A stretch of 64,000 nt of DNA, from positions 2,666,001 to 2,730,000 of the forward strand of contig NW_025408669.1 in NCBI RefSeq assembly GCF_020360975.1, in the 5' to 3' direction. The stretch comes from Hirsutella rhossiliensis. Its lineage: Eukaryota; Ascomycota; Sordariomycetes; Hypocreales; Ophiocordycipitaceae. Positions 1 through 64,000 of the stretch are shown here, piece by piece (position 1 is the first letter of the stretch; the number at the start of each line of letters is the position of its first letter). The position numbers were made by a program, and so were the translations under genes. A model generated the notes under the pieces. That model was not told the origin of the DNA. It did not search any database and saw only the letters and a list, made by a program, of their open reading frames with translations.

Positions 1-3000
1 ATTATTATATTCTATAGCTAACGGGGACGGAATTTATAGTTATAACGATATTAGTAGCCGGCTAAGGAAAATCGCTTCTTTGAACGCTTCTAAAAGAGCT
101 AGTAGCTCTGCCTCCGTACTTAAAGTCGTAACGGTAGCTTATTTCGAAGCTCTCTAAGCAATAGTTCCTCTAAAAAGGGATATAATATACCCTTATAAGC
201 TCTTTCTATCTAAGGAATTATCCGTAAAGGACGAATCGCTCGAATAAAGGAAGATTTCGGCAGCTATTTTCCTTCCCTGCCCTCCTAGGCGTAGACTATA
301 TAATCTCGTTAAATAGAGATAAAGGATAGCTCTATCTACTGCTTCTTAATACCTAGGGCTAGGATTCTAGTTATACCTAGCTAGCCGGGAGACCGTAAAA
401 GAGATATCCGGTCTAGTAGAAATAGCTAAAAAAAGTAGGGAGCCTACCTTCTATTAATATTAGTGTTTCTCTTACTCCCTAGCTTAAAAGGACGGATTAG
501 GTAAAAGCTCTTCTTTTAATATAAGCGTAGAGGGAAGCTTCTTATTAAGGGAATTAAGGAGGAATATATAAGCGACCTTATCGATATAGGCGTCTTAGGT
601 AAGCTAGATAGTCTATTAGGACCTATTCCGAAGGATTCGTATCCCTAGGAACTACTTTAGCTCCCCTAGCTTAGTTATCTTATACCTTTATTATAGGCCT
701 CGTATAGCCTCCCTAGTAGTAGCTTCTTCCTCTTTCGGGTAGGCCTAGATAATATTATCGACGTAGAAGAAGACTATGATTTTACCCTTCTATATTATAC
801 ACGGTTTTTAAAGGACTTTCTTAAAGCCTAGGGCTTTAAGGGAACCTATTAAATGCTATTGCTAAAGAAGGGGTAATCTTCGTAATCCGTATAGAGCTTT
901 CCTAAGCTATAGAACCTTTCCTAGCTATTAGAAGCCTAGTAGAAGGCGTATATAGATAACTTCTTCTTCCTTAAGTAGGTAGTTAATAAAGGCGTTAACT
1001 ATATTTATTTAATCCAGTTCGAGGTCGAATTCTGCTGCTATAGCTATAAGGGTCCGAAAAGACATCCCTACTAGGGTAGTTGCCCTAGTAGGTAGATCCC
1101 CTTTTTCCTATTAATTCCTATAGACAACTAGCCGGGCTTTATACTTTTAAAGGAAGCCGTGTTTATTAGTCTTATAGATAAAGACCTACTTATAGCTAAG
1201 GACCTATTTTCCTCTTACCTTTTCCTTAAGGACCTCTTCGAAAGACCCTATCTCTTTATATAAGGCTAAGTAGTCTTTCTAGGCCTAGAAAAACTAGTCT
1301 CTAAAGGGGTGTTTTTCTAGCTGCTTCTAGTTTGCTAGTAGGTCCGGGAGGTCTCTTTTATATACCTTCCTTGCTAATATTAGCTTAAATAGCCGGCCTA
1401 CTATAAACGCTCCGTAGGAACCGTCTTCTATTAGCGTTAGGTAGAAGTCGGAAAAACGATTAAAATAAGGGAGAGGTTAGTCTTCTTTCGTATCGGGCCC
1501 TATACCTTCCTTTGCTTCTCGAAGTAGGGATAAAAAGGCAGCCGGATAATCCTTTAAGAGAGGTGCCTTTCCTACCCCCTTAGGGGCCGATATAGGAAGA
1601 CTAACTAAAAAAGCTGCTTCTAGATCTTCTTCTTATTCCGTAAGAGGAGGCGTAGGGAGGTAGGCGTATTCTAGCTCTACCGCTTTCCTATAGTCTCCTT
1701 CTTCGTCTAGATCATTTAATCTAGTAGCTTCCTCTTTTTCTTCTTCGAAGTCGACGTTATCCTCGACTACTTCGACGTCGGTTTCTTCTTCCGTTTCCTC
1801 GTCTAGGACCTCTTCTTAAGACTATTAGGAAGGGGGGATTTAAATCTTCTAAATAAGCTAACGTTAAGAGAGTAAGAGGGGCTATTAATCCCTCTTTCTA
1901 TCGAAGAAGCTAGATTCGTCGAAAATTATATCCCTAGTCGAAATAACCTTCTATAGAAGAGGAATCTAGATCTAGAAGATATTCGTAGAATTATAACTAA
2001 CGAGGTAACTAATAAAGGCTCTAGGATTAAGCTTTCTTTTCTTCTTCCTTTTTAGCTATATATCGGCAGTTATTGCGTATGCCTTATAGCCATAGGCACG
2101 AAGGTAGGCTAGCGAGGCCCTCTTCTTCGTAAAGAGCTTAAGGAGGGATTTCTAGTCTATTCCTTAGGTAGTCCCTCTAGGGGTCCGGTTCTAAAGGTAA
2201 TAGGCGGTCTTAACGACTTCCCTCTAAAGGTTATATAGAAGCCTTGCAGTAAGTCTTATCGTACGGGCCCTTTCTATTATAGCACCCCCTGATCTTTCTA
2301 CCCCTCTATTCTAGGCCTAGGTATTCGGTGCTAACTGGAGGGGTAAAATACCCCTTTTTCGAAGCTAATTTAAGATATCTTTCGTAAATAGCTCTCTATT
2401 AGACCGTATCTTCTTTACCTCGTAGCTAAAGTAGGATTTTATCTAGTTAACGAAGTCCTAGAGGGTAGACTAGTTATACTTACTTAGGTAGGTCTATAAG
2501 AAATAGGGGAAAACTATCCTTAAAAAGCGTCTATAAAAACATTACCCTAACGAAGCTTTCCTAATCCCTAGAGACGTCGGTCTAGTCGACCTAAATTTCC
2601 TTACACGGCTGGTCCGGCCGTAAAGGCGTTCGTCTAGAAATTCGTCTCCTAGTCTTTCCTTAGCCGCAGTGTTCGCATTCGACGGTCTTTAGGCCCCTTA
2701 TTCGTACGCCCTATTATTGGCCTAGCTTATATAAAGCTAGGGGGCCCAGGTAACTAAGTCGTGCGTGCTAAAGAAGACCGTCTCCTTAGGCTGCCGGAAG
2801 AGGGTCCTTTAAACCTACCCTCCTTCGAGCAGGGAAAGCTAACTTCTCGAGAGATTCCTTCCTAAGGATAGGTCGGAATTCGAGAATAAATTAACCGAAT
2901 TTCTCCTCGATAAGCCTAATAGTCTAATTCTTCTAGACTAGCCTCGTAGGCTTAGACGTCGTATCCTAGAAGATTCCTTCCTCTTAAAGAAGGCGGAAGG

Positions 3001-5242
3001 AAATCAGGCTCGTTAAAAATCGAGGGTAAAAAGCTACCCTTTTTCGTCGAAGAATTCGTATAGACCTATTAGGTAATTTTATCGTAAAATTCACCCTTCT
3101 ATATCCCTCTATCTATACGGTTAATTCCCCGGCAATAAGATATTCCTTTTATGCCTTCTTAAAGGACCGGAATCGTAAGAGTATATTATAGATATCGAGG
3201 GAAGCACCGGAGTCGAGGATAGCTGATTTTCGTAAGGGATAATCGGAGGGCTCTAACGGTTGGTCTTAGCCTTATTAATCCGTAGGGAAGACGAAGGCCG
3301 GATTTGCTATACTAACGATTTTTCCTCGAATTTACAGCTCGAATAAGGGCAGTAGCGTTAGTTGCTATTTCTTAGTAACCCGAATCTCGTCTATCTTCTT
3401 CTATAACGAGGGGTCCTCCTTAAGAGACTATTATACTATTTCTCGTAGCCTCTTTAAAGGGTTAATTCCTTTAGGTCGGTTTTCCTCGAAGACCTGCTAG
3501 CAGTCTTCTAGCCGATAGGGCTTTTTATATGCTTAGTAGGTAGGTCGATTCCTCCTCGTACGTTGTTTCTTCGAGGAATCCTCGTCCCTTTCCGGAAGGT
3601 CTGCTTAAAAACCCCCCCTTTTTACCCCTTATTGCTGATTTTAATAAAGAGGTTCGATTTCGACTAGTTCCCTGATTTTTCGACTAACGGACTAAAAGGT
3701 CTATTAGGGGACTAGTCGGGCCGGTCTAACTAACGGGACCGGGGCCGGGCCCGGAGTAAGAGGCGGAGCCGGGGCCGGGCCTACGGCAGCCGTTAAAGAC
3801 AGTATTAATGCTCTCGAGGGAGGAGGAGCCGAAGGAGCAACAGCCGCAATAGCAGCAGCGGGGGCCGCAGTAATAGGGGCTGCAGCAGCTATAGGTCGAG
3901 CCGTCTAGGTCGAGTGCTAGCCACGAAGGAATAAGACTACTTACTATTATACTCTAGTAGCCTCTTCGTCTAGTTCCCAGCTAGCTTCTCGAAAGATAGT
4001 CGAGTAACCGTTACTAATAGGCTTTATTAGCAGAGATATATCCTATAGCTACTAGCCGGAAAGAGCTTCTATAAGGAAGTATTAGTTAGCTTCCTCGAGG
4101 ATTTCTTCCTACGTAGCTAGCTACGACGAAGCTAGTAGGTTTCTAGCAGAGAAGGCTCCTAGATATACCGTATAGGTCTTCCTAATACGGTTAGTTATAT
4201 AGCCCCTCGAGGGAGCTATCGAGGTCTCGAGCTTTAAAAGCTACTGCCTAGGAGTCTCTTCCTCTCGAAGAGATATTAGCTTTACGGCACTAACGGATTC
4301 CGTTATTGCCGTACGTGCGGTAGTTAGTAGCTTCGTCTCGTAAAGGTATTCCTTACGGTGACTCTCGTAGTTACCTAAGGTAGTAGAAAAAGCTCTCTAC
4401 TATACGGAGGTTAGCTCGGAGAAGAGGGATGCTCCCTCTATAAATTCCGTTGCCCTAGGACAAAGAGGGGGCTCGAGAGGGTCCTACTTATTAGAGAAGA
4501 CTAGATTATAGATAGTTCTATCTATACGAGCCCGTAGCTCCTTTACCTACTTATCCTAATCTTAGGGCTCTATAAGAATCGTCCTACGGACCGTAGGGAT
4601 AGTAGAGGAGTCGGTTTTCGTTATTATTGCGGGGAAGGGTAGAAAAGTTAGGTAAAAATCGGCTTTTCTAGTAAGAGGGGTAAAAGGAAGCTACGAGGGA
4701 TATAAGAAAGGTGCCTTTTATAGCAGCCGGAAGGTATAGGAACTCTATTCCTCCTAGGCTTATAACTCTCGCGTAGAGAGATACGAGAAGTATATAAAAA
4801 TATATAAAGGTGAAATTAGAAGTAAGGGGTCGGATAGGTAGGGTAGAGAGATTTAATTCTTATAGGAGTAGCAATTACGGTAGGGGAGTAATTATTATAT
4901 TGCCTTAATTATCCTTCTTTCCTCTATTTAACGCCCCTCTTTATACCCGTCTAGTATCTCGATTAATAAAGAAGATCCTACTTAAAGAAGCTACTAATAT
5001 CCTTTCGACTACCGAGCTTTTTGCCGGTTTTTCCCCTCCTTTCTAGCCGTTGCCGGCATATCCGTCTTATCTCTCGCTACCTTTATAGGAAGCTATCGCT
5101 ACTTCTGCTTCCCCTCTTGCCCCTACCCTCCTCTCTGCACCTCCTTTTAGCTCCTTCCTTAAAACCTGTTTTTTAGCTTCCTAGGTCCCTCGTGCTAAGG
5201 GATATCTCCGAGAACTACGAAATTAGGCTACGCTTTGCGATA
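1..5242 (-). mobile_element. Ty1/copia retrotransposon, RIP-mutated, cut by the window edge
   Basis: The element reads on the minus strand. Around 740-790 the complement encodes the copia reverse transcriptase core FFYVDN-II (normally YVDD), integrase lies around 2300-3000, and a low-complexity gag region around 3400-4700. One LTR closes it on the right (4761-5242); the 3' end and 3' LTR lie left of position 1. Nearly all in-frame stops are TAG or TAA where Trp or Gln is expected, and CpA/TpG are almost absent: classic RIP. It sits inside the RNase H region of an older gypsy element that resumes at 5243. A second, worse-damaged copy of its right half is at 24835-28664. No functional protein can be made. 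Confidence 0.85.
4761..5242 (-). repeat. 5' LTR of the left-edge copia element
   Basis: The 482-bp LTR begins TATAACTC and ends GCGATA on the plus strand, that is TG...CA with both terminal dinucleotides turned into TA by RIP. The same sequence recurs at 28172-28664 (same orientation), 24356-24834 (inverted) and 46862-47204 (inverted, partial), which fixes its ends. Confidence 0.8.
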
Positions 5243-6348
5243 AAAGTTAAGGTTTATATAGATTATAAAAATATCTTATACTTTATAATAATATAATAGT
5301 TAAATAGATAATAGATCTAATAAGCTAAATACTTATTAGAATTTAACTATAAAATAATCTATAGAAAAGGAATAAAAAACGGTTAAGTTAATACCCTTAG
5401 TTAATAAAGTAACTATAATATAAGGGCACTTATAATAAAAGGATAGCTCTTAGAAATTAATAAAAATAGGAACTACTAGTAATAATAGCTAAATATAATA
5501 TTTAAAGTATAACCTAATAACTTAATATACTAAAAGATCCTAAAATAAATAAAAGAATATAAAGTATTAAATAAATATAGTATAGAATATTTAAAAGTTT
5601 TAATATATATAAATAAAATCTAGATGCTACTAGAATTATATAATAAAGTTATATAAGATATATATAAATATTTAATATATAGATACTAAGGAATCTAAAG
5701 AATAATAAAATAGATTAAATAATAATATAACTTTTTATAGCTTAAAAAAGTAATATAATAAGTTATTAAAGAATATAAACTTTATATATAAAGAAAGGCT
5801 AAATAATATAAGCTATATAGAGAATTATAACCGCTATTAGTACTAAAAAAGCTATAGGATTTAATAGCTTTTAACTATATTATAAAGCTACTACTATTAA
5901 AAGAACCTATAACTAACGTTAAGTATAATAGTATATTTATTATTACTAATAGATTAATAAAGTATAGATATATTTTACTATATAAAGAAGTAAGTAATAT
6001 AAGAGAGCTAGTATATATTTTCCTATAAATAATTATTAGTAATTATAGACTACTAAATAAGATTATCTTTAATAAAAAAAGTATATTTATAGCTAAGTTT
6101 TAATAAGCTCTTATAGTATAATTAAGGACGAAATATAAGCTTAGTATAGCTTATTACTTATAAATAAATAAATAAATAAAACGACTTAACTAAACGCTTA
6201 AATAATATTTACGATACTATATTAGCTATAAATAAAACGATTAAGTTAAATAGCTATTAATAGTATAACTAGCTTATAATAACTTAATTATAAAAATACC
6301 TAAGCTCTTACTAATATATACTAATTATAGATATAACCTAGAAGTATT
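5243..6348 (+). pseudogene. Ty3/gypsy pol remnant: RNase H end and integrase core
   Basis: Read on the plus strand past RIP stops, 5243-5420 gives the end of a gypsy RNase H and its tether (VKVY-D-KN-LYF, then FNYKIIYRKG). The integrase follows: around 5900-5970 VKYNSIFIITNRLIKY (normally DSIFIITDRLTKY), then LRTKYKLSIAYY and later LAYNNL. All are hallmark blocks of the gypsy integrase DDE core with its Asp, Trp, Gln and His codons damaged. The 5' part of this element is displaced to the left by the copia insertion ending at 5242. The reading is broken at 6348 and resumes at about 8194. Extremely AT-rich; it is the oldest layer here. Confidence 0.85.
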
Positions 6349-8177
6349 ACTAAATAAAGTTAAGAGCGTTAATAGGATCGGTAGGCGATATAAGATAGGG
6401 ACGCTTTAGGGTAGGCTCGGCGCTAAGAAAACTACTAGGCTATAGCTCGGCGTCGGAGGGAGACGCGGTTAGCTCCTAAGCCGGCTCTGCGACGGCCGCG
6501 GGCATAGATACCTTAGCCTTAACCTTAGATAGGGCCTTAAACGCGGCTACCGCCTTACCCTTACCTTTATCCTTCCCCTTATTAAAGGGGACTAGGGCCG
6601 GAACGGGCCTAGTAAGACTAATAGGATTAAAACCGCTATCCTTAGCATTAGGGCCGTCGCTAGTAATAAGATAGAAATAGTTAGCGAGATTATTAACCGC
6701 TATAAGAGTCTTTTAAGTAACTAAGAGCGACTTAGGCCTAACCTAGGCTAAGGTCTTAATAGTATTACTAAACTTACCTAGGTACTTCTCTAAGGACTTA
6801 TATATATAGTAGGTATTGTTTATAAAATAGGTAAAAGTTAATGCGAGCGTCTCGATATTCTTAGCGACTATAGCTAGACTAAGGGCGGACTCGCCTAATA
6901 CGCCCTTACCCTTAGCGGTAGGGGCCTTCTAACTAGCGTAAATATAAGTTTCTAAAGTAGCGCGATAAAAGCGCTCTTATACTAAACCCTTAATAAGGGA
7001 AGGGCTATCGACCTTAGACTATACTTAGTAAAGGGTATTAGCGGCCTCCTTACCCTTAGAGGTAATCTAGAATATAAATTAGCACCGAACTTAAATAGTA
7101 CTATAGTAAGAAGGGGTTACTTACTTAGTAATAAGACTAATTAAAGTTAGCGTAAGCGATATACGCTTTAGCCTTTATAGCTATTAAAGTTAGTAAAAAT
7201 ACTAAAGGTAAGACCGACCTAAGATAAAGCTAAGATTAATACTTATAAGACTAGTTTTAATAGCTAGCGAAGGACTTATAAGTAAGCTTATTAGTAAGAC
7301 GCCCGATATATATAAAATATAAGATAGAGCGCTCTAATCCCGCTACTATAGCGACTTTCTTATAAAGAGGGGGTTTTAAAGGAAGCGAGCCGCTACTACC
7401 TAAGTCGGCTTCTTAGTTAGATATTATAACGCGACGACGAGCGAACTAGATATAGTACTAAGGAGACCTAGAGTTATAGAAATAAGGCAGGCGAGGTAAT
7501 AGTTAAGCCTACGAAAGAGATAGATAATAGAGAGATAGGAGGAGGTATATATAGAACTAAGGGGGGAGGGCAGGTATATATAGGCGCGAGCTAGGCGCGC
7601 GTAATTAGTAACTACGAGATAGAAGGTAAATATAGGCCGCCGCGCCCTTAATCGGGAAGTCGTATAGCTAGACGGGAACCGATTTACGATTAGCGGAGCC
7701 GGCTAACCGAATTTTCGATTAGCTAGCCCTACTTAGAAGCGACCTATACTAGCGCCCGGCCCGGTAACCGGATATTACCTGCCCTATTAACTAACGGATA
7801 GATAAGCTAACGCGACCGCGGCTACGCGGCTATAACGCGGGTGCTATAGTAAATTTAGGCGCCCGCGAGTCGGGCCCTTAGAGAGAGACTACTACCTATA
7901 ACCCTAGGCCCGGGCTAGCGAGCCTAGGCCGCGGCCGCTTAGGATAGTAGCGGCTACGGCCCAAGAGGGCCCGCGCTAAGATATAATATCGCGGGAGGAG
8001 CTTATAGTAGCCGGCGTAAATTTCCTATATACTACTACTACGACCTCGTTTAAGGCGGACCTATACTAAAAAAAAGGAGGGTTTTCCCTTAAGCACTTTA
8101 GTTTTTCCCTCTTATTTAATATTAAAGTTCTAGATACCTTTAGCTAGGTCCTTAGTATAATCTTAATAATAATAATA
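6349..8177. mobile_element. 1.8-kb insertion of unknown type in the gypsy integrase
   Basis: A 16-bp sequence ending in AACCTAGAAGTATT occurs at 6333-6348 and again at 8178-8193, and the host integrase reading frame continues across the two copies. The segment between them is therefore an insertion with a target duplication, or a repair product. I see no LTRs or terminal inverted repeats. A short TAA microsatellite (about 8163-8180) abuts the right flank, which would fit a non-LTR element reading to the right, but the only long reading frame is on the minus strand. It is more GC-rich than its host and lacks CpA, so it was RIP-mutated but has kept its CpG. Confidence 0.55.
6367..7460 (-). pseudogene. 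RIP-damaged unknown reading frame in the 1.8-kb insert
   Basis: The minus strand from about 7150 down to 6367 reads continuously for roughly 260 codons, broken only by TAG/TAA at positions that could have been Trp or Gln. It includes a long helical stretch (ALSLAIVAKNIETLALTFTY), a basic GKDKGKGKAVAAFKALSKVKAK segment split across 6510-6580, and an end at a stop beside the insertion border. Upstream (7200-7460) the frame changes, suggesting introns or indels. I do not recognise the family; a retroelement gag-like or captured host protein are both possible. Confidence 0.4.
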
Positions 8178-8765
8178 ATAACCTAGAAGTATTTAAGGTT
8201 ACTTAGTAAGAACTATAAGTAAAATAAGTAATATTATAAGTAGATTAGCTATAAAAAGAAATATAAAGAAATATAATAAGAACTTTAATTTATTAAAGAA
8301 TAAATATCTACTTACTATAATCGGAAAAAGCTATAAGGACTAATTATTTAAGAGGGAGATATAGTTTACCTTATATAATAAAATATTAAAATAAAATAAC
8401 TAAGTAGTAAATTAAATTTTAAGAAACTTAGACCGTTTAAGGTTAAGAAAACTATTTTAAAAGTTAACTATAAACTTTTACTACTAATAATAATATAGAT
8501 ATACCTAGTATTTTATATCTTATTATTAAAACTAGCGCTATAAAATACTAAACTATAGGAAAAAATTAAAGTTAATAATAATTAAAAATATAAAGTAAAA
8601 TAAATACTAAATATAAGAAAATAAGGTTAGTAATAAGAATACCTTATTAAGTAAAAGGAATATAAACTAAAGGAAAATACCTAGGAACTACTTAAGTACT
8701 TAACCTACTATAGCTTTTTACTTTAATAATTTTACTAAAAGGTTTTAAAGGGACTAAAGGACTAA
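8178..8765 (+). pseudogene. Ty3/gypsy pol remnant: integrase C-terminus and chromodomain
   Basis: This continues the integrase of 5243-6348. After the duplicated flank the frame gives KLNFKKLRPFKVKK, then VNYKLLLL and VFYILLLKLA, matching the gypsy integrase GPY/F module (normally K-GPF-V...YEL-LP...HPVFHVSLL). At 8570-8700 a chromodomain-like stretch follows (YEVK-IL-IRK ... GKYLGTT). It is interrupted at 8765 by chromovirus 1, whose TSD ACTAA is at 8761-8765; host sequence resumes at 15642. Confidence 0.75.
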
Positions 8766-8964
8766 TATAAAGGTATTTACCCTTAGTATAAGTCTAGGTA
8801 TTAGCCTAGACCTTAGCCGATAAGCGTTATAGGGTAAGGTAGGCTATACGTATAAACGTATATTTAGTAGTAGTAAGCGTAGCGTATAGTTAGATCCTAT
8901 ATAGCTTATTATTATAATATAATAAAAGGCACCTATAGTATAACCCTTTACCTACCTTATAATA
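8766..8964 (+). repeat. 5' LTR of chromovirus 1
   Basis: This 199-bp LTR is paired with 15443-15641. It shares long identical runs with its partner (for example GTATTTACCCTTAGTATA) and differs mainly by transitions and a few single-base changes. It is preceded by TSD ACTAA. Confidence 0.92.
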
Positions 8965-9229
8965 GTATAAGCTATTATTATATTAGATCTGATATTAGAA
9001 CCTTAGTAGTACTAGCTAAGGTAGTAGTAGTAGTAGTAGCTATTATAGAAAGAAGCTTAGTATTAATAGCTATAATAATAGGCGGAAGAGCTATACTAGT
9101 AATACTTATAGGAAGAGGCCTAGTAATAATAGGACGAATAAGCCTAGTTTATAAAGCTATTCTACTAGATATTATAAGACCTAAACTAATAAGTAACCTT
9201 ACGCTAGATCCTTAATACCCTCCTAACGC

Positions 9230-12200
9230 TAGCTCCGATAGATACGCCCCCCGCTACTAGGAGGTTAGAGCGCGAGGCGGCCCTTAGTAAACGGAAGCTA
9301 CTACCTTAGCCTACCTAGGACGGTAAGCTAGAGACCTTTTACTTCTTCCTTAACCGCCTAATAGTAAAATACTATATTAACGAGAAATAGGGCCTTAACG
9401 GCTATAAGGAGACGGCTTAGTTCTCGCTCCTTTATACGCTACCGGAGCCCTAGATATAGCGAGTAGCGGGCTTCTAAGAGTAGGGTAGTCCCGGGGGGAT
9501 AAAAGACCCCTAAGTATTCTTTAACTACCTAGTCTATGCCTTTAGCAACGTATAAGAATAGGAGAAGGTATAGGATAGGCTATAGACCCTTACTTAATAA
9601 GAGGGGTAGTCCTTCGAGGAGTTCTTACTAGAATTTAAAGAGACCCTAACCTAGGCGGCGGGTAATACCGCCTAGGATAACGGCGCTAAGCTTACCTAGC
9701 TATGGAACTTAATCTCCCCGGCGCTCTAGGAGCTACTTATCCCTATTATAATGCCCTCTACCTACGAGGGCTACGTAGGCCGCCTTATAAAGGTAGCTTA
9801 GGGATATAAGTAGACGCCGCGCTTTTAGAAGCTATATAAGCGCTTAGCCTTAAGCGGGACTAACGGGCCGGATAGCTCCTCCTTACTTAACCCGTCTATG
9901 CCTAGGCCCGCTCCTAAGTCGGCGGTCGATGCGGACGGCGACGTCCGGATAGCGGCTATACGCCTTAAGGGGCGCGGTAATAGTAAGACCCTAGCCGCTC
10001 CGCTAGCGGCGTAGTCTAGTAAGACGGCTAAGTAGGTGCCCTATAAGGAAATTAGTAAACGACGTAAAGAGGGCCGCTATATATATTGCGGCGTAAGTAT
10101 ATATATAGTTAAGTCTTGCCCCTACCTCTTAGTAAGGAGGCCGGTAAAGATATAGGTTACCCGCGCCTTACTAGAATCCGATAACGAGGGAGATAGGGGA
10201 ACCTCCGCTATATATAAAGCGGAGGGAAAAGCTTAGCTCTAGTATAAAGGCGGGCCCCGGAGCCTAGCAAGCTAATACTAGCTAAGGAGGACCTAGTAAG
10301 GCGTATTAAAGAAGAACCTACTTTAATACTAGTTATTATTAACTAGACTTACCTCCTCTCTACCCTTATAAACGAGGGTTACTAGTATTACGCTATAATT
10401 AATAAAGCGAAAGCCCTTAAGCTACGCTTACTAATAGAGAAGATTTACCCTAGGCGTATAAAGGGCGCCTCGGCCGCGATAGAGGGCGCGGTTATTAAAA
10501 GCGTCGCCTAGGTAGCTACGGAGGTTAACGGCCTCCCGCGGCTACTAGTAGTATATATAGTCCCCTAGCTTAAGTTTCCCTTAATTCTTAGGAAGCTATA
10601 GTTAACGTATATAAAGTTATATTCGGTGCTATATAAAGGGAGGCTATAGTTTAGCCCTACGTAGTTCTAGGTCTAGTATAGTAGTAAGGAGGGAGCGCCG
10701 GACGCTCTGCCTAACTTATAAGACGCCTAGGAAGTCTTAGCCTTAGTATTTATAAGCACGATATAGTAAATCTATAAGCGGAAGGGGCTAGCCGTAGCTA
10801 TAGTATCGATCTATACGGTTAGCCTAGCGGATATTAAGAAAGCGCTATAACCGAAGCGCCCTTTATTAAAAGAGGAGCTATAGTAGGCTATCCTACCGCG
10901 GTTCTACGACCTACTACCGCTCTTCTAAAAGAGCAAGGCTAATAAGTTAAACCCTTATAAGCTAAGCGTAGACTACTTAATACCGCTCCGTATAGGGGAT
11001 AATAGTAAGGAGCTTCCCCCGCTATTCGGGCCGCTATATAGTATATTACGAGAGGAACCACTAGTATTAAAGAAGACCCTTATAGACCTCCTCGATAAGG
11101 GATTTATTAGGGCTAGCTCCTTTAAGGCAGCAGCTTTAGTCCTATTTATATAAAAGCTAAGGGGGGGACTTTGCTTCTACGTAGACTACTAAGCGTTAAA
11201 CGTAATTATATACCTAGACCGGTACCCCCTTCCGCTTATAGGAGAGACCCTCTATAACCTAGTAAAAGCGAAGTAGTTTATAAAGCTCGACGTTATCTAA
11301 GCGTTCTATAAGGTATAAATAGTATATAGGGAGGAGTAAAAGATAGCGTTCTATATAAGATATAGCTTATTCGAGTAGATAGTTACCCCCTTTAGCTTAG
11401 TAGGTGCCCTAGCTACGTTCTAACGTTATATTAACCGGGTACTTAAGGGTTTCCTCGATAAGTTCGCGTCTATATATATAGATAATATTCTTATCTATTT
11501 AAGCGGGAGCTATAAAGACTATATATAGAAGGTACGGAAGGTACTAAACCGCTTAGCGGAGCACGGCCTATACCTAGACCTAGATAAATACGAATTTAGC
11601 GTTAAGCGCGTTAAATACCTTAGCTTTATTATTATCGCGGGCGTAAGCGTATAAGCGGACCTAGCTAAGATTTAAGCTATCCGCGACTAGGCGACCCCGA
11701 TATTATAACGAGGTATATAGAGCTTCCTAGGCTTTACTAACTACTACCGGGTCTTTATTAAGGAGTTCTTATAGATCGTGCTACCGCTTAACGAGCTAAT
11801 AAGGGATAGGGCCCCCTTCTCCTAGGGACCTATATAGGCAGAGGCGTTCTAAACCCTTAAGGACTTATTTTCGTAGGCCTTAGTACTACTATAGTAGGAC
11901 TTCGGTAATCCCTTAACTATAGAAGCGGACTATAGCGGCTATATACTTAAGGGAACCTTATCTTAAGAAGTAAAAGGGTAGAGGAGGCTAGTAGCGTTCT
12001 ACTTATATAAGCTTACCGCGGTAGAAAGGAACTACCTAATTTATAATAAGGAGATATTAACGATTATTAGCTACCTTAAGTAGTAGTAGGCGGAGCTCTA
12101 TAATTATAAGAGCTTCGAGATCCTTATAAACTATAGGAACCTTAAATACTTTATAACCTAATAGTATCTCTTAAAGTAGTAGGCGCGCTAAGCGGAGTAT

Positions 12201-14130
12201 CTCTCGCGCTTTTAGTTCTATATTAAGTATAGACTAGGTAAGGAGGCTATAGTCTTAGACGCCCTCTTATAGAGAGAGTAGGACCGGCCTACCTCCGTAG
12301 ACCTTAATACGCGAGATATATAGATAATCCTAGATAAGGCGCTCTAGACTTACCTCGGCGCTACTCTATTAAGGGCGGAGGGTAACCCCTTAGGAGCGGC
12401 CGGGGTCCCGGCCCCCCTTAAGGGTGCGCCCGACGTCCCTTAGCGTATCTTCTAAGACGAGGAGCTCTAACGCTTATAGGACTAGCTAGCGGTATAAGAT
12501 AATACGTATATAAGCGTACGCTACGCTATAGAGGTAAGGGCGCGCTTACTTAACCGCGGCCTTAGTTTAAAAGTCTAAGTAGGCGACTACTATATTAACC
12601 CCCGCGGCTACCTTCGCTATAAAGGCAGGCTATAGGTCCTAGGCGCGCCGGCGATAATAGAGGCCGTAGCTAGGGCGGCCCCCTTAGAAGTTAAGGAGCG
12701 GGATAGGTTAAGAGGGCGGATCGTATAAATAATCTACGACTTAAGCGTAATCGGCTATCCCGGCCGCGAGGGCACGCTAGTAGCGATTAGCTAGGACTTT
12801 TACTAGCCGCTTATAGTACTATACGTCCGCCGTTTCCTCTATAACTATAATATCTACGGCCGCTTAAAGATCTAGCGAGCGCTTAAGAGGGGGCTATTAA
12901 AGTTACTACCGGTCCCTAACCGGTTCTATACGTATATATAGTTAGACTTTATTATAGACCTCCCTCTTATAGTAAGCGGCAACCGTAATCTCTAGGTAAT
13001 TAAGGACCGTCTAAGTAAGGAAGTAGTACTAAAGCCGATACCGTCTATAAAAGTAAAGGCCTACGCTAAGCGCTTCCTTTAGTACTATGCCCGCTTTTAC
13101 TAGTAGCTAGCCTTAATTATTAGTAATAAGGGCACTAATTAAACTAGCCGCTTTTAGTAGTACCTTTATAAGCTACTCTAAGTTACCTAGTTACTAAGTA
13201 CGGCCTACTACCTATAGACTAATAAAGGGCCTAAACGCTTTAACTAAGAAGTCTAAGCTTACCTTTAAAGGGTAATAGCCTATAATTAAGCGGACTAAGA
13301 TAAGTAGCTTCCTATAGCCTAGATAGCGCTTAACGGTAGGTCGAACTTATCTATTAGTATATCCCCCTTCCTTACGCTATATAGGTTCGAACCGCCGTTA
13401 GCGTAGCCTATTACTATAGATATAAGCGCGGAGCGCTACCTAGCTAGCTCCCTAAAAGGTAGGGCGTCCGCCTTTATATAAAAGCTATAATAAGTTTCGG
13501 AGTTTTACTAATCCTCGATAGCGTCTACCGCCTAAGACTAAGAGCGGTAGGCTAATAAGTCGCGGGATCCTATAAATAGGTTCGCGGTAAGGGATAAGGT
13601 CTAGCTAGACCTCTATAATTATAGGTTAACGAAGCTAAAAAAGAAGCTCGACTAGCTATATACTAAGTATATAGTAAAAAGGGTACTAAGTCTATAGACC
13701 GTAGAGCTAGAGGGGCTGCCCTCTAGTATCTATAGTATAATTAACGTTAACCTCCTTTATCGCGCCGTTATAGACCCCTTACTAAGCTAAGAGATAGCGG
13801 ATCCCTAACTAGCCGCTATCCTCGTTAAGGGGGAGGAGGAGTTCTTAATAGAGGAGTTATAGGTAGCCCGTTAAAAGAATATAGGCCGCGGTAAGAGGCG
13901 CGAAGTCCTCGTTAAGTAGCGCGGCTACTAGGACTTAACGTAGGAGCCGGCTTCTAAGTTCGAGGGCGCGGTAGCCCTAGATAGGTTCGAGGCCCTTTAT
14001 AGGCTAATAGAGGAAAACGACGGCCTAGTAAGAGAAGCTACCCCCTTAGCGGTAAAGTAGCTAGTACCCTAAGACGTAGGGGAGACTATGCCCCGCCCCT
14101 AAGGAAGCGGCGGGGCACTAGGCCCGCGGC
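9230..14130 (+). pseudogene. gag-pol of chromovirus 1 (RIP pseudogene)
   Basis: Landmarks on the plus strand, read through RIP stops, are as follows. Gag zinc knuckle is around 10080-10130 (YIYCGVS-YIVKSC, a damaged CCHC). Reverse transcriptase is about 11030-11660, with FGLVGAPATF- and IYIDNILIYL (normally YIDDILIYS) near 11470-11500. RNase H is about 11880-12170 (AVERNYLIYNKEIL). Integrase is about 12590-13480 (LDFIIDLPL ... LLSTAYYLQTNKGP, normally TAYHPQTDG). A chromodomain lies at about 13800-14020 (EVLVKW-GYWDLTWEPASKF). The chromodomain identifies the chromovirus lineage, whose integrases are directed to heterochromatin. Multiple TAG stops make it non-functional. Confidence 0.9.
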
Positions 14131-14239
14131 GGTCGCTACGCTAGCGTAAGCTATAGGCGCACGTTACGGATACCGCGACTATAGATAATAAGCGGGGCGC
14201 ACTTAGGTCGGCGGTAGTATAAATAAATTATATTAGCCC

Positions 14240-15235
14240 TTATAGGCGCGCTCGAGGGCGTATAGACTAGGCCCGGCGGGCCTTCTTCTTTAGCGGGGTC
14301 TCGACTACTAGACGGTTATCCTTATCCTCCTCCTCGTCCTCCTCCTCGTCCTCCTCCTTAATATAAGGCGCGGCCCCGGCCTTAAGGGCGCGGATCCGGC
14401 CCTCTAAGCTACCTAGCTAAGCGGCGACGGCGGCGGCGTTAGGGACGGCGGCGGCGGCGGCGGCGGTACCGGTAGTAGTAGAGGCGGCGGCGGCTAAGGT
14501 AGCGGGGGCGGCTAGGGCGGCGGCGACGGTGCCCCTAAGAGAGAGAGAGTTAGCGCCGTAAAGAGTACGGGAAAGGGAGCTTACGTACTTAGGCATAAGG
14601 GCGGCGCGCTCGAGGAACTATAAGTTATAGTAAGCGGCGGCGGCGGCGGTTAAGGCGCGCTTAGCCTTATTCTAGTCCTTACCTAGCTCTGCGGCGCTCT
14701 AAGCTACGGCAGTATAGGCAAAGACGGGCGGCGTAACCTTATATACGCGGTTAGCCTAGGCGTATAGGAAGTAGCTGCCTTAAGGGCGGCCGGCCTAGTT
14801 AGCGTAAGGGAGGGACTACGAGGTATACTATACGTAGGGGGAATCGCGGGTAGCGCCCTAGGCCACGGCGCGCTTATACTAGTACGGGGAGTTAGTAATA
14901 CTCGCGAAAATAAAGGCGGAGGGGCTTATAGAGGAGGGCGGCGAGGACCTACGCTTATTATTATCGTCGTTATTATTAGCGTTACCGCGGCGGCCGGTAG
15001 TAAAGAGTATAGCGGGGGCGGCGGCGGCGCGGGTAGTAAAGTTAACGGCCGAGAAGCTAGGTAGCGGGTAGCGCGGAGCGGCGGTAGGCGCGACTAGGGT
15101 AGCGGGGGTAGTAGGCGGGGTAGCGGGCGAGGCGAGGGCGTAATCGACGAAGTCGTCGATCTCGGTAAAGAAGTAAGATAAAGCGGGGGAGGATATATTA
15201 AATTATTTAAATAACTAGCGGAGGTATAGGTTAGC
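14240..15235 (-). pseudogene. Antisense accessory reading frame in chromovirus 1
   Basis: On the strand opposite gag-pol, about 15235 down to 14240 reads in a single frame for roughly 330 codons, with stops almost only TAG at places that could be Gln or Trp. The predicted product starts near SYFFTEIDDFVDYALA, is rich in Ala, Pro and Thr with an NNNDDNN patch and polyalanine runs, then has a Leu-rich segment (LGSLEGRIRALK), a long Glu/Asp tract (about 14310-14360) and a basic PLKKKARR motif that could be a nuclear-localisation signal. Some of the length comes from GCN microsatellite-like runs. I recognise no family. Its position fits an extra retroelement gene, known in some gypsy lineages. 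Confidence 0.5.
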
Positions 15236-15442
15236 TCGTATATAAGCGGTAGCGTATAGCTAGGCGCTAAGAGACTTATAGTTATAGTTATAGCTATTAC
15301 TACTAATAATAATAATAATAGTATAGTTAAGAGGAAAGAGCGATAAGAGCGCGCTAGTAGGTTATTTACCTCCTAGCTATATACCGAGGTATAGGATTAA
15401 CGTTATAAGGGACCGCCTATAAAAAGAGGGGCAGGGACCTTA

Positions 15443-15641
15443 TATAAGGGTATTTACCCTTAGTATAGGTCTAGGCATTAGCCTAGACCTTAGCTAATAA
15501 GCGTTATAAGGTAAGGTAAGTTATATATATAAACGTATATTTAATAGTAGTAAGCGCGGTATATAGTTAGATCCTATATAGCTTATTATTATAATATAAT
15601 AGAAGGCACCTATAGTATAACCCTTTACTTACCCCGTAATA
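15443..15641 (+). repeat. 3' LTR of chromovirus 1
   Basis: This 199-bp partner of 8766-8964 is followed directly by TSD ACTAA at 15642-15646. Confidence 0.92.
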
Positions 15642-15776
15642 ACTAAGATTTATAAACTCCTAATTAATATTAAATAAAGACTAATTTACCTTATTAAGAA
15701 CGCTTAATAATTATAAGTTATTTACTACTTAATACTTATATATATTAAGTATAAGTAAAACGCTATCCTTAGTATT
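15642..15776. other. Strip of host sequence between two chromoviruses
   Basis: This 135-bp remnant of the older element lies between the TSD of chromovirus 1 (ACTAA) and that of chromovirus 2 (GTATT). It is RIP-mutated and AT-rich. Its left end continues the reading of the gypsy chromodomain tail broken at 8765. Confidence 0.6.
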
Positions 15777-16033
15777 TATTAAGGGCTAGTATATACTTAA
15801 TATAGTAGTATAAGGCTAAATAATTATTTATTTAAAGCTAAAGAGAAAGGAGGAAAACTTTATTTTAGTTATAACGATTATCTATCTTCCTTAGTCCCTA
15901 GCTTAACTTATATTTAAGTACTATTTAGCTTAAGTTTAGGTTAAGCTCTACTTATATATAGGTTTACTTTAGCCTAACTTTAGTACGGTCGCTATAGTAT
16001 AGCCTTAGCCTTTTATAGGTATAGCCTATAATA
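15777..16033 (-). repeat. 3' LTR of chromovirus 2
   Basis: This 257-bp LTR pairs with 22763-23019. It is the more mutated of the two: the partner keeps CpG and some TpG where this copy has TpA. Confidence 0.92.
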
Positions 16034-16309
16034 CTACCCCCGCTCTCCCCCTCTTATTAGTAGCGCTCTTATTCCTCTCTTACTACCTTTCTATTATCGC
16101 TATCCCCTTTTTCTTAGCGCGCGCGGTCGCTTCCTTCCGCCTTACGCTTACCCTATCCCTTTATATACTGCCTTTTTATACGCTTATTCCGCCCTATCCT
16201 TCCCTCCTTTATATATATACCCCTATACCTTACTAACTATATATATACCCCGCTATATATAAATACCTCTTTTCTATCTCCTCCCTCTCTTTCTTTCTTT
16301 TTCCTCTTT

Positions 16310-16960
16310 TAAGCTTTACTCCCTCTATACGCGCGCCCTTACTCTACCTAACTTCTATCGCCGCGCTACGCTATATTATAATAACTATAGGCCCTTATAC
16401 GCCCGCTAGCTTCTCTACTCTACGTAGCGGTACCCCGCTTCCTAGCACGCTAAGCGACTATACTCTACCGCCCTTATACTAGTTAACGCGTCCGCTTACG
16501 TCTCTTAGTAAGCGTAGCGCGACCTATAGTACTACTATACGGCGGCTACCCTATCTCGCCTATATAGGCCGAGTAACGTCGCCGAGCGTCGAGATATAGT
16601 ATAGTGCTTACTAGAATTAAGCGTCGCCGCGTACTTATAATTACTTTACCTATACCTATACTAGATTACGCTACCTTTTTATTTATTACTTTCTCTTAAC
16701 TTTATTTAATAGGATACTAATATAATAGTAGTATACTAGGGATACGATCGCTACTACTAATGCCTTTTAAGACTATATATTTTAAAAGACGTTCGATAAC
16801 TATTAAAGCGACCCTTATATATATACTCTATTTCTCCTTTAACCTTATCCTACTATTTATCTCTAACTATCGCTTTAGTATACTAAGCTTACTTATACTA
16901 CTATATTTATATACTAGGCCTAGATATACCTTAATATCTTAGAGTAATTAAGCGGTAGTT
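16310..16960 (+). pseudogene. Antisense accessory reading frame in chromovirus 2
   Basis: The plus strand from about 16310 to 16960 stays in one frame for over 200 codons, interrupted only by TAG/TAA where Gln or Trp are plausible. Recognisable runs include YTPASFSTLRSGTPLP (near 16400) and a Ser/Thr/Tyr-rich stretch; beyond 16660 it becomes hydrophobic. Pol of this element is on the minus strand and has finished by about 17300, so this is not a shadow of pol. It does not obviously resemble the antisense frame of chromovirus 1. Function unknown. Confidence 0.4.
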
Positions 16961-17299
16961 AAAGGGCGTTTATAGTTAGTTAAAATTAAGTTAGTATCCT
17001 TAGTATATCCTACTATATCTATATCTTATCTTATTATATCTTACCCTTATCTTAGTCTTTATCTATCTTTTATCGCTATTTATTTTATATTTATCCCTTA
17101 TTTATCCTTTATTATTTCCCTTTAGTACTATAGTTCTTTTCTATCCTTTCTTTATTCTTTAATAAGCGTTCCTTATCTCTTACCTCCTTCTCTTTCTCCT
17201 TCTTTTATCCTTTATTTCCCCTTTCTTATCTTCCGCCCTCCTTTTTATCCTTTTCTCTTACCCCTCCTTAGTCGTTCTCTCTTATATTTCCCTACTATC

Positions 17300-20200
17300 T
17301 CTTAAATCCCTTTAAAGCTTCCGTTTCTTAGAAGTCGTTTAGTAAGTACTATAATAGGTTTATATACCCTTAGTATTTTACGAGCACCTATTACTATCTG
17401 CCCCTCCCCCTTTACTTTTACCGCGCTCGCTAAATCTCTTCGACGATATACTTAAGCTCGTTATTCTCCTTAATTACTAGTAGCGGTTAGTAGTTATCGA
17501 CTACCTATTTAAGTAGTAGGTTCTCTACTACCTAGCGGAGAAATTCTATATAAAGCTTCTTATATACCCTCCTTAGTATATCGAGCTCTACTATATATAG
17601 GCTTACTACCTTCGTTATAGTATACTTTTAATATAGCTAGTCGAGCTTCTTATATAGCCGGTTAGTTATATATTTAGCTATATTTACTTATACTTTATCG
17701 CTTACTTTAAACCTCTCCGCTAAAGCTCTCCTTTAGTTCGCTATCTCCTTTTATCTTACCTACGCCGCGATAATAGTAGTTTATAAGAAGTCGGTTACCT
17801 CTCTTATCTTTTAAGCGAGCTCCCTTACCCCCCTTACTTTTAGCGCTAGCGGCCCTTCCTCCCTCGCTATTTAAACCGGCTTAATATTATATCTATATAT
17901 CGCGAAGAATAAGCTTATACTTATTATCGACGCTACGCGGTTATTTAATATAGCTTATATATATAGTAGCTATACTCTTTAGTTATCCTAGCTATAGTAA
18001 ACGTACGCTTAAAGGTATACTTATACTTCTTAGTTTACGCGCTTAGTTAACTTATTTATTTATAGGTAGTATATTAAACTTAACTTCCTTTATATATTTA
18101 TTTATCTATAGAATTCCCTTTAAAAGCTTCTTATTTAGTTCGTCCCTTTATTTAATACGATCGACCTTAGTATCTTATAAACGCGGAAGTAAGCTTAAAG
18201 GAACCTTATTATATATACTACTACCCTTATTATCGGTATCGCTTTAAGTATTACTACCTTTATTAGCTAGTCTATAATTACCTAAAGGTACTTTACGCCT
18301 TTTCTCTTAGTTAGCGGTAGTTTAACTATAAAGTTTATTAATAAGTATATAAATAGTTAGGATAGCGGTAGTAAGGGCTTTAAGAGTCCCTTTTAAAGTT
18401 ACCTTTATATATACCCCCTCTTATATAGTCTATAGTTCGCGATAAGCTGCCTTACTATCGCTAACTAGCTAGGCTAGAAGAATTCTTAGGCTAGTATTAC
18501 TAAGGTCCCTTCTCTCCCTAGGTATCCTACCGCCGTTAAGTTATATATCTATTAGGCTATCTATACCTAAAGTATATCTTATTCTTTAGCCCCTGCTCCT
18601 TTATTATACTTCGGTTTCCTTAGTACTTATAGCCTCTCTTAAAAGCGTAACTATTTCTTAATATCGATTATATATTCGCTTAGCTATACCTTTAGTTACT
18701 ATTTTAGTACTAGCGATCTCTCCCCTTTATATACTACTTAGAACACCGCTTAGTATTCCTTATCTTTCCTTAACGCCTTTATCTATTTCTTCTATAGCTC
18801 TTAGTCGTTAAATACTAGTATAAGGTTAGCCTATTCCTAGGGTATATTTTAGCCTAAGTTTAGGTCGAGTTCTAGTTAGTTATTGCCCTTATTCGCCTTC
18901 TTCTTAAGTTATCTTATAGGCCCCCCCGCTCCGCTAATATACGCTATCGCGCCTACCCCTCCTCTACCTACTTATAGCGCCGCTACTACCGCCCTATCTT
19001 AGGCTAAGCGTCTTAGTAAGTCGGCGTATCGGCCCTTAGCGGGAACTAGGCGGCCCCGCGGGTAATTTCGCCCGCCGGCCGATCTTACTCTTAGCGGGAT
19101 AGCGCGTCGGGCACCGCCGCTAGCCTCCCTAGCTAGAACTCTAGTATAAAGTTATAGGATATAAGCTCTATCGCTTATCAGCTTTATCTCTTATTTAACT
19201 TCTTCTTTATTATAAAGTACCTTAGGTTATTATAGTTAGTTAGTACTATAAAAGTAAGTATATTTTAGAGTTCTACTCCTTAAAAGTCTAAGTACTATAT
19301 AATTATAAGTATCTCCTTATTATAGATTAAGTAGTTATACTCTACTAGGTTTAGTCTCTTTAAGAAGAATCCTACTAAGTATCGTATACCGTCTAGCCCT
19401 ACTTATATTAGCGCCCCCCTTATTATATATCTAGAATAGTCCGCTTTTAGGTATATTTCTCTCTCTAAGTTATAGAGTTATAGTACTAGGGCGTTATAAA
19501 AGGCGTTTTAAATAAACTTAAATACTACTTAGTACTTATCTATTTACTTAAAGATCGCGCCCTTCTTATAAAGGCCGTCTAAGTATACTAATACCTTTAT
19601 ATAAAGTAGTATAAAGGCCTAGTAGTAGTTCGCGAAGCTAAGGAAGCTTTAGACTCCTCTTATATTCTAGGGTGCCCGCTATATCTATATTACCTAGATC
19701 TTCTTTAAGTTATATTAAACCTTACCCCCTACCTATATAATAAAGCTTAGGTACTTAACCTCCTTTATTATAAAGTCGTACTTCCTTAGGTTTAATATTA
19801 AGCTTACCTTTTATAGCTTTTAGAGTACTTTTACTACTTTCTCTTAATAGTCTTAAAGAGACCTTAATAAGTAAATTAAAATATCGTTTATATACGCTAT
19901 AATAAACTTATATAGGTATTCCCTTAGTACCTTATTAATATATCGTTAAAAGGTAGCCGGCGTCCCTATTAAGCTAAATAGGTATACTTACTACTTAAAT
20001 AATCTAAACTTTATTTAAAAGGCTATCTTAAACTTATAGCCCTTTACTATTTAGATCTTATAAAACGCCGCTATAACGTTAAGCTTTATAAACTACTTTA
20101 CCTTTATAAGTATCTATAGTATCTCTATAATTAAGGGTAGTATATACCTATCCTTTTTTATAATCGCGTTTAAGGCTTAGTAGTTATAGTAAAATCGTAA

Positions 20201-22700
20201 GTAACTATTTAACTTTTAAGTAAAGAGTACTAAGGCCGCGGCTAAGGAGCTACTTAAGTAGATTAGGTTTACCTTTATTAGCTCGCTTAGGGTCTTCCTT
20301 AGTACTAAGAGTTCCTCCCTTAATATATTATAAAGGGGTCCCTATAATAAGGGGGGCTCTACCTTATCTTTATCTAGTATTAGGTTAATCTTATAGTCTA
20401 CCCCTAGCCTATATAAGGGTATCTTTAAAGCCTTCTCTAGTATAAAGAGGTCTAGGTATATATCTAGCGCTTACTTTAGGACGTAGTCCGCTAGGTCTAC
20501 TACTATCTTTAGCTAGAGTGCTCTCTTTATATCCTTTATTATAATCGCCTAGATATTAACTATCCTCTACCTTCCCTTATTATCCCTTACCGCCCTCTCC
20601 CTTTAATATTCCGCTATAAATACTACCGCGCTAACGATCTTTACCCCTTAGATCTATTCTACCCTCCTTACTACTTCCGATCCTTATAAGCCTATTTAGA
20701 TCTTAGCCTTACTATACTAAATCCGATCCCTTACCTACGTTATATATTACTTAGTTCTTCTTTATCTATAGCTTTCTTAGGAATATATTATAGCTTAGCT
20801 TAAGGACTACGTATATAAAGGTCTACTTTATATAGCCGTTAATATCTATCTTAAATACTATAATTCCTTTTATTTATAAGGCTAGAGTATCTTTTAAGAA
20901 CGGCCTTAAAAGTTATCTTCTCCTCCTATTAGCGAGAGGCATCTATAGCTTCCTTACTACCCTCTTACTTACTATAGTATAGTAATTATAGCCGGTATCT
21001 ATAAGCGCGTTAAGTCCCTTCTTCTTATTAATACTTACCCTTAGCGTTACTAGGCCTAGCGTAAGATAGTCCCTCGTTAACTTCTAAGCTTTTTACTATT
21101 TCTCTTTTACCTTTAGCGCCTAACTTTACGCTAAGGTTCCCCTTTTTCTAAGTTATTATTATCCTTAGTATCTTTCTCTTCCTTTATTACGCCCGCCTTC
21201 TAGGGTTCCTATCTCCTCTTCTTATAATAGAGCGCGATATATCCTTTAACTCTATAGTTAAAGTACGTTTAGTTCTCTAGCTAGCTCTACCCCTCCCTTT
21301 ATCTATCTAAGGCGTTAATACTAGTTATTAAGGTATCCCTATCTTTATCCTTCCTTTTTTAAGGGTATATATCCGCTAGTCTTCTTTAGTTTAAGGGGGG
21401 TTATCTTATTTACTAGACCCTCTCTAGCTTAGCCGCTATTTATATTACCTAATTAGTATAGGTAGCGAAGCTTAATATAGGGAGGTCGACTATAGCTAAC
21501 GCCTCGCGGAGCTAGATTCCTAGGGCCCCTTCTAGGAAAACGATCTAAACGTTATATAGCTAGGACCTACCTCTAGCCTTAAAGAGTCTCTACTTAAACT
21601 TTAAGAGGAACGCTATAAACGTTTAACTTTCCCCTTATTTTATTATCTAGATCGCCGCCGCCGCGCGTAACTAGATATCTATATTAAGGTAGATTAAGTT
21701 AAGGTACTTTAACGGGGGCATCTATACCCTAAGGAATATATAGCCTACGTAGTAGAGTCTTTAGTAGGGTCCTTAGTAGGATCCTTAGTAGAGTCTCTAG
21801 CTAGCCCTCCTCTTAATTAGATAATCCCTTAGCCCCTATTCGACTAGAGAAGAAGGAGGGAAAATTTAGTCTATAAAAGAGGTCTCTTTTCCTCCTTAGC
21901 TAGCAGACAGCATTAGCATTATCTTCTTCTTTTAGTATTAGTATTATCTTCTTCTATATCCTCTTTTATTAATATACCTTTTTAGCCCTCTTTACTTTTA
22001 CCTTGCCTTGCTTAGTACTTTCTCGTTTCCTTTATCCCCCTTAGACCCCCTCGTCCTTCGGTATCTAGCTACTACTATTGCCGTTAGCGTAGGTATATCT
22101 TTAGGTATATACCGTAGCTACCGTTAAAGTACTTTAGGAATTCCTTTTAATTATAGCCCCTCTCTACCCTTATTTTATAGTATATAGCGACTATTTATTA
22201 TAGCCTAGCGTCTAGGTAGTTATAGATAAGGTAGAAGATTTCCCTTAAGCTTAAGAAGAATTCTTTATCGATCTTATACTTCTTTTATATATATCGTGCT
22301 TATAGGGTATAGTACTATTATTATCTATTAAATTTTCCTAGGCTTAAGAGAAGCTTCTTATAGCTATTCTTCCTTACTACCTCCCCCTCGGTTATAGGCG
22401 TTGCTGCCCCCCCTATTGCCCTTAAGGGTAGTATTAAACTACCTACTCCGCCCCTAGCCCCCTCCTATATACCTATCTATATCGGTTTATCTATCCTTTA
22501 GTATATCCTCTTAATCTAGCCGATTAGTTCCTATATCTATAGTTAGCTCTATATTACCTAATACCTTATCTCTACCTCTCTTACTTATAGCGAGAGTATC
22601 GCTTACTCTATCGTTAGCCGGGCGTCTAGCCCTCCCGTTACTACTCCCTTCCGTCCTTAGGCCTATTCTCCCTCCTTTAGGTCGTCGGGATATCTATATT
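17300..22700 (-). pseudogene. gag-pol of chromovirus 2 (RIP pseudogene)
   Basis: On the minus strand the gag CCHC knuckle is near 21220-21265 (YFNYRVKGYIALYYKK, the Cys and His codons mutated to Tyr). Protease should lie near 21000. Reverse transcriptase is about 20700-19640, with AYINDILIYL near 19880-19905 and EVKYL-FII after it. RNase H is near 19370-19270 (LVEYNYLIYNKEIL). Integrase is about 18900-17550, and a chromodomain at about 17330-17480 (VLVKYQGY ... LNDF-ETEAL, normally LVKWxGY...WEP). The Cys/His to Tyr and Trp to stop changes are the signature of RIP. Not functional. Confidence 0.88.
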
Positions 22701-22762
22701 ATATCCTTTTAGTCCGATCTCTCTCTAGGCTTTATAGCCTTATCTAAAAGGAGCTTTAGATA

Positions 22763-23019
22763 TATTAAGGGCTAGTATATACTTAGTATAGTAGTATAGG
22801 GCTAAATAATTATTTATCTAAAGCTAAGGAGAAAGGAGGAAAACTCTATCTTAGTCGCGATAGTTATCTATCTTCCTTAGTCCCTAGCTCGACCTATATT
22901 TAGGTGCTATTTAGCCTAAGTTTAGGTTAAGCTCTGCCTATACATAGGTCTACTTTAGCCCGACTTTAGTACGGTCGCTATATTATAGCCTTAGCCTTCT
23001 ACGGGCATAGCCCGTAATA
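22763..23019 (-). repeat. 5' LTR of chromovirus 2
   Basis: This 257-bp partner of 15777-16033 ends in CCCGTAATA and is followed by the target duplication GTATC. Confidence 0.92.
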
Positions 23020-24355
23020 GTATCTACTTCTTAAATACTATAATAAAATAACTTAGAACTCTTTTCTTTTATATAATTCTAAATCTTTTAGATATAAGCT
23101 AAATAATTAATAGTAATAGATATATATAACTAAAGGTTTATAAGCTATACTTAAAGCTTTAATAAAGCTTCCTTAGCTTCCTCCCCTTTAAAATATAGCC
23201 TATACTACTCCGCTAATAATTTAGTTATTAAAAGAAATATATTAGCTACTATATATAAAAAGAATTAAAAGATACCTATAAAAAGAGGCTATTAAAATAC
23301 TATTATAATAGAGACGACTACTAGTAATATAATTATTATAGCGTAAAGAATTTTCGGCTATCTAATAATTTATCTTCTTTACCTTAAAGTATTAAGTATA
23401 TAGTATATTAGTAGGATCTCTACTTTAGTTAATATATTCGGTAAGAGTAGCGCGCTTAAAGGCTTTTTAAGAATAAATTTTTAGGATATAACTAAATATA
23501 CTATTAATAGTATATCTTAAAAGGATAAAGAAATAAAGAACGATATACTTATATATAATATAATAAAGGTATATTTATATATAGCGGCTAAAGTAGCTAT
23601 AGTAGGTCTTATAGATAAGACTAAAAGGAGGGGAGATATTATATTATAACTATAGCTACTAAGCTACTAATAGTCGACTATATTAAGTATATAATATAGT
23701 TTAATAGATAAATAGTTAGTATAACTATTTAATAGATATAGGATTAAAGGGATTATAAAGATTTAAGTAATCTAAGATTAATAAGATTACTATACTTTAT
23801 ACGATCTAATATTAGGGATTATAGCTAGGCCTATAATCTAAGGATAGTCTTTATAAGTATATATAGCTACTTACTTTTACTCTTTTAAATAGATAGCTTA
23901 ATAGCTTTTAATATAATTATTATAATCTTTATTATAATCTTATCTTTAATTTTAATTACTTAATTACTTAGTTATAGTCTATAGTCTATAACCTCTAACT
24001 TATTACTAACGTAATATACTTATTATTACTTAGACTACGCCCTATTATATCTATTAATATAAACCCCTTAATAGGTTTATCCCTTAGGAATAATACTAGT
24101 CGTTATACTTTAAAGGGCCCCTTATTTTAATTAGGGTTCTCCCTTCTAAGAAGGCCCTCTCTCTTATAGGACTTTCCCCTCTTTAGGCCCCTATTCCTTA
24201 GGTAGGTCTAAAAGAGCCTAGGGACCTAAAAGGGCTTATACTTTCCTTAAGTAAAGGGATAAGTATAAAGCTAAAAACATCCTCTATATACTTACTAGCC
24301 TAAAGCTATATTAGCTATACTCTTACTATAAGGGCAGGCTATAGCTAAGGGGTTA
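23020..24355. other. RIP-mutated repeat relic, no family assigned
   Basis: AT-rich and free of CpA/TpG. The first part should be the continuation of the old gypsy host element, but I could not read a domain. From about 24080 to 24355 the sequence is richer in G and C runs (GGGCCCC, AGGCCCC) and may be a different repeat. No gene is seen. Confidence 0.5.
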
Positions 24356-24834
24356 TATTGCGAAGTATAGCTTAATTTCGTAGTTCTTAAAGATATCTTT
24401 TAGTAAGAGGGACTAAGGAAGTTAAAAATTAGTTTTTAAGGAAGGAGCTAAAAGGAGGTATAGAGAGGAGGGTAAGGGTATAAGGGGAAGTAAAAGTAAT
24501 AATAGCTTCTTATAGAGGTAGCGAGAAATAAGACGGATATACTAGTAATAGCTAAAAAGGAAGGGAAAAACTAATAAAAAGCTTAGTAGTTATAAGGATA
24601 TTAATAGCTTCTTTAAGTAGGGTTTTCTATATAAATTAAGATATTAAAAGGGTATAAAAAAGGGCGTTAAATAAAGGAAAGAAGGATAATTAAAGTAATA
24701 TAATAATTACTCCCTTACTATAATTACTACCTTTATAAGAATTAAATATCTCTACCTTACTTATCTAACCCTTAACTTTTAATTTTACCTTTATATATTT
24801 TTATATACTACTTATATCTCTCTTTATAAGAATA
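24356..24834 (+). repeat. LTR of the left-edge copia family, inverted
   Basis: About 479 bp, matching 4761-5242 in reverse complement (it starts TATTGCGAAGTATAGC). It abuts a copia fragment of the opposite orientation at 24835, giving a head-to-head arrangement with 28172-28664. No matching target duplication is visible, so the junction is probably a rearrangement or truncation. Confidence 0.75.
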
Positions 24835-25064
24835 GTATTTATTTTTAATAGTTTTAAGGCCCTTAATTTAAACGCTTTATTATTAGCCTAGCTTATATAA
24901 AGCTAAGGGGTTTAGGTAACTAAGTTATATATACTAAAAAAAGCTATCTCCTTTAGCTATTAAAAGGGGGTCCTTTATACCTACCCTCCTTTAAGAAGAG
25001 AAAGCTAACTTCTTAGTTAGAATTTAAGAATAAATTAACTAAATCTTTTCTTAATAAGCTTAAT

Positions 25065-25890
25065 TATTTATATATTAACTTATACTAAGAAACCTATTAA
25101 AGGTATCTAAGAAAGCTATTAATTCTTAGCGGCTAAAAACTATAGCTTATTTCGCTTAAGGTAAACTAGCCGCCCGCCTTATTTCCTCTTTAAGTTTATA
25201 TTTAACCTAGTACTTAATGATTAATAAAGTATCCTATCTTATTATATAGTATAGCGTCTTACTATATCCTTAAACTTTATCTTAGACTAATAATACCTAC
25301 CTTTTTAGTAGTAGACGTAAGCTAGTTAAGAACTAGGCTAGGTATATAAATAGTCCTCTTAAAGGTCCTCCTCCTTAGCCGGGCTAAAGGCGCTAATTAC
25401 TATTACTTAAGCTCGCTAGTAGATTTCCTTAGGGGAGTATATCTTGAGTTATTTCTGCCCTAGTATAAGCCTAGCTCTCTTAAGCTTAGACGGCCGCCCT
25501 AGCCTCTTCTCCCTATCTTTCTCTTTCTCTAGGGCTATAGTTATAGCTCTCTACCTCTTCGCCGGCCTCCTAGCTAACGTAGCCTCTGCCCTTCCCCTAG
25601 CCTAGGGCCTTACCTCTACTACCTAGCGCTCTAAGAACCTCTCGGGCCTAATTAAATAAGCGCCTTAAGCGCTATCTTATACCTTTTATAGTTTTAAGTA
25701 GGTATAGCTTTATACTAGGTATATACCTTAATAAAGCGCGTATTAAATAAGGATCTCCTTAGTTTTTAATTAATATATATCTTTACCTCCCTTATATACT
25801 AATATTCTATATTAGCTATATATTGCTTTTATATAATAGTACTTAGCGATATATTTAACTCGGTAGTACTTAAAGTACTAGTAGAGCTAT
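25065..25890 (-). mobile_element. 0.8-kb insertion in the truncated copia copy
   Basis: The segment is absent from the homologous place in the first copia copy (about 2910-3060). It is more CpG-rich than its surroundings. The minus strand around 25370-25620 reads as a basic, Lys/Arg-rich stretch with few stops (EKEKDREKRLGRPSKLKRAR), which recalls the basic C-terminal regions of pogo/Fot-type transposases. That resemblance is weak. The insert ends are approximate because the flanks are degraded. Confidence 0.4.
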
Positions 25891-27081
25891 ACCGCGTTTT
25901 TATATAGTTTTATAACTATTAAGTAATTTAATCGTAAATTTTACCCTTTTATATCCTTTTATTTATATAGTTAGTTCCCTTATAATAAGGTGTTTCCTCT
26001 TTACCTTCTTAAAGTACTAGAATTATAAGAGGGTATTATAGATATTAAGGGAAGTACTAAAATTAAAGATAGCTAATTTTTATAAAGGATAGTTAAAGGG
26101 TTTTAATAAGTAGTCTTTTTAATTTATTAGGAAGATAAAGGCCGGATTTACTATACTAATAATCTTTCCTTAAATTTATAGGTCGAATAAGGGTAGTAGC
26201 GTTAGGTATTATTTCCTAGTAACCTAAATCTTATCTATATTCTTTTATAATAAAAGGTCCTTTTTAAGAGACTTTTTAATAATATCTTTTAGTCCTTTAA
26301 AAAGCGTAATTTTAAAAAGTCAACGTTCCTTAAAGACTTACTAGTAGTCTTCTAGCTAATAGGGCTTTTTATATACTTAGTAAGTAGGTCGATTCTTCTT
26401 AGTTTATTATCTTATTAAAGAATCCTTATCTTAATTTAAAAGGTTTATTTAAAAACCCCCCTTTTTTATACCTTATTACTAATTTTAATAAGGTTTTAAT
26501 TTAACTAGTTCTTTAATTTTTTAACTAATAGACTAATAGGTCTATTAAGGGACTAGTTAGGCTAATAAATAAACTACTAAGACTAGGCCTAGAGTAGTAG
26601 GCGGAGCTAGGGCTAAGACTAAGGTAATAGTTAATAATAAGGTTAAGGCCCTTAAAGGAGAAGGAGCTAGAGGGGTAGTAGTAGTAGTAGCAAGGGCTAT
26701 AATAGTAGGACCTATAGTAGTAGTAGGGATAGTAGGTCGAGCTATCTAGGTCGAATACTAGCTATAAAGGAATAAGACTATTTATTATTATACTTTAGTA
26801 GCGTCTTTATTTAGCTCTTAGCTAGCTTCTTAAAAGATAGTTAAGTAACTATTACTAATAGGCTTTATTAGTATAGATATATATTATAGCTACTAGCTAG
26901 AAAGAGCTTTTATTAAGAAGTATTAATTAGCTTCCTTAAGGATTTCTTCTTACTTAGCTAGCTATAAAGAGGCTAGAAGGTTCTTAGTAAAAAAGGCTCC
27001 TAGGTAGGCTATATAGGTCTTCTTAATACAGTTAGTTATATAGCCCCTCGAGGGAGCTATTAAGGTCTCTAGCTTTAAAAG

Positions 27082-27649
27082 TATAAGGAATAGTATTCCT
27101 ACTATAAGTAAAGCAGCTATAATATACTCTCCCGATTATATAAGCTAATAAGTAGTATGTTAATTATAAATAAAATCCTATCCTATAGAGTAAGAGTCGC
27201 TCGTTATTTTATATATTATTATATATTAAACGGGTTACTAGTTATCGTATAATCGGGAATCAAAGAAATAGAGCTAGCTTAGAATACTAGCTAAGACCTC
27301 TTAAGAATACCGGTATAACTAACCTCCTTTAAATATAAATATTAGTAGAACCAAGACACTTCGAGATATACTCGAGGTATTACGAAATTTCTTAGTCTTA
27401 GGGCTATACGGCAGCCTAAATCTAGTCCCGAAAGATTCTTCCGTTTAGCTATAATTGTCTATATAAGATAGTATGTCTACTAGGAAATAGAGATAGAATT
27501 ATTAACTTTAATAACTCTTCTATATACTAATATACTACTAATAAATTCCGTTGAAAATCCTACCTTATACTCCTTCTTCCCCTCTATTATATAGTCTTAC
27601 GTAATTCCTTAATTTCCTAAAATTCCGCTTTTGCTTATATACCTTAAGA
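27082..27649 (+). repeat. Solo LTR with 5-bp target duplication AAAAG
   Basis: A 568-bp LTR of the same family as the full copia element at 35756-43696, in inverted orientation. It is flanked by AAAAG at 27077-27081 and 27650-27654, and the copia gag sequence reads through when it is removed (compare 4225-4260). It is less damaged than its host: several CpA and TpG survive (AATCAAAG, ACCAAGACAC), so it arrived later or escaped some RIP. Confidence 0.88.
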
Positions 27650-28671
27650 AAAAGCTACTACTTAAGGGTCTCTTCTTCTTAAAAAGAGATTAGCTTACGG
27701 TACTAATAGATTTTATTATCTCTATATATATAGTAGTTAATAGTTTCGTCTTATAGAGGTATTCCTTATAGTAACTCTTATAGTTACTTAAGGTAGTAAA
27801 AGAAGCTCTTTACTATACTAAGGTTAGCTTAGAGAAAAGGGTAGCTCCCTTTATAAATTCCGTTGCCTTAAGATAAAGAGGGAGCTTAAGAGGGTCCTAC
27901 TTATTAAAGAAGATTAAATTATAGATAGTTTTATCTACTTAAGCTTATAGCTCCTTTACTTACTTATCTTAATCTTAAGGCTTTATAAGAATTGTTTTAT
28001 AAACTATAAGGGCGGTAGAGTTATTTTTTGATATTATTATAAAAGGAGGGTAGAAAAGCTAGTTAAAAATTAGCTTTTTTAATATAAAGGGTAAAAGGGG
28101 GCTATAAGAAATATAAGAAAGGTACCTTTTATAGTAGCTATATAGTATAAGAATTCTATTCCTCCTAGGCTTATAACTCTTATAAAAATAAATATAAAAA
28201 GTATATATAAAATATATAAAGGTAAAAAAGGAGATAAGAGGTTAAATAAGTAAGGTAAAGTTATTTAATTCTTATAAGGGTAGTAATTATAGTAAGGGAG
28301 TAATTATTATATTACTTTAATTATCCGTTTATCCTTTATTTAATACCCTTCTTTATATCTATTTAGTATCTTAATTAATAAAGAAGATCCTCCTTAAAAA
28401 AGCTATTAATATCCTTTTAACTACTAAGCTTTTTACTAGGTTTTCCCTTTTATTTTAGCCGGTTCTAGTATATCTATCTTATCTCTCGTTACTTCTATAA
28501 GAAGCTATCGCTACTTTTACTTCCCCTCTTACCCTTACCCTCCTTTCTATACCTCCTTTTAGCTCCTTCTTCCTTCTTCTATACTAGTTTTTTTTTAGCT
28601 TCCTAGGTCCCTCTTATTAAGGGATATCTATAAGAACTATAAAATTAAGCTATACTTCGCGATAATATAAG

Positions 28672-29260
28672 TATAAGAATATACCCTTATATTCCTATTT
28701 TACTATTATAAAGAAATAATAGGTATAGGGAGGCTCTATATAATAAGCTAGTAAAAAGAGGCTCTATAATATAGTTTAAAGGGAATAACCTTTAAAGATA
28801 AAAGACTTCTACTAGATATCTATAGCTTCCTTTAGGAAAAGCGGGTCGAGATAAGCCTATCCTAATAAATAAGAATATATATAAATTGCATAAGTTAATT
28901 ATAAGTAGAACGGATACCCTATTACCTATCTTAGCTTAGCGGTTCTAAAGATATCCGCGATACGAGAATAGGTAGGGCATAGAATATTCTAGTTAAATCT
29001 ATAACTTATACTAGAACCTATAGTCTTACGTTAACTATCACGCTATAATTAGACCACCTACTAAGTCTAGAAGATATACTATAGATAGAAATTTTTAAGC
29101 ACTATAGAATATACTAGAAAGCTAACTAATTAGTCTACTAGTAGGCGAGCAATAGTCTATAAAAGACAAAGGATTTCCCTAGGAGTAGTAGATAGAATAA
29201 GTAAGTTTATAAGTATCTTTTATAACTTTATTCTTTTAATATATTATTTAGCCCCTTATA
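28672..29260 (+). repeat. Second-family LTR fragment (partner of 44259-44954)
   Basis: 589 bp, reverse complement of 44366-44954, beginning TATAAGAATATACCC. The partner extends a further 100 bp or so beyond the point where this copy stops (29260), so this one is truncated or recombined. It is more RIP-mutated than the partner. Confidence 0.8.
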
Positions 29261-29280
29261 CCTTTTAATAATAAGCTAGT

Positions 29281-29370
29281 ATTATAAGCTTAATAGTAAG
29301 TATAGGTCTATTAATAAAGCTATATATTATAAGCTTAATAGTAAGTATAGGTCTATTAATAAAGCTATAT
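29281..29370. repeat. Identical 45-bp tandem duplication
   Basis: The 45-bp unit starting ATTATAAGCTTAATAG occurs twice head-to-tail (29281-29325, 29326-29370) with no differences. In a heavily mutated repeat block this must be more recent than the RIP mutations. Confidence 0.9.
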
Positions 29371-30250
29371 AGCTACTTATCCTTACTATTTAAAAGTAGA
29401 ATTATAAAATAAAAGTAATTTAATAAGTTATTAAAAAAGTTAAATATAAATAGCTTTTTTAAAGTAAGAGTAATAATAAAAAGAATAATAAGTAAATTTA
29501 ATTAAATACTAATATTAGTAAATAAAAGTAATAAAAGTAGCTATAAGAGAATAATAATAATTTAAAAGGGTTTAAAAGTTTTTAATTAAGTTTTTAAAAA
29601 AAAAGAAAATACTTTAAAAGTAAGATATAACTATTAATAATTAGTAAAAGATATCTTAAAGGTTAAATAAATAGCTAAAAATATATAAATAGCTATTTTA
29701 AAGTTAAGCTAGAGTTTAATAATTATTAACTATTAAATACGTAATAAGCTAAATTATATTTATAAGTAACTTAAAGCTATTAATATAAATATAGCAGCTA
29801 CTTTACTATAGAATTTTACTTCTATTATATATTTATTACTATTACTATAATAAAGTAGTATCTAACTACTCTTAACTAGTAGTACTATAAGATCTATATT
29901 AGTAAGTAAGCTATATTATATTATTAATATATTATAAGATAAGAAATAAGATAGAGACCGACTATAGGTAGGTGCTATTTAGTAAGCTATCGAAAGTAAG
30001 GTAAGGATAAATAAAAGCTAGGCGATATAAAGAAACGTAGCGGTTATAAAGAATGCCCGGAACATAGAGCGAGTAAAGACTATCTATAAAACCGAGTTAT
30101 AGCGGGATAAGGAAGCCGCGTAGAAGATAGTAGTAACTAGAGTATAAGTAATAAGAGATTAACTTTATAAACTCCTTCTTATTATCGTAGCCCTACTATA
30201 AGTTACTCTTAACCGTAAAACCCTAGTTTATAAGTAAGTTAAGTGCATTC
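29371..30250. other. Extreme AT-rich RIP relic
   Basis: Almost only A and T to about 29960, then mixed sequence with CpG up to a sharp border near 30250 where CpA and TpG reappear (TAAGTGCATTCCGGAG). No gene, LTR or domain is recognised. Confidence 0.6.
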
Positions 30251-30609
30251 CGGAGCTGGTATCCTAGCTCTATCATAGTTTCGGAAGAGTTCCTATTAGT
30301 AGCGTTGTCTACTAGGCAGTATGGGTCTTATCGAGAGCGCAGCCGAGTCTTCCGCGGGCCTAGCCTGTTACACTTTCCTTCTAACTCTCCTCTTATAACT
30401 ATATGTTTCACTTGGACGTTCATCAGTGTGCCATAGTTAAATACTCTCTTGCGGATTCTTATAAAACGGTGAAGGAACGATGGATGCGGGGAATAGATTA
30501 GGTGATTAGACAGGTTTCACTCGATGACTCAAGCCCGCCATGTCTATAACATGCTCTTCAATACCACTATAAGACATTGATCCGCATTGAAAAAGTCTCC
30601 GACTGCGGG

Positions 30610-30617
30610 TATTTAAA
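30610..30617 (+). promoter_or_regulatory. TATA-like box before the intron-array gene
   Basis: TATTTAAA lies 111 bp before the ATG at 30728, in a 470-bp stretch of ordinary, non-RIP composition. The spacing suits a fungal core promoter. Confidence 0.45.
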
Positions 30618-30727
30618 GTAGGCAAGACCAGGCTGTTAGAGAAAAGGAGTGCAGCTTCAAAGCGCGAATCTGGCTCTTACTCCTACGCTATATTTAACAT
30701 TGTCGATTGAGTCCGGTCAGACTAGCA

Positions 30728-32113
30728 ATGATTAAATCCCGTCCCACTAAAATGACGGTTTTTATTGCGATTTTCACGATGTTGACTGGATTGGCTATGG
30801 CGAGCCCAGCACCGGTTGGAAAAGTGGAAGAACAGGCAAGTATATACCGCAGTCAACAAGATCAAAGCCGACTTCTCCGCGATATGATGACCAACCTGGC
30901 GACTCTAGTGTGTAAGTTGCAGCCGCCCAGTGTGTTGGCGGCATGCTAATATGGCTGGCGACTCTAGTTTGTAAGTTCCGACTTATGGCTTGCAAGAATG
31001 ATCGCAAACAGCATGTTGATCTGCTGGCGACTCTAGGATGTAAGTTGCAAGCCGCCGTGGACGAGAGTGATCGCCAGCAGCATGCTGATATAACTGGCGA
31101 CTCTAGAATGTATGTTCTATGTCGTTATAGACGAGAGTGATTCCTAGCAGAGAACTGATATAGCTAATAACTCTAGTGTGTAAGTTTCACCCGCTATATA
31201 ATTATAAAAGTGATTACTGGCAGCACGCTGATATAGGAGCCGGCTCTAGCGTGTAAGTTCCAGTTTGCCACTAACGAGAGGCATTGCTCGCGGCATGCTA
31301 ATATAGCTGGCGACTCTAGTGTGTAAGTTGCATACCGTCATGGACAAGAGTGATTGCTAGCGGCTGCGCGGCATGCTGATATATGTATATTGTCTGGTGA
31401 CTCTAGCCTGTAAGCACCGACCTATGACTAATAAGAGTGATTGCTGAAAGCATACTGACGTTGCTGACGACTTTAGTGTGTAAGCTCAATCAGTCACAGC
31501 CGAGAGGAACTATTAGTAGATTGCTAATATATCTGGCGACTCTAGCCTGTAAGTTCCGACCTATGACTAACGGGAGTAATCGCTAGCGGCATGCTGATAT
31601 AACTGGCGACTCTAGAATGTAAGTTCCTAGCCGCCATAGATAATAGTGACAGCTAAGTAGCAGAATACTAATATACTTGGCGACTCTAGACTGTAAGTTA
31701 TAACGCGACGCCCGTTATAGCCGAGAGTGATTGCTAGCAGACTACTAATATAGCTGGCGACTCTAGTGTGTAAGTTCAACCCCTTAGGGCTAAGGGTTAT
31801 AGATAGCAGGATGCTGATATAGCTGGGAACTCTAGTGTGTAAGTTCAATCCGTCACGACGAGAGGTATTGCTTGCGGAATGCTAATATACCTAACGATTC
31901 TAGGGAGTAAGTTCCGATTTATCACAATAAGAGTGACGGCTAGCGGCATGCTGATATAGCTGGTAACTCTAGTGTGTAAGTTTAACCTATTACGGGCAAG
32001 AGTTATTGCTAGCAGAATACTGATATAGCTGGTGACTCTAGTGTGTAAGTTTAACTCGTTACGGACGAGAGGTATTGCTAGCGAAATGCTAATAAAGCTA
32101 GCGACTCTAGGAT
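30728..32113 (+). CDS. Small secreted-type protein gene running into a tandem intron-like array
   Basis: The first exon (30728-30911; an in-frame ATG at 30752 is an alternative start) encodes a basic start, a hydrophobic stretch TVFIAIFTMLTGLAMA and an ASPAP cleavage-type site. A polar segment ending RLLRDMMTNLATLV follows. This looks like a signal peptide and short secreted protein. At 30912 a consensus donor GTAAGT begins the first of 17 successive intron-like units (see the array entry), each followed by a 3-nt spacer. If every spacer is an exon, phase is 1 after exon 1 and a TGA forms two triplets later, so the full product is uncertain: skipping, nonsense-mediated decay or a decayed gene are possible. 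No 3' exon can be assigned; a LINE begins at about 32344. End coordinate is nominal. Confidence 0.4.
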
Positions 32114-32198
32114 GTAAGGTAAGCTCTAAGCTTTTATAGATAAGGGTGATTGCTAGTTAGTAGGAATATAGTATTAATAATATCGTTAGCGACTATAG
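30895..32198 (+). repeat. Tandem array of about 18 intron-like 69-bp units with 3-nt spacers
   Basis: Consensus unit: GTAAGTT, about 18 variable bases, GAGAGTGATTGCTAGC, GGCATGCTGATATA, GCTGGCGACTCTAG, then three bases. Donors start at 30912, 30971, 31040, 31110, 31180, 31253, 31323, 31410, 31480, 31549, 31619, 31693, 31770, 31839, 31907, 31976 and 32045, with a weaker one at 32114 (GTAAGG). Acceptor AG ends at 30967, 31036, 31106, 31176, 31249, 31319, 31406, 31476, 31545, 31615, 31689, 31766, 31835, 31903, 31972, 32041 and 32110. Lengths are 56-84 nt, mostly 65-67. Spacers in order: TTT GAT AAT TGT CGT TGT CCT TGT CCT AAT ACT TGT TGT GGA TGT TGT GAT. Branch-like RCTRAY is present in 16 of 17. 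The middle third is the most variable part. One unit read straight through also gives a 23-codon peptide beginning LATLVCKLQAAVDES. Confidence 0.9.
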
Positions 32199-32479
32199 TT
32201 TAGAAAAGTCGATCCGTAATAGGTGAGTTCTAAAAACGCTAGTAATACTACTAAGTAACTTAGCGGGAGCAACGGACGTATAGAGATTGCTCCGTATTAG
32301 TTATCGCGGGAGATAGCTACGGTCGTTATATAGAGACGCTAGTTTTTTTAGAGTTTTTTTATATTATTACTCGTATATAGCCTCTAGGGCTATAGTAAGG
32401 CTAATAAGGGCCTAGGCCCCTATTAGTAGCCCTAGCTAGCTATAGAGCCCGGGGGCTTAAAACTAATTAGGGAAAGGGT

Positions 32480-35400
32480 AGCTATAAAGGTAAAGATAAA
32501 GGAAAGGTTAGTCTAGTTCCTCCCGCGCGGTGATTTTCCCCCCTAAGGGCCCTATAGCCCCTAGGTTACTCCTTTTTAAGCTACTTAGCTATCCCTATCC
32601 CTATTTTAGCTAAGAAGGTTAGAAGGGCTTCCCTTCCTTCCTTAGAGCTATAGAGAATAGGTAGGCTAAGGGCCCCCTCCTATCTCTTAGAGGTCTAGTA
32701 AAGGACCTCTCTTTCCCTCCTATAGTTTAGGCGCCTTAGGATAAGGTGCTTAGCCGTATACCTTCCTTAGCCGTAGCGGTAGTTATCTTAGTCTACCTTA
32801 TTAGTCCTTTTTAAGAAGGAAAATAAGAAGCTAGCCTTAAAGAGGAGCTAGTAAAAGGCCGAGAGGGTCGGCTTAGGCCTCCCTATAGAGTCCTTTTCTA
32901 AGCTAAGGGCTAGGCGGGGGGTCTTTTAAATAGATATATAGTACTTACCTAGGCCCTTAGCCCTAGGGCCTTTAGCCGCCTCGGTAGCCTAGAGTCCCTT
33001 CTAATAGTCCTTAATAGCTTACCGGACCTTTCTTTATAAGTAGCTAATAGAGACTAAGGGGGTCCCTTAGGGAGGGGCCCCTAAGCCTCTTTTAGCTAGC
33101 TAGTTAGTAAGCTCGTTACTAAAGATCCTTAGGTAGCTAAGGCACTAATATAGCTATACGTTATAAAAGGCTTTTAAGCTAAATAGAAGCCTTTTAATAT
33201 ATATAGCTAGGTCTAAGAAACTTATAACCTTCCTTATAGCGGCTTAGCTATTTATAAAGATATAGGTATCTATAAGGGGGTTAAGGGGGCTAAGCCTTAA
33301 GGGCCGAGGGCTCCTAGCTAGGTCCTCTAGGACCCTTAGTATCGCGAATAGCTCTACGTTAGCTACTTTAATTAAGGGCCCTAGGTTCTCGTAGTACGCT
33401 TTAATAGGCTTATTTTCTAGGCTTATTTCGTAAAAGGAGTAAGCGTTAGTCTTTATAAAGGATCCCTTAAGGCACCCCTTAAAGCCGTTAGTATAGAAGG
33501 CTAGGAGCTATAACCTAAAGTCTTTTAGGCTAGCTAGGCTAGCTAAGAGGCGTTAGTACTACTTCTTAGCTAAGAGCTTAGGGGCCTCTATTATTATAAT
33601 AAAGGCCTTAGGCTCTAGGGCCTATAGGGGCTCCTAGCTAGCTTTCTTTCTTTCTAAGTTATAATTAAGTCCTATAAGAGCTACTAGGCCTTTAAGGAGG
33701 CGGAAAAGCTATATATATAGCCTAATATAGCTTAAGGCCCTTAGGTCGGAGCCTAAGTTAGCGAGGTCGTCCTATATAGCTAGGTCGTAAGCTTGCCTTA
33801 TAGGGTAACTAGGTAAAAGGTATAGGGTCTAGAAGGTATAGGAGAAGTATACCCTTTTAAATTATACCTTTAGTAGCGGTAGGGCTGCTTTAGCTTTTAA
33901 AGCCTTAATAAGGGATCCTTTAAAGGCCCCTAAGACCTTTAAAAGAGCTTAGTTTTAGAGCCTTTAAAAAAGCTTTATTAAGCTCTTAGGGGTCTTAGGC
34001 CCCTTATACTAAAGCTAGGTCCTATAGTCTACTATAAAGGTTATATAGGCCTAGTAAAGCTATTTAAAGGCTTTAAATAATAGGCCTTTTTATATAAAGG
34101 TTAAGTAGGATAGTCTTTTAAAGGTAGCTTATATAGAAGCTACCTTCTTCTTAATATATTATTTAAATAAGAGCTTAGAATTAAAAAAGACCCCTAGCTA
34201 CTATACTAAGGGCTTTACTTTAAAAAATAAGTCTCTTACTATTATACCCTTTAAAATAGGCTGCTATTGCCTATTAAAGTAAATAAGTTCTATCTTTAAG
34301 GGGTTAAAGTAGACCCCTTAGTCTTTAGCTTATTTAAATAGGTTAGTAGCTATTCCTTCTAGCTATTAAACGTTCTTCTTAGCTGAGGTCGACGTTATAA
34401 AGATACTAAAGTTATCTATATAAGATAGCTAGTATCCCTTAGCCGCTAGTATCCCCCTTATATATAAGAGGAATAAAATAAGGCTAATAAGGGACCTTTA
34501 AAGCACCCTTATTACTAGGTCTATAAGGGCCTAGACTTACCCCTCGAAGGCTAGCTAGATCTTCCTTTTAATAAGGAAGTAGTCTACTTAGCTTATAAGG
34601 GCCTTAAGGAGGTTTAAGTCCCTTAGGACCCTTATAAGCTATTCCTTTAATATAAAATTAAAGGCGCCCTTTATATTTAATAAGAGGGTATTAGTAATAG
34701 CTTTCTTATTAGACTCCTACTTCTTTTAGATATAGTATAAAAGGAGGAAGGCCGTGTTTATAGCTAACCGCTATTTTCGTCCCCTTAGCTATATAGGGTT
34801 TAAAAGCCCGGCCGTATTAGCTAAATAGCTTAGCCGGGTAGCGTATAGCTTTTTAAGGACCTTTCCTAAGTAGTTAAATAGACTTATAACCCTATAAGCC
34901 TTAGGGATAGTATAGTCTAGCTTATTTTACTTAAGAAGTATAATTCTTATAGCTTCCTTTTATACCTTAGGGTAGTATCCTTAGTTAAATAAAGCTTTAT
35001 AGGCCCTATTAAAGACTATAAGGATAGCTTTATATACGTATTAAATAAGGAGGAAGCTAAGGGAGTCTAAGCTAAGGGCTTTCTTATTAAAAGAGCTAAA
35101 AATAGCCCTCTTAATCTTAGGGTCCTTTAGCTCTAGCTAGTCTTACTTATCTATACCCTTACTACTTATATAGCCTAGAGGCTCTTCTTTTTCTAAGCTC
35201 TAAGGGGGGCTAAGGGGGGGGCTAGGGCTAGGGTCTAAGGTTAGGAAAAGGGTCGTTAGGAAGGCCTTATATTTTTCTATAAAGGTATTAGCTTTTACTT
35301 TTATCCCTTTTTTTATATATAAGATACTAAGAAGGGTAGGGTTAGCTCTAGCCTTAGTATAAGAAAAGGCTATAAAGATATCCTTTCTTATTACTTTTAT

Positions 35401-35750
35401 TAAGAAACTCTCTTAGTATTGCTTTTTTATAGCCTTAATAGTATACTTAAAGCTATTTCAGGCCTTTATAAAGCTCTTTTAGCTCTCCTTATCCTAGGCT
35501 AGCCTATAAGCCTATTAAGCTAGGCTTAAGGCTTTTTAAAGGTAGGTTAGCTTATTAGTCTACTAAGGCTTAGATCCCTTATAAGGCCTCTTTTTCGGTA
35601 TCGCTACGTTTAAAGCCTCTATAAAGGTTCTTATTAAAAATAAAGCTATCCCTTTTAAGTTATCTCTTTTTATAGCCCTCTCTATAGCTTTAAGAAGGTC
35701 CTATTCCTTCTTAGCTAAGTATTTTAAAAATACCTTTTAGTCTACTTTCC
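32480..35750 (-). pseudogene. LINE ORF2, 3' part: reverse transcriptase and RNase H
   Basis: The frame can be followed for about 1000 codons with RIP stops. It contains the RT blocks (AYRVISLFNYLGKVLKKL, then IQLRGRK, NTLLLNIKGAFN, PLISLILFLLYI and YIDNFSIFIT), each one or two residues from family consensus, the catalytic YIDD being YIDN. RNase H blocks follow: TNGFKGCLKGSF, NVELFAILRVLEDLA and IFINSQAAI. Asp-to-Asn changes at both catalytic sites and TAG stops show it is dead. The 5' part of the ORF (endonuclease) is at 43697-45450. Confidence 0.85.
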
Positions 35751-35755
35751 TATAA

Positions 35756-36329
35756 TTATAATCTAAAGGTATATAAGCAAAAGCGGAATTTTAGGAAATT
35801 AAGGAATTACGTAAGACTACGTAATAGAGGGGAAGAAGGAGTATAAGGTAGGATTTTCAACGAAATTTATTAGTAGTATATTAGTATATAGAAGAGGTAT
35901 TAAAGTTAATAATCCTCTCTTTATCTACTAGCGGATATACTATCTTATATAGATAATTATAGCTAAACGGAAGAACCTTTCGGGACTAGATTTAGGCTGC
36001 CGTATAGCCTTAAGACTAAGGAATTTAGTAATACCTCGAGTATATTAAGAAGTGTCTTAGTTCTACTAATATTCGTGTTTAAAGGAGGTTAGTCGTACCG
36101 GTATTCTTAAGAGGTCTTAGCTAGTATTCTAAGCTAGCTCTATTTCTACGATTCTTAGTTATACGATAACCGGCAACCTATTTAATGCATAATAATATAT
36201 AAAATAACGAGCGATTCTTACTCTATAATATAGGATTTTATCTATAATTAATATACTACTTATTAGCTTATATAATTAGGAGAGTATATTATAGCTGCTT
36301 TATTTATAGTAGGAATACTATTTCTTATA
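35756..36329 (-). repeat. 3' LTR of the nested copia element
   Basis: 574 bp, paired with 43121-43696; the last bases are TTTCTTATA. The same family occurs as a solo LTR at 27082-27649. The family also shares short blocks with the solo LTR at 44259-44954, so the two LTR families are related. Confidence 0.9.
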
Positions 36330-36699
36330 GCCTCCCTTAAAGAGTAGATTTATATACTCTTTACTAGTTTATTTATAGTAGTATATATATAGGGTAAAAA
36401 CCTAATTTAGGAAAACTATTCTTATACCTTAATAGGATATATAAAAACCTATTCTTTCTTAGGAAAAAAATCCTTAAGTATATACTAATAGAAAAACCTA
36501 TAGTAGGAAAAGTCTATAGTTATAATAATTATTTATAGGATAACCTTATATAAGGTAAAACCTATTATTGCTAGGGAAATCTTAATAGATAAAAACCTAG
36601 TAAATATTTCTTTAGGAAACCTAAAAAGGAAAAACCTAGTAGAGGAAAGATATAGAAAGTATACGAAATATCTAAAAACCCCTATTAATTACTTAGGAA

Positions 36700-39600
36700 C
36701 TTATACTAAGGATAGACCGTCTCTAAATTTATAAAGTAATCTAGGTCTTAATTCCTTTATAAAAATATTAGCTATATTATCTTCTAATTTAATATAAAAA
36801 ACTTTAATTTCCCCTTCTCTTATACTAGTTCTAGTATAGTAATAGGCTAATCTTATATACTTAGACCTTTTATAAAATTCCGGGCTTTCTATTAATTTAA
36901 TAGTAGTAGTATTATCCGTTAAAATAGGAGGTATAGTATTAAGAATCTTAATAGATAGATCCTTAGTAATATATTTAAAAAGTATATTTAAATAAATAGC
37001 TTCTTTATTTACCTTCCTAAGGCTAATATACTCTACTTCGTAGGTAGAAAGGGTAACGGCTTTCTACTTTGAGCAAGCCTAGCTTATTATATTATTATAT
37101 ATATAAAAATAGTATCTAGAAAAGGATTTTCCGTCCGTTAAATCCGACGCCTAGCTAGAGTCGGTAAAACCCTTTATATATAGATAGGTAAAAGGGATAT
37201 TGCAATTATACTTAATCTTTAGGCTAGGAAATTTATTTAAATATTTCTAAATTATATTTAAAGCTATAAAATACGTTTAATCGGGCTTATCTATAAATCT
37301 AGCATAGGAAATTATAGAATATAAGATATCTAGCCTAGTAAATAAGGCTAAGTATAATAGAAATCTAATTTCTTTCTAAAATTATAATATATCTTCCTTA
37401 AAAGGTAATTCCTTTACTTTTATAAGCTTAAAGCTTACTATAGCGGGTAAATTTAAAGTTCCTAAACCCTCTTTATTAAATTCCTTTAATTTATTTAAGG
37501 TATAATTTTCTTAGGATATATATAGCTCTTTATTTTCTCGGTTTATTATAATATTTAGACCTAAGAAGTCTTTTATATCTCTTAAGATAGTAATATCTAG
37601 GAATTTAAATAATTCTTTAAATAATCTTTCTTTTATTATAGATTTAAAGAGCCTTACTATAAGAAAGTCGTCGACGTAAATTACTAAGGCTATACTATAG
37701 TCCTTATTTATAAATACTCCTTTATCTATTAAAAGAGAAAGAAATCCGAGTTTATTTAATATAATTTTTAAATAATTATACTAGAGCTTAGGACTTTGTT
37801 TTAGGCTATATAATGCTTTCTTTAGCTTTGCTTTAATTTAACCGGTTTTATATAGGTCTAGGAATTTAGTTAATTTAATTCCTTTAGCTCTATAAGCTAA
37901 TCTATATTTTAAATAATATTCTTTAAGAGTATATTCTTCGTAGCTTATAGGAAGATCGATATATACTTCGCTATCTATATTAGTATATACGAAGGTATTT
38001 ATTATATCTATTTATAAAGCTTTAAATTCGTAGATAATAGCTAAAATAAGTAGAATTCTAATAGATTTAGGTCTAGCTATAGTCGAGAAGGTATCTAGGA
38101 AATCTAAGCTATAGATCTACTTAAATCCCTATATTATAAAACGGGCTTTATATTTTATTATATTATTTTAACTATCCTTCTTAATAGTATAAACCTAGCG
38201 ACCTCCTATAGCCTCCTTATCCTTAAGGAGGTAGGAAAATTCCTAAGTTTTATATTTAATTAGCTAAATAATTTCCTTAACTATAGCTTCTTTCTAAAAA
38301 GCTATTTTAGGGCTATTTATTGCCTATTTATAGGTCTTTAGAATTTTTAGATCCTAATTTACTATACTAGCTAAAATTAACTCTATAAAATCGTAGTTTA
38401 AAAATAAATTAATATTAAGGTATTCGATATAGTTAGAATCGAACCTATTTAGCTTCTTAGGTAATTCTACTACTATTTTACTAGTAGTAGGAATAGGATC
38501 GTTATTTAGAGACTCTTCTTCTATAAAGGGCGAGGGACTTTTATCTCTAGGTTCTCTAATAGCTTCCTCTATAGGGATATAGCTTTCTAGCTTATCTTTA
38601 TTCGGAATAGAATTAAAATTAAAGGTATTAATACTACTGGAGATTTCTAGATTTTTTATAAATTTAATTTCTAGTATAGTAATATCTCTAAAAATAGAAA
38701 TCTTTCTCTTAGAAAAATCCTAGATTTTATATATATTTTCTAAATAGCCTACTATTATTCCCTTAAAAGCTCTATTATCTAGCTTATCTTTAGGGTCTTT
38801 ATTTTTATAATATATAAGGCTTCTAAAGATCTTAATTTTATTTAAGGTCTTAAAGGGTAGTATTATATTATCCTTCTTTTCTATATAACTTTTAAATCCT
38901 ATTATAGAATATAATAATCTATTATATAAATAGGTAGCTATCAAAACAGCTTCTCCCTATAGGTATTTAGGAAGCTTAGTAGTAAATAAAAGAGCTCGTA
39001 CTTTTTCTAATATTATACGATTTATTCTTTCTATTCTACTATTAGATTTAAGCGTCCTAGGAGGACTAGAATTAAAGGTAATTCCTTCTTTTTTATAGTA
39101 GAGCTTTATTTTATATATAAATTCTTTAGTATTATTAGAAAATGCTTCTTTAATCCTAGTATTTTTAGGGTTATTTTCTACCTTATTTTTAAATTCTAGG
39201 AACCTATTTAGAGCTTCCCCTTTTCTTCGAAGAAGGTATATTTATTACGAAGGAGGTAGAGGCATAGGCTTAGGTGCGGTCTATTAAAAGAAGTTTAATA
39301 ATCTACGAGGGGGAAAAGAAAGAGAAGTATAGGCCTACCCTATATAGGCGTAGAGGCCGCTTATATATAGACTTAGCCTAGACCCTAGTCTAGGCCTATA
39401 TAGGGCAAAAGCCCTTATATTATACCCCTACCTAGCTTTTAAAGAGGCGCGCCTCTAAATAATACTTAATACCGCGCTTAAGGGGATAGAACCCTCGCAT
39501 AGACTATATACGCTTAATCGCGGAAAAAACGTTAGTAAATAATATATAATACCCTCCTAAGCGAGCTTCTTAAATAGACTATATTATTAGTAGGGGCCGC

Positions 39601-42600
39601 GCCCTAGGAGTCGGGCTTTAGTACTTATAGCTAGGAAGTAAAGGTATATAAAATAGCGCGTAGCTAGCTTTAATAAGCTTATAGTATCCCGCCCCCCCTA
39701 TATCGGCGTATAGTAGTAGCTCTTAGTACTATAACGTAGGGGACGGTACTTTAGTATATAAGGCTCCGCTCCCTCCTATATAGGGCTATATAGGCACTCC
39801 CTTTCGCTATAGTTATATTATATTAGCGGCCTTCCTACCTCTTAGCCGCCCTTTTAGTCGCTATAGGCATATGTCCTATCTATATAGTAGCTACTACTAT
39901 ACGCGAGGGAACGCCGACGAAGCCCGTAAAGGCGTTACTAAGATTACTCGTCGCTAGAGTCGCTATTATTAAACCTAACCTCCTTTCCGTCCTAGCACGT
40001 ACGCCCCTTTACTACTTAGAGTATATTTACCCGCGCCTCTTAGCGTAGGCACTTTAAAAACTAGTAGGATTTACTACTATAGCCTATATAGTAACCCTCC
40101 TATCGCTACCTCTTTCTATCCTCGGTCCTTAAGGTAGAGATAGAGATATCTATAGTATTACTAGCGTTATCTACTTCTTATACTATAAAAGAAGATAAAA
40201 AAGAAACTTATTACTACTAAGCTCGTAAAGAAAGTAAATAAGATCGGTATATATATTTAGTAGTATAGACCTTTTACTTAAACGGGTACGCTAATCTATA
40301 TTTAAGCTTATAACGAGGTAATTATACTTTACCGCGTCGGGCTAGCTATATATATCTACTTAATAAAGTACCTCTTTAAACTATATAAGGTAGGCCGGAA
40401 TAGCTTTACTTTGCTTTTATTAGAGTATTATAAGCTCTTAGCCTACTAACTTAGCTACGTTAGGTTCGCCGTAATTAGTATAGAGCTTTGCGAGGAGGTT
40501 AGCTAGTCCGTTTATATTAGTATATATAAACGGTAAGAGATACCTTTATAGGTATAAGGATAGGCTCGCGTAAAGATAGTCGAATTAGGCGCGGATATCC
40601 CTTATTATAGCGCTATCGGTATAGAGCTTTGCTTTTATATAAAGTAGCTATAGCTTAAGCTCTATAGAGGAGCCGTCGAACTTACTAAGGTACGGTAGTA
40701 CCGCTCTTAGTCGTGCGGATCCCTACTATTATAAGAGGCTCTTAATTGCCTAGGCGAACTAAGTATTACGTTCGCCTTAATTTTACGACTATAGGAGTAT
40801 AGATATTTCGCGTGCGTATATACCGGCGCGGGCGGTTTAACTAGACTAGGTAATTAAACGTCGGCTTTAAAGGTAGCAAAAAAAAAATAGCTATTCTATA
40901 TATAGGGATATAAAGAGGGTAAAATAAAGGGTAGATTATACTATTATAGAGGAGGTAGAGGCGTAAGCTTAGGTACGGTCTATTAAAAGAAGGTTAATAA
41001 TCTATAAAGGGGAAAAGGAAGAGAAGTACGGGCCTAGCCTATATAGGCGCGGAGGCCGCTTATATATAGACTTAGCTTAGACCTTAGTCTAGGCCTATAT
41101 AGGGCAAAAGCCCTTATAATATTTCTAGATATTAGGTTCTTATATCTAGGAAAGAAATATAATAGTAATATTTATTATAAGTAAGTACTTTAATTAGCCC
41201 TTAAAAATCTAATACTATTTTTTCTAAATAGGAATAAGACTTATACGAGGGGTATTTATTAACCTTATTCGTTGCTTTAGCTTTAATATATATTTCGTAC
41301 TACCTTATTTTATTTTCCTCTTTTAGAGGCATTTTTATATCCTTATTATATCTTTTTAATATTTCTAAAATAGCCCTACTATTTATATACCTTAAGCGTA
41401 AGTACTAAGTATAAAAATCTATATCCTTTGCTTTTAAAGATATAATAAGGATCGATTAGCTTTCTAATAAAGGTTCTATAGGAATATAATATAATTTATT
41501 TCTAAGAAATCCTTTAGTAAGGACCTTAGCCTTATTATCTAATAAAAGGACTTTATTTCCTCTTATTAAGGCATAGGTATTATTAAAATAAAATTAGGAT
41601 AGTATATTTACCCTTAATTTAGGTATATAAAAGTAGTCTCGAAGGATATACCTTTTTCTATTATACGGGAACTTAAATACTAAGTCCCTTTTTCCTTTTA
41701 CTAATATAAAGGAAGCTTTTCCCTAGTAAACTTTAAACTTAATTTCTTTATAGTTAATAAGGAAATTCTTATTAGATACTATATACCTAGTAGCTCCGGT
41801 ATTATATATAAAATTATAGATCCTTTTATTCTTATAACTAGGAAATCCTTCTTCTCTTACCTTTAAGACTAATTCCTTTATTTTAGCAATCGAGGCTTTT
41901 AGAGGTCCTAAAAGAAAGTCTTTATTAGCTTCTACTATAGGGGTAATTATAGAGGTTAAAATTACCTTTAAATCCTTAGACGTATATATAGGGGTTAGAG
42001 CCTTAGAGAGGTCTATAAGGTCGATATCTAGGTCTATATTTTCTTCTTATAAAGCTATATTTAAGACCTTATTACTATCTTCTAAATCGGACTCTAGCTC
42101 GGTAATTTAAGCCTTCCTTCTTTTATTAGTAGTAGAAATACTATTAAAAGGGGATTTCTTCTTAAAAGAAGAAGAAGAAGAAGATTTTCTTTTCTTAGAG
42201 ATTTAAGTCCTATCGTCCTTTTTTCCTTTATTTAATACCTAATAAGCGGGAGCCTTATTCGGGTATAATTTATAGTAATTTACTATAAAATGCCCTGGTT
42301 TTTTATATTCCTAATAATAAGGAGTATCTATAAAATTTCTATAGGATTTCTAAGGCTTCCTTTGTATTAGGAAAGCTTTCTCTAAAGATTCGTCTATATC
42401 CTCTATTCTTTTAGCTTTATCTAAAAGACTAGCTATAAGGGTTTTAAGGGTAAACGCCGTAGAATTATACCTAAGGCTCTATATAATATTTATAATATAG
42501 CTTCTAAATTCCTTATTATAGCAATTAAGAATCTATACTATAAGAATAACTTTTAGAATTTCTATATTATAGGATTTTAAATCCTCGTAGATTTCCTTTA

Positions 42601-43060
42601 CCTTATAAAGGTATTTCTCTAAATTAGAGTCTAAGGGACTAAGATTAAAGAGCTGCTTAATAAGTAGATAATTCGACGAAAAGTTCGACGGATTATATAG
42701 CTTTTTAAGCTTATCCTATACTTCTTTTATATTTTTTAGATACCGAATTTATATTAAGGGACTATCTTTAACTTAAAGGAATATTATAGATAAAGCCTCC
42801 GTAGTCTATATATAATTTACTTACTCTAGAGTAGTAATAAGCTTTTCTTTTATAAGGATAGCTTCTATCCTCGTAGTCTATAAGGTATAATTTAAATTTC
42901 CCTTAAGTCTAGTAAATTCGTATTCTTTCTATCTACCTATTTTATATAAATTTAGTATTATTTCGTTTATAAGGATCGAGAAGTCTAAACGAGAGTTTAA
43001 GAGCGTAGGAAGGTAAAAGAAGTTAGGGGGAATTTCGAAAGGAATTTTAGTTAAATATTT
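36700..43060 (-). pseudogene. gag-pol of the nested copia element
   Basis: Minus-strand landmarks: gag zinc knuckle near 42270-42300 (KKPGHFIVNYYKL). Integrase spans about 41700-38650 with its C-terminal GKK-like block at 38720-38944, a still-open stretch ending DKLDNRAFKGIIVGYLEN, typical of copia integrase (normally DPRAxKGIFVGY). Reverse transcriptase has an intact YVDDF near 37665-37685. RNase H lies near 37130-37170 (FTDSS-ASDLTDGKSFSGY). A Lys-rich stretch with recurring AAAACCTA motifs follows at 36370-36700. Stops elsewhere make it a pseudogene, although single blocks are the best preserved in the repeat blocks. Confidence 0.85.
39243..41118 (+). mobile_element. Small 1.9-kb LTR element with TSD ATATT
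   Basis: Direct repeats 39243-39419 and 40942-41118 (177 bp each) begin TATTA and end CCCTTATA (TG...CA after RIP). They are flanked by the exact 5-bp duplication ATATT at 39238-39242 and 41119-41123. The internal 1.5 kb shows no reverse transcriptase, integrase or protease motif on either strand. A plus-strand frame around 40440-40870 reads with few stops and may be a coding remnant. This looks like a non-autonomous LTR retrotransposon (TRIM/LARD class) mobilised by another element. Strand is a guess from that frame. Confidence 0.85.
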
Positions 43061-43120
43061 CGACGAGAATTTTAAAGGTATAAGTAGTTAATTTCCCGGC
43101 TTAAAAGGAGTAAGCCGGGC

Positions 43121-43696
43121 TTATAACCTCTAAAGGTATATAAGCAAAAGCGGAATTTTAAGAAATCAAGGAATTATATAAGACTATATAATAAAGGGGA
43201 AGAAGGAGTATAAGGTAGGATTTTTAACGGAATTTATTAGTAGTATATTAGTATATAAAAGAAGTGTTAAAGTTAATAATCCTCTCTCTATTTACTAGCG
43301 GACATGCTATCTTATATAGACAATTATAGCTAAACGGAAGAACCTTTCGGGACTAGATTTAAGCTACCGTATAGCCCTAAGACTAAGGAATTTAGTAATA
43401 CCTCGAGTATATTAGGAAGTGTCTTAGTTCTACTAATATTCGTGTTTAAAGGAGGTTGGTCGTGCCGGTGTTCTTAAGAGGTCTTAGTTAGTATTCTAAG
43501 CTAGCTCTATTTCTTCAATTCCCGATTATACGATAACCGGCAACCTGTTTAATATATAATAATATATAAAATAATAAGCGATTCTTGCTTTATAATATAG
43601 GATTTTATCTATAATTAATATACTACTTATTAGCTTATATAATCGGGAGAGTATATTATAGCTGCTTTATTTATAGTAGGAATACCGTTCCTTATA
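43121..43696 (-). repeat. 5' LTR of the nested copia element
   Basis: 576 bp, nearly identical in layout to 35756-36329 and ending GTTCCTTATA. It retains several TpG/CpA, so the LTR pair has diverged mainly by RIP-type transitions. Confidence 0.9.
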
Positions 43697-44258
43697 TATA
43701 AGTAGTAGGCCTAGCTAGTAAGGGCCTATTAAGGTCCCTTAAGCTAGCTTTAAAGGCTATAGGCTTATAATCTAAGCCTATAGCCTCTAAGAAGCGGAAG
43801 TTAGCCTAGGTTAGCTATTTAAAGGGGCTATAGAAAGTAAGGTCTATAACTAAGGCCCCTTTTAAGCCTTTCCTTTAATAGGTACTTTCTATAGCTACCT
43901 TAAGGTCCGTTAGTAAGGAAGCCTTATAGTAGTTAAGCTAGCTAATAAGGGCTTCTACTTTATAGGCCTTAAAAGGTTCTATAAATAGGTTCTATTAAAG
44001 GTAGTATAAGTTAAAGTCCCTTACTAATAAAAAGGGCTACTATAGGAGCTAGGCTATTAGTAGTAGCCTTTCTATTATAAGGGGCCCTTACTAGCCTTAG
44101 CTAGCTAAGGCTCCTTTAACCTCTTTTTTATTATATAGGTTAATAAGGGTAAATAGTTCGATGCCTTTTACCCTTATAGCCTATATATCGGGATTATAAA
44201 AGAGGTTAAAGCTAGGGCTAGCTTCTATCTAAGCTTCCTTCCTCTTATAAGCTATAAC

Positions 44259-44954
44259 TATAAGAAGGTATAAGTAATAAGCGTAGAATCGGGTAATCGA
44301 TAACGTAAGCAGAAAGATCGGTCGAAGGAGTATAGGGTAGGATTTCGTCCGGAGTTTATAACGAGTATATAAGGGGCTAAATAATATATTAAAAGAATAG
44401 CGTTGCAAAGGATGCTTATAAACTTACTTATTCTATCTACTACTCCTAGGGAAATCCTTCGTCTTTTATAGACTATTGCTCGCCTACTAGTAGACTAATT
44501 AGTTAGCTTTCTAGCATATTCTATAGTGCTTAAAAAGCTCTATCTATAGCATGTCTTTATAACTTAGTAGGTGGTCTGATTATAGCGTGATGGTTAACGT
44601 AAGACTATGGGTTCTGGTATAAGTAGTGGATTTAACTAGAATATTCTATGCCCTACCTATTCTCGTATCGCGGATATCTTCGGAACTACTAGGCCAAAAT
44701 AGGTAATAGGGTATCCGTTCTACTCGTAATTAACTTATGCATTTTATGCAAATTTTTGTTTATAAGGATAGGCTTATCCTAACCCGCTTTTCCTAGAGGA
44801 AGGTATAGATGTCTAGTAGAGGTCTTTGTCTTTAAGGGTTATTCCCTTAGACTATATTATAGAGCCTCTTTTTACTAGCTTATTCTATAAGGCCTCCCTA
44901 TGCCTACTATTTCTTTATAATAGTAAAATAGGAATATAAGGGTATATTCTTATA
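44259..44954 (-). repeat. Solo LTR in the LINE endonuclease, TSD ATAAC
   Basis: 696 bp from TATAAGAAGG to TTCTTATA, with ATAAC on both sides (44254-44258, 44955-44959). It retains many CpA/TpG (TTGCAAAGGATGC, GTCTGATTATAGCGTGATGG), so it is much less RIP-mutated than the LINE around it and likely younger. An inverted, truncated partner is at 28672-29260. Confidence 0.9.
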
Positions 44955-46800
44955 ATAACCCTAGGCCTCTTAATAGGCTTAGGAAAGTTAGTAAAAGGGA
45001 TAAGGGTTATAACGTTATAGGCTAGATACTATATAAGAATATAGCTATTATTAATCTTATAAAGGTAGGGCTCTTATAATAAGATAAGGTCTACTTTTAT
45101 TTTTAAGGCCTACTTTAGGATTAATAGGTTAGCTATTTCTTACTTATTAGTATTATACTATATAATACTAATAGGGTTATAGTTAGGCCTAGGGGGCCTA
45201 AGGGGCTTTAGGGGCCTTATAAGTATAAGGGGGCTAAGGCTATTAAGTATTAGTTATTCCCTTATAGACTCTATATTATACCTTATTAGTTATAAGGTGC
45301 TCTCCCTTATAGTTATAGTATTAGACCTTAAAGTAAGAGTAGCCTTAGCTAGCCTTATAGCTAAGGTAGTTATAGTCCTTAGTTAGGTACTTTTCTAGGT
45401 AAAAGGTATACCTAATAAGCTACTAGTAGGTCTAAGGGTTATAGATAAAGGAAAGGCACCTATAGTACTACGTATATATAGTATATTCCTTATAAGCCTT
45501 AACTTAAATCTATAGACCTACTATATAGAGGCTTTTTTTCCGGTATTCGGCCCTTATAGCCTTTAAAGGGACTATAAAGATAATAGATCCTACCTTTTAC
45601 GTTAGGCCTAGGGTACCTAGCTACCTAGGCTACCCTAGGATATCGATCCCGCTAAAGGTTCTAGCTTCTACGGCGAAGATATCGAGGATAAGGGTCTCTA
45701 AGAGGTTAGGGACGCTCCGGGCTACTAGCTTAGTTTAGCTAGTAAGAAGGTCGGCCGACTTAATAGGTAGCTCCTTAAGGTATAGGGACTACTTCTCCTA
45801 CTACTTTAGAAGCTTTATTGCTATATATAGGGCCTTTATCGTTATAACTATATTACCTTTATTTAAAGTCGATAGAGCTAATATAGCTAGTTCCCTTATA
45901 GCCTTATTAAGCTCGTTGCGAAGAGTAATAAGGTTAATATTTAGCGTTAGCGATTCCTTTTTTAGCTTTAAGATAAGTTAAAAGTCCTTTTTTACGTTCC
46001 TCTTAGCTAGGGCCTTAGTTAGGGCTTTTATTAGGGCTTTTACCGGAGCCTTAGCCGGGGCCTTAGCTAGGGCCTTAGGCGCCTTCTTTATAGTAACCTT
46101 AGCCTACGAGCTTGCTTTAAGGTTTCCTTAGGTAGCCTTAAGCTACTAGGCGGCCTTAGGCTAGTATAAGGGCTATTATAGGGGCTGTTAGCAGTCTAGG
46201 GTCCTTATAGCTACCTTCTCGAGCCCTTTTATAAGGGTCTTATAGAAGGGTTCGATTTTTTAGGCTTTATTAAGGGCTTAAAGGGCTTACTAAAAGAAGC
46301 CCTAGGCCTAGTCCTTAGGGAAGGGGTGCTAGGGCCGGGGCTAGGTCTATTATAAGTATTAAAATATAGGTCGGATAGGTATAAAGCTAATAAGGCTACT
46401 AAGGGCAGCTCTCTTTTACCCCTTTACTTACTTTAAAGGCTAGTTAAGCTAAAAGTAGCTAGTATAAGGCAGGGCTAGGCTAGGCCTAAAGAGGCTAGTC
46501 TTTAGTATAGGCTAAGTATTATCTTCTATCTTAATAATCCTTTAAGTCCTAGTCTTAGGTCCTAGGCCTTTCTTCTAGGGTCCTTAAAAGGCGTTAGCCT
46601 TTTAGAGCTTCTTCTAAGTAGGCCCTAGCCTCTAAGGTACTTATTTCGACCCTTAGGTTAAGGGGGGGGGGGTTAAAGTTAAAGGGGCCCTCCTTAGTCT
46701 AGGCCGGGGTCCTAAGTTATATCCGGGCTAGTAGCTATACGAGGCTATACTTAGGGGGGCGTAATACGCTATTCGCGGCGGTTCTAGGCGTATACTTTTT

Positions 46801-47400
46801 TTATATTTTAGGCTTAGTTTCGAAAAGTTAGCTAAAAAGACATATAAATACTTTTTTCTAAGGGCAGTAATAGCTTCTTATAAAGGTAATAAGGGATAAG
46901 ATAGATAAATTAAAAATAGCTAGAAATAAAGGAAAACCTAGTAAAAAGCTTATTAGTTAAAAAGATATTAAGAGCTTCTTTAAATAAGATTCTCTTTACT
47001 AATTAAGATACTAATAAGATATAAAGAGGGGTATAAAATAAAGGAGAGAAGGATAAGTAAGGTAATATAATAATTACCCCCTTACTATAATTATTACCTT
47101 TTAAAGATTTAAATAACTTTGCCCTACTTATTTAACCCCTTACTCTTAATTTCCCTTTATATATTTTATATATACTTTTTATATCTCTCTTTATAAGAAT
47201 TATAAGTGCCTAGGTTATTAGTTTTTATATATCTTATAGTATATATAGCTTAAATAATATCTAATTTTAAATAGCTTATATTATAACTAGCTATTTATAA
47301 TTATATATAGCCTTAGATATTACTAGCTCTATTAAATATAAAAAGATAACTAGCTAAGAACTTTTAGGTTATACTAGAAGATTCTTATAACGTTAGAGCC
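46801..47400. other. Right end of repeat block, with partial inverted LTR
   Basis: 46862-47204 is the 3' part of the left-edge copia LTR family in inverted orientation, truncated at its left. 47205-47395 is AT-rich RIP relic without recognisable content. The border to ordinary DNA is sharp near 47395 (GAGCCTGTCCTCTAG). Confidence 0.7.
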
Positions 47401-47455
47401 TGTCCTCTAGATACAAACGTATAGCGAGTGGTCTAACTATGCGCCATGAAACGCT

Positions 47456-48280
47456 GTGGTCGACGGACTTTGCCGAGTGAGCGGCAATGAAAATCCCCTG
47501 GACATAATCGTGAACTTGACGTTGGAATGCGTCATCGGCCGCTCCGCTGAAGTAGCGACAAACCAAATCGTTAAATCTGGAAAGCGACCAGCGGCCATCA
47601 AGTGGAGGCCGACGACCAACACATGGCGGATTCAGGCTGTCTTTTCGTCAGTCGCCTGCGTCAGAGAAAACACCTGGATCAGTATATTTTCACTCGAACC
47701 GAGAACCATGTACAGGTCCGAAGCCTTGATTCAGCACCCCGCGTCACGCTGAACAAGCACGTTCCCGGGCTTCTCGAAAGACTACTCGATACTATCCAAT
47801 GGGTCGAGCACAAGGCAGCCTATGATCCTCTTCCCGCAGATCACGCGGTTCAGTTTATACGAGGGTAAAGGCCAATGCCCAAGACTTTGCTGCCATGTTC
47901 CGAGAAGCAGCTTCACCTGCTGTAGCAGGGGCAGTGTTGCCGAGGCTTTAGAGTTGAAGCTCTGCAAGATTCTGGGCCTGGAAGCCGACTATAGGACAAT
48001 CAGCGATGGGAACTCACTTGGAATTGACACTCGTTTCTCTAAAGGTGCGAAATTGACTGACCAAGACGATGCGGGCGGATATGGCCGTTTACGAAATCCT
48101 AGGCGACGTCAAGCTCGTCGATACTGGGTTAATGGCAGCGAGGAAGAGCGAGTTTTGACCAACGCTGGGATCACGCGGCTCTTGATTGGCATGTGTATAG
48201 TTGGAGACCAACGGCCGATGCATACTGGCACAGGTAAGCGTAGTTTGCACGTTTCACAAGCTACATTCATCAGTTTCTAA
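47456..48280 (+). pseudogene. Unrecognised gene relic with frameshifts
   Basis: Codon-like composition runs through three plus-strand frames in turn. First comes 47456-47640 (VSGNENPLDIIVNLTLECV), then 47602-47868 (HLDQYIFTRTENHVQVRSLD, then LLERLLDTIQWVEHKAAYDP), then a stretch to a stop at about 47954 (NAQDFAAMFREAASPAVAGA). The overlaps suggest single-base indels rather than introns, as no donor/acceptor pair fits. A further open stretch continues to 48280. I do not recognise the protein. It lies at the border of the RIP block but is not itself RIP-mutated. Decay beside heterochromatin is the simplest reading. Confidence 0.3.
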
Positions 48281-48891
48281 TATTGTGTCATAGATATCAA
48301 GTTCAGTCTTTCACCAACCGGCGAGAGCTTCAAATCACTACATGTTCAATGCGAGGGCTTCGAGGACGTCTGACTGCGTGACAGCTATGAATCATGATTC
48401 CAAGAACGAAACTCTCGAGTTGCATGGGCGCTATTGCAGTAACATGCTGGAAGTTTCTCCTTCTCAGGATTCAACGCTGCAGAGCCTGATAGCCCATGCT
48501 CCTTGGTTTCTTAGGTGTTCCGAATTGACCCACATCCGCTCGCTGAGAGGAGGCAGTATAAGGCGGTGGGCCAAGCAAGGAGAGGAGGTGGTGAAATAGA
48601 ATTACGAGTGGTTGGCCATGGGGAATGAATATCTCGCAGTAAGAATTAAGCACGGGAATCCATCCCTTTGTTCGGCCCTGTACCACTTCACATGGAAACA
48701 TCACTTCAGCACCTACGAATTCGTGTTGTCTCTGCACCATTATCGTTGAGGTGACTCGGAACTGAATCACTCGGCAGCGGAGGGACTATCGGCTGCACGA
48801 CGCAACGTCATATTGCACCTATTTGGTAGTCTCTGTCATGTCATTTACTATGGTCATGAGGCCATCGCAACATAAATCTGTCACTTCAAGC
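48281..48891. other. Intergenic, no supported gene
   Basis: Ordinary composition. Short open stretches on both strands (for example 48342-48599 plus, 48471-48770 minus) overlap each other and carry no motif. The left end may hold the tail of the relic ending near 48280; the right end holds the 3' flank of the SDR gene. Confidence 0.5.
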
Positions 48892-49903
48892 TTATTGATC
48901 AATGGCACTCAGGCCCTTGATCGACTCCAGGTCCTGCAGGCGTCCCTCCAACTTGGATTTGATCAGCATCAATGCAGGAGCGCCAAAAGGCAGATGAAGT
49001 GGAACTTCCTGGCCTCGACTGGCCACCTCAAACAGAACTCTGGCGAGGGCGGCGGGCTCAAGCATGCCAGCACCAGACTTGATACTCTGTCGAACAAAGG
49101 CCTCCAACTTTCGAGAGGGCATGTCGTCGGCCGCATAGGCTGCATGGGGTTGCATGTATTTCTTGCCGCCGCTTTCAAAGTCCGTCTTGACACCGCTTGG
49201 TTCAACGATGCAGAAGTTGACTGTGCAGGTGCTGGTCAGCGACGGCGTCTACCACGCAAACCATGTATTGGCTTACTGTTCCAATCGGGATGCATTTCCC
49301 GAGCGACAGACTCGGTCCAGCCTTCGACGGCGAACTTGCCCGCGTGATAGTACGCGTGGCCGGGAAAGGCACATACCCCGGCCAAGGAGGATATGTTGAA
49401 AACCAAGCCACCGCGGCGCTGCTTGTCCTGGCGCATGGCCTCGACGGCGCGCATAGTCACACGGGCGGTGCCGAAAAACAGAGTTTCCATCTCGTGATGA
49501 GTTTCCTCGTCTGTTGCGGCCTCGGTATCGCCTGAAAGGGAGTATCCGGCGTTGTTGACCACCACGTCGATGTAATGGGTCTCCCCAAAGTGAGCTGCGG
49601 CCGCCTTGAAGGCATTGTTGACGGAGACGGGTGAGGTGACGTCTAGGGCAAGCTTGAGGATGTCGGGGTCGTTGTCGGCAAGGTAGGAAAGGGTAGAGGG
49701 ATCCCGCGCAGTTGCAATGAGTCGCTGCGTGGGCTTTGCCGCGATGAACTTGGCAATCTCACGGCCGATGCCCTTCGAGCACCCGGTGACTGTACGACGG
49801 CAGGGTCAGCATGTCGTTGTGTTTACTCTTACGCTAGAAGCACCATACTCAGCCAGATGGCGCCATCCGGAAGATGGTAGGGCTTGGTGTTGGCTGGATT
49901 CAT
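48892..49903 (-). CDS. Short-chain dehydrogenase/reductase
   Basis: Three exons (49849-49903, 49277-49789, 48892-49220) give 298 aa, the usual size of a classical SDR. Introns of 59 and 56 bp (GTATGG...CAG, GTAAGC...CAG with GCTGAC branch sites) are required: splicing restores AIWLITGCSKGIG across the first and DWNINFCIVEPSG across the second. Motifs: cofactor glycine motif T20GCSKGIG27, N97NAG100, Ser at 152-153, catalytic Y166xxxK170. Asp-48 after the second strand (ATARDPS) together with Arg-47 fits an NADP-preferring enzyme. No signal peptide or membrane segment, so probably cytosolic. It likely oxidises or reduces a small alcohol/ketone; the substrate is unknown. Its neighbours give no pathway. 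Confidence 0.9.
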
Positions 49904-49983
49904 GTCGGTCTTGTGAGTTGAGTCTTATTATACTCTACTTGACATAAGTGAGCCCGGATGCCAAACCTGCCATCTTGTCCGGG

Positions 49984-49991
49984 TTTATATA
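49984..49991 (-). promoter_or_regulatory. TATA box of the SDR gene
   Basis: TATATAAA on the minus strand, 81 bp upstream of the ATG at 49903, in a GC-richer setting (GGGGTATATAAACCC). Confidence 0.6.
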
Positions 49992-49999
49992 CCCCGCGG

Positions 50000-50537
50000 C
50001 CTCGAAGCTTCAGTCCGACTTGATCTAAGTTACCGTCTACTAACTAAATTCTCTACCAATATGCACCAGCTGCAGCCGCAACCCCATGGCCAATTGGCCA
50101 AGTTATATCTTGGCCAGGTGAGTCACACGGCGTCAGCCCCGACAAGGCCGATGGGTCAAACACAGGAGAGCAGGCCGCTTATTCCAGTCGCCCTGGCTGA
50201 GCCCCTCGTCGCAAGACGCGGTTCTACTTCGTACATCCGACAGTGGCGGCGCCGCTTGTTTCAAAGCCGCCGATGATACCGGAAACGTCATCAAAGGATT
50301 ACACACGCCGCTTTACCCACAGGCCGGATGGATCCTGCTTTCACCGACGTGGCCGGATGCGTCCAAAGCCACCCCTGAATCCACACCAGGCCGCTTCACT
50401 ACCATCCCTGACCGGGGCGCAATCTACACTAATAAATGCCTCTTCAATACATTACGTGGTTTCATTTAGACAAGCAAAATACTATGGAAGAATGATACGT
50501 TGCCCCGACAGTCAATGTCGCTCCCGGCTTCATGCTT
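50000..50537. other. Intergenic between SDR and aspartic protease
   Basis: It should hold the 5' flank of the SDR gene and the 3' flank of the protease gene. Short plus-strand open stretches at 50061-50276 and 50243-50554 have low-complexity, Arg/Pro-rich products without motifs and are not called. Confidence 0.5.
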
Positions 50538-52293
50538 TTATAGCCCCAAGGTGAGGACCAAGGCCGCGCCGACGGCCGCTGCGAGCCCCTTTGTGTTGGC
50601 CGCCAGCCTGCCAGCGGCTGCGCTTTGCCCATTACTGCCGCCCTCTGCCTTTGTCTCTGTCTGTGCGTTCTCTCCGCTCTCGGCCAGGCGGGTGTTGGGC
50701 GCCAAGTCTCGTTGCCCGCATTGTCCCGACATGTTCGCAAACTCCGACGACTGGGCCGTCCTGGGAGTATCGCCGCAATTGGCGTACTGGGCCAGAAGGA
50801 CGTTGTTTCCATCAATGTCAAAGACGGCTTGATTTCCATCCGTTAGCATGTCGGAATGTAGTTGAGATATTGCCTGCTGGGCACTCACCGTAGGCAGACC
50901 TCAGAAACGTGTCGCCGAGCAGCGCCAGGCTGTCGCTCTCCATGACGCCCAAGTAGCACTGGCTGGCAATGCCTGCGTTGGACTGCACCTGTTGCTGCCT
51001 GATGACCTCTTTATATGGCACTCTGATGGTGACGCCGTCGAAGGCAAAGTCAAACGACCCGGCTCGCTCGGCCATCTGGCACGGGACCTGGCGCAGGCCA
51101 GTCTGGTCCGCTGGGCCAGCCGACAGGGCAGACGCCATCTCTTCGACCAAGCTCGTCGGGAGAAGCGCCAGGGTCGAGCCCGTGTCGAGGATGACGGGCA
51201 TGGTCGAGTTGCCCAGCCTGCTGCCGCTCGCCCGGCCGGGAGCCGTGTGCGAGATGGAGTCAAGACGCACCCAGAAGCGCGGCACTTTATCGGGGGACTT
51301 GGCGGGTGGAATAATGGGCTGCGGCTTGAGCTTGCCGACAAACTTGGACGAGTCGATGCCCCCGAAGATGATTGATCCCTGCTTCTCGCCCTTGAGCCCG
51401 AGCCCGATGCTGTACGACTTGCTTCTCGTCAAGCCCTGATCGGCAAGCTGGTCGATGAAGTTCTTGTACTTGGTTGAGACGCCCTTTCCGGCCGCGATGC
51501 CCAGGATGCCCGACGACATCATGCGCGACGACGTGGCCACTCCAAACTTGACGCCTTTCATGGCGGGCGAGTTGGGCAAGTTGGCGAGCGCCACATCGTC
51601 GATGAAGTAGGTAAAGTTGACGGAGCCGCTTCCGTACCTGATGCCGCTCTTTTCCCCCGAGGATGAAGCTGTATTCGAGCTGTTCGAGTTGTACCTGCCG
51701 ACCTTGCTGGTGCAAAATGCCTGCTCGGCGGAAGAGCCCGAGGTCGAGCAGTCTGCGTTGATCCAAAGCTCCGACGACCCGGTATCTACCAAGACGCGGA
51801 TGGCTTGGGGAGGGTTGCCAAACTTGACTGAGGGGCTCGTCAGTATCTCTTGCTCGCCGGAAGACGGAGGACGAGACATACGGGTGGTGTAGTATGCAAT
51901 GTCGGAGCGAGGTTGCAGTCTCTCGTCCAAGGCTTCAGCGCCCCCGGTCCGCTTCACCAGTTTCGGCGTTTCGCGGCGCTCTATGACCAGAACGAGGGCA
52001 CCGGCCGCGTTGTCTGTGTTGTTCGGATCGGCGCCCGCATTGCCGGCCTGTCGTTTATCGGGAAAGAGACGGGACCCAATCCACGATCTCCTGACAGCCA
52101 TCGGGACTGTCAAGCTCCCCATGCCCCAGGCCTTACCGGGGGGGGCTTGGGACGGTTCCGAAGACTTCAGGTTCATTATCGGAGCCAGGGCGTCTGACCC
52201 GGCTGCAGCTTCTGCAGGGGCATTGGGATCTTGAGGGCGCGAATGCACGCATAGAGCGGCGGATAGCAAGACGAACAGCCATGGTGGTGCCAT
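50538..52293 (-). CDS. GPI-anchored pepsin-like aspartic protease (yapsin type)
   Basis: Two exons (50889-52293, 50538-50827) joined over a 61-bp intron (GTGAGT...GCTAAC...AAG) give 564 aa and restore LRSAYAVFDIDGNNVLLA, the conserved end of the fold. A signal peptide (residues 1-18, LFVLLSAALCVHS) is followed by a propeptide with Kex2-type KR sites at 80-81 and 114-115. Catalytic motifs are VDTGSSELW (Asp-170) and LDTGSTLAL (Asp-370), with flap Tyr in GIRYGSGS (Tyr-220). After the catalytic domain comes a Ser/Gly/Thr-rich stalk and a hydrophobic C-terminus (LAAAVGAALVLTLGL) expected for a GPI anchor. Fungal yapsin-like enzymes act at the plasma membrane or wall, processing proproteins and wall proteins. 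The 3' splice site AAG is unusual but the only one that fits. Confidence 0.93.
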
Positions 52294-52352
52294 TGCGTCG
52301 GTGTGGGAAGGGCAGAGTTGGTTTGGACATTGACGGCCAGCAGCACACGGGG

Positions 52353-52360
52353 TTTATATA
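52353..52360 (-). promoter_or_regulatory. TATA box of the aspartic protease gene
   Basis: TATATAAA on the minus strand, 60 bp upstream of the ATG at 52293, the typical distance for an inducible fungal gene. Confidence 0.6.
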
Positions 52361-53621
52361 GAATCACATCAGACGACACGGATCCATGTCCTGGCCAGGA
52401 GATCGCAATGCATATCCGCCGTCTTTGCCACCCCAAACCTCGACTACTAACCCCGTAAACAAGTCCGAAACGACGCGATCTGCCGCCGGGAGTGGCATTT
52501 CGTTATGCTGTCTGAGATGGAGACTAAAGACTCCAGGGGGGATAGAAAGGTGCGACAAAATCGCGACAAAACAAACCGAACCACGCATGGCGGAACTTTC
52601 GACGTGATTGAATCATGAGAGTAGAAGATAGATATTCTATTTCGAACGAGGGCCGGTGTTTAGTCGCTGCTGCTAAAACAGGACAAATATCGCCTTCAGC
52701 TCCATATACGCCTTGCGCCCTGAATTGCATACGCGGCGCCAACGTCTCGAGGCTGCTCATCCCGCAGTATCGGTTTCGAAATGGAGCCAAATGGAGCCAG
52801 ACGAAGCAGAGTAAGTAATACCGACGAACATCAAACTGGCGACTGGCTCCCCCGTGGACTACGCAAATACGGCATCTTTTCCTTGTTTGCCCTAGCGCGA
52901 ACTGCTTTAGTCAGATACAACTACGGGGAACTATTATTGTAAGAAACACCGTGGGGAAACACAGTGTCTCCGCCTTCTGGAGTCGACATTGCTGCTCATG
53001 ATACTTATAGGTCGCAAAGGTGCTATAAAGAGCACATATGCATTTGACTTGTAGCATGCTTTATTATTCACTTGTTTATGGCTTATATAGAAGCACTCAT
53101 TCATATATATATATATATATATGTATATGTATATTGAAAACTTGTTGTCACGAGTTCTCGGAGCATGAGCTCTGCTCGGTATTTTCATTCGAAACTTGAG
53201 GCTCAGCAAAACAACACCAGAGGCCAAGGAGTAACGGGAGATGCGAAAGCAGAAGCGCTGATGGTGGCCGAATACGGCGACTACCTGATATGCATGCTCT
53301 TGAGATGGCATTGCCCAGCTTGAACACACACACACACAATTACACATCTTAGAGTACCTTGAGAGAACCACCTCACCCCTTATCCACAACGATGTAGGGC
53401 CCCAGTCAAAGGGTCAAGAGAGTCAGCGAGAAACTTGGCGACTGGATCATTCATACTTTATTCCTGTGCGCTGACTCATGATGTCTAGGCAGCTCAATAA
53501 CGTTCCACGTCCGGGGCTAGAAGAGCTGCATCCTCGCTACGCACTTATCCAGTGCCAACCACGTCACAGATCGCTGCATCATGGCCATCCTTCCCCCTCC
53601 ACTCCATGGTCCCGGTTCTTC
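52361..53621. other. Intergenic with two microsatellites
   Basis: This is the upstream region of the protease and the 3' side of GCN2. It contains an (AT)10-like run at 53103-53122 followed by TGTATATG repeats, and a (CA)n run at 53323-53338. Open stretches on both strands here lack motifs. No gene is called. Confidence 0.6.
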
Positions 53622-58720
<5,099 letters not shown>

Positions 58721-59345
58721 GTCGCGCGAGTGCAGGCCAAATGTCCCAGCCGAGGCTGCGACATTTTACACGGAAGAGGCCATGGGGGAAGGATATCGCA
58801 TCGAGTGAGGGAGTGAGTTGGAGCAATGCAAGGCCAAGGGTTTGAGCGACGCTTCTTTTCTGGGTGGAGTTGCCATGTGGCGGGGTAATTAATTAGGTAC
58901 AGTAAAATACACATAAGAGTGAGTACTTTGTAACTACTTCGTATAGGCAAATCTCAAGCCCGGTTCGGTCTGCCCAGGACTTGTCCAGAAAAATGACGAG
59001 CATATTGAAGACCGCCTGGATATCACTGAGTGCTCGCTCTTGTCCATCACTGGCTGATGCGATGCACGAACAGCCGGATGGTTTCGGTGAGACGGGCACG
59101 GAAAGACGGGCACGGAAAGACGGGCACGGAAAGACGGGCACGGGAACCGTGTGGTTGTTAAGTCTCAGCCTCTCAGGTAGGGGGGATGAAGGCACAGTGG
59201 AAGGCGCAGGATATTATTCATGTGTGTTCCACTCAATCTAGTGGGATAGGTATCAAAGGGGTCTTTGTAGGTACAGAAAGTTTTATAGCAGAATAAGGGA
59301 CCACGGTTCGCTGTTAGATCATCGAGCGGGCAAGCAATTGGCTAA
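58721..59345. other. Intergenic between GCN2 and the P450
   Basis: It contains the GCN2 promoter side and a 14-bp minisatellite (59091-59146). No further gene is seen. Confidence 0.6.
59091..59146. repeat. 14-bp tandem repeat, four copies
   Basis: GACGGGCACGGAAA repeats at 59091, 59105 and 59119 exactly, and at 59133 with one change (final GGGAA). It lies about 370 bp upstream of the GCN2 start codon. Confidence 0.93.
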
Positions 59346-60387
59346 TTAAAGAAGAGAAGCATCGCCTTCCTCCAAAGGGTGCTCGACCTGGACGCTTTCG
59401 ATCAGGCTTACATGCTTGGCGCTCCTGGGCAACATACTATAAGGAACCGCCACCGGATGGCTAACCACGCCGGCGGTCGGCTCGAGCTTTACCTCAACCT
59501 CTCTGCCGCGCCTATCAACCGCCTTCCGAATGCTAAACGCGGCCAGCATCTGTACAACGGTAATAAATAATGTAGACTCGGCCAGCATCTGGCCGGCGCA
59601 TACTCTGCGTCCAAAGCCAAACGTTGTTGCCCTGGGATCGGGCTCATTGCGTGGCTCCAGATACCGGTCCGGGCAAAATGAATCCGGATCTGTATAGACC
59701 TCGGGATCGTGGCAAAACCACCAAACGGCAGGAAGTAGATACGCACCCTTTGGGATCAGATGGCCGTTGTAGGGAATATCTTCGTTTGCCATGTGCGCGA
59801 GACCCATCGGCACAACAGTTGACCATCGATGGACTTCCTTTACCATAGATTCGATATATGGTAGGTTATCTCGGTCTTGAAGCTGGGGAAGTCGGTCCGT
59901 GCCGATAACTCTGTCAATCTCCTCTTGCGCTTTGCGCTGCACCTCGGGAAACATGACCATGGCCACGATAAAGCCACTGAGGCTCGCGACGGTAGTATCC
60001 GCACCCGCACCGTACTGAGTCGCGGCCGTCCACTTGATGGAGTCCTCGTCATGGCTGCTGCTGTCGCCGTTTTGTTCAAGCATCCTGGAAACAAATGACG
60101 GTCTGTGGCTTCCTTTCTCCATCTGCTGTTGAACGAAATGGTAGGGGACGTCTGCCACGTCCTGGCTGACCTTGCTCCACTGCTTGACCGTCTCCTTGAA
60201 TGCTGTGCCGGGAAAGCCGCGAGGCAGATACCTAAGGGCAGGGATAATGTCGACTAGCCAGGCCATAGGCACAGCTGCAGCTGCAAAGTTTTCCGCCATA
60301 TTCTCGATCAGGTCGACCAAAGGGTCGGTTTCCTTGCGCTCGATGGAATAACCATACGTTATTTTAAGGATGATGGCACCAGCCAAG

Positions 60388-61266
60388 CTATACAGTCAAG
60401 AGTTAGAACCTGGTCTACCCTTCCAGTTGCCAAACCGGTGATCGAGGCCCGCCCGGACTTATAAGAAGACATTTTTACCTTCCTCTCATTCCAGGAAACG
60501 TGAAAGTCAGGGTAAGATTATTACTTAGATAAGATTTCTTAGTACTAAATAAAGTCGATATCTTAAATTCTAAGGGAATAATATTTATTAGCTTATATAG
60601 TAACCTAATAGTTATAGCTCGCTTAACTTAATAGGGCTACGCGATCTATTATTAGGTTATATACTAAGCCGACGTCGATATCCCTGTATATAAGATAAAA
60701 CGCTTACTAGCGTAGATTAAGGATATACTAAGGGATCGTACCTTAGTATTCTTTCTAAGAGACCTATTATTAGCCTATAACTTAATCTAAGGTATAACTC
60801 TAGTTATAGCGGTTAATACTACTACTCGCCGCGTTTACTGGGAGTGTCGAAAGCTCAGTGAGAATAGAAATTTTTGGGGGCCTTTCATGTTGGGTGTGGG
60901 AGTAAACATCCCGGTTTTTGAGAGCATCACCGCCGAAATGGAAACAAGCATGCGCGAAACATGGCAGGAAGAGACCAGAAGAATCGTCAAATTAGGGAGT
61001 TGCGGTGCGAGCGCGGTTTTTATGGAGGGTCAAGAATCGTGTTCTGTTGCCGAGATGGACAGCGTTAAGGGTAGAAAGCTTTTAGAAAGGGCGATGAAGA
61101 TGGTTCTCGACGAGACGAATAAGCCGAAGGAATCGCCAAGTAACTAGTTATCCTTTTCCATCTTAAAGATCTATCCTCTGCTCCAGTGCTCTTTCCCTTC
61201 CCGCCTGAAAATCCTGCTATTTCTTGATGTCCACGACCAACGGCCCCGACGAGGCCGAGATCAGGG
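60388..61266. mobile_element. Composite insert in the P450 intron position
   Basis: 879 bp between the two P450 exons, where fungal introns here are 53-61 bp. The part at about 60512-60838 is AT-rich and nearly lacks CpA/TpG, that is RIP-mutated repeat DNA. The part at about 60840-61266 has ordinary composition and an 86-codon plus-strand reading frame. The outer bases next to 60388 are the old intron end. No LTR or terminal repeat was seen, so the element type is unknown. Confidence 0.6.
60887..61147 (+). CDS. Hypothetical 86-aa reading frame in the P450 insert
   Basis: ATG at 60887, stop at 61145-61147, antisense to the P450. The product is polar and probably helical (ITAEMETSMRETWQEETRR, later RKLLERAMKMVLDE), without Cys pattern, signal peptide or known motif. 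The frame is open upstream of the ATG too, so it may be a fragment of a longer protein carried by the insert. Not RIP-mutated, unlike the sequence just left of it. Weak evidence that it is a gene. Confidence 0.25.
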   Translation: MLGVGVNIPVFESITAEMETSMRETWQEETRRIVKLGSCGASAVFMEGQESCSVAEMDSVKGRKLLERAMKMVLDETNKPKESPSN

Positions 61267-61888
61267 ATGTTAAAATGCTTAAACAGGTCATTTGGTTGCT
61301 TTAACGCACGTAGAAGAAGTCGTCGTGCTTCCACGTCCTGGATGCCACAATACCGGGCCACCGCAGGTTTTGTGCCCAGCTGTTGATGCAAGGCCTTGCG
61401 AGCCTTGCGATGATAAGCGTCATTCTGTAGGAGAGGTACGAGATTGTTGAAGCCACACGACTGAATCGCGTAACTAATCGCCGGGCGTGCCGAGGTTCTA
61501 ATCGTGTTCTTTTCTAGGAGATGGTGTGCCGCTTCCCTATCGTGGATAATAACAAGCGTGTGGCCCATCACAGTAACCGAACTAATCGGTCCGTAACATT
61601 CCTTATGCCTGAGCCAGTGCCGAAACTCCGGGATCCCTTTTGGGGGGAGGTCCAGGATGTTGCCGACCAAAGGCAGTGGTGTTGGGCCAGGGGGGGGGCC
61701 TAATATGTTCCTCTTTTGGAAGAGAAGTCGATGGGCTATGAAGGCAAGCAGAGCAAGAGTGATTGCTTGTATGATAAGTGTTTGCGTCATGGTAGAGAAA
61801 ATTAATTGACAGTTGTGGAAAGAAGGCTGGCTCTGAATCTTAGAACGAAGGCTGTGGGATAGTGCAAGGTTATTAAATGCGCTTGTTT

Positions 61889-62101
61889 TGTCAAAGGAAC
61901 ATTAAATGAGGCTTGTGTTGCGAAGAAAGGATGAGGGGAGAGTCCCCTAATAAGGAGATTGTGGTTGGTGAGAGCTCTAACTGAAACTGCTCCTTTCTGT
62001 CAAAGAGACATTAAATGAGGCTTGTGTTGCGAAGAAGGATGAGGGGAGAGTCTCTTAAAAAGGAGATTTTAGTAGGCAAGAGCCCGAACTGAAACAGTTC
62101 A
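61889..62101. repeat. Direct duplication of about 105 bp upstream of the P450
   Basis: TGTCAAAGG-ACATTAAATGAGG... at 61889-61993 recurs at 61998-62101 with period 109. The first half is nearly identical (GGCTTGTGTTGCGAAGAA) and the second half differs, mainly by transitions (CCCCTA against TCTTAA). It lies 100-310 bp upstream of the P450 start codon. Confidence 0.88.
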
Positions 62102-63690
62102 AGGTTGCTCCCCGTTACAGTACGAGTCATCGATACCTATCGTACAAGGTATACTAGGGGGCTTTAAAGGTCACCGATCCGCGTCCCTGATCTCACGGGA
62201 AAAGAGACTCTAAACTGCCCCCCGGCCTATGACAACTCTTGGACGTCTCCAGAGTAGGTTTAGCAAGTCTGACGTAGCTCCAGCCACGGTCACGGGCATA
62301 AAAAGAGCAGGCCCGGTCCAAAGAGCAATCCCGGTCCCTGCACACAGTTGGATACAGTAGTAAAACACTAATAAGGTGGGAACCTGTCAGACCTCTTTGT
62401 CTCAACAGCCCCTTTTTATAAGCAATCCCTAATTCTTAGAGCCTTGACGGTGATCTTGTCATCGCATCATGCATTGCATAGGAAATGTCTTGGTGCCTAC
62501 GACAGTAGCACGATTTGTTGGCTCCCTCGCAAGTCTGTTGCTGCCCAAGCAGGCCTCTTGGCTCCAGGTGCCGGTATGGGGCTACGGCATATCACATCTC
62601 TTTAGCCCCGGGCTCGGTGCGTATGGGCACCACTCATAGCTCCCGCATTGGGGTCCGTGGGTAAGCCCATAGACACGCGGGAAGTTCATGCGCCACCGTC
62701 ATTGTCCCCAAGCTCGGCCTAGGCCAGGGTGTTTCGTCCAGGGGCAGTTTCTCCACCGCTGCGGACATATTTTGCGGTGTTTCCAGTGGTGGGGTTTTCA
62801 ACTGGTTTTCGCGTGAGTTCCTCGAATAAGTTAGAGTTCCGGCACATAGACACGTGTGTCCGTAAGATCGGCCAATTATGACAGCCACCTGCAGCACCAT
62901 CTGTCAGACGTGACAGTTATTGAGGTCAACGCTAATCCCTCCTGGAACTCGAAGGACCCCTTCGATCAAGTTCACCTAGAAACTCCCGTTAAACCTCCGA
63001 GAACCCAAAAACTCCCGTCAGAACCCCGAGACCGGATTCTTCTTCAATGCATGGACGCACACAGCGCCCGCACACACACGTCTTATACGCACTCGTTAGG
63101 TCACGGAGAGCATCTACAAAATTCTATTTTCCCCTTTCCCGGCTGCGGGGAGCTTCCGCCTTCGGCCATCTCCGGCCTACGGTGATGCCGCTGCCTTTGC
63201 CTCTGTTTCTTGCGGCATCGTCGTCTCATGCGGCGTCGTCGTGATTGTTAAATAGGCACACAGCAGTCTTAGCAGGAAAGTAGGGGCCCAAGGCACCAGG
63301 TAATAGTACACCACATTAAACACTCGCAGATATGCTTCGTCAACGCACAACGCAATGTAAATTTCTTTACCTGCAGTGTCTTTCAATGGACCAATGCCCT
63401 TTCATCAAGTCGGACGACATGCATGCTTAATATGTAGCCATGTAACATAAGCCACCTGATCTAACAACGACACATGAAGACGGAGCTGAAACATTCGCAA
63501 CTCACCCGGAGGATATCCTTAAGCTGCTATTTGACGCCATTGGTCAGGAATATGGGTTATTGAACTCGTCTGATAATGTTCTTATGATGGAGCTGCAACT
63601 CGCACGGACTTAACAGAACAATTTCACCGCTACTATGAATTGTGATGTCAGAATAGCAACACCAGCCTACTCTCCATTTTGCACTGCCTT
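62102..63690. other. Ordinary-composition region without a supported gene
   Basis: Several short open stretches on both strands (62193-62405 minus, 62634-62900 minus, 62856-63185 plus, 63177-63386 minus) overlap or lack motifs. A small CA-rich patch lies at 63068-63078. No RNA gene was recognised. Confidence 0.5.
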
Positions 63691-63809
63691 CTACTGCTCA
63701 TTCATGTACATAATCTTTAGCAATCGTTCCTCATCGTCGACCTCCCCATCGAGCGCAACGGACGGGCCAGGGCGGCGGAAGATCATGCTTTCGAACTCCT
63801 CGATATAGC
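63691..63809 (-). CDS. Possible last exon of a gene continuing past the window edge
   Basis: The minus strand from 63809 to a TAG at 63691-63693 reads YIEEFESMIFRRPGPSVALD followed by an acidic stretch and MYMNEQ, with good fungal codon use. A fitting acceptor (CACTGAATGTTGAG, ending at 63810) precedes it, and upstream a GTATGA donor near 63880 could pair with it. The preceding coding part would lie at 63880-64000 and beyond. I do not recognise the protein. Confidence 0.25.
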
Positions 63810-64000
63810 CTCAACATTCAGTGTTTCTGGTTCAACAATAACGTCATGCACAGTTTGTCGGGCAGGGTCATACCCCGTATGGACACCAACCTGACAAGAC
63901 TTGGCAGTCTGGGGCCACTTCCAGCTGTACCTACGGGCATCTCATTCTTTCATCATCAATTCGAATATTATTTTCCCCTTTAGCGAGAGTTGCCAATCGT

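What the first reader, a model, noticed from the sequence alone, without database searches (positions are those of the whole stretch)
30895..32198. Tandem array of 17 intron-like units separated by exactly 3 nucleotides
Seen: each roughly 69-bp unit contains a fungal donor (GTAAGT in nearly all, GTATGT once, GTAAGC twice), a branch-like CTRAY about 15-25 nt before the end, and CTAG as acceptor. Between each acceptor and the next donor there are always 3 nt, though unit length varies (56-84). Those signals are better kept than the unit interior, which fits selection on splicing. If spliced, this is a gene with 16 or more consecutive 3-nt microexons, which I have not seen described in fungi; the nearest known ideas are introner elements and micro-exon genes. 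The flanking first exon has a TATA-like box and signal-peptide-like start.
Basis: partly seen in the sequence, partly recalled or inferred. Interest (0 to 1): 0.93.

Follow-up and report, generated by a model that had tools for sequence, protein, structure and literature searches.

The report
Fungal gene of one-codon exons
In a fungus that is, or is closely related to, a nematode parasite, a family of genes for small secreted cysteine-rich proteins appears to be cut into dozens of exons of a single codon each, so that almost every amino acid of the mature protein is spliced in separately; related copies without the introns carry a clearly similar protein in one piece.

Summary
The window gene has 18 exons of exactly 3 nt between introns of 56-84 nt. 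In the same 81.8-Mb genome, six more loci carry about 32 to 74 consecutive single-codon exons behind a phase-0 first exon, signal-peptide-like in five. The strongest evidence is genomic: three intronless paralogs and one mosaic paralog carry, in one piece and the same order, a protein similar to what the largest array carries codon by codon (mature part 65.7% identity over 67 aligned positions, E=1e-29, against at most 28 bits in 200 order-shuffled controls). DNA similarity stops at the end of exon 1 and resumes at the stop codon. Acceptor and next GTAAGT are 3 nt apart in 244 of 255 cases within 0-15 nt. In the most regular array, codon positions 1-2 are nearly random while 44 of 70 intron columns are invariant. 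Two products read as candidate cystine-knot peptides, with two manual choices. Most likely the unit 'intron + codon' is duplicated, so proteins vary residue by residue without frameshift, and mRNA-mediated intron loss made the intronless copies. No transcript was examined; whether the window copy works is uncertain.

The parts
30451..30727 (+). probable promoter and 5' UTR
   Evidence: No RIP-like depletion here, (CpA+TpG)/(ApC+GpT) 1.15 against 0.08 at 28001-30000, 0.39 at 30001-30450 and 0.07 at 32201-34000; function inferred
30728..30835 (+). exon 1, 36 codons, MIKSRPTKMTVFIAIFTMLTGLAMASPAPVGKVEEQ, signal-peptide-like, ends in phase 0
   Evidence: read; resembles exon 1 of L010, L011, L013, L014, L025 by eye
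30836..30908 (+). intron 1, GC-AG type, its 3' end TGGCGACTCTAG as in the array introns
30909..30911 (+). microexon 1 TGT (Cys)
30968..30970 (+). microexon 2 TTT (Phe)
31037..31039 (+). microexon 3 GAT (Asp)
31107..31109 (+). microexon 4 AAT (Asn)
31177..31179 (+). microexon 5 TGT (Cys)
31250..31252 (+). microexon 6 CGT (Arg)
31320..31322 (+). microexon 7 TGT (Cys)
31407..31409 (+). microexon 8 CCT (Pro)
31477..31479 (+). microexon 9 TGT (Cys)
31546..31548 (+). microexon 10 CCT (Pro)
31616..31618 (+). microexon 11 AAT (Asn)
31690..31692 (+). microexon 12 ACT (Thr)
31767..31769 (+). microexon 13 TGT (Cys)
31836..31838 (+). microexon 14 TGT (Cys)
31904..31906 (+). microexon 15 GGA (Gly)
31973..31975 (+). 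microexon 16 TGT (Cys)
32042..32044 (+). microexon 17 TGT (Cys)
32111..32113 (+). microexon 18 GAT (Asp)
30912..32110 (+). stretch holding introns 2-18 (56-84 nt each, between the microexons), similar to one another: donor GTAAGT/GTAAGC/GTATGT, branch-like motif, acceptor mostly CTCTAG
32114..32198 (+). probable last intron (donor GTAAGG, degenerate)
   Evidence: read by hand; the script, which accepted only ends with a stop directly after an acceptor, ended it at 32160, so this end is uncertain
32199..32219 (+). probable last exon TTT AGA AAA GTC GAT CCG TAA, uncertain
   Evidence: read by hand

Best explanation
The window holds one member of a gene family whose mature product is encoded one codon per exon. 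The primary transcript carries a signal-peptide-like exon, then 18 (in paralogs up to 74) single-codon exons separated by short introns that are copies of one another, then a terminal exon. The ordinary spliceosome, working by intron definition on introns of mostly 55-100 nt with near-perfect GTAAGT donors, removes each intron and joins the codons in phase 0 (inferred; no RNA seen). The product is a secreted, cysteine-rich small protein; several paralogs carry a Kex2-like KR at or near the end of exon 1 (inferred from sequence). The genetic unit that multiplies is intron + codon: gain, loss or exchange of a unit changes the protein by whole residues without frameshift, and the codon varies much more than the intron around it. 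Intronless and partly intronless copies of one subfamily arose most likely through recombination with a cDNA.
For: Exact 3-nt spacing: 244 at 3 nt against 11 in total at the other distances from 0 to 15 nt over seven arrays. Seven arrays modelled with exon lengths of 3-15 nt allowed: 275 of 277 internal exons came out at 3 nt; the script favoured 3 nt mildly and excluded stops. Without a stop filter, 284 junction triplets contain 0 stops against 6.6 expected from base frequencies (P about 0.001; units not independent, a few junctions spurious) and 48 Cys codons against 23. Hand-chosen first-exon donors are in phase 0. Intronless paralogs L035 and L036 (two copies) and mosaic L041 carry the L010 order in one piece: mature part alone 65.7% identity over 67 aligned positions, E=1e-29, 87 bits, against at most 28.1 bits in 200 order-shuffled controls; spliced CDS against L036a E=3e-61. 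DNA similarity between L010 and intronless L035 ends within 2 nt of the modelled exon 1 end (2098 of 2100) and resumes exactly at the modelled stop codon (7817; L035 stop at 3785), both stops in the context TAACTCCG. L009 array: 30 units of exactly 73 nt with entropies of 1.97 and 1.86 bits at codon positions 1-2 and 44 of 70 intron columns invariant (one of the 30 triplets comes from a doubled donor). Of 20 groups of identical introns in four arrays, 15 are followed by different codons (L011 8 of 9, L012 6 of 8, L010 1 of 2, L009 0 of 1). Third-base pyrimidine in the mature part: L010 66/74, L035 77/85, L036a 65/66, L041 60/69, against 8/32, 10/32, 11/32 in the first 32 codons of L010, L035, L036a and 210/363 in a conventional exon: the intronless copies keep the array's codon habit.
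Against: No transcript or protein was examined. The window copy lies in RIP-like DNA, its second half is partly affected (index 0.68), no copy of the family's 3' hairpin was found near it, and no intronless relative of its own peptide was found. The full six-Cys knottin reading depends on two manual choices: in L025 one 172-nt intron where the script, capped at 120 nt, put a 15-nt exon; in L013 the terminal exon CMPRNA, which the script did not choose (a shorter form of it was in its second-ranked model). L009's microexon tail is not alignable with the C-terminus of six relatives of its upstream ORF. L011 and L012 are near copies, so their counts are not independent.
Confidence: 0.9

Rival explanations
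1. Intron gain instead of intron-plus-codon duplication: the intronless genes are ancestral and an introner-like element inserted after nearly every codon. The exons would still be single codons and spliced; only the history differs.
For: Family-type introns also sit in a conventional-looking gene around a 6-nt exon (L015, read by eye), so the introns may be able to move; the array introns resemble one another as introner-like elements do.
Against: 65 of 66 mature codons of intronless L036a end in a pyrimidine, against 11 of 32 in its signal part, odd for an ancestral gene but expected for a copy of an array grown from NNY units. Several arrays share one prevailing third base (T in 28 of 35 triplets of L009 and 17 of 18 of the window, C in 53 of 74 of L010 and 32 of 43 of L011), as if each grew from a founder; L013 and L014 are mixed. 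L041 lacks introns in one contiguous block and keeps three at its 3' end.
Confidence: 0.15
2. The family is real, but the window copy is a pseudogene that no longer makes a product.
For: RIP-like flanks and partly affected second half; degenerate last donor GTAAGG; no 3' hairpin found; peptide CFDNCRCPCPNTCCGCCD has no canonical knottin spacing (by eye); Pfam gave only two families below their cut-offs.
Against: 18 of 18 junctions intact, no stop among its triplets, donors the most conserved columns, promoter and exon 1 free of RIP-like depletion.
Confidence: 0.35
3. The array is removed as one long intron or by serial splicing that skips the microexons; the 3-nt pieces are never translated.
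For: Tandem duplication of an intron plus 3 nt would give constant spacing; splicing of neighbouring 3-nt exons is sterically hard and must be stepwise (inference).
Against: Intronless paralogs encode similar residues in the same order; codon positions vary as a protein would and contain no stops.
Confidence: 0.04
4. Unspliced satellite DNA with splice-like motifs by chance.
For: The units are tandem repeats.
Against: Arrays with different common unit lengths (about 69, 73, 75 and 87 nt) all keep the 3-nt spacing and the splice signals; intronless paralogs; reversed-pattern control 2 against 205.
Confidence: 0.01

Closest known systems
Micro-exon genes (MEGs) of Schistosoma (PMC10526429; two passages seen, one of them in the abstract)
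   Same: Secreted proteins built from many very short exons (3-81 bp), in a parasite
   Different: MEG exons vary in length and their introns reach 5 kb; here nearly all internal exons are 3 nt and the introns are short copies of one another; another kingdom
Introner-like elements of fungi (PMC4457414; outline and abstract seen)
   Same: Families of similar introns that multiply in a fungal genome
   Different: There, introns are gained at positions in various genes; here tens to 74 copies lie in tandem one codon apart in one gene, and only one other conventional-looking site (L015) was seen
Stwintrons and sister introns of Hypoxylaceae (PMC8469720; outline and abstract seen)
   Same: Proliferating similar introns in a fungal family
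   Different: Stwintrons are nested introns; here a codon lies between successive introns
Plant ultra-short microexons, e.g. the 1-nt exon of APC11 (PMC8831610; passages seen)
   Same: Exons of 1-15 nt are spliced, often missed by annotation, and intronless APC11 copies were explained there by RT-mediated intron loss
   Different: In the passages seen, isolated or two adjacent microexons, not runs of 18-74 single codons
Trichoderma Xlr2 microexon (PMC11121469; passages seen) and two 3-nt exons in lipS of Dactylellina haptotyla (PMC5639578; one passage seen)
   Same: Microexons, including 3-nt ones, occur in filamentous fungi
   Different: Single or paired cases; no arrays mentioned in the passages seen
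Inhibitor cystine knot (knottin) peptides; Pfam Toxin_12; knottin-like secreted proteins predicted in Beauveria bassiana (PMC12099005; passages seen)
   Same: Spliced L025 and L013 products show the Cys spacing and weak matches (Toxin_12 E=0.0024 and 0.011; L025 to Jingzhaotoxin-3 E=0.0062)
   Different: Both Pfam matches are below the curated cut-off; fold not tested; that those genes have conventional exons is recalled, not checked

Membership tests
Spliceosomal gene with single-codon exons (own definition) | consecutive 3-nt exons between complete U2-type introns | tested here: met
   275 of 277 internal exons in 7 models; 284 introns, GTAAGT in 243, TAG or CAG acceptor in 281, CTRAY within 5-40 nt before the acceptor in 269
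Spliceosomal gene with single-codon exons (own definition) | codons joined in one reading frame | tested here: met
   intronless and mosaic paralogs of L010 carry a colinear protein contiguously; shown for the L010 subfamily, inferred for the window gene
Spliceosomal gene with single-codon exons (own definition) | spliced RNA observed | not testable with these tools
   no transcript data available
Micro-exon genes (MEG) | most of the mature coding sequence in very short exons, product secreted | tested here: inconclusive
   exons; secretion only inferred from the signal-like exon 1, no predictor run
Micro-exon genes (MEG) | homology to schistosome MEG proteins | not tested
   no comparison with MEG proteins was made
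Introner-like elements | near-identical introns at scattered positions in many unrelated genes | tested here: inconclusive
   one conventional-looking gene with two such introns (L015); the other places returned by the DNA search are arrays or array fragments, but that search scores only the best candidates
Inhibitor cystine knot peptides | six-Cys ICK spacing | tested here: met
   for L025 (C6C6CC4C7C) and L013 (C6C5CC4C14C) only, each with one manual choice at the 3' end; 699 and 429 of 100000 residue shuffles also match the loose pattern; not met by the window peptide (by eye)
Inhibitor cystine knot peptides | curated family score | tested here: not met
   Toxin_12 18.9 and 16.8 bits against a cut-off of 21
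Inhibitor cystine knot peptides | knotted fold | not tested
   no structure was predicted; the prediction tool takes sequences translated without change from loci, which spliced products are not

The most novel reading that the evidence does not exclude
A genetic system in which the amino acid is the unit of gene evolution: a self-similar 'intron + codon' module is duplicated, deleted and exchanged inside genes for secreted peptides, so that new cysteine-rich peptides are composed residue by residue without frameshift; successful ones can be stripped of their introns through reverse transcription and fixed as ordinary intronless genes. Diversifying selection acts on the two variable bases of each codon.
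Probability: 0.6. Interest if true: 0.98.

Novelty: categorically new. Interest (0 to 1): 0.95.

Why it matters
In the papers seen, exons of 3 nt occur singly or in pairs; runs of 18 to 74 of them, each a codon, would be a new gene architecture. It bears on long-standing questions: how small an exon the spliceosome can define and how often in succession; how introns multiply and how intron-rich genes turn intronless (L041 looks like an intermediate); and how parasites build variable secreted peptides. Gene predictors are unlikely to model such genes (inference), so a class of secreted proteins may be missing from fungal annotations. The central claim is directly testable with one long-read cDNA experiment.

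Tried and rejected
Rejected: exon 1 ending at 30911 (stop at the second following codon; read). Rejected: unspliced repeat or peptide repeat (unit lengths vary; intronless copies). Rejected: joint skipping of the microexons.

Led nowhere or against: Pfam on the window product and on L009's upstream ORF, on the L025, L013, L010 and L011 products and on L035, L033 and a piece of L031 gave nothing above a cut-off. Protein search with the L025 product: no homologue. Six-frame searches for intronless copies of L025 and of the window product found only their own first exons. L009's relatives do not share its microexon tail. Rfam on L009, L010, L025, L028 (4 loci): no match up to E=1, so none for the 3' hairpin. 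The SSU rRNA search for the species did not complete, so the species rests on 90 identical leading residues between L036b and Hirsutella rhossiliensis HRG_012392. In none of the rows shown by ten literature searches did I see a report of runs of single-codon exons; three lists were capped (20 of 44, 20 of 98, 15 of 534), and subscription journals and preprints are not held. No structure prediction was attempted.

Rows dropped or choices made: L012 was left out of the pooled codon count as a near copy of L011; that pool includes a few spurious junctions, e.g. a doubled donor in L009 and some inside the insert of L014. A first count of identical-intron groups lost groups through clashing labels; one search replaces it. 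Of 26 genome places with the 3' hairpin, nine lay in loci already held, nine more lie in the eight regions, and eight were not looked at. The list was cut by the tool, so arrays on later contigs may be missing. L031, L032, L026, L027-L030 and the remnants L037-L040 were read by eye only.

Full report
1. The observation. One search confirms 18 junctions of the form TAG-NNN-GTA[AT]G[TCG] from 30906 to 32108, with exactly 3 nt between each acceptor and the next donor. The introns between them are 56-84 nt. In an alignment of the 17 window units the donor hexamer has a mean entropy of 0.14 bits, the last 12 nt 0.39, the middle 0.78, and the three codon positions 1.73, 1.57 and 0.32. So the splice signals are the best kept part and the first two bases of each triplet the worst, as selection on splicing plus free change of the encoded residue would give. 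TRF sees the array as an imperfect 69-bp repeat.

2. The window gene. Read by hand, exon 1 runs from the ATG at 30728 to 30835 (36 codons, hydrophobic signal-like start...ASPAPVGKVEEQ), followed by a GC-AG intron 30836-30908 whose 3' end matches the array introns. The first triplet is then in phase 0. The 18 triplets read C F D N C R C P C P N T C C G C C D. The 3' end is uncertain: by hand the last intron ends at 32198 and a short exon (FRKVDP, stop) follows, while the script, which accepted only a stop directly after an acceptor, ended at 32161. The gene is an island in AT-rich DNA with RIP-like depletion: (CpA+TpG)/(ApC+GpT) is 0.08 at 28001-30000, 0.39 at 30001-30450, 1.15 in the promoter, 1.36 in exon 1, 1.25 in the first and 0.68 in the second half of the array, and 0.07-0.08 at 32201-36000.

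3. A gene family. A DNA search and pattern searches found further arrays: the double-junction pattern has 205 matches against 2 for its reversed control (five of the listed places are copies of an unrelated repeat with stop triplets). I modelled seven arrays with a script that scores donors, branch motifs and acceptors and allows internal exons of 3, 6, 9, 12 or 15 nt, with a mild preference for 3 nt, stops excluded, introns of 45-120 nt and a stop required directly after the last acceptor: window 18 internal exons, L009 32, L010 74, L011 43, L012 41, L013 35, L025 34; 275 of 277 are 3 nt. A simpler count without any model: over the same seven arrays, an acceptor-like YAG and the next GTAAGT are 3 nt apart 244 times and at any other distance from 0 to 15 nt 11 times. 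Pooled over eight loci (L012 left out), 284 junction triplets hold no stop codon against 6.6 expected from their base frequencies, and 48 Cys codons against 23; units are related and a few junctions spurious, so the probability of 0.001 is only a guide.

4. Gene ends. First exons read by hand end in phase 0 in each modelled array: L010 MKVTIVLLTTLAGWGLASPVLDAESGAKLEKRA, L011 (and L012, identical over 32 residues) MQVTIVLFTALAARGLASPVLDAKSDANLEKR, L013 MKFIVALLAVLAGVAVASPTKQ, L025 MQLSIALVAVLVGLGMANPAINERRQ. L009 differs: its array follows 363 codons of a long ORF, also in phase 0. By eye, in L009-L012 the last acceptor is followed at once by TAA and in L025 by TGA. For L010 this end is confirmed independently: the stop of intronless L035 stands in the same context (TAACTCCG). 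The KR at the end of several first exons is a Kex2-like site (recalled motif; not tested).

5. The strongest test. Eight regions around further copies of the family's 3' hairpin were fetched. L035 and L036 (two tandem copies) hold intronless genes with nearly the same first exon as L010 and, in one piece, residues that L010 carries as separate exons, e.g. NCCCV...GCPSCAVLSNPAVCR.APPVCGAC. The mature parts alone align with 65.7% identity over 67 aligned positions (87 bits, E=1e-29) for L035, 54.8% over 62 (64.7 bits) for L036a and 64.1% over 64 (84.3 bits) for L041; 200 order-shuffled versions of the L010 part reach at most 28.1 bits against L035. At the DNA level L035 matches L010 up to base 2098 (modelled exon 1 end: 2100) and again from 7817, the first base of the modelled stop codon, with 5.7 kb of array between. 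L041, found by a six-frame search with the L011 product, is a mosaic: 101 codons without introns, then three family introns around a 33-nt and a 3-nt exon, and TAA directly after the last acceptor (read by hand). The conversion between array and contiguous coding sequence, in either direction, implies that the single codons are exons of one frame. This is shown for the L010 subfamily and inferred for the window gene by its shared architecture.

6. How it evolves. In L009, 30 units are exactly 73 nt (one of their triplets comes from a doubled donor); codon positions 1 and 2 have entropies of 1.97 and 1.86 bits, position 3 0.85, while 44 of 70 intron columns are invariant. Over the seven modelled arrays there are 20 groups of identical introns, in four arrays; the codon after the intron differs in 15 of 20 (L011 8 of 9, L012 6 of 8, L010 1 of 2, L009 0 of 1) and the codon before it in 10 of 20. 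L011 and L012 are near copies on two contigs: the first 11 and the last 10 units are identical, the next 13 nearly so, and then LLNDHLPGGP stands against GGGGLGGP, a net change of two whole residues. In the intronless copies the mature codons end in C or T in 65/66 (L036a), 77/85 (L035) and 60/69 (L041), against 11/32 and 10/32 in the signal parts of L036a and L035 and 210/363 in the conventional exon of L009. That is the habit of the arrays, where each unit inherits its third base, so loss of introns from an array is more likely than insertion of 74 introns. L035 shares with L010 about 290 nt just upstream of exon 1 (in a block of 391 nt with exon 1, 79%), a further 182-nt block upstream (85%) and 134 nt from the stop onwards (85%), so recombination with a cDNA followed by duplication fits better than simple retroposition. 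The direction remains inference.

7. What the products are. The modelled products are Cys-rich by eye. L025 reads ACTPIFQKCGFRIPPCCKGLICKGVGSKTCRKP and L013 CLQNGGQCYSSRSCCPGSRCKPIGGAYVYLIAGR plus CMPRNA, both with inhibitor-cystine-knot spacing. Each rests on one manual choice: in L025 a 172-nt intron instead of the 15-nt exon placed by the script (capped at 120 nt), in L013 the terminal exon CMPRNA, not the script's choice. Sequence support is weak but agrees: Pfam Toxin_12 E=0.0024 and 0.011, below the cut-off; PDB Jingzhaotoxin-3 E=0.0062 for L025, residues 2-24; only E=0.63 for L013 to a spider peptide, behind noggin at 0.2. A loose ICK pattern is met by 0.7% and 0.4% of residue shuffles. 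The window peptide has no such spacing by eye. Function is inferred: small secreted proteins of a parasite, possibly acting on its host or on competitors.

8. The organism. The only database match of the L035 protein is HRG_012392 of Hirsutella rhossiliensis (E=4e-22); its first 90 residues are identical to L036b. The genome is therefore probably that species or a close relative. That record's contig is 14.45 Mb; none of the contig lengths seen here (largest 11.99 Mb) equals it, so it is another assembly. The rRNA search did not complete.

9. Against what is known. A 2024 abstract states that functional microexons had not been described in filamentous fungi (PMC11121469, passages). A 2017 paper mentions two 3-nt exons in one gene of Dactylellina haptotyla (PMC5639578, one passage). 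Plants have 1-15-nt exons, with intronless copies of one gene ascribed to RT-mediated loss (PMC8831610, passages); schistosome MEGs have exons of 3-81 bp (PMC10526429, passages). In the rows shown by ten literature searches (three lists capped) I saw no runs of single-codon exons. I rate the architecture categorically new because exon size, number in a row and mode of growth all lie outside these cases; a cautious reader may call it an extreme micro-exon gene. The splicing machinery invoked is ordinary.

10. Limits. No RNA, no protein, no second species. Models depend on hand-read ends. The list of arrays is incomplete (the list was cut; eight of 26 hairpin places were not visited). Whether the window copy is still functional is open (I give about 35% that it is a pseudogene).

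Noticed in passing
L010:2064-2118 (-), L025:2797-2851 (-), L036:1543-1597 (-) and 11 other copies aligned; not found at the window gene: A conserved 55-nt hairpin lies downstream of array, intronless and some conventional-looking genes; 26 places genome-wide with 0 in the reversed control, four of 17 stem pairs with compensated changes among 14 sequences and three pairs broken in one sequence each, no Rfam match in the four loci tested.
   Followed up: partly
L015, oriented positions about 2548-2687 (C8 near 396.3 kb): A conventional-looking gene carries two family-type introns around a 6-nt exon (TCACCA), which hints that the introns can reach other genes (read by eye).
   Followed up: partly
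L009 (C8:674500-682500): A 32-codon array follows in frame a long ORF whose relatives (P0002-P0007) have a different conventional Cys-rich C-terminus; the array seems to have replaced the tail of another gene.
   Followed up: partly
L014 (C8:1044000-1053999): A long array of the family is interrupted by about 2.9 kb bounded by inverted repeats, probably a DNA transposon (by eye).
   Followed up: no
L031 (C1:10.7 Mb) and L032 (C6:1.21 Mb): Runs of about 7 to 12 triplet junctions, rich in Pro, Ser and Gly, between introns that look unrelated to the family, so single-codon exons may be more widespread in this genome (by eye).
   Followed up: no
C1:8921443, C1:9907899, C3:3968804, C3:4523288, C5:3841737 (own genome): An unrelated repeat (TAGTARGTAAGTAATAGTCTATAAAAG...) that also fits the junction pattern, with TAA or TAG as first triplet.
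   Followed up: no
window 1-47000 against 48000-64000: The left part is AT-rich (GC 0.24-0.47), with RIP-like depletion where measured (28-36 kb); the right part is GC-richer with long ORFs that look like an aspartyl protease, a protein kinase and a P450 (names recalled from the sequence, not tested).
   Followed up: partly
window 61889-62095 and 59090-59143: A 108-bp unit present about twice and a perfect 14-bp tandem repeat of 3.9 copies.
   Followed up: no
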